A DNA stretch of 28,413 bases from Microcaldota archaeon (GTDB taxonomy: Archaea; Micrarchaeota; Micrarchaeia; Norongarragalinales; UBA8480), in the NCBI GenBank assembly GCA_023247085.1, contig JAHFHC010000009.1, positions 1-28,413 of the forward strand, read 5' to 3'. Position 1 is the stretch's first letter, and each line of letters begins with the position of its first letter. The notes beneath the pieces are model-generated. The model worked only from the letters and a program-made list of their open reading frames with translations. It was not told where the DNA came from and ran no database searches. The translations under genes and the position numbers were made by a program. Below, one piece after another: positions 1 to 28,413 of the stretch.

Positions 1-486
1 TTCTCCAAGTATACACCTAAAACGAGCGGTATCTAAACTAGTGCCGCTTCCAAAAACTTTGTTTGCAGGTAACTTAGAATATTTAAGGGCTAAAAAGGTC
101 ATTACGTCAACTGGGTTCGTAACAACAAGAAGAACTGCATCAGGCGCGTGTTTGACTATTTGTGGCACGATTTTTTTAAAAATAGCTGCATTTGTTTTCA
201 CTAAATCAAGGCGCGTTTGACCAGGCTTTTGACTAGCGCCAGCAGTTATAACCACTACATCTGAACCAGCGCACAATTCATAGTTATCGCCGAAAGTTAT
301 TTTTGCATTTTCAACAAAACCCAAGCCGTGCTTTAAATCCATGGCCTCTCCTTCGGCTTTCTCCTTGTGAACGTCGATTAAAACAATTTCATTAGTCACA
401 CGCTGCAACAACATAGTAAACGCCGCAGTTGAACCTACAAAACCGGCGCCTATAATTGAAACCTTTGCTCCGCATTTATTATGCAT
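1..486 (-). CDS. ldh: L-lactate/malate dehydrogenase, 5' part (runs off left edge)
   Basis: The gene is read leftwards from ATG at 486 and has 162 codons before the window ends, about half of the usual ~310 residues. It should encode an NAD-dependent 2-hydroxyacid dehydrogenase that interconverts pyruvate and lactate (or oxaloacetate and malate) in the cytoplasm. Visible are the Rossmann glycine motif GAGFVG (13-18), an Asp at the end of beta-2 (D38) that favours NAD over NADP, the substrate loop ASQKPGQTR (84-92), the segment VTNPVDV (122-128), and D152/R155 of the catalytic region. Q86 sits at the position that discriminates lactate (Gln) from malate (Arg) enzymes, so lactate is favoured. 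The catalytic His would lie outside the window. On the minus strand a TATA-like TTTTTATC at about 511-518 lies ~28 nt before the start, suggesting a leaderless transcript. Confidence 0.9.
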   Translation of the reverse strand, partial: MHNKCGAKVSIIGAGFVGSTAAFTMLLQRVTNEIVLIDVHKEKAEGEAMDLKHGLGFVENAKITFGDNYELCAGSDVVVITAGASQKPGQTRLDLVKTNAAIFKKIVPQIVKHAPDAVLLVVTNPVDVMTFLALKYSKLPANKVFGSGTSLDTARFRCILGE

Positions 487-573
487 AAATAAAACAAAAC
501 GCGAAGTAGGATAAAAAGCTATTCCACCTCCTAGTTTATTGTGCAAATAAGCTAACTTAAACTTCTTTGAGTA

Positions 574-626
574 AAACGGGAGTAAAAGCTAAGGCAGTAC
601 GTTTTTAATACCTTAAACTCCCTTTT
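574..626. promoter_or_regulatory. Promoter of the suf operon with flanking inverted repeat
   Basis: Two TATA-like elements precede the first gene of the operon: TTTTTAATA at 602-610 and CTTAAA at 612-617. The second is 28 nt before the ATG at 642, the spacing seen at many other genes here. They are bracketed by an inverted repeat: AAACGGGAGT at 574-583 and ACTCCCTTTT at 617-626 (9 of 10 positions complementary). The second arm lies between TATA box and expected transcription start, where a bound repressor would block transcription. The repeat is seen directly; its role as an operator for the neighbouring HxlR-type protein is inference. Confidence 0.45.
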
Positions 627-641
627 CTAATCGAAAGCTAC

Positions 642-971
642 ATGAAAAAAAGCAATATTAATACCCTTAGAGCTTGCCCCTTTTTTAATTGGTTGAACTT
701 ATTTGAAAAAAAGTGGAGCGTACGAATAGTAAAAGAGCTATACGTAAAACCACTGGGTTTTAACGAATTGAAAAAACGCATTTCAGGCATAACTCAAGGC
801 GTACTTTCACAGAGGTTAGACGAACTAGAAGCAAGCGGGGTAGTCAAAAGAAAAATATTAAAACAAAAACCACTCGCCGTTGAATATTCATTAAACGAAC
901 ATGTAAAAGGCGCTTTTTGTTGTTGGAAAAATGAAAAAAACAAGTCTACTGGATTGAAAATAAAATGTTAG
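642..971 (+). CDS. HxlR-type winged-helix regulator at head of suf operon
   Basis: A 109-residue protein with the HxlR-family arrangement: a Cys-Pro pair (C12-P13) close to the N-terminus, a KWSVRIVKEL helix (24-33), a recognition region GVLSQRLDELEASG (53-66), and a wing ending in VEYSLNEH. HxlR proteins are small dimeric DNA-binding regulators, several of which sense redox state or electrophiles through the N-terminal cysteine. Further cysteines are C93, C94 and C109, so thiol or metal sensing is possible. Its last 7 nt overlap the start of sufC, so it is co-transcribed with the Fe-S assembly genes and is the natural candidate for their regulator. Fold and family are well supported; the regulatory target and the signal are inferred. 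Confidence 0.8.
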   Translation: MKKSNINTLRACPFFNWLNLFEKKWSVRIVKELYVKPLGFNELKKRISGITQGVLSQRLDELEASGVVKRKILKQKPLAVEYSLNEHVKGAFCCWKNEKNKSTGLKIKC

Positions 972-1693
972 AAATAAAAAACTTACACGTTGAAGTTGAA
1001 AGTAAGAAAATTTTAAACGGTGTTACGCTTAGAATTAAACCAGGCGAGGTGCATGCGTTACTTGGCCCAAATGGCAGTGGCAAAAGTACACTAAGCTATG
1101 TGATAGCGGGTCATCCAAAGTATAAAGTTACAGCCGGCGAGATTCAGTTTGAGGGTAAAAACGTGTTGGAAATGAAACCCGAGGAACGCGCTTTAGCTGG
1201 AATATTTTTAGCTTTTCAACATCCACTAGAAATATCCGGGGTAAACTTGTTTAATTTCTTATTTCAAATGGCTAAAACGCGTACAAAGTCGCTGTCGCCA
1301 ATTAAATTTCGAAGGCACGTTATTGACAACCTAGAAAAAGTTGGGTTTGACGAAAGCTTTCTTGACCGTGATTTAAACGTTGGCTTTTCCGGCGGAGAAA
1401 AAAAACGAACAGAAGTACTACAATTACTCTTGACAAACCCATCCCTTGCAGTTCTCGATGAGACCGACTCCGGTTTAGATAGAGATTCTTTGAAAACAAT
1501 TGGTAAGGCAATACAAGCACTTCGATCACCCAAATTCTCCGCGCTAATAATCACTCACTACGCCCGTTTGCTTGACTATATTGAACCGGATTACGTGCAT
1601 GTTATGGGCAATGGAAAAATAGTACTAAGCGGCGGGCCAGAAATCATTGAGAAAATTGAAAAAAATGGGTACAAAGACGTGTTCAAAAAATGA
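965..1693 (+). CDS. sufC: SufC, ATPase of the Fe-S cluster scaffold
   Basis: SufC is the ABC-type ATPase that binds SufB and SufD and drives the shape change needed for Fe-S cluster assembly on the SufBCD scaffold in the cytoplasm. The 242-residue protein has a full ABC cassette: Walker [10 protein letters not shown] (34-42), Q-loop Q85 in AFQHP, signature FSGGEKKR (141-148), Walker [13 protein letters not shown] (161-172) with catalytic E166, and switch H198 in ITHYA. The sequence is typical of SufC and not of transporter ATPases ([15 protein letters not shown]). The start overlaps the upstream regulator by 7 nt, and the end overlaps sufB by 4 nt as ATGA, indicating translational coupling. 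Confidence 0.97.
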
Positions 1694-3099
1694 AAAATGA
1701 AAAACTCCTCACAATAAATGCGGATTACAAAGAGAAATACGGCTTTAGTTACCCTGAAGAAGCAGTGCACAAAACCAAAAAGGGGCTTTCTGAAGCGATC
1801 GTAAAAGAAATTTCAGCTGTAAAAGAAGAACCCGAGTGGATGTTGAAAAAAAGATTAGAAGGGCTAAAGTGGTTTGAGAAAAAGTCGCTGCCAACATGGG
1901 GCGGAGATTTAACCCGAATTGAATTTGACAACCTCACCTACTACTTAAAACCGACTGGCAAGAATAGCCAAAGCTGGAATGAAGTTCCAGACAATATCAA
2001 AAAAACATTTGATAAACTTGGCATTCCAGAAGCCGAACGTAAATTTTTAGCAGGCGTAACAGCACAGTACGAAAGTGAAACAATTTACCATAAGTTAAAA
2101 AAAACACTAGAAGAACAAGGCGTAGTTTTTCTCTCAACTGACGATGCAGTAAAACAACATCCAGAAATTATGAAAAAATATTTTGGAACAGTTATTCCAG
2201 CAAGTGACAACAAATTCGCAGCGTTAAATACAGCGTGCTGGTCCGGCGGAAGTTTCATTTACATTCCAAAAAATGTCAAAGTAGATATTCCACTACAAGC
2301 GTATTTTAGAATAAACACAAAAAACTTCGGGCAATTTGAACGCACGCTTATTATAGCCGACGAAGGTTCACAAGTTCACTATATCGAAGGTTGTTCAGCG
2401 CCAATTTATTCAACTGATTCACTACACGCGGCAGTTGTTGAGTTAATTGCACTAAAAAACGCAAAAATAAGGTACACGACAATTCAAAATTGGTCTCCAA
2501 ATGTTTACAATTTAGTCACAAAGCGTGCACATGCGCATGAAAACGCAATTGTAGAATGGGTCGACGCTAATCTGGGAAGTAAGCTCACTATGAAATATCC
2601 CGCAGTTTACTTGCTTGGCAAAAATTCAAAAGCAGATATCCTTTCAATTGCATTTGCTGGAAAAAGCCAGCATCAAGACGCGGGCGGAAAAGCAGTTCAT
2701 TTAGCACCAGACACAACATCTCGAATAATTTCAAAATCCATTTCAAAAGACGGGGGACGCACAAGCTACCGCGGTTTACTGCATATCGCAAAAGGCGCCA
2801 CTAACTCAACGTCAAGCGTAAAGTGCGATGCGTTGATTCTTGATCCATTATCCCGCAGCGACACTTACCCAACAATGAAAGTTAATGAAGAGGATTCAAC
2901 AATTTCTCACGAAGCATACGTTGGAAAAATCGGCGAAGAACAACTATTTTATTTAAAGAGCCGCGGGTTATCAGAAACAGAAGCGACCGCGCTAATAGTG
3001 CTTGGGTTTATTGCAGATATTACAAAGGAACTTCCAATGGAATACGCATTGGAACTCAACAACTTGATAAAACTAGAAATGGAAGGCGCAGTTGGATGA
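1690..3099 (+). CDS. sufB: SufB, Fe-S cluster assembly scaffold
   Basis: SufB is the subunit of the SufBCD complex on which the nascent cluster is built. It has 469 residues, near the usual length. The beta-helical core and the C-terminal family signature are clear ([17 protein letters not shown], then [20 protein letters not shown]). C379 and E408 have the same 29-residue spacing as C405 and E434 of Escherichia coli SufB, the residues implicated in sulfur transfer and cluster formation, so the protein should be active. It overlaps sufC by 4 nt and sufD by 4 nt (both ATGA), so the three scaffold genes are translationally coupled. Confidence 0.97.
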
Positions 3100-3818
3100 A
3101 GCTCAAAGAATTAACAATTGTAAAATCGGCAAAGCGCATTACAGTTAGCAAAAATGAAATTCAAAAAATGCTAATGTATTGTAAAACTAGCAAAATAGAA
3201 ATAAACTGCGCGGATAACTCGCAATTGACTATCGCACAAGTGGTTGAAAGCAATACAAACTTAACTACAATCTTCAACATTGGAAGAAATTCAAAAGTTA
3301 AACATTTGTTAATTATGCTTGATAGCGCGAATTCAGAGGCGAATGTAGAGTTTAATTTGAATGGAGAATATGCAGAGGTTAAAACCGGCGGGGCGATTCT
3401 TTGTACAAACAGCGGCAACGTAAAACTAGATTTTCAAGTGAATCATTTAGCCAAGAACACAACTTCGCTAGCGGGTTTTTACAGCGCTTTGCGTGGAGAT
3501 TCAAGTTTGAAAGTAAAAGGAAATACCTGGATTGGAAAAAACGCAAGTGGATCAAACGCATTTTTTGCAAGTCATTCCCTACTGCTTGACAAAAAAAGCA
3601 GGGCAGAAAGTGTTCCCGGACTAGAGATTGAAGCTAACGAAGTAAAAGCAGGGCATTCCGCATCAACTAGTAAAATTCCAGGCGAACAGCTATTCTACTG
3701 CCAAGCACGTGGAATAGCAAACAAAGAAGCTGAGAAACTATTAACGCTTGCATTTTTGCAACGCGGAAGTATCCCAACTGGAATTGAAGTCGATGAGTTG
3801 ATTGAAAACAAATGGTAA
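3096..3818 (+). CDS. sufD: SufD, partner subunit of the SufBCD scaffold
   Basis: SufD pairs with SufB in the scaffold complex and helps acquire iron. The 240-residue protein is shorter than the bacterial form (over 400 residues) and lacks most of the N-terminal helical part; what remains is the beta-helix plus the C-terminal helical domain. The family signature is present at 178-205 ([14 protein letters not shown], then [11 protein letters not shown]), with H187 in the place of the functionally important SufD histidine (H360 in E. coli). Weak similarity to SufB is expected because the two are paralogues. It overlaps sufB by 4 nt and sufS by 7 nt. Confidence 0.92.
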
Positions 3819-5029
3819 GCAAGTGGAAAAAAGACTTTCCGATTTTTAGCAAGAAAATAAACGGAAGAAAATTAATTTACCTTGATAGCGCAGGCACTTC
3901 TCAAAAACCAAAACAAGTAATTAGTAGTGAAAGCGAGTTTTACGAAAAATACAATTCAAACATTCACCGCGGGGTAAATACGTTGAGTGAACACGCAACG
4001 CAATTATACGAAAATAGCAGAGTAAAAACTGCCGAATTTATGGGCGCTGGAAGTGACGAAGTAGTGTTTGTGCGCAATGCAACTGAAGGGATAAATTTAG
4101 TCGCACAAAGCTATGGAAGACAACACGTGAAAAAAGGAGACACTATACTGCTAACCGAAATGGAACACCACAGCAACATTATACCGTGGCAATTACTAGC
4201 AACTGAAAAAGGTGCAAAAGTCGAATACGTCGAAGTAGACAAAGAAACAGGAAAATTAGATGAACTCGATTTGGAACGCAAGTTATCCTCGCAACAAATG
4301 GCTATTTTTGCGTTTACTCATGTTTCAAATGTGCTTGGCACTGTAAACAACGTAAAGAAATTAGCCAGACTTGCAAAGAGCAACGGCGCAACTGTTGTGC
4401 TAGATAGCTGCCAGAGTTTTCCACATATGGAAGTAAATGTCAAAAATCTAGGGGTGGACTTTGCAGTGCTTTCTGGACACAAGATATTCGCACCAACTGG
4501 AATCGGTGCACTATATGGAAGAAAAGAATTGCTTGAAGAGATGTCACCGTTTCTTTCTGGTGGAAACATGATAAGCACAGTTAGCAAAGAAAGCGCTACT
4601 TGGAATGAAGTGCCTTGGAAATTTGAAGCTGGCACGCCAAACATAGCTGGAACAATTGCACTTGGCGCTGCAATTGACTATATGAATAGAATCGGAATGA
4701 AAAACATTGAAAATTACAACAATAAACTCGTTGACTATTGTGTTTCTGAGTTACAAAAACTTCCGTTCATAAAAATTTACCCACCATTAAAAGAAAAAGT
4801 TGGCGCAGTTGCATTTAACGTTGCAAACATACATCCGCACGACGTAGCCAGTGTTTTGGACAATGAAGGAATTGCAATCCGCACTGGGCACCACTGTTGT
4901 CAACCGCTTATGAATGCACTAGGTGTAAACGCAACTTGTCGTGCTTCTTTCCAAATTTACAACGAATTCAGTGACGTCGACTCACTTGTAAATGCATTAA
5001 ATAAATGTAAAAAGGTGTTCAAACTCTAG
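3812..5029 (+). CDS. sufS: SufS-type cysteine desulfurase
   Basis: A 405-residue PLP-dependent cysteine desulfurase that supplies persulfide sulfur for cluster assembly. The PLP lysine is K224 in SGHKIFAPTG, with cofactor contacts from H120 (MEHHSN) and D198/Q201 (DSCQSFPH). The catalytic cysteine lies in the group II motif RTGHHCCQPLM: C362 aligns with the active cysteine of SufS (RTGHHCAMP), and a second cysteine, C363, follows directly, which is less usual. The C-terminal NATCRASFQIYNE is also typical. It overlaps sufD by 7 nt and is followed after 2 nt by the U-type scaffold gene, so desulfurase and sulfur acceptor are made together. Confidence 0.96.
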   Translation: MVSKWKKDFPIFSKKINGRKLIYLDSAGTSQKPKQVISSESEFYEKYNSNIHRGVNTLSEHATQLYENSRVKTAEFMGAGSDEVVFVRNATEGINLVAQSYGRQHVKKGDTILLTEMEHHSNIIPWQLLATEKGAKVEYVEVDKETGKLDELDLERKLSSQQMAIFAFTHVSNVLGTVNNVKKLARLAKSNGATVVLDSCQSFPHMEVNVKNLGVDFAVLSGHKIFAPTGIGALYGRKELLEEMSPFLSGGNMISTVSKESATWNEVPWKFEAGTPNIAGTIALGAAIDYMNRIGMKNIENYNNKLVDYCVSELQKLPFIKIYPPLKEKVGAVAFNVANIHPHDVASVLDNEGIAIRTGHHCCQPLMNALGVNATCRASFQIYNEFSDVDSLVNALNKCKKVFKL

Positions 5030-5031
5030 AA

Positions 5032-5400
5032 ATGAAGGACAATTCAATGTACTCACAAATTATTCTGGACTACTACAACAATCCACCAAACAAGGAAAAA
5101 ATGAAAAAAGCCACTCTGTCGGCAGCTGAAGCGAACACTTCATGCGGTGACCAAATCGAAATTCAACTAAAGATTGACAATAAGAAAAAAATAACTGAAG
5201 CAAAATTCACTGGCACAGGCTGTATAATCAGCCAAGCTTCTGCTTCAATGCTTTTAGAGTACATAGAAAACAAACCATTAAAAGAAGTAAAGCAGTTAAC
5301 TGAAGAAAAAGCACTGCAATTAATTGGCATTAAACTTACACCAATAAGAATGAAATGCGCTTTGCTTGCATGGAAAACATTGAAAAAAGCAATTGCTTAA
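5032..5400 (+). CDS. sufU: SufU/IscU-type scaffold or sulfur acceptor
   Basis: A 122-residue U-type protein that would accept sulfur from SufS or hold a nascent Fe-S cluster. The three conserved cysteines are C38 in SCGDQ (with D40), C64 in GTGCIISQASASM, and C109 in RMKCALLAW. The N-terminus (YSQIILDYYNNPPN) is typical of the family. It is the last gene of the suf operon, 2 nt after sufS. An ATG at 5047 (residue 6) is an alternative start. Whether it acts as an IscU-like scaffold or a SufU-like zinc sulfurtransferase cannot be decided from the sequence; the gene order favours the SufS partner role. Confidence 0.92.
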   Translation: MKDNSMYSQIILDYYNNPPNKEKMKKATLSAAEANTSCGDQIEIQLKIDNKKKITEAKFTGTGCIISQASASMLLEYIENKPLKEVKQLTEEKALQLIGIKLTPIRMKCALLAWKTLKKAIA

Positions 5401-5471
5401 CGCTTAACTGGTTCAACTACTAGAAAACGAGCATTATTCGATTTTTCAACTTCCCGTACGTTTACGCCCAT
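5397..5471 (-). CDS. Possible 24-residue small ORF antisense to the suf operon end
   Basis: On the minus strand an ATG at 5471 opens a 24-codon frame ending at 5397, just inside the end of sufU. The peptide (MGVNVREVEKSN, then NARFLVVEPVKR) has a protein-like composition, and a TATA-like stretch (ACTTATTCC) lies about 27 nt upstream. An in-frame TAG sits two codons before the ATG. It could be a small gene, the tail of a decayed gene, or chance. No family was recognised. Confidence 0.2.
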   Translation of the reverse strand: MGVNVREVEKSNNARFLVVEPVKR

Positions 5472-5559
5472 GCGCTAAGTAAAATTGGAATAAGTTCGCT
5501 TCGTGGCATTGATGTTAAAAAAGGACAAACACGTATTTTAAACTAGGTTCTCGGAAAAA

Positions 5560-6393
5560 ATGGATAAACTCTTATTTGGCACAGCCGGCATTCCTCTTTC
5601 TACACAGCCACGTAATACTGAAAACGGCATTACACAAATCAAAACGCTTGGCCTTGATTCACTTGAACTTGAATTCGTGCAAAATGTTAATATTTCAGAA
5701 GAAAAAGCACCATTAATAAAACAAATCTCTGAAAAAGACAACGTCGTGCTAACTTGTCATGGTTCTTATTTTATTAATTTAAACGCAGTTGACAAAGAAA
5801 AAATTGAAGCTAGTAAAAAAAGAATTTTGCACGCAGCCCGCATTTTAAACATGTGCGGCGGCTGGAGCCAATGCTTCCACTCAGCTTTTTACTTAAAAAG
5901 TTCTAAAGAAGAAACTCACCGCACAGTGAAAAAAGCGCTTGAAGAAATTGTTGAAACTATGAAAGCCGAAAATAACCCAGTGTGGATCAGGCCAGAAACA
6001 GCTGGAAAACACTCGCAATTTGGAAACCTAGATGAATTACTCCAGTTGTGCAGTGGAATTGACCAAACAATGCCGTGTATTGATTTTTCACACTTGCGCG
6101 CGTATTCACTCGGAAAGACGAACAACTACGAAGAATATTCAAAAGTGTTGAACAAAGTTGAAAGTATTCTCGGCAAAACAGCGTTGAAAAATATGCACAT
6201 GCACATTCAAGGGATTAAATACGGCGAAACAGGAGAGCGCTCGCACCTTGAAATAAAAGACGACCCAGAATGGAAATACGGCGACTTAATGAAAGCGCTA
6301 AAAGATTACAAGTGCTGCGGGGTCGTAACGTGTGAATCTCCGAACTTAGAAACAGACGCATTGATATTGAAGAAAACTTACGAGAAACTCTAA
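5560..6393 (+). CDS. nfo: Endonuclease IV-like AP endonuclease (TIM barrel)
   Basis: A 277-residue TIM-barrel protein of the AP endonuclease 2/endonuclease IV superfamily, which cuts DNA 5' of abasic sites using three metal ions. The metal-binding series is present in the right order: H67 (CHGSYFINL), H107 (FHSAFY), E146 (PETAGK), D175 and H178 (IDFSHLRA), H213/H215 (MHMHIQG), H229 (ERSHL) and E259 (CESPNLE). The close match to the Nfo pattern favours a DNA-repair nuclease over a sugar isomerase of the same fold. A TATA-like TATTTTAAA at 5534-5542 precedes the ATG, suggesting a very short or absent leader. It stands alone between the suf operon and a convergent secreted-protein gene. Confidence 0.85.
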   Translation: MDKLLFGTAGIPLSTQPRNTENGITQIKTLGLDSLELEFVQNVNISEEKAPLIKQISEKDNVVLTCHGSYFINLNAVDKEKIEASKKRILHAARILNMCGGWSQCFHSAFYLKSSKEETHRTVKKALEEIVETMKAENNPVWIRPETAGKHSQFGNLDELLQLCSGIDQTMPCIDFSHLRAYSLGKTNNYEEYSKVLNKVESILGKTALKNMHMHIQGIKYGETGERSHLEIKDDPEWKYGDLMKALKDYKCCGVVTCESPNLETDALILKKTYEKL

Positions 6394-6429
6394 AAGAAAC
6401 TACTACGCGTTTTACTAAAAACGATCCTA

Positions 6430-7737
6430 TTAGTTTATTCCAATTAAGCGTTTTAGAAACACTATCAACTGCGTAACTAAATCCCCGCTAACACACTTTC
6501 CAGAAGCACACAAATTACTAGTACACTCAAAATGGTTCTCACACAATTCAGCTTCACTTTTCTGTAAACCTAAACTGCCATTAAGCAAACAAAAACTCCC
6601 GGTAACTCGATAGCCTAAAGGCACACACTTACCCTTAACTATACAACCACTACATTGAAACTCTTGTCGCTCTGAAGCGTTCACTACAGTCGAACTAGAA
6701 ATTTGGACGTTACTTTTTTCAACTTCTTCTGGAGAATCACGATGAGAGGAATTGCCACGAGCTTCAAAAGGCAAGACCGAACGGGTTTGATTTACAACAA
6801 CACAAACTCCTAGACTGCAAGTTGCATTTCCAGGGCACTCAACCCACTGTCCGCCAGAACACACAACTCTATTGTTGCCAACATTACACGTATTCACAAC
6901 ACAATTTGATTGAACTGGCAACGCAGCGGGTGGCTGAGAGGCCGGCAACTGTGCATTCACTGAAGAAGACGCACTTTGAGAAACATTAGCGCTAACAGAA
7001 CCATTGACACTTGCAGAACTATTCGCTTGTGCGCCTACACATGCGCCATTAGAACAATAGGCACCAGATGTGCAACTCGCCCAATTGCCATTACTGCAAT
7101 ACTGTTCGCTGTTAGTTGGATTACATTTAGTTCCATTGCATCCAGATACACACGCGCTATTCCTACAAACGTAACTAAGTTGGCAATTATTCCATTGTCC
7201 TTGATTACATATTTGTTCTGCATTGTTTGGATTACATTGAGTACCTGTACAAGCGGCTACACAGGCACCTGCACTACAAACTTGTCCATTAGAACAACTA
7301 GCCCAATTGCCATTTGAACAATATTTTGAATTGTCACTAGGGTTACACGTTTGCCCACTGCATTGTGCACAAGCGCCGTCACGGCAGCCATATTGGCACG
7401 AATGCCCATAGGAAACTAGCATACCTAATGCGCTATCGCATTGCACTTCGTTTAACTGATTGCTGGTTTCGCTGTTCTCACAGTGATCATAAAAAATGGC
7501 GGTACCGTTTAAAGAAGAATCTGTACGGCGGCTAGCTAAATTGCCATTTTCTCCGATAACTACATTTGGATCAGGTGGGCCACCGCCGTTAGAGTAATAA
7601 CCAGTGCCAGTTCCGCGAACGTATAAATTAGCCCCGCCATCACTGTCTACGCACTCAACACCAGCATATGACGCTGCGTTGCTTGTGCTAAATAAAAGCA
7701 AAAATAATATTGCAAACGTAGAAAAAAGTAACTTCAT
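6430..7737 (-). CDS. Secreted cysteine-repeat protein (paralogue 1)
   Basis: A 435-residue protein of unknown function that should be exported. It has a signal peptide (about residues 1-21, ending SNAAS), then an N-terminal domain with a CVDSDGG motif (29-35) and QYGCRDGAC (115-123). Four copies follow of a ~35-residue six-cysteine unit of the form C-x4-C-NP-x6-C-x6-C-x5-C-x5-C, at about 126-160, 163-197, 200-234 and 279-313; a Ser/Asn/Ala/Pro-rich linker (235-278) separates the third and fourth. A C-terminal cysteine module (362-416) contains CENHFECTSNLC, and the protein ends in a short amphipathic tail, not a classical membrane anchor. Many N-x-S/T sites allow N-glycosylation. A TATATATAA box at 7761-7769, 28 nt upstream, indicates a leaderless transcript. 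It is paralogous to the next gene. Confidence 0.85.
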   Translation of the reverse strand: MKLLFSTFAILFLLLFSTSNAASYAGVECVDSDGGANLYVRGTGTGYYSNGGGPPDPNVVIGENGNLASRRTDSSLNGTAIFYDHCENSETSNQLNEVQCDSALGMLVSYGHSCQYGCRDGACAQCSGQTCNPSDNSKYCSNGNWASCSNGQVCSAGACVAACTGTQCNPNNAEQICNQGQWNNCQLSYVCRNSACVSGCNGTKCNPTNSEQYCSNGNWASCTSGAYCSNGACVGAQANSSASVNGSVSANVSQSASSSVNAQLPASQPPAALPVQSNCVVNTCNVGNNRVVCSGGQWVECPGNATCSLGVCVVVNQTRSVLPFEARGNSSHRDSPEEVEKSNVQISSSTVVNASERQEFQCSGCIVKGKCVPLGYRVTGSFCLLNGSLGLQKSEAELCENHFECTSNLCASGKCVSGDLVTQLIVFLKRLIGIN

Positions 7738-7832
7738 AACAAAACATATTTTGCAGTAGTTATATATAACCGTGCTGTATCAAGAATCAAGCACGAGAGA
7801 GCAAGTACTAAAATCAAATGAAAGTAGTTGAA

Positions 7833-9323
7833 CTAGGAAAAACGGAATAATTGTTTGAACCAATTTATTATCTGTCCGATTAAGTCGCCACTGACACACT
7901 TGTTTGCAGCGCATAAGTTACTATTGCACTCAAAGTGGTTCTCGCACGCTTCGCCCTCGCTTTTTTGTAAGTCAAATGTGCCATTCAATGCACAATACGT
8001 CAGGTTTACTCGATACCCAAGCGGAACGCAACGTTGACCAAACGAACACCCGTCGCACAAGCGCAAGCCATTCCTACCCAATATCTCCGTTGATTCATTA
8101 CGACCGCCAATAGTATTACCGCGTGTTTCTGTACCACCGGCGCCGCTACTGCCTGTAGCGGCATTTTCACTTTCAGTTGTTGAATTATTATTGCGTCTAT
8201 TTTGGCCTGGCGTAGAAGATTGGTTTACAATTACGCATACGCCGCTACTACACGTAGCATTGCCGGGGCAGTCAACCCATTGGCCACTTGAGCAAACCAC
8301 TCTGCTGTTGCTCGGGTTGCACGTATTTTGAACACAAGTTAATTGAACTGGCAATTGAGATGGCAACTGGGAAACTGGCGACCCAGTCGGTTGTGAAGAC
8401 GGGACATTTTGAGGAGGTTGGGAAACTACGCTATTATTGGTATTATTACTCGCTGAAGCGGCTATACATGCACCGTTGTTACATATTTTGCCTGAAGGAC
8501 AGTTAAACCAAACGCTCGTTAAACAATATTGCGTGTTGTTGTTGGGGTTACATTGCCAATCATTGAGAGTACAAGCCACTGGAGCAGGAGCGGTTTGAAC
8601 ACACGCACCATTACTGCATATTTGACCGGCATAGCAGCCAGCCCACTGTCCGTTGTAACAATATTGCGAGCTGTTGCTCGGGTTGCATTGAGTGCCACTG
8701 CATTGGGAAGCTACGCACGCATTGTTCTGGCAAATTTGTCCACTTGGGCAATTCGTCCATTGACCGCCAGTACAAACTTGCTGGTTGTTACTTGGGTTAC
8801 AAGTTGTTCCGTTGCTAGCACAAACTAGGCACACGCCGTCCCTGCAACCGTACTGGCATGCGTAGCCATATGAAGACATTTTACCATTGCTATCACAATA
8901 AGCCTCATCTAACTGGTTATAAAGCGAACTATCGTGGCAGTAGTCGTATATTATGGAATAGTTAAGGGACGAGTCTATACGCTGGCTGAACTTATTCGGA
9001 TCTTCGCCGATTATAATGCCGTTGCCATTATTAAGAAAATAACCCGCATATGAACCAGTAGTGGTTCCACGCACATTTGCGTTTATGCCCCCGTCACTAT
9101 CAGTACAAACTGGCAAGTCAGCGAAGAAAACGACCCTTCCGGTTAACCGTAGCGAAATGCTATCGACCAAATGGCTGACTTCAGCGAGTACATCATTGCC
9201 AATAAGCAAAACTTTCCCAACTGGAGCACGATAATCCCATGGCACAAGAAAAGATGCGGAAACCGCAGTAGCTAAAAGCGAAAGTAAAACAAACGAAAGG
9301 ACAAAAAAACGACTATCAACCAT
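7833..9323 (-). CDS. Secreted cysteine-repeat protein (paralogue 2)
   Basis: A 496-residue exported protein with the same plan as its downstream neighbour. A hydrophobic signal sequence (about 1-23) is followed by ~45 extra residues absent from the paralogue, a CTDSDGG domain (73-79) ending in QYGCRDGVC (157-165), four six-cysteine repeats (about 168-204, 208-242, 251-287, 330-364) and low-complexity linkers rich in Ser, Asn, Pro, Gln and Gly (288-328, 367-418). The last module (423-477) contains CENHFECNSNLC, then an amphipathic tail ending WFKQLFRFS. Paired cysteines suggest a disulfide-stabilised surface or secreted protein; adhesion or host/partner contact is only a guess. The two genes lie in tandem, 95 bp apart, each with its own TATA box, consistent with duplication. 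The start lies 27 nt from a TATA element shared with the peroxiredoxin gene. Confidence 0.85.
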   Translation of the reverse strand: MVDSRFFVLSFVLLSLLATAVSASFLVPWDYRAPVGKVLLIGNDVLAEVSHLVDSISLRLTGRVVFFADLPVCTDSDGGINANVRGTTTGSYAGYFLNNGNGIIIGEDPNKFSQRIDSSLNYSIIYDYCHDSSLYNQLDEAYCDSNGKMSSYGYACQYGCRDGVCLVCASNGTTCNPSNNQQVCTGGQWTNCPSGQICQNNACVASQCSGTQCNPSNSSQYCYNGQWAGCYAGQICSNGACVQTAPAPVACTLNDWQCNPNNNTQYCLTSVWFNCPSGKICNNGACIAASASNNTNNSVVSQPPQNVPSSQPTGSPVSQLPSQLPVQLTCVQNTCNPSNSRVVCSSGQWVDCPGNATCSSGVCVIVNQSSTPGQNRRNNNSTTESENAATGSSGAGGTETRGNTIGGRNESTEILGRNGLRLCDGCSFGQRCVPLGYRVNLTYCALNGTFDLQKSEGEACENHFECNSNLCAANKCVSGDLIGQIINWFKQLFRFS

Positions 9324-9345
9324 CGTTATTAGAAATGAGCAAGAG

Positions 9346-9354
9346 TATAAAAAA
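9346..9354. promoter_or_regulatory. Single TATA-like element between two divergent starts
   Basis: The 51-bp gap between the secreted-protein gene (start 9323, minus) and the peroxiredoxin gene (start 9375, plus) holds one clear TATA-like stretch, TATAAAAAA. Its centre is ~27 nt from one start and ~25 nt from the other, which is the spacing expected for leaderless transcription in both directions. No second TATA box is evident in the gap. Confidence 0.5.
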
Positions 9355-9374
9355 CGTGCTTCGTTAAATCCTTT

Positions 9375-9833
9375 ATGTTAAAAAAAGGAGACAAAGCACC
9401 GGATTTTGAATTAAAGGATCAGAATGGCAAGCTTCATCGTTTAGCCGACTACCACGGAAAAACCGTTGTAGTTTACTTTTATCCAAAAGACGACACGCCG
9501 GGTTGTACAAAAGAAGCTTGCAGCATACGCGACGGCTGGGCTGAACTCAAGAAGCGGGGCGTAATTGTGCTTGGCGTAAGCGGAGATAGCAAAGAAAGCC
9601 ACGCGGTGTTTGCAACGAAGTATAATCTACCTTTTCCCCTTCTTGCAGATACGGATAGAAAAGTCATCAACGCGTTTGGTGCATGGGGCGAAAAAAGCCT
9701 TTACGGCAAAATAATGCAAGGCATCTTACGCACAACTTTTATCATTGACGGTAGGGAAACTATTGTAAAAGTGATTGAAAAAGTAGACACTGGAAACCAC
9801 GCAAAACAAATTATAGAAAATTTAGACGAATAA
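9375..9833 (+). CDS. bcp: Peroxiredoxin of the Bcp/PrxQ type
   Basis: A 152-residue thiol peroxidase that reduces hydrogen and organic peroxides in the cytoplasm. The active-site motif YPKDDTPGCTKEAC gives the peroxidatic C44 and, five residues later, the resolving C49, the arrangement of the alpha-type PrxQ with an intramolecular disulfide. P37, T41 and R119 (ILRTTFII) complete the catalytic site. The length is typical. A TATA-like element 25 nt upstream suggests a leaderless transcript. The gene is the first of several stress-related genes to the right (Nudix hydrolase, superoxide dismutase). Confidence 0.95.
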   Translation: MLKKGDKAPDFELKDQNGKLHRLADYHGKTVVVYFYPKDDTPGCTKEACSIRDGWAELKKRGVIVLGVSGDSKESHAVFATKYNLPFPLLADTDRKVINAFGAWGEKSLYGKIMQGILRTTFIIDGRETIVKVIEKVDTGNHAKQIIENLDE

Positions 9834-9900
9834 AATTAAGATGCTACGAAGTAACCGAAATCCTTATTAGCGCATAGAAAATATAAACTAGGTGAAAATT

Positions 9901-10488
9901 ATGCCAATTCGTGAAATTATTTCTGATGTTAAAACGGAATCTGAACTCAAGCGCGAATATAACTCACTAGTAAAAGATCTAAAGCAAGATGGACACGAAG
10001 TTGTTACTTATGAAAACAAACGACATGACCCCACTTGGCGGTTTGGCAGAAAACCACCATATGCCCTGTTTACAGCAAGGAAAAGAGAAGGGGAAAGCTT
10101 ACCCGATTATTTTGACCACGCTAGCAAGCACGCAATTCGAGTTGCAAAATTATTGGAACGCGTAGATAAATATTACACTAAAAAGAAACTAACCCGACCA
10201 AAAATGGAACACTTACGCGCAAATCTTCTAAATATCTTACACGGAATGCGAACCCCGCAGCGCATACAAGATATAGATCTCTACGCAAGCACGGCAGCTG
10301 AACATGGAGTTGAAATTAAACTAGACCATTTTCACCCGCATTTCAGAAGAGAACTCATGGAAGTTGGAGAGAAAAGAAAAGCACTATTAGATTCATTACG
10401 CCAATTTGAATTTGAAGACCCTAATCCAAGAATAAGCAGCACGGTTATGCGAATGGTTCACCCACGTACACGCGCGTCACTTGATTAA
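9901..10488 (+). CDS. Orphan basic protein, function unknown
   Basis: A 195-residue soluble, charged protein that I do not recognise. It has no signal peptide, membrane segment or cysteine, and is mostly predicted helical, with a long basic stretch at ~90-120 (KLLERVDKYYTKKKLTRPK) and a His-rich patch LDHFHPHFRR at about 148-157. The start is placed at ATG 9901 because GGTGA at 9892-9896 is a good ribosome-binding site 5-7 nt upstream; the GTG at 9892 would give three more residues but lies inside that site. The Nudix gene follows after 5 nt, so the two are probably one transcript. Confidence 0.7.
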   Translation: MPIREIISDVKTESELKREYNSLVKDLKQDGHEVVTYENKRHDPTWRFGRKPPYALFTARKREGESLPDYFDHASKHAIRVAKLLERVDKYYTKKKLTRPKMEHLRANLLNILHGMRTPQRIQDIDLYASTAAEHGVEIKLDHFHPHFRRELMEVGEKRKALLDSLRQFEFEDPNPRISSTVMRMVHPRTRASLD

Positions 10489-10493
10489 AACAA

Positions 10494-10952
10494 ATGAAAA
10501 ACCACATCGTAGTAGGCGTCTACATCTTCAATGAAGAAAAAGTGTTGCTCATTCACCACAAAAAGTTAAAACTCTGGCTTCCGGTTGGCGGGCACATTGA
10601 AGAAAATGAATTGCCAGACGATGCGGTTAAACGAGAAGCACGCGAAGAAGTTGGGCTAGAAATAGAACTAATTGAAACAGACAAAACGCAATCTTGTGGG
10701 TCAATGAAACGCAAACTTGCAATTCCATTTCATGTAAACCTTCACAACGTCGGTGATCACGACCACTGCTGCCTATTTTATTTAGCAAGGAGCAAAACCA
10801 ATGAAGTCAACCAAAATGAAAGAGAATTAACCGATTATAAGTGGTTCACAAAACAAGAATTAAACAAGGAAGAAGTTCCGGCCGACGTTAAAGCAATTGC
10901 ACTAACAGCATTTGAAATACTAGAAACAATGAAAAAAGAGACAAACAACTAA
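10494..10952 (+). CDS. Nudix hydrolase
   Basis: A 152-residue Nudix-fold pyrophosphohydrolase that cleaves a nucleoside diphosphate linked to some group X; the substrate is not predictable. The Nudix box G-x5-E-x7-RE-x-x-EE-x-G is complete: G33, E39, then REAREEVGL at 47-55, which supplies the Mg-binding glutamates. A His/Cys cluster GDHDHCC lies mid-protein. Roles in clearing oxidised nucleotides are common in the family and would fit the neighbouring peroxiredoxin and superoxide dismutase, but this is inference. It starts 5 nt after the upstream orphan gene. Confidence 0.88.
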   Translation: MKNHIVVGVYIFNEEKVLLIHHKKLKLWLPVGGHIEENELPDDAVKREAREEVGLEIELIETDKTQSCGSMKRKLAIPFHVNLHNVGDHDHCCLFYLARSKTNEVNQNERELTDYKWFTKQELNKEEVPADVKAIALTAFEILETMKKETNN

Positions 10953-11008
10953 AAAGCCGCTCGTAATTCTCCGCTTGTCTCTCAAAGCATAAGGTAAAAT
11001 CCAGAGGG

Positions 11009-11755
11009 TCAACTAGTTAAGAATTCGACTATTTGTTTGATTGGCTTATCTCTGTTGCCGTTTACTTTTAGTTTATGGTCAGCGCCGTGAACTATAATTA
11101 GTTCACCTTGTTGCAAATGTTTTACAAGTTCTTCACTATCACTTATCGCTACGTCTTCGTCTTTATCGCCATGTAAAATAAGCACTGGACAAGCGATTGT
11201 CTCAACTCTTTTATAGAGATCTTTGTATTTGGTTAAATCTTCGAAAAAAGAATAATTAACGCGTAAAAGGCCGCGTGGGCCAGCGTCGTAAAAATTATAG
11301 CCTTTTTGCTTCCATTCAGCAATTGCAGCTTCGCCGTACTTGCGCGTGCGTTGTAAAATATAATTCGAAACTGGGGCAATAAGCGCTAGTTTTTCGAGTT
11401 TGACTTGCAATGCAACTAGCAAAGCAACTAATCCACCGCAGCTTGATCCAATCATGGAAAATTTTGTAAAACCTTTTGTTCGTAAAAAACTTATAGCGAC
11501 AAGCGTATCCTGCACCATAGTTGAAACAGTCTGTTCTTCAAACTCGCCTTCTGACTCGTAATTTCCTGCTAAATCAAAACGAAAACTGTTTTTTCCTTTT
11601 TGCGTAAGGCCTTTGCTTAACTTAACACAACTATCGGCGTCTTTGCCACTTGAAAAACCATGAACCATCACTATAACTTCTTTGCTTTTTGGGTTTACAA
11701 CTTCAAGCACACCGCAGAGTTTCAGCCCACGCGAATTAAAAAATAGTTTTTCCAT
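11009..11755 (-). CDS. Alpha/beta hydrolase (esterase/peptidase-like)
   Basis: An alpha/beta-hydrolase-fold enzyme of ~248 residues. In the longer reading from a TTG at 11776 (255 residues) the oxyanion segment is VMVHGFSSG, the nucleophile elbow is GSSCG with S112, the acid is D206 in LHGDKDED, and the base is H234 in GADHKL. This triad is typical of serine esterases, acylaminoacyl-peptidase-like proteins and 2-hydroxymuconate-hydrolase relatives; the substrate is unknown. I favour the ATG at 11755 because it begins the conserved first strand (MEKLFFNSRG) and an A-rich TATA-like box (GTAAAAAG on the minus strand, ~11780-11786) lies about 28 nt upstream. It is convergent with the Nudix gene. 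Confidence 0.85.
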   Translation of the reverse strand: MEKLFFNSRGLKLCGVLEVVNPKSKEVIVMVHGFSSGKDADSCVKLSKGLTQKGKNSFRFDLAGNYESEGEFEEQTVSTMVQDTLVAISFLRTKGFTKFSMIGSSCGGLVALLVALQVKLEKLALIAPVSNYILQRTRKYGEAAIAEWKQKGYNFYDAGPRGLLRVNYSFFEDLTKYKDLYKRVETIACPVLILHGDKDEDVAISDSEELVKHLQQGELIIVHGADHKLKVNGNRDKPIKQIVEFLTS

Positions 11756-11837
11756 GCTAATTATTATGAAGCGCAACTCTTTTTACCTTAATCGCATAAC
11801 ATATACTGCTATGCAAATAGAGGTGTTTTAGAAAATT

Positions 11838-12440
11838 ATGGCACATGAAGTTAAACCATTAAAGTACAAAATTTTACCGGGTTTCAGCGAAGCACAAATA
11901 GGCGACCACCATGGAGTCCTCTATGCAGGATATGTGAAAAAGTTAAACGAAATTGAAGAGAAAATGAAAACAACAGACGTAAGCCAAGCAAATGGAACTT
12001 ACAGCGAATACGGCGAATTACGCAGGGAAGAAGCCTTTGCAACAAATGCCATTAAACTACACGAGGGTTACTTTGACAACATGGGCGGCAACGGCCAACC
12101 ATCTGGAAAACTCATGAAACTTATTGAAACTGACTTCGGCTCATTTGAACAATTTGAAAAATACTTCAAAGCAGCTGGAATAGCTGCACGCGGGTGGGTT
12201 GTACTTTGCTTTAACTGGGATGACCACAAATTACACATATACTCTTCAGATTACCACACGCAAGGGGTATGGAACTGCACGCCAATTCTAGTACTTGACG
12301 TTTACGAACACGCGTATTTCATCGACTACAAAACGCAACGAAAAACATACATTGAAGCGTTTTGGAAAGTAGTTGACTGGAATTACCTAAACAAACTAGT
12401 TGAAAAATTAGAATTAACAAAACACAAAAATAGCCTATGA
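11838..12440 (+). CDS. sod: Superoxide dismutase, Fe/Mn family
   Basis: A 200-residue superoxide dismutase converting superoxide to peroxide and oxygen. Metal ligands are recognisable: one of the HH pair H24/H25 (GDHHGVLY), H75 (IKLHEGYF), D154 and H158 (LDVYEHAYFIDY). The common DxWEHAYY signature has Tyr in place of Trp here. GNGQPSG and the long DFGSFEQF segment are also family-typical. Fe versus Mn specificity cannot be told from the sequence. The peroxide product could be removed by the peroxiredoxin encoded 2 kb upstream. It is divergent from the alpha/beta hydrolase. Confidence 0.95.
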   Translation: MAHEVKPLKYKILPGFSEAQIGDHHGVLYAGYVKKLNEIEEKMKTTDVSQANGTYSEYGELRREEAFATNAIKLHEGYFDNMGGNGQPSGKLMKLIETDFGSFEQFEKYFKAAGIAARGWVVLCFNWDDHKLHIYSSDYHTQGVWNCTPILVLDVYEHAYFIDYKTQRKTYIEAFWKVVDWNYLNKLVEKLELTKHKNSL

Positions 12441-12471
12441 TTTTAAAGGTCGGTTGGGTATAATTGTTTTT

Positions 12472-13101
12472 ATGACAGTAAGTGAAGGAAAAATGGATCG
12501 CGTGGCACTGAGAGCTACTGCTGAGAGTCATTTGAAGTTGATTGGTATGCAGCGGTATGGTTGGCTTCATCCGGACTTGCAAGTTGCGTTACACGCCGCG
12601 CATAAGAAAGGCAAAATTACTGACGCAAATTTGACGGCGCTTGGCGATTTGTTAAAAAGAACCACTGTTGACCGAATGAAACCACATTTAGCTCAAGCAA
12701 ATACAATAGCTAAACGCGCTTCAGGCCAAGAAGCCCTCGACCACTTAATGCACGCAGTTAACCGGGTTATTAAGCCGCCATTACATGGCGAAGTAGCTAA
12801 AGTCCTCGAAGAAGCCAAAAGTTTTCACGCTCAAAACCTAGGAGATAAAAGCAACAGACGGAGATACACGGCGCTTCACACCGCAATTCAGTCAGGAGAA
12901 TTAAATGAACCTGCTAAAAGAGTTTTAAAAAACGCAATTGGCGCACTTGAACACAACATGGGAAATCATGAATTAGAATTATCGAATCCAGAACCACCTA
13001 CAGCAAAAAGAGCAAAGAAAATAAGACGAGAGCTTAAAGACGCAAAATATAAAATCGGACTATTAGAAGCAGCAATTAGAAGTGCAACTGAAACTAAATA
13101 G
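12472..13101 (+). CDS. Orphan helical protein with the IGMxRYG domain
   Basis: A 209-residue helical, basic protein without a known family. Residues ~17-100 closely resemble the N-terminal ~90 residues of the kinase-like protein at 17573: both contain LIGMQRYGWL / QIGMRRYGFL, then LQVA-x-H, then an L-x-x-LG motif and a QEALDHLMH / TNALMHLLE stretch. So this is a shared domain, here without the kinase part. The C-terminal half is charged, with KRAKKIRRELKDAKYK suggesting nucleic-acid or acidic-protein binding. ATG 12472 is chosen because TTTTAAA at 12441-12447 is 28 nt upstream; a TTG at 12454 and an ATG at 12493 are alternatives. Confidence 0.7.
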   Translation: MTVSEGKMDRVALRATAESHLKLIGMQRYGWLHPDLQVALHAAHKKGKITDANLTALGDLLKRTTVDRMKPHLAQANTIAKRASGQEALDHLMHAVNRVIKPPLHGEVAKVLEEAKSFHAQNLGDKSNRRRYTALHTAIQSGELNEPAKRVLKNAIGALEHNMGNHELELSNPEPPTAKRAKKIRRELKDAKYKIGLLEAAIRSATETK

Positions 13102-13242
13102 AAAAATTCCAGCGCCGGTCGGGTAAACTTATTCTGCAGTAACTAGAGAACACAAGCTCTACTTGCAATCGGCTTACTTCACTTGCCCGCGCCACCGTAC
13201 GTTCATATGCAGGCAAATGAGCGTTGTGACTTGAAGTATTTA
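13102..13242. other. Intergenic stretch before tRNA-Asn
   Basis: No convincing gene. It contains a loose inverted structure: GCGC and GGG at about 13113-13123 can pair with CCCGCGC near 13184-13190, enclosing a small AGAG/CTCT hairpin. No tRNA arms and no C/D-box pair were found, so an RNA gene is not supported. Confidence 0.2.
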
Positions 13243-13314
13243 CGCCCTGGGAAAGAATCGAACTTTCGACTTCCTGGTTAACAGCCAGGCGCTCTACCTC
13301 TGAGCTACCAGGGC
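13243..13314 (-). tRNA. tRNA-Asn (GUU)
   Basis: A complete 72-nt cloverleaf on the minus strand without an intron. The acceptor stem GCCCTGG pairs with CCAGGGC, the D stem is GCTC/GAGC, the anticodon stem CCTGG/CCAGG encloses the loop CTGTTAA with anticodon GTT, the variable loop has 5 nt, and the T stem GAAAG/CTTTC encloses TTCGATT. The discriminator base is G, as in tRNA-Asn. CCA is not encoded. Confidence 0.97.
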
Positions 13315-13356
13315 ATACATAAAAGCGAAATTAATTGTACTTGAAATAGTTTAAAA

Positions 13357-14025
13357 TTACGATTGTTGGGGCTTTGGAACGCTTCCTACTAGTAGATCGT
13401 AAAACTCTAAGCGCGTTGGGTCACTTTTACGCGTAGTTACTGAAGTTTCGAATTTGATTTCTTTAGTTTTCATTCCACGGCGTTTAAATTCCCGAATAAT
13501 TGCCCCGTATGCTCGCGTTAACCTTGCTTGAATTACACGAGCTTGATTTTCGGTGAAACCGCGCCGTTGTAAATTTTTAGCTAAATTAGAAAAGTCAACA
13601 TGGATGGGCATCTCCATTCGCCATACTTTTGTTCTAAAGCTACCGCCATTAAACTTAACTGTTAGCCCTAGTTCATCATGAAATAATCCAATGCTGAGAT
13701 TATAACTGCGCCTTGGCTTAACTCTATGCAAAATTAAATGAAAATCATCACGATCTGGAAAAGCAGCTCGTCCTTCTTTGAACATTTGCTTAACTGCACT
13801 TTTTACCCTTACAAAAACATCTTTACGCGGCAACATAGCCCAATGGTGACTGGACATATCCCCATTTAGGTTTGAACGAATTAAAACCCTATTAGCTCCA
13901 GTCCAGTGGCTACGTTTAAAATCTTGCGGCGAACGGTAAACCCGATAAGGCAAAACACTTACGCCATCAATACCTTTTACCGCTCGATCGAGCAACTCTA
14001 AACCATAAAGTTTGTTATAAAGCAT
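13357..14025 (-). CDS. Orphan protein, possible distant ATP-grasp-like relative
   Basis: A 222-residue soluble basic protein, not recognised. The segment NRVLIRSNLNGD (45-56), followed by a helix and then HLILHRVKPRRS, loosely recalls the N-terminal ATP-binding region of PEP synthase/pyruvate phosphate dikinase proteins (an Arg-Ser motif followed by a 'valid-through' strand), but the match is weak and I would not name it on that basis. The C-terminal part contains NLAKNLQRRGFTENQARV, a helical basic region. It lies just downstream of the kinase-like gene at 14113, in the same direction, and has its own TATA-like GTTTTAAAC 28 nt upstream (14049-14057), so it is probably transcribed on its own. 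Confidence 0.65.
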   Translation of the reverse strand: MLYNKLYGLELLDRAVKGIDGVSVLPYRVYRSPQDFKRSHWTGANRVLIRSNLNGDMSSHHWAMLPRKDVFVRVKSAVKQMFKEGRAAFPDRDDFHLILHRVKPRRSYNLSIGLFHDELGLTVKFNGGSFRTKVWRMEMPIHVDFSNLAKNLQRRGFTENQARVIQARLTRAYGAIIREFKRRGMKTKEIKFETSVTTRKSDPTRLEFYDLLVGSVPKPQQS

Positions 14026-14112
14026 CGAGAAGTATCAAAGAAATAAAAGTTTAAAACCACTTCGCATTTCAGCAAATTACTTTACAGTGTTTGCCCTAGG
14101 AAACACGCGAGT

Positions 14113-14790
14113 CTAATAGTTTAAAATCGGTTTATTTGGGGTTTTCCATAAGTTTGTAAAAAACTCGTCGTTTCTTACTATTTCCCATAATTTAGATGGC
14201 TCGTGTTCGAGTTCGCGTTCCAAGTGAAATAGCATTTCTCGAAATTGTTCTAAGTCACCTTGAATGTGGTGAAGCATCTCTTCATCCATTTCAGGATCGT
14301 ATAACATAACTTCACCGTTAGTTGACACGTAAATGTTGTCGTATGCCACGTTGCCATGCCGTAAGCCAGCTTTGCCTAGTTTCAGCAAATTGTCAGCTAG
14401 GCTCTTCAATGTGTTCAGCTTACGCGAGTTTGGTACTTTCACATCATCTAAATAATCCGCAAGGGATCGAACAGGGTCATAAGTAGTAACTAAGTAAAAA
14501 CGGTGCGTGTCTTGGTCAGAAACATTAAGCACAGGTTGTGGCACATTCACGTCATTTTGCGAAGCGGCAAAGAGAAAAGCAAAGTGGTTATGGCGAGTAC
14601 GTCGCACGTGAAAGAAACGCGTTTCGTCCCCATTTTTTAACATCAATGGGACAGAAAGTGGCTTAAGCGTCTTAACGGTTTCAATAGCGGACTGAAAAAG
14701 CGGGTCGTTTAAAATAAAGGCGTACTTTCTATCGATGGTTACATCGTGCCCCCCTAGTTTACGCTGCTCAAATCTAGACATTTCAAACAT
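14113..14790 (-). CDS. Kinase-like protein 1, catalytic Asp replaced (pseudokinase candidate)
   Basis: A 225-residue protein with a eukaryote-type/RIO-like kinase C-lobe. The catalytic-loop equivalent is HGNVAYDN (145-152), where H and the metal-binding Asn are kept but the catalytic Asp is Asn. It is followed by GEVMLYDPE (159-167), a DFG-like motif reading DPE. The N-lobe is short and divergent (VRRTRHNHFAFLFAA), with no clear glycine loop. The same plan occurs in the genes at 17573-18639 and 26494. A TATA-like CTTATAAAAG lies at 14817-14826 (minus strand) and a run of seven C at 14802-14808 lies between it and the start; an ATG at 14781 is a second possible start. Kinase-fold relation is inferred from motif order; activity is doubtful. 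Confidence 0.7.
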   Translation of the reverse strand: MFEMSRFEQRKLGGHDVTIDRKYAFILNDPLFQSAIETVKTLKPLSVPLMLKNGDETRFFHVRRTRHNHFAFLFAASQNDVNVPQPVLNVSDQDTHRFYLVTTYDPVRSLADYLDDVKVPNSRKLNTLKSLADNLLKLGKAGLRHGNVAYDNIYVSTNGEVMLYDPEMDEEMLHHIQGDLEQFREMLFHLERELEHEPSKLWEIVRNDEFFTNLWKTPNKPILNY

Positions 14791-14898
14791 AAATGTCGAA
14801 TCCCCCCCTACAATATTCTTTTATAAGGTACATCCGACTCACTTATAATGGTTTATAGCAAAAAACCGACAAGGTGACGCATTTATTGGCTCGGACAG

Positions 14899-14942
14899 TA
14901 TATAAAATCGGCTTTTCGACTAAAAATGAAAATAAAGGAGAG
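14899..14942 (+). promoter_or_regulatory. TATA box and ribosome-binding site of the alkD-like gene
   Basis: TATATAAAA at about 14899-14907 predicts a transcript start near 14929, followed by AAGGAGAG at 14935-14942, 6 nt before GTG 14949. This is one of the few genes here with a clear leader and Shine-Dalgarno site, and it decides the start. Confidence 0.5.
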
Positions 14943-14948
14943 AATGGT

Positions 14949-15701
14949 GTGAAAGTAACAAAGATGAAAAATAGCACATATGAAGAAATTAGAACTGCAT
15001 TGCTAGAATTAGGAAACCCAAAAAAAGCTGAGTCAAGCAAGCGGTTTTTCAAAACCGGCAAGGGCAAATATGGCCACGGGGACAAATTCATTGGCGTAAC
15101 TGTTCCTGAACAACGCGCAGTGGCTAAGAGATTCGTTTATGCTTCGCTTTCAACAATAGAACAGTTATTAGAAAGCGAAATACACGAATTTCGGCTAACT
15201 GGTTTGCTTATTCTAGTTGAGCAGTTCAAACAAACCAAAGCAAAAGGGACAAAAATCAAAGAGATGAAGCAAAAGCAGATTTTCAACTTTTACTTAGCGC
15301 ATATCGACCACATCAACAATTGGGATTTGGTTGATTTATCTGCACCAAACATAATTGGAAAATACTTATCGGACAAAGACAAGCGATTCTTGTACCGGTT
15401 GGCTGAATCAAGTGATTTATGGAAAAAACGAATTGCGATTGTGGCAACGTATACATTTATTCGAAACGGAATTTTTGAGCCAACATTGGAAATCAGTGAA
15501 AAGCTGCTCGAAGATAAGCTTGATTTGATTCACAAGGCAGTTGGTTGGATGTTACGAGAAGTTGGCAAAAAAGACGCAAGTGTTCTAGAAAAATTTCTAA
15601 ACAAACATTGTAAAAAAATGCCGCGCACAATGCTGCGTTATTCAATTGAACGATTTCCAGAAGCAAAAAGAAAGCACTTTTTGGTTTGTTCTAAGGCTTG
15701 A
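14949..15701 (+). CDS. AlkD-like DNA alkylation repair protein
   Basis: A ~250-residue HEAT-like-repeat DNA glycosylase of the AlkD family, which removes alkylated bases such as 3- and 7-methylpurines without flipping them into a pocket. The family features are the N-terminal FFKTGKGKYGHGDKFIGV, the W/D pair in NNWDLVDLSA (W125, D129), and the Arg in LWKKRIAIV (R161) about 32 residues later; these match the catalytic Trp, Asp and Arg of AlkD. A GTG at 14874 would add 25 residues, but a strong TATA box (TATATAAAA, about 14899-14907) lies inside that extension, and AAGGAGAG at 14935-14942 is a ribosome site for GTG 14949; ATG 14964 is also possible. Confidence 0.88.
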   Translation: MKVTKMKNSTYEEIRTALLELGNPKKAESSKRFFKTGKGKYGHGDKFIGVTVPEQRAVAKRFVYASLSTIEQLLESEIHEFRLTGLLILVEQFKQTKAKGTKIKEMKQKQIFNFYLAHIDHINNWDLVDLSAPNIIGKYLSDKDKRFLYRLAESSDLWKKRIAIVATYTFIRNGIFEPTLEISEKLLEDKLDLIHKAVGWMLREVGKKDASVLEKFLNKHCKKMPRTMLRYSIERFPEAKRKHFLVCSKA

Positions 15702-15708
15702 GCTAACA

Positions 15709-15715
15709 TTTTTTT
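15709..15715 (+). terminator. T-run terminator candidate after the alkD-like gene
   Basis: A run of seven T directly follows the stop codon at 15701, in the 12-bp gap to the convergent ORC1 gene. Short T-tracts end archaeal transcription; no hairpin is seen. Confidence 0.35.
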
Positions 15716-16907
15716 ACATTAATAAATTTTGTTCAATAATTTTTCTGATTTTTTCAGCCGGATAAACTGGTTTTATCAATGTAGCTTGGCCGCGAATCCC
15801 CTTGCCAGAATGCACGCTTACTAAAAGACCAAGCACTTCGAGTTCGTGCAAGTATTCACGGTACCAGCGAGCTGTGCGTGGCTCCTTGCCCATCTTCTTG
15901 CACATTGAAGCATAACGATCGTACACTTCTCCAGAAAAATAAAGTTTTTCTCCATCATCTTCAACAAGCTTCTTGTACTGCACATCTTGCGAAACAATCG
16001 ACAAAGCGTAGAGCACAAGTTGTAAGTGTTCTGGAAGTGAACCAATTAACTCGCGCGCCTTGTCTTCATCAGCAGCTAGGCGTGCAGCTTCAACTTCCTT
16101 GTCAGTTAATTTCTTAGAATCATTAGCAAGCGCTAGTTCACCAGCGCGTAATAAAAGCGTAAGCGCATAACGCGCATCGCCACTTTCACTAGCTGCAATT
16201 GCAGCCGCTAAGTTCAACGCGCTTTCTTCAACTACATTTTCTTGAAATGCAAGTGGAAGGCGCTGTGATAAAATCGACTGCAATTGAAGCGCATTGTACG
16301 GAGTAAAAACAATTTCTTCTTCACAAAGTGAACTCCGGCTACGTGCATCTAGTTTTTGTTTAAAAGAAATTTTGTTCGAAATCCCAAGCATCGAAATACT
16401 GCCATGTTTCAACTCATCATTAGCACGAGTCAACGTATATACTAAACTATCAAGATCTTTTACCACGTCAATTTCATCTAACACAAGCACCGCGTGCGTG
16501 TTTTTCTTATCTAGCACATCTAAAAGTTTTTCGTACAAAATTGAAAACGAGTGGCCAGTCTGCGCAATAGAAGAGTCAAAATCAGTAAGCGCTTTTTGCA
16601 CTATCTTATAACGCGAATCATACACCCTACAATTCAAGTAAATGCCAGCTACAGAAGCTTCTTTTATGTCAGGGAGCTTTAAAATGGCTTTTTTGGCACA
16701 AATAGACTTTCCGCTGCCTGTTTTACCATAAATAAGGGCGTTTGTTGGCCTTTTGTTTTCAACTAGGGGGGCTAGGCAAGTTAGGATTTTGCGTAATTCA
16801 TTTTCTCGGTGAAGTAGCACATCTGGCACGTAGTGTGGCGAAAGCGCGCTTTTATCCTTGAAGATGCCGTCTCCTTTTTTCAATAAGTCCCTAAAAGTTG
16901 AGTCCAT
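15714..16907 (-). CDS. orc1: ORC1/Cdc6 replication initiator
   Basis: A 397-residue AAA+ protein that binds origins and loads the MCM helicase. Seen in order: Walker A YGKTGSGKS (60-68), Walker B LVLDEID (141-147), sensor 1 N178 in LGISNK, sensor 2 R246 in GDARYAL, and a C-terminal winged-helix domain (~290-397) containing RTARWYREYLHELEVLGL and GKGIRG. All ATPase residues are intact, so it should be active. Length is typical. A TATA-like CATAAAAATC sits around 16940-16948. The gene is divergent from sepF. Archaeal origins often lie beside orc1 genes, so the 136-bp gap upstream may hold one, although no standard origin recognition box was found. Confidence 0.95.
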   Translation of the reverse strand: MDSTFRDLLKKGDGIFKDKSALSPHYVPDVLLHRENELRKILTCLAPLVENKRPTNALIYGKTGSGKSICAKKAILKLPDIKEASVAGIYLNCRVYDSRYKIVQKALTDFDSSIAQTGHSFSILYEKLLDVLDKKNTHAVLVLDEIDVVKDLDSLVYTLTRANDELKHGSISMLGISNKISFKQKLDARSRSSLCEEEIVFTPYNALQLQSILSQRLPLAFQENVVEESALNLAAAIAASESGDARYALTLLLRAGELALANDSKKLTDKEVEAARLAADEDKARELIGSLPEHLQLVLYALSIVSQDVQYKKLVEDDGEKLYFSGEVYDRYASMCKKMGKEPRTARWYREYLHELEVLGLLVSVHSGKGIRGQATLIKPVYPAEKIRKIIEQNLLM

Positions 16908-17043
16908 AACAACATGCTAATTTATTTAGGTTGATTGGGCATAAAAATCATTTTATAGGCATTCACTGCGGCTAAACATAGGTTTTTAATTTATTGCACA
17001 GTAAATAATGCGTAAGATTTTTTTTCAAGGTGATTTATAAAAA
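16908..17043. other. AT-rich gap between orc1 and sepF; possible origin region
   Basis: This divergent, very AT-rich region holds promoters for both genes. GTTTTTAATTTA at about 16983-16994 is a candidate TATA box for sepF, and AAGGTGA at 17028-17034 is its ribosome-binding site. The position next to orc1 suits a replication origin, but no inverted TTCCA-type ORB pair was seen, so that role is only contextual. Confidence 0.3.
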
Positions 17044-17406
17044 ATGGGAATTTTTCAAAATTTATCCAGCGCCCTAGGCGTAAGGAAGGAAATGAACGTA
17101 GAAGACTTCATGTCAGCTGCTGAAGCTGAAGAAGTTGACGTAATGCACCAACAAGCTGATTTTTACGTAAAACCAATTGCATTGCAAACAGATGCTGACC
17201 TCAAAGTAGTTGAAGAGGAATTAACGAACAAGAACCTCGTATTGCTCAACATAACTCCAATTGCACGCAATCCAAATAAACTAAAAGCAGCAGTTGAACA
17301 CTTGCGCAAGTTTACAAGCGGCATTAACGGAGACATTGCTAGAATTGACGAAGACAAAATAATGTTAACTCCTGCAAATGTCAAAATCGTGAAGAAACGC
17401 AAGTAA
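17044..17406 (+). CDS. sepF: SepF, archaeal cell-division protein
   Basis: A 120-residue SepF homologue, the membrane anchor and organiser of FtsZ in most FtsZ-bearing archaea. The N-terminal MGIFQNLSSALGV is a short amphipathic helix suited to membrane binding; a linker (~20-35) precedes the compact SepF core (~38-117), which contains the signature DADLKVVEEEL, LLNITPI and SGINGDIARIDEDKIMLTP. The length is near that of other archaeal SepF proteins. The ribosome site AAGGTGA lies 9 nt before the ATG. The gene is divergent from orc1, joining division and replication functions at one locus, and is followed by a T-rich terminator. Confidence 0.92.
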   Translation: MGIFQNLSSALGVRKEMNVEDFMSAAEAEEVDVMHQQADFYVKPIALQTDADLKVVEEELTNKNLVLLNITPIARNPNKLKAAVEHLRKFTSGINGDIARIDEDKIMLTPANVKIVKKRK

Positions 17407-17430
17407 AAACAAAAAACGATTCTTCTCGTC

Positions 17431-17505
17431 CCAATTTATTTCCTATTTTATTTTTTCTTTCTTTTTTTCCTTTGTTTCTTCTATTATGTTTACTTTTTAA
17501 CTTAC
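17431..17505 (+). terminator. T-rich terminator tract after sepF
   Basis: A ~75-bp pyrimidine-rich stretch with several runs of 4-7 T begins 25 nt after the sepF stop codon. Serial T-runs without a hairpin are the usual form of archaeal terminators. Confidence 0.6.
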
Positions 17506-17572
17506 TCTACTTTTATGCTTCACGTCATAAAGTAACTATTTTTATAACATAGTAATAGAATGTAATACCAGT

Positions 17573-18184
17573 ATGGCAATTGAACTTGAAAAAGTTAAAG
17601 CAGCTGAAGCATACTTTAAACAAATTGGCATGAGGCGCTATGGGTTTCTCCCTTTAGAATTACAAGTAGCGTTCCATCAAATAGCAAGAGGAAACCCGGC
17701 GCATCAAGCAAAATTAATTGAGCTAGGCAGGAATTTTGAAAGGCTTAATGACCCAAAACGCGCAATACAATATACAACAAGCGCACTTGAGGTAATGAGA
17801 ACGCATGGTCGTACAAATGCATTAATGCACTTACTAGAAAAAACTAAAATGGAGCTTAACCAAACAAGCTCAGCTAAACCTAAACTTCGAAAATTGGGGC
17901 TTGAGTGGAGGACTAGTAAAGTTCGTTTACCTGGAATTCGGGGATTAGTTTCAAAACCGCAAGTAAGAATAACTCATTGGGCTAAACATAGCCCGAAAAA
18001 GCTACTGGCCGCGCTTGAAGCAAAACCCAGTGCTAGTTTTCCAGACGCAGTACCAAAATTTACAGTTCACCCTTTTGGAAGATATTTGCTTATAGCACGA
18101 AGATTTAAACGCAAAGGACATTACCCCGGAAGTAACGATTATCACCCCCCCCCGCACATATTTTCGATCGATTGGTTGAATTAG
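17573..18184 (+). CDS. Kinase-like protein 2, N-terminal part before frameshift
   Basis: This is the first part of what was probably one ~355-residue protein ending at 18639. Residues ~11-92 form the domain shared with the orphan protein at 12472 (QIGMRRYGFL, LQVAFH, LIELG). A linker (~95-140) follows, then an N-lobe-like region with strands FTVHPFGRYLLIARRFKRK. In the given sequence the frame enters a run of nine C (18145-18153) and stops 11 codons later at 18184, giving 203 residues. One extra C, or a -1 slip, would join it to the next frame as ...YHPPPAHIFDRLVELV, and the joined region aligns with the intact protein at 26494. A TATA-like TTTATAA at 17541-17547 is ~29 nt before ATG 17573. 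Confidence 0.7.
   Translation: MAIELEKVKAAEAYFKQIGMRRYGFLPLELQVAFHQIARGNPAHQAKLIELGRNFERLNDPKRAIQYTTSALEVMRTHGRTNALMHLLEKTKMELNQTSSAKPKLRKLGLEWRTSKVRLPGIRGLVSKPQVRITHWAKHSPKKLLAALEAKPSASFPDAVPKFTVHPFGRYLLIARRFKRKGHYPGSNDYHPPPHIFSIDWLN
18145..18153. repeat. Homopolymer run of nine C at the frame change
   Basis: Nine consecutive C in an otherwise AT-rich region; it is the longest G/C run seen in the window (the next is seven). It lies exactly where the coding frame of the kinase-like gene shifts by -1. Such runs are prone to replication slippage and to length errors in sequencing. Confidence 0.9.
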
Positions 18185-18639
18185 TCAAAAAGAAAAATGC
18201 GATTCTTGAGATGCCGGTTGCATTAGTTCACCATCCAACTAAAGGCATGCTAGTTGTCACGCTATGGAAGAAACACGAACGTACACTAGAACAAGCATTT
18301 TTGGCACGGGATTTGTCACTCAAAGAAAAAGAAGCACTTGCAATAAAAGCAGTTAGACAATTAGCTAGGTTAAACTCAGCTGGTTATTCTCACTTGCACC
18401 CGTTTGCTAGAAACTACGTGGTTTTGAAAAATGGCGAAGTACGGTTAATTGACCCAACATTACTTATACCGCATAAAGATAACTCGGATTTTAGATCCGG
18501 CACGCGAGGCTTAATACAACAGCTTTCAACAGGGGTTGAAAACACGCCAGAACGATTATCAAATAGCGAATTTACTAAAATGTACAATCGAATTAGAGAA
18601 GAATATTTAAGAGAGCTTAGAAAACGAATGCGCCAATAG
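18172..18639 (+). CDS. Kinase-like protein 2, C-terminal part after frameshift
   Basis: This frame holds the C-lobe of the kinase-like protein. A TTG at 18172 could start a 155-residue product, but the frame is open back to 18136 through the C run, and the upstream residues (AHIFDR) belong to the fold, so it is better read as a continuation of the gene at 17573. In the 155-residue numbering the catalytic-loop equivalent is HLHPFARN (74-81), with His in place of the catalytic Asp but Asn kept, and the DFG-like motif is VRLIDPT (90-96). It resembles the protein at 26494 over its whole length (TLEQAFLARDL vs TLETALIHADL). The last residues are basic (LRKRMRQ). It is a separate gene only if the run length given here is correct and no frameshifting occurs. 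Confidence 0.65.
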   Translation: MVELVKKKNAILEMPVALVHHPTKGMLVVTLWKKHERTLEQAFLARDLSLKEKEALAIKAVRQLARLNSAGYSHLHPFARNYVVLKNGEVRLIDPTLLIPHKDNSDFRSGTRGLIQQLSTGVENTPERLSNSEFTKMYNRIREEYLRELRKRMRQ

Positions 18640-18681
18640 TGATAAAAAAGACTCAATGCTATAATAATTGTTCAAATAAAC

Positions 18682-19725
18682 ATGGTTAATTTAGATGCTT
18701 TGGCTTTGAAAATGGAACTTACGCCTGAAGCCGCCATTGGCATTGTTCAAAAAGAGGTTAATAGAAAAGGCTGGAAGAAATTCGATTTAAGCGACATTTT
18801 AACCGTTTATACTCCATTTTACATTTTTTCTTTTGACGTAATTGCAGAAGGCGGCGCGCCACCAGGCAAAGCTGCGCTTAATGCAAATACAGGCGAAATA
18901 AACGAATTCGTCCCATCGCTTCTTGAACGTCCAATTCAAAAACTACGCAAAACAGCAGAGGGAATTGAAGCTGAAATTGAACCAACTAATATTAAAGAAA
19001 GTGAAGTGGAAAAAGTCGCGAGTGTAAAAATCGCTAATATGCTGGGAGCAAAGCGAGAGAATATCGTTATTTCAGCGATTTCAAAAATTTATATTCCAAT
19101 GTTTCGTTTGTGGCTTGATGTTGCAGGGGATAGTTTCAAAATTGAGATCGACGCTGCGCTGGGCTATCCAACGGGGTTGGAGTTGATTCCAAAGCGAGAA
19201 AAAACCTGGGATGAAAGCACAAGTGAAACAATCCGCAAAATGCAATCTCCTTCCGGAATAGCACAATTAGCAAGTGCAACAGGTGGCGAAATAGCAAAAG
19301 TTGCAGGTGGAAAAGCCGATAATAAGTACATCCAATGGGCAATTATTGGTGCAGTCATACTAGTGATTGGCTTTTTTGCTTTACAGTCGCTTAACTCTAA
19401 AACAGACTGTGCAGTTGACAACGAATTTTTATCAAAGCCAGAATACCTAGGGTTATTTGGTAGCCGTAAGCTAGTGCCACAAGAAGCGGACGCAGATACA
19501 CTTTACGTAACTGGGTCTTGCAAATTTTCATCAGGAGAGAATGACAAACTGGTGATTGTTTCAGTTGGAGTAAAACAAAACGGGTTGCCTTTATCTGCTA
19601 CAACTATACAAGCAGTTACGCGGCCTGATTCGGAAATCACTAAAACGTTCAATGTAAACTGGACGCGGACAGATGCCGAGTTAACTGGCGGCTATGAATT
19701 AACTGTTGACAAGTTAGTAGGTTGA
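18682..19725 (+). CDS. Single-span membrane protein, function unknown
   Basis: A 347-residue protein with a cytoplasmic or N-terminal domain of two similar halves: VYTPFYIFSFDV (42-53) with ALNANTGE, and IYIPMFRLWLDV (136-147) with IDAALGYPTG. This looks like a duplicated PepSY-like alpha/beta unit that follows a helical segment. One transmembrane helix follows at ~217-236 (WAIIGAVILVIGFFAL), and then a ~110-residue C-terminal domain with two Cys (C243, C277) that could form a disulfide outside the cell. No enzyme motif is seen. The small membrane-protein gene begins 12 nt after its stop, so the two are likely co-transcribed. ATG 18712 is an alternative start. Confidence 0.7.
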   Translation: MVNLDALALKMELTPEAAIGIVQKEVNRKGWKKFDLSDILTVYTPFYIFSFDVIAEGGAPPGKAALNANTGEINEFVPSLLERPIQKLRKTAEGIEAEIEPTNIKESEVEKVASVKIANMLGAKRENIVISAISKIYIPMFRLWLDVAGDSFKIEIDAALGYPTGLELIPKREKTWDESTSETIRKMQSPSGIAQLASATGGEIAKVAGGKADNKYIQWAIIGAVILVIGFFALQSLNSKTDCAVDNEFLSKPEYLGLFGSRKLVPQEADADTLYVTGSCKFSSGENDKLVIVSVGVKQNGLPLSATTIQAVTRPDSEITKTFNVNWTRTDAELTGGYELTVDKLVG

Positions 19726-19737
19726 TTATCGTTATCT

Positions 19738-20025
19738 ATGAAATTATATGAAGCAGTGCAAACTCAATTGTCAGAAGGCAAGTCTATTTCGCAAATTAAA
19801 GTTGATTTGAAAAAGAAAGGGTTTTCGCCTCGCGCAATTAGCCTTGCGATTAGTCAGTGCATTCAAGCTGAGTTAAAAAAACGCAACACAAGCGAACCAG
19901 GCAAACTTGCCGAAAATGACCGTTTCACTGAGCTCAATAATCTTAACAAATTACGCATGTACGCTACAATAGGTATACTAATTGCAATACTGATTATCAC
20001 GGGCGCATTGCTTGCTTTATTTTGA
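19738..20025 (+). CDS. Small C-terminally anchored membrane protein
   Basis: A 95-residue protein with a helical N-terminal domain (LSEGKSISQIKVDLKKKGFS, 11-30, a helix-turn-helix-like pattern), a charged linker, and one C-terminal transmembrane helix (~75-95) ending only at the last residue, so the body faces the cytoplasm like a tail-anchored protein. It starts 12 nt after the preceding membrane-protein gene and probably works with it. The 3' end overlaps the convergent trmJ gene by 9 nt. Function unknown. Confidence 0.65.
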   Translation: MKLYEAVQTQLSEGKSISQIKVDLKKKGFSPRAISLAISQCIQAELKKRNTSEPGKLAENDRFTELNNLNKLRMYATIGILIAILIITGALLALF

Positions 20026-20757
20026 TAGTTTTAGCTTCTTTGCTGTGCGAGAAAGTACTGCCATTAAGGTTTGCGCTTCAGTTGCAGCTATGTTTGCTCG
20101 GCCTATAACTCGCTTAAATGCTAGTTTTGCTTTTTGCGGGTCATGAAGCTCGGACTTGCTTTTCACTGCTTCATCAACAAGTTGTGAAAATAAGTAAGTC
20201 AAGGCATCTATTTCTTTTTTTTCAGCAGCTGCGTATTTTGGCTTGACGTGCCTAGAGTAGAAAAGTGAATAAAGTACAACTGCAACTGAATGAGATAAGT
20301 TTAGAATCGGATGCGCAGGGTCAGCTGGAATAGTGGCAAGAACATCACATGCAGCTAAATCGCTTTGCGATAACCCGTTTCCTTCTGAACCAAAAACAAT
20401 TGCAACCCGCTTTCCAGCTACTAGTGGATTTAACTCTGGCAACGAAACACAATTTTTCAAATTACCCGTAAACCGATTGATAACGCCAGTTGTGCCAATT
20501 ACTAGGTCAAAACCACTTGTCGCTTTTTCAAGGGAATCAAAGCTCTTGGCTTCGTCAAGAATTTCTTTAGAGTGCTTTGCAAACTTATACGCTTCAAAAT
20601 CAATTGCGCATTTAGGTTCAACGAACGCTAAGTCAGTGACTCCAAAGTTTTTAACAACGCGGGCAACCATTCCAACGTTCATTGAATACTCTGGCCGTAC
20701 CAAAACTACGCGTGCAGGTAAAGGGCGCTTGACTTTGCGTGAACCAGCGAATTCCAT
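20017..20757 (-). CDS. trmJ: TrmJ-like SpoU/SPOUT RNA 2'-O-methyltransferase
   Basis: A 246-residue SPOUT methyltransferase that most likely methylates the ribose of nucleotide 32 in tRNA, using S-adenosylmethionine bound in a trefoil knot. Motif 1 has N27 and R33 (YSMNVGMVARVVKNFG), motif 2 is FGSEGNGLS (122-130) and motif 3 is LNLSHSVAVVLY (152-163). The N-terminal VVLVRPEYSMNVG and the C-terminal helical extension (~185-246) are typical of TrmJ rather than TrmH. A GAGGAG ribosome site (20767-20772, minus strand) lies ~9 nt before the ATG. Confidence 0.9.
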   Translation of the reverse strand: MEFAGSRKVKRPLPARVVLVRPEYSMNVGMVARVVKNFGVTDLAFVEPKCAIDFEAYKFAKHSKEILDEAKSFDSLEKATSGFDLVIGTTGVINRFTGNLKNCVSLPELNPLVAGKRVAIVFGSEGNGLSQSDLAACDVLATIPADPAHPILNLSHSVAVVLYSLFYSRHVKPKYAAAEKKEIDALTYLFSQLVDEAVKSKSELHDPQKAKLAFKRVIGRANIAATEAQTLMAVLSRTAKKLKLSK

Positions 20758-20873
20758 TGAATTTCTCCTCGAAGAATACTACAGTTTAAAAACTTTGCAA
20801 GTTTAATTACAAAAAAACGAATAAAACAAGATGCACAAGTCATTTATAGAGCTTAAAGAGATATAAGAATAAT

Positions 20874-22139
20874 ATGTCGAAAGTTTTGGTAAAAACTGCT
20901 TTATTTGCGTTTCTAGTACTAGTCGTACAAATACATGCTATTATACCGAGCCAACAAGCGCTTGACTTAACGCACGCGTACATCCGTGACGGCGAAGAAG
21001 CAACTATCCTTCAAAGGCCTTATCTCATCGATGGCAAAAACTATTACGTGATCTACTTCCACCCCGCAACTGACCCCACCATAAGAAACACAGTGGCAGT
21101 TGTAGATGCAGATAATGGAATCCTAGTAGAAGATGAAACCACGCTTGCTAAAGTGTATTCTTTTGATTCTAAACTAACATTTCTCAACGAGTTTTTAAGT
21201 GAAAACAAATTGTCATTCGCGGAGTTGAAAAGGGCTTTGGATTCTGGCGAAAGTAGCCGGCAACAAGCACAAACTAGCTTGGAACAAGTTGATTCGAATT
21301 TGGCAAAAATCGACGAAACAATTACAACTATACAAGTCGCTCACTCTCAATTCACAGTACAAATTGAAAAACTCAAAGAAGAAGTCAACGATGGCATAGA
21401 AACACAAGATTTGTTTGACCAAGAATACTCAAGCCAAACACTAAACACAATAGTTACGCGTTACAACACTACTTTCAAAACGCTGTTTACTACAGTTAAA
21501 AACGGTGAAGATTATCAAAAGGCAATTATAAACAAGTCAAATGAATTAACCCAAAAAGGGGTAGACCAAAACCAATTCAAGCCCGGATTACAAACTGCTT
21601 TTCTCATTGGGCTAGATAAATTCCCCACAAGTTCAGCGCTTCAAAGTGCGTTAAATAACTTTGGAGTAATTAATTCACAACAAACGCAAAATAGAATAAA
21701 CGACTCAATTAGGAGTTACTTATACCGCAAACAAAAAACAGACTCAGATGAAGCGGTTAATGGGATAAAAGCAACAACAGAAGAGATCATTAGGAGAAAA
21801 AGCGAACTCGTTGAATGCATTGCTGTGACTCCTGAAATTAGTAAATTAGAAAAGAACTGGAAAGACGTATTATCTGCACAAGGGGCAAACCAATTCAGTG
21901 CAGTAATTGCTAATGTTACACTTACTCAAACTCAATTGTCAAAAGTAAAACGAGAAATTGACAAGTGTAACGTGGTTGTAACGCCAACAAAACCGCAGAC
22001 AAGCGACAATACTAATCTCTATATTGGACTCGTGCTGGTTTTAATTGTGGGCTATTTTGCTTTGAAGATGCTTTCAAAGAAGAAGCCAGATGAACCAACA
22101 ACAATGCAAGAGCCAACACGGCAAAACTTATTCGGATAA
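20874..22139 (+). CDS. Membrane-anchored coiled-coil surface protein, function unknown
   Basis: A 421-residue protein with a signal peptide (about 1-22, ending IHA) and a C-terminal transmembrane helix (~382-400, IGLVLVLIVGYFAL) followed by a basic, short cytoplasmic tail (SKKK). Residues ~25-95 form a small alpha/beta region (YYVIYFHPA, NTVAVVDADNGILV) that resembles a PepSY-type fold. About 110-350 is mainly helical, with coiled-coil-like stretches (SLEQVDSNLAKIDETI). Two cysteines (in VECIAVT and DKCNVVV) may pair outside the cell. A TTTATA box at 20843-20848 is 28 nt before ATG 20874, indicating a leaderless transcript. No family recognised. Confidence 0.75.
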   Translation: MSKVLVKTALFAFLVLVVQIHAIIPSQQALDLTHAYIRDGEEATILQRPYLIDGKNYYVIYFHPATDPTIRNTVAVVDADNGILVEDETTLAKVYSFDSKLTFLNEFLSENKLSFAELKRALDSGESSRQQAQTSLEQVDSNLAKIDETITTIQVAHSQFTVQIEKLKEEVNDGIETQDLFDQEYSSQTLNTIVTRYNTTFKTLFTTVKNGEDYQKAIINKSNELTQKGVDQNQFKPGLQTAFLIGLDKFPTSSALQSALNNFGVINSQQTQNRINDSIRSYLYRKQKTDSDEAVNGIKATTEEIIRRKSELVECIAVTPEISKLEKNWKDVLSAQGANQFSAVIANVTLTQTQLSKVKREIDKCNVVVTPTKPQTSDNTNLYIGLVLVLIVGYFALKMLSKKKPDEPTTMQEPTRQNLFG

Positions 22140-22191
22140 AGTGCCGATAAGCAAATTGAGTTAAACACACAACAAAAAATTGCAGAAATCA

Positions 22192-22851
22192 TTATGCCCT
22201 TTTGGCTACTAGCACGAATATTTTTTCAAAAAAGAATGAGTCAGTTGAGTGGACTTCAGTTGTGAATCCTTGTTTTTTTAACTCAGCTATTGTCTGTTCT
22301 GAGTTGTTCAAACTACTTTGTAATAAAAGTAAAGCTCCATTTGGCTGTAAGTAATTAGAAAAAGTTGAGAGAAACGGGTCTAAGACGGTTCTGCCTGTTG
22401 CCCCGCCGTGCCACGCCATTGACTCATCGTCCAGTTTTTCATGAGCCTCAACTGGCACATAAGGCGGGTTAAAAACAATCACGTCAAATTTACCCGTTAT
22501 GTTTTCAAACAAGTTTGACTGGACAAAAACAATTTTTTTCTCCACGTGGTTTGCTTTTGCATTTTCTTGAGCAGTTGACAGCGCAGCTTTGTTCAAGTCA
22601 ACTGCAGTTACGTGGTCGACTTCGCTTTTCTTTGCAGCAACTATAGCTTGGATACCTGAACCAGTGCCTAAGTCAAGTACACTACCAACCGCAAATTGGC
22701 CTACTGCTTTAGCTAGAAGAAAAGAATCTTCAGCTGGACAGTAAACTGGAGAAGAAACAGACAAATGTACATCTTTAAACGTTAATTCAGTAAACGCATT
22801 TTGAAGTTGGCGCGCTTTGCCTAATGGGTTAAACTTTTGAGTTGGCTTCAT
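22192..22851 (-). CDS. HemK2/Mtq2-type glutamine methyltransferase
   Basis: A 219-residue class I S-adenosylmethionine methyltransferase. The SAM motif is VLDLGTGSGIQ (58-68), the acidic residue after beta-2 is D85 (TAVDLN), and the catalytic NPPY motif is at 128-131. The N-terminal VYCPAEDSFLL (37-46) matches the archaeal/eukaryotic Mtq2 (HEMK2) branch, which methylates the glutamine of the GGQ motif in release factor aRF1, so translation termination is the likely role; some relatives modify other proteins. Its start overlaps the end of the PIN-ATPase gene by 4 nt (ATGA), so it is the second gene of that operon. Confidence 0.88.
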   Translation of the reverse strand: MKPTQKFNPLGKARQLQNAFTELTFKDVHLSVSSPVYCPAEDSFLLAKAVGQFAVGSVLDLGTGSGIQAIVAAKKSEVDHVTAVDLNKAALSTAQENAKANHVEKKIVFVQSNLFENITGKFDVIVFNPPYVPVEAHEKLDDESMAWHGGATGRTVLDPFLSTFSNYLQPNGALLLLQSSLNNSEQTIAELKKQGFTTEVHSTDSFFFEKIFVLVAKRA

Positions 22852-24260
22852 CGCTTCCAGTGTGGCCTTGGCCCTTGCTTGGTCTTGAACGTATCGCGTG
22901 CAGTAACCGGATAGACAACGGTTTCTTCACCGAAAGTGTAAATCTCGTATTCAAGTGCATTTGTTTCAAAATCACGCACTTCAATTACAGGTCTCGCTAA
23001 GTCACGTTCAGTCATGCCGCTTGGCGTCTTCACGGCAAATTTAAGAGTATAAACTTTGGAAATACTTCCCTTGCTAACGAACACAATCGTGTCAATTATT
23101 TGAGGTATCATTCCGAGTTCAACTTTGCCAATGAAACGCTGGACTGCATCAATTGCTTTAGAAGCATGAACTACACCTACCATTCCAATTCCAGCTAATC
23201 GCAAGTCAGTAAAAGTGATGAAATCCACCGTTTTACGCACTTCATCGTAAACTGTATAATCAGGTCGGACTAGCAAAAGTACATCATTTATTATCGAAGG
23301 GTCTGTTCCAATTGCATATTGAGTGATGTCATCGCCAACTTGTAAATCCCTCGGGCTTTCAACTGTTTTGACAATCTTGTCACAAGCAGCATGATAATCA
23401 GCAAGTGCAGTTGCAAGAGTTGACTTGCCGCTCCCTGGCGGGCCAGCTACTAGTACCCCTTCTGCGCGGTTTGTAAGTGCTTCAAACAACTTCTTTGACA
23501 ACTTATAGTCATGTAAGCCCAACTTTACAATTGGTCGAACGGCAGTTAGTTCAAAAGTGTCTGAAAGCGGTGGACGCGTGCACGTAACACGGTATTCAGC
23601 TGCTTGTATTACAGTTAAACCACTTTGGTCGATTTCAATAAACGAGTTGGGCGACCTACGTGCAAATTCAACGCATTCTTGCGCGATTTTTTCTAATTCT
23701 TTTCGAGTAACTGGAGAGTCACGGATTTCAACTAATTTGAATTCCCCGGGTTTACCTTGTTTTGCACGTGGCGTGATCCCTTCTTTTAAATGAAGTGACA
23801 TTGTGTTTGGCGTAAAGTACTTTGTAAGCGAAAATTCAAGTTTGGTGATCACTGGTTGCAAGTAAAGGACATTAATCCCTTGGGCGCTTGCTACTTCAGA
23901 TTGAACTTTGTCAGTTGTAATCAATTGACCCTTGTGTTCAAAAGCCAATTGGCGTATTTTTGAGTCAATTTCTCCGAATTTTGCACCTTCAATTTCAGAT
24001 GCAGTTGGTCTTTCGCCAACAAATTCAAGGGTAATTGTACCTTGCGCTGCAAGTGAAGTTAATTGACGGAGTTCAGTTAATCCTGAAAACCCAATTTCTT
24101 TACCGCTATTAGCTTGGTATTCTAATTCAGCAACTACGCTATTGTGTACTAATACATGCGGGTGCTTTGCTTCTAAGTTAACTAATTTTTGGGTTATTCG
24201 CCCATCAATCAAAGCACCAGTGTCTGGCACTATGACTATACTATTTTCTATTGTAGACAT
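22848..24260 (-). CDS. PIN-domain/PilT-like ATPase fusion
   Basis: A 470-residue fusion known across archaea: an N-terminal PIN nuclease domain (~8-135) with acidic residues D13 (VPDTGALID), E45 (VVAELEY) and D117 (ITTDK), and a secretion-type ATPase domain (~245-415) with Walker A GPPGSGKST (273-281), Walker B-like TVYDEVRK (336-343) and H365 in VHAS. Family members often carry a C-terminal KH domain and are longer; here the protein ends soon after the ATPase, so the KH domain appears to be missing. A role in RNA processing or quality control is suspected for the family but unproven. An A/T-rich TATA-like region centred ~28 nt upstream (about 24285-24295) suggests a leaderless transcript. 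It is followed by the Mtq2-like gene with a 4-nt overlap. Confidence 0.88.
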   Translation of the reverse strand: MSTIENSIVIVPDTGALIDGRITQKLVNLEAKHPHVLVHNSVVAELEYQANSGKEIGFSGLTELRQLTSLAAQGTITLEFVGERPTASEIEGAKFGEIDSKIRQLAFEHKGQLITTDKVQSEVASAQGINVLYLQPVITKLEFSLTKYFTPNTMSLHLKEGITPRAKQGKPGEFKLVEIRDSPVTRKELEKIAQECVEFARRSPNSFIEIDQSGLTVIQAAEYRVTCTRPPLSDTFELTAVRPIVKLGLHDYKLSKKLFEALTNRAEGVLVAGPPGSGKSTLATALADYHAACDKIVKTVESPRDLQVGDDITQYAIGTDPSIINDVLLLVRPDYTVYDEVRKTVDFITFTDLRLAGIGMVGVVHASKAIDAVQRFIGKVELGMIPQIIDTIVFVSKGSISKVYTLKFAVKTPSGMTERDLARPVIEVRDFETNALEYEIYTFGEETVVYPVTARDTFKTKQGPRPHWKR

Positions 24261-24513
24261 AAATCTAATTCGATTCCTCTAAATTTTTTTATTTTTAAAT
24301 AATTTTACTTTTTTTCACTATAATTTTATTACTGAATTACTGCTTAAAATAAGAAGTCTTTGAGCCTTATAGTAAAATATAAGTAAATTAATAGAAAAAA
24401 GCCAGCCTATAAACGTTTGCATATCAAAAAGAAGCCGGTTTTTAAGAGTTCATGCCGTAAAGCTATTGATTCCCGAGTTTTAACAACAAAATAAGAAAAA
24501 AGTGAAAAAATAA
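24261..24513. other. AT-rich regulatory gap between divergent genes
   Basis: This 253-bp region separates the PIN-ATPase from the multi-HTH gene. It contains an inverted repeat CTTATA-GTAAAA-TATAAG (24366-24383) and a TATA-like GAGTTTTAAC at about 24475-24484 for the rightward gene. No coding frame or structured RNA could be supported. The length suggests a regulated promoter. Confidence 0.4.
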
Positions 24514-25425
24514 ATGCCAGGTGGAAAAAGTAAACTAACAAAAGCACACGGGCTTGTTTTACGCGATTTACTCAAAGGCAGAACTCAAGGTGAAATAGCA
24601 AGAGATGAAAAAGTCGGCGTAACCGGAATTGGAATGCGACTCGCTACAATGAAACCGTTCCTAGATCCAAAAACATTAAAACGAATTGAAGAGGCACGCA
24701 AAGCAAGGCAAAATCAATTAACCGAACAAGATCGCCGCATTTTAGCAAAAACACTTGCAGGAAAATCTGCGGCACAAGTAGCTCAAGAAGAATCACTTGA
24801 TTCAAAAGAAACTGTGCGCAGTGCACTTAGAAAAATTCGAAGAGTAGATCCACAAGCAGCGAAACGCCTTTTTCCTAGACTTACAAGAAAGCACGGCGAT
24901 ATTATTCGACTGCGCTTACAAGGAAAAAATTATACTGAAATTGCTCAAGTGCTTGGTTACAAGAGTAGTCAAGTTGTACGAAATAAATTTCTGGCGTTAT
25001 TGAAATACCTGCATCCAAGAACTGTGGAACGACTGCATGTTGGCGAAAAAATTCCGGCGAATGTTTCTCTAAGGCAAAGGATCGTTGAAGAGTTTTACAG
25101 ACAACTCAATAGACATTTAACCCGAGGCACAATGAATGCAACTGCTCGAGTGTTTGGCAAAGATAGACACATAATTAAGCATCATCTTGGAATGGCTGGA
25201 ATAAATTTCGCTGGCGAAATTCAACGCCAACGATTTAATTTTTTGCTAAGAGTAGCTGAAACAATGCACTTGCCTAATAGAATTGCGCGTCAACAACTTG
25301 GAGTTAGCCAATCACTATTGAATAGGTATCGCAAGCGAGTTGAAGCTGGAGAACACTTGCCTGGACCACTAGAATTAGTTGAAAAACCCGAAGCTCAACA
25401 ATGGTGGGATATGCAAATGCCATAA
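24514..25425 (+). CDS. Multi-helix-turn-helix DNA-binding protein
   Basis: A 303-residue basic protein built from several helix-turn-helix-like units, each with a 'GK/GR-x-x-x-x-IA/VA' pattern: LLKGRTQGEIARDEKVGVTGIG (~19-40), TLAGKSAAQVAQEE (~80-93), RLQGKNYTEIAQVLGYKSSQ (~134-153), a fourth around TMNATARVFGKDRHIIKHHL (206-225), and a fifth around NRIARQQLGVSQSLLNRY (255-272). The units resemble sigma/LuxR/resolvase HTHs. No catalytic domain is present, so it probably binds a long or repeated DNA site as a regulator or architectural protein. The frame stays open after its stop into the next small gene (see that entry). Confidence 0.7.
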   Translation: MPGGKSKLTKAHGLVLRDLLKGRTQGEIARDEKVGVTGIGMRLATMKPFLDPKTLKRIEEARKARQNQLTEQDRRILAKTLAGKSAAQVAQEESLDSKETVRSALRKIRRVDPQAAKRLFPRLTRKHGDIIRLRLQGKNYTEIAQVLGYKSSQVVRNKFLALLKYLHPRTVERLHVGEKIPANVSLRQRIVEEFYRQLNRHLTRGTMNATARVFGKDRHIIKHHLGMAGINFAGEIQRQRFNFLLRVAETMHLPNRIARQQLGVSQSLLNRYRKRVEAGEHLPGPLELVEKPEAQQWWDMQMP

Positions 25426-25494
25426 ATACGAGAAGAAGGCGCAGGACCTGCAAGGATAAATTTATCAGTTAGAAATGAAACAATTCAAAAAGAT

Positions 25495-25719
25495 TTGAAG
25501 TTGTTTGACGACTCCATAAAAGAAGCAGTTCTACAAGCGGCAAAAAATCACACTGACGTGGTTGGAAATCGCGATGAAAAAATAATGAGGGCAAAATTCG
25601 ATAACGCAATTAGGCAAAGGGATAGACTTAGAAAAGCAAAGAAGAGATATATCGAACTCGAAAGAGCGTTTCGTGCTAAATACAGGTTACCCATGCACGA
25701 AGTATTAAATAAAAATTGA
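25495..25719 (+). CDS. Small basic helical protein, function unknown
   Basis: A ~74-residue charged helical protein (QRDRLRKAKKRYIELERAFR) starting at TTG 25495 or TTG 25501, with ATG only at residue 30. It is in the same frame as the multi-HTH gene and the frame is open from that gene's TAA (25423-25425) onwards, so it may instead be a detached C-terminal end. A palindrome GATAAATTTATC (25455-25466) lies between them and could supply a TATA box. No family recognised; start uncertain. Confidence 0.45.
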   Translation: MKLFDDSIKEAVLQAAKNHTDVVGNRDEKIMRAKFDNAIRQRDRLRKAKKRYIELERAFRAKYRLPMHEVLNKN

Positions 25720-25753
25720 AGGTAAAAGGGTTTTTATCTTATACTTGGTTTAC

Positions 25754-25772
25754 TTATTTGCAGAGCAAATAA
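25754..25772. promoter_or_regulatory. Perfect palindromic operator candidate at the XRE gene start
   Basis: TTATTTGC-AGA-GCAAATAA is an inverted repeat with 8-bp perfect arms and a 3-bp spacer. It ends 2 nt before ATG 25774 and lies over the expected transcript start, ~27 nt after a TATA-like TTATAC at 25739-25744. The position suits binding by the dimeric XRE-type protein encoded next, hence autorepression. The palindrome is observed; its function is inferred. Confidence 0.6.
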
Positions 25773-25773
25773 C

Positions 25774-26466
25774 ATGGAACAATTAAAAGTTAAAATTGCA
25801 GGAGAAATTGCACTTTCAGATAATCCAGGCGCAGCGATGAAAAAGTGGCGCGAAGTATTCGGCGTCTCGCAAACTGAACTAGCACAGCATTTGGATATCA
25901 CTCCTTCAACAGTAAGTGACTACGAGGGAAACCGGCGCAAAAGTCCAGGTATACAAGTAGTTAAGCGGTTTATCGACGCATTGTTCACAATTGACTCATT
26001 AAACGGCGGCAAAATAGTTTCTCAGTTTAAAGAAGTCAGTGAAGGCGCAGAATCATATTTTCAAGTGTTTAATTTTCCACGCGAAGTAAGTGGGAAGGAA
26101 TTAGCTAAAGTGCTTGATGCAAAAATAGTTACTGGCGAAGCAAAATTACAGCAAAGTAAAGGCGTGTTCGGGTGCACAATGCTTGACAGCTTAAAAGTGA
26201 TTTTAGAATTACCATACGAAAACTTCGTGAAGGTTTATAGTAACACTTCACAACGCGCGCTTTTGTTTACACGAGTAGAAACTGGGCGTAGCCCAATGGT
26301 TGCAGTGCGCGTAACGCCAATTAAACCAGCGCTCATCATTTTACATGATGTTGATGAAGTTGATAAGCTAGCGGTTAAAATTGCAGAAGCAGAAAAAATA
26401 CCGTTATTAACAACTAAAATGCCGCTAGAAGAAGTAAAGAAGAAGCTAGGAGAGCTAAGCACTTAA
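25774..26466 (+). CDS. XRE-type HTH transcription regulator with C-terminal sensor domain
   Basis: A 230-residue regulator found in similar form in many archaea. The XRE helix-turn-helix is at ~24-60: FGVSQTELAQHLDITPSTVSDYEGNRRKSPG with the recognition helix ITPSTVSDYEG. The remainder (~75-228) is an alpha/beta domain (KVILELPYENFVKVYSN, MVAVRVTPIKPALIILHDV, then IPLLTT) that may bind a small ligand; C134 is the only cysteine. A perfect palindrome touches its start codon, suggesting that it regulates itself. The downstream kinase-like gene begins 27 nt after the stop, with its TATA-like box overlapping the stop codon, so it may be under separate control. Confidence 0.85.
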   Translation: MEQLKVKIAGEIALSDNPGAAMKKWREVFGVSQTELAQHLDITPSTVSDYEGNRRKSPGIQVVKRFIDALFTIDSLNGGKIVSQFKEVSEGAESYFQVFNFPREVSGKELAKVLDAKIVTGEAKLQQSKGVFGCTMLDSLKVILELPYENFVKVYSNTSQRALLFTRVETGRSPMVAVRVTPIKPALIILHDVDEVDKLAVKIAEAEKIPLLTTKMPLEEVKKKLGELST

Positions 26467-26493
26467 AAAAACACGCGTACTTATTTTTACAGT

Positions 26494-27330
26494 ATGTTTA
26501 GAAGCAACCCAAATCTCATTGACCACTTGCGAGGTAAGTACCATCCCTCAAATGCAGTGAAACGAACTGCTGACCGTAGTTTTAGTACGTACACTTTCAA
26601 AGATGGAAGTAAATTAAAAGTAAGGACAAAATTTGAACGTAAGTTATTTTACCCAAAATTGTGGCGGGTGAAGAGATTCATTAGACTATGGAAAGCAGGG
26701 GTTGAACTACCGACTTTTACTAGGGGGGTTAAAACAGCTGCTTATGATATGAGTGGAATCAAGGTTATAACCCGAACAAGCACAAAACCATTTAAAAGAA
26801 ACAGCAAATATGCGCCGGATACAATTGATAAAATAACGAGTATTTTAGGAAGTAGAGTAAGGATTGAACCACCATTATTTGAATTAATTACTAGCGACGG
26901 AAAAAGCTTACTTGGAACAAGAGAGTTACATGGACAAACACTTGAAACGGCATTAATACACGCTGATTTAGAAAGTCAACTTTCTCTAGTAGGACAAGTT
27001 GCAAAGACAATGGCAAAATTGCACGCACGCGGGTTAACGCACGGCCACATGCACGGAAAAAACGTTTTTGTATCCAAAGGCAAACTAATATTGACTGATC
27101 CAAAATACATCCAAGCCATGAAAATTCCAACGCCAGAGCAAGCTGAACACGATGCAAGAAGCGCTGAACTAGCTTTTGACTTTATGCCTATAAGTTCCCA
27201 GATGCCAAACGAAGTACAAATAGATGTGCACCTTGCAACGCACCGCTTATCAGAAAATCATGCGCAACACTTTATAGAACAGTATATACGAGCCTATAGA
27301 AAAGAATATGAAAAAAGAGCTAGAACCTAA
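26494..27330 (+). CDS. Kinase-like protein 3, catalytic Asp replaced (pseudokinase candidate)
   Basis: A 278-residue protein with a kinase-like arrangement, intact in this case. An N-terminal basic segment (~1-80) is followed by an N-lobe-like region (VITRTSTKPFKRN, 91-103), a helix (APDTIDKITSIL), a hinge-like strand region (LFELITSDGKSLLGTREL), and the C-lobe: catalytic-loop equivalent HGHMHGKN (183-190), with His where kinases have the catalytic Asp, and DFG-like LILTDPK (198-204). It aligns with the joined frames at 17573-18639 from about residue 85 on. A CTTAAAAAA box at 26462-26470 lies 28 nt upstream of the ATG, indicating a leaderless transcript. A G6 run occurs at 26723-26728 without disturbing the frame. 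Catalysis is doubtful; nucleotide or partner binding is possible. Confidence 0.7.
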   Translation: MFRSNPNLIDHLRGKYHPSNAVKRTADRSFSTYTFKDGSKLKVRTKFERKLFYPKLWRVKRFIRLWKAGVELPTFTRGVKTAAYDMSGIKVITRTSTKPFKRNSKYAPDTIDKITSILGSRVRIEPPLFELITSDGKSLLGTRELHGQTLETALIHADLESQLSLVGQVAKTMAKLHARGLTHGHMHGKNVFVSKGKLILTDPKYIQAMKIPTPEQAEHDARSAELAFDFMPISSQMPNEVQIDVHLATHRLSENHAQHFIEQYIRAYRKEYEKRART

Positions 27331-27338
27331 GTGCGTAA

Positions 27339-28019
27339 CTATTGAAACCTCAAGCAAAAAGTGTGTCTGTAGAGATCCTTGTTGTTTTTTCTGCCTATTA
27401 GCTTACGCGTGTGCTTAACTTTCTCACACACATCGTGGCTTGCTTGCAATGCCTGCGTTATTCCAGCTACGAACATGTCAAAGCCGGTTTCAACTTCTTC
27501 AACTTTACGCACGTAGCCACCGCGTTCTCCTACTAAACGTTCGATCCTCTTGAGTTTAGCTTTCATTTTTTCAATTGGATAATTTGCATCTTCAGCTGAC
27601 CTGAGTTGAATAATTGAATCGTAGTACCCGCCTTGTTCTCTACTGCAGTCAAAACACTGAGTGGCAATAAACTTTATGAGAATAAGGCGTTGAAGTTCAA
27701 CAACTTGACTGTCAACAATGAGCTTAATCGAAAGTGACGTAAGAAACCCAGTGTGTTGTTGACGTAAGGAAATTGAAGTTAATTGAGGGGAATAATCTGA
27801 CTTGAGTTTTGCAGAAATTACTCCGGATAAAGTCTCTTTATTTTCTTCTATCCAGTCGTGAGCCACTTTTATTCTACCACAAACTGAACACCGCGGAATT
27901 TCAATTACTTCGGGGAGTTCCACTAACTGGAAGTTTTTAGAAAAACAATACTTACAAAAGTTTTTAATAAACTTGTCGCCAGCTTCGGTTTCTCCACACG
28001 AAGGACATCGTTTAGCCAT
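27339..28019 (-). CDS. NMD3-like zinc protein
   Basis: A 226-residue protein related to the N-terminal half of NMD3, the 60S export adaptor of eukaryotes, whose archaeal versions are probably linked to large-subunit biogenesis. It shows paired zinc motifs: RCPSCGE (~4-10), FCKYC (~20-25), RCSVCGR (~44-49) and a later CFDC. The start at ATG 28019 puts the first CxxC at the N-terminus as usual in the family, and GTTAAAAACTCG (minus strand, centre ~28047) lies 28 nt upstream; an ATG at 28088 would add 23 non-conserved residues across that promoter. It is much shorter than typical archaeal NMD3 (~350 residues), so C-terminal domains are probably lost. Confidence 0.82.
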   Translation of the reverse strand: MAKRCPSCGETEAGDKFIKNFCKYCFSKNFQLVELPEVIEIPRCSVCGRIKVAHDWIEENKETLSGVISAKLKSDYSPQLTSISLRQQHTGFLTSLSIKLIVDSQVVELQRLILIKFIATQCFDCSREQGGYYDSIIQLRSAEDANYPIEKMKAKLKRIERLVGERGGYVRKVEEVETGFDMFVAGITQALQASHDVCEKVKHTRKLIGRKNNKDLYRHTFCLRFQ

Positions 28020-28092
28020 ATGAAATCTATAGGTAAGCGGCGAGTTTTTAACCTTTGCCGCACAAATAAATGCACGTAGGGATAACATTCAA

Positions 28093-28302
28093 ATGGAAGA
28101 AAAGGACTTTGAAGAGTGCTTTGAAGAAGTTGCTGCTATTAATTCCGAAATGCGTTTCTTATGTTTAGAGTTAATGAAAATAGCAGGTCAACGTAACATC
28201 TCTTTCGAACAAGTTACGCGTGAGTTCATCGCAAATGCAGGTTCATTAAAAACTGCGCTTGGTCACGCAGAACATGAAGCTACAAAGCCTAAGAAAAGAT
28301 AG
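28093..28302 (+). CDS. Small acidic/helical protein, function unknown
   Basis: A 69-residue helical protein, acidic at the N-terminus (MEEKDFEECFEEV) and basic at the end (TKPKKR), without membrane segments; two cysteines (C9, C24). It is divergent from the NMD3-like gene. ACAAATAAA at 28062-28070 lies ~26 nt before ATG 28093, giving a leaderless start like its neighbours. No family recognised. Confidence 0.6.
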   Translation: MEEKDFEECFEEVAAINSEMRFLCLELMKIAGQRNISFEQVTREFIANAGSLKTALGHAEHEATKPKKR

Positions 28303-28364
28303 CTAACTCACCTGCCATCACACACTTTATATCTAGTGAAAAACTAACTATTCCGAGTACGTTT

Positions 28365-28413
28365 ATGGATATTGACATTGACCAAAAAGCAGTTAATTTG
28401 ACTTACTTTTTTT
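28365..28413 (+). CDS. Possible gene start cut by the right edge
   Basis: ATG 28365 opens a frame (MDIDIDQKAVNLTYFF) that is still open at the window end. A TATA-like CTTTATATC at about 28325-28333 lies ~35 nt upstream. Sixteen codons are too few to identify it. Confidence 0.35.
   Translation, partial: MDIDIDQKAVNLTYFF

What the first reader, a model, noticed from the sequence alone, without database searches (positions are those of the whole stretch)
14113..27330. Three diverged kinase-fold proteins that all lack the catalytic aspartate
Genes at 14113-14790, 17573-18639 and 26494-27330 share the same C-lobe order. The catalytic-loop equivalents read HGNVAYDN, HLHPFARN and HGHMHGKN: the first His and the last Asn are kept, but the catalytic Asp (as in HGD/HRD) is Asn, His and His. 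The DFG equivalents read YDPE, IDPT and TDPK, so the metal-binding Asp is kept and Phe-Gly is lost. Three diverged copies in 13 kb imply a lineage-specific expansion under a shared constraint. They could be pseudokinases or enzymes with a changed chemistry (for example AMPylation or ligand binding).
Basis: partly seen in the sequence, partly recalled or inferred. Interest (0 to 1): 0.75.

Follow-up and report, generated by a model that had tools for sequence, protein, structure and literature searches.

The report
Archaeal pseudokinase-like family lacking catalytic aspartate
In a tiny-genomed archaeon, a group of very different proteins shaped like protein kinases have all swapped the two residues normally used for catalysis for others that are just as strictly conserved, so they are probably ATP-binding regulators rather than ordinary kinases, or possibly enzymes with another chemistry.

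Summary
The motifs are real: HGN (14113-14790), HLH (17573-18639) and HGH (26494-27330), with the following Asn and the DxP Asp kept. The second gene is split in this assembly by a frameshift in a C9 run; its same-genus ortholog is intact. All three are kinase-superfamily proteins by profile-profile comparison with canonical archaeal kinases (probability 96-99%; shuffled controls at most 1.2%). They are not decayed: dN/dS is 0.11-0.27. The second and third belong to a patchy family of the window's Micrarchaeota order (8 of 29 genomes, one partial member outside it). In 13 diverse members only six columns are invariant, five of them active-site positions: beta3 Arg (not Lys), H-x-His (not Asp), Asn and Asp. 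One relative keeps both Lys and Asp. The first gene (Asn) is a separate, older lineage. Best reading: nucleotide-binding pseudokinases, like KSR (beta3 Arg) and ROP5 (HGH) by convergence; an unusual enzyme is not excluded. The second protein also carries a genus-only N-terminal module that elsewhere is fused to a PP2C phosphatase. The three are not a recent 13-kb expansion. New variant of a known kind; function inferred.

The parts
14113..14790 (-). W1: kinase-like protein, 225 aa; catalytic Asp replaced by Asn (HGNVAYDN), metal Asp kept (YDPE)
   Evidence: hhalign with Kdo-like kinases 97.6%, E 3e-12; same-genus ortholog L012 with the same motif, dN/dS 0.11
14335..14358 (-). W1 catalytic-loop equivalent HGNVAYDN
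   Evidence: translation
17573..18184 (+). W2 5' part: genus-specific helical N-terminal module (about 17573-17857) plus N-lobe with beta3 Arg (LIARRFK)
   Evidence: conservation
18145..18153 (+). C9 run where the W2 frame breaks; only C9/G9 run in the 892-kb genome
18172..18639 (+). W2 3' part: C-lobe with HLHPFARN (18391-18414) and IDPT (Asp at 18451-18453)
   Evidence: ortholog L011/L108 in one frame, HSHPFARN; dN/dS 0.20 and 0.23 on either side of the break
26494..27330 (+). W3: kinase-like protein, 278 aa; HGHMHGKN, TDPK, beta3 region VITRTST
   Evidence: ortholog L004/L013 HGHMHEKN, dN/dS 0.27
27040..27063 (+). W3 catalytic-loop equivalent HGHMHGKN (His for Asp)
   Evidence: translation
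12454..13101 (+). second window copy of the genus-specific N-terminal module (12472-12771), here without a kinase domain

Best explanation
These are protein-kinase-fold proteins of the Bud32/RIO/Kdo side of the superfamily that have become pseudokinases. Shown: kinase homology; invariant replacement of the beta3 Lys by Arg and of the catalytic Asp by His in the family of W2 and W3; retention of the catalytic-loop Asn and the metal-binding Asp; purifying selection. Inferred: the kept Asn/Asp pair and the beta3 Arg still hold Mg-nucleotide in the cleft, as in KSR2 (beta3 Arg, one Mg on Asn and Asp) and ROP5B (HGH, ATP bound but not transferred). The protein then acts as a nucleotide-dependent binding or scaffold module, not as a phosphotransferase. 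In W2 this domain is tethered by a genus-specific helical module that another protein of the same genome couples to a PP2C phosphatase, so W2 may work in the same assembly or pathway as that phosphatase (inferred). W1, with Asn for Asp, is an independent pseudokinase of the same superfamily.
For: Profile of the family against the PDB: 422 distinct sequences up to E 1, the 60 shown all kinase-domain proteins; best hit KSR1 at 2.7e-5, ROP5 at 1e-3. hhalign: family vs Kdo-like 99.0%, vs Bud32 97.4%; W1 and W3 alone 97.6% and 96.2% vs Kdo-like; five column-shuffled controls at most 1.2%. In 13 members the invariant columns are one Pro (12/12 rows) and beta3 Arg, His, His, Asn, Asp (13/13 each), while members are about 17-37% identical to one of them. 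The one member with Lys also has Asp (L048). dN/dS 0.11-0.32. A low-confidence W2 model matches Bud32/PRPK and RIOK3 best (Z about 10 over 102-114 residues). Module shared with PP2C above Pfam cut-off. Precedents: PMC4718504 (KSR2, ROP5B), PMC3682881 (basic residue for catalytic Asp), PMC12599244 (ActPs2: beta3 Arg and Asp to Asn).
Against: No biochemistry. Nucleotide binding rests on a few side chains and analogy. Structure models are poor (mean pLDDT 43 and 47), so pocket geometry is untested. Beta3 Arg alone does not inactivate: it is normal in active choline kinases (PMC1821047). Some proteins first called pseudokinases turned out active (SelO, SidJ, KSR2). Invariance of the His is also what a new catalytic residue would give. 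W1's beta3 residue is ambiguous in alignment.
Confidence: 0.55

Rival explanations
1. An enzyme with changed chemistry: the pocket binds ATP in another orientation and transfers AMP, or uses ATP to activate a carboxylate, with the invariant His and beta3 Arg as catalytic or phosphate-binding residues, as SelO and SidJ do with a kinase fold.
For: His and Arg are as conserved as the metal ligands, as expected of active-site residues. SelO also lacks the catalytic Asp and keeps Asn and the DFG Asp (PMC8097203, PMC12599244).
Against: SelO and SidJ keep the beta3 Lys, which this family has lost. W1 and W3 give no SelO match in Pfam at E up to 1. No substrate or operon clue.
Confidence: 0.2
2. A still active phosphotransferase that uses His as base, or substrate-assisted catalysis without a base, opposing the PP2C phosphatase that shares W2's module.
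For: No canonical Ser/Thr kinase passes the Pfam cut-off in the three genomes of the genus, yet PP2C phosphatases occur there on the same module. Beta3 Arg is tolerated in active choline kinases.
Against: RIO1 and Bud32 are present with canonical residues and could be the kinases. PP2C and the family do not co-occur beyond chance in the order: 3 genomes shared, 1.7 expected. Active kinases with His for this Asp are not known to me.
Confidence: 0.14
3. Decaying genes: relics of canonical kinases on the way to loss.
For: W2 is frameshifted in this assembly; a relative keeps Lys and Asp; G091 holds a copy whose motif has eroded (HGHIALNV).
Against: dN/dS 0.11-0.32 for every ortholog pair, including both halves of W2. 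The same His recurs in four families of the order. The frameshift sits in the genome's only C9 run and the sister ortholog is intact.
Confidence: 0.04
4. Chance resemblance to kinase motifs in unrelated proteins.
For: Single-protein Pfam scores are below the gathering cut-offs and the models are poor.
Against: Profile-profile and structure-level results above.
Confidence: 0.03

Closest known systems
Bud32/PRPK (KEOPS kinase), RIO and Kdo/WaaP-type kinases
   Same: Same fold group and motif order; best profile and structural matches.
   Different: Those keep beta3 Lys and HGD; the family has Arg and HxH (W1: HGN). Below family cut-offs: for the W2 ortholog arch_bud32 13 bits against a cut-off of 125; Kdo 19.7 bits (W1) and 17.7 (W3) against 21.3.
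ROP5/ROP36 rhoptry pseudokinases (Toxoplasma)
   Same: Catalytic Asp replaced by a basic residue (HG[R/K/H], HGH) with Asn and metal Asp kept (in ROP5B); lineage-specific expansion; ROP5B binds ATP in a noncanonical way (PMC3682881, PMC4718504).
   Different: Eukaryotic protein kinase lineage, secreted effectors. Similarity here is convergent; common descent within a pseudokinase family is neither shown nor likely.
KSR1/KSR2
   Same: Beta3 Arg in place of Lys; KSR2 binds ATP with one Mg on Asn171 and Asp184 equivalents; KSR1 is the best PDB profile hit.
   Different: KSR2 keeps the catalytic-loop Asp (PMC4718504).
ActPs2 bacterial pseudokinases
   Same: Beta3 Lys to Arg together with loss of the catalytic Asp (to Asn, as in W1).
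   Different: Most have a deletion in the DFG motif and large insertions; actinobacterial (PMC12599244).
SelO
   Same: Kinase fold without the catalytic Asp, Asn and metal Asp kept; a model for changed chemistry.
   Different: SelO keeps beta3 Lys (WHLK), reads HGVMNTDN and DYG (PMC12599244), and has no Pfam match here.

Membership tests
Protein kinase-like (PKL) superfamily | Significant profile homology to known kinases | tested here: met
   with shuffled controls; profile built without W1 finds W1 at 6.8e-12
Protein kinase-like (PKL) superfamily | Two-lobed kinase fold | tested here: inconclusive
   Models have kinase topology and match kinases (Z about 10 over the C-lobe of W2), but mean pLDDT is 43-47 and no Foldseek hit passes E 0.001
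Pseudokinase (lacks at least one of beta3 Lys, HRD Asp, DFG Asp) | HRD Asp absent | tested here: met
   Asn in W1, His in W2, W3 and all 13 members of the family alignment
Pseudokinase (lacks at least one of beta3 Lys, HRD Asp, DFG Asp) | beta3 Lys absent | tested here: met
   Arg in 13 of 13 family members plus W2 and W3; ambiguous for W1
Pseudokinase (lacks at least one of beta3 Lys, HRD Asp, DFG Asp) | No phosphotransfer activity | not testable with these tools
   needs purified protein
Canonical Bud32 / Kdo / RIO kinase | beta3 Lys and HGD catalytic Asp | tested here: not met
Canonical Bud32 / Kdo / RIO kinase | Curated family score cut-off | tested here: not met
   W1 and W3 below the Kdo cut-off; W2 ortholog far below the Bud32 cut-off
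SelO AMPylase | Pfam match to SelO | tested here: not met
   no SelO row for W1 or W3 at E up to 1, nor for the family members at E up to 0.1
ROP5-type pseudokinase (analogy only) | Basic residue at the catalytic Asp with Asn and metal Asp kept | tested here: met
   W2, W3 and the family; W1 has Asn instead
ROP5-type pseudokinase (analogy only) | Common descent within the rhoptry kinase family | not tested
   parasite effectors were not fetched; the nearest relatives found here are archaeal Kdo/Bud32-type kinases

The most novel reading that the evidence does not exclude
The family is an enzyme class of its own: a kinase fold in which beta3 Lys/catalytic Asp were exchanged together for Arg/His to give another ATP-dependent reaction. 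In the window's genus it would be tethered through a new helical module to the same signalling assembly as a PP2C phosphatase, in an archaeon where RIO and Bud32 are the only canonical protein kinases found.
Probability: 0.13. Interest if true: 0.82.

Novelty: new variant of a known kind. Interest (0 to 1): 0.52.

Why it matters
Pseudokinases are reported from only about 2% of archaeal proteomes (PMC10211241). Here is a family in a small-genomed archaeal lineage in which the two catalytic residues changed together and the replacements are invariant, matching what ROP5 and KSR reached separately in eukaryotes. It gives a compact natural test of whether 'Arg plus His' makes a nucleotide-binding switch or a new enzyme, and a paralog with the Lys/Asp pair (L048) is available for side-by-side assay.

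Tried and rejected
Viral origin: two IMG/VR scans found no relative. Recent tandem expansion: rejected, since orthologs of all three exist in a sister species and the tree does not unite them. Functional link by gene neighbourhood: a family gene lies inside a ubiquitin-type cluster (G000:C5), and two genomes carry one in the XRE-NMD3-DUF2070 block, but that block is ancestral in the order and lacks the gene in the other genomes, with insertions in two different gaps. This looks like single-gene insertion, so I draw no functional link. Co-occurrence with PP2C across the order: not above chance. Defence system: PADLOC matches are weak generic kinase matches. The canonical APH-type kinase L187 in G003 seemed to carry the same N-terminal module, but the match is not significant. 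Whether Lys/Asp in L048 is ancestral or regained is unresolved (92/71 support). W1's beta3 residue is not settled by alignment.
Full report
Observation. The three motif sets are present as described. W1 (14113-14790, minus strand) reads HGNVAYDN and YDPE; W2 HLHPFARN and IDPT; W3 (26494-27330) HGHMHGKN and TDPK. W2 is not one frame: ORFs 17573-18184 and 18172-18639 are separated by a frameshift in a C9 run at 18145-18153. This is the only run of nine C or G in the 892,562-base genome. The same-genus ortholog in G003 is a single frame of 381 aa with no such run. dN/dS is 0.20 before and 0.23 after the break, so the break is an assembly error, a slippage state or a very recent event. Which of these it is cannot be told without reads.

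Kinase superfamily. Single proteins give only sub-threshold Pfam matches (Kdo 6e-4 for W1 and 2.5e-3 for W3). Profiles settle it. A 12-row family profile hits 422 distinct PDB sequences up to E 1, and the 60 shown are all kinase-domain proteins, led by KSR1 (2.7e-5), MELK and RIPK1. Nine of 12 members match the archaeal Bud32 model, best 9.3e-8. With hhalign against canonical kinases from the same class the family scores 99.0% (E 5.6e-18), W1 with its ortholog 97.6% (3.3e-12) and W3 alone 96.2% (2.2e-9), while five column-shuffled controls stay at or below 1.2%. A profile built without W1 finds W1 at 6.8e-12. AlphaFold models of W3 and of read-through W2 are poor (mean pLDDT 43 and 47). Their strand and helix order follows a kinase, and the W2 C-lobe aligns best with PRPK/Bud32 and RIOK3 (Z 10.2-10.0, rmsd 3.1-3.4 over 102-114 residues). 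That is consistent with, but not proof of, the fold.

The family. Profile searches of the window's genus, order and whole class (which equals the phylum here: 301 genomes) find the HxH type only in 8 of 29 genomes of the window's order, in four families, plus one partial and eroded copy outside. Motifs include HGHLHWDN, HGHPHYRN, HGHPHDNN, HNHPGPRN, HSHPFARN, HGHPKLDN, HGHPNREN, HNHPHFRN and HGHPHTGN. Other hits from the class are canonical HGD kinases (Bud32, RIO, Kdo-like) where I read them. In an alignment of 13 members, 17-37% identical to its first row in the related alignment, the invariant columns are one Pro (12 of 12 rows that have it), the beta3 Arg, the motif His, the His at the Asp position, the Asn and the metal Asp (13/13 each). 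The beta3 position is Lys in most of the canonical relatives that align there. One member, L048 in genome G024, which also has HxH copies, reads VCIKYC and HNDVHGEN, i.e. Lys and Asp together. It lies inside a supported clade of 10 H and 1 D (98/97) in a tree built without the two columns. The two residues thus change together in the cases at hand. Whether Lys/Asp in L048 is ancestral or regained is open.

How the three relate. W2 lies in the supported clade. W3 is a long branch near it, not firmly placed, though its profile match to the family is clear. W1, with Asn, sits on a separate long branch. They are 19-24% identical to one another. Each has an ortholog in G003: W1 about 92% identical with dN/dS 0.11, W2 75% with 0.20-0.23, W3 86% with 0.27. 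Two further copies are on other contigs (G000:C5 and G000:C36). Five such genes with three within 13.2 kb has a chance probability of about 0.006 (a posteriori). So there is a lineage-limited family, but not a recent local expansion.

Context. W3 is inserted between an XRE regulator and NMD3, and a relative in G021 between NMD3 and DUF2070. In the other genomes of the order this ancestral block is found without it. Another copy lies inside a ubiquitin-type cluster with E2, ubiquitin-like, JAB, RING-like and E1 genes; E2 is present in 26 of 29 genomes of the order. I read this as insertion of single genes into stable neighbourhoods, not as functional linkage. W2's N-terminal 95 residues are a helical module found only in this genus (8 copies in G000, 10 in G003, 1 in G004), fused to different C-terminal parts, among them a PP2C phosphatase above the Pfam cut-off (9e-15). 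No canonical Ser/Thr kinase passes the Pfam cut-off in the genus. RIO1 and Bud32 are present.

Mechanism. What is shown: fold family by sequence, coupled residue exchange, purifying selection. What is inferred: nucleotide binding and a regulatory, non-catalytic role. KSR2 has Arg for the beta3 Lys and holds ATP with one Mg on the Asn and Asp that this family keeps. ROP5B and ROP5C read HGH, and ROP5B binds ATP in a noncanonical way and is probably inactive (PMC4718504; PMC3682881). ActPs2 pairs beta3 Arg with Asp to Asn, as W1 may (PMC12599244). On the other hand beta3 Arg is normal in active choline kinases (PMC1821047), and SelO shows that loss of the Asp can go with AMP transfer (PMC8097203). 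I put pseudokinase with a nucleotide-binding regulatory role at 0.55, other chemistry at 0.2, unusual phosphotransfer at 0.14.

Novelty. A new variant of a known kind: pseudokinases are known in archaea but rare (PMC10211241). The literature searches made here (open-access papers only) gave no description of this family, and no Pfam, NCBIfam, PHROGs or PADLOC model covers it.

Noticed in passing
window 17573-17857 and 12472-12771; L161-L179: A 95-residue helical module (IGMxRYGWL...LQVALH...LGxxF) found only in this genus among the 29 genomes of the order, about 8-10 copies per better-sampled genome, fused to a pseudokinase, a PP2C phosphatase, hydrophobic segments or further copies of itself; no Pfam family.
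   Followed up: partly
L099 (G000:C5:14000-24500), L046 (G003:C41), L105 (G024:C3): Ubiquitin-type gene cluster in Micrarchaeota: E2 (UQ_con 5e-18), ubiquitin-like with GG end, JAB protease, RING-like protein, ThiF/E1; E2 found in 26 of 29 genomes of the order. A pseudokinase-family gene sits inside or near it.
   Followed up: partly
window 18145-18153: Only C9/G9 run in the whole genome, exactly at the frameshift of W2: assembly error, slippage or phase variation.
   Followed up: partly
L106 (G024:C85), 4628-5389: Family member with the canonical Lys and Asp (VCIKYC, HNDVHGEN) in a genome that also carries two HxH copies.
   Followed up: partly
window 24514-25425: Protein of repeated helix-turn-helix units next to the XRE regulator; the G003 ortholog is 401 aa against 303 aa here.
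   Followed up: no
window 6430-9323: Two adjacent secreted cysteine-rich repeat proteins (repeats like CSGTQCNPSNSSQYCYNGQW), diverged tandem copies.
   Followed up: no
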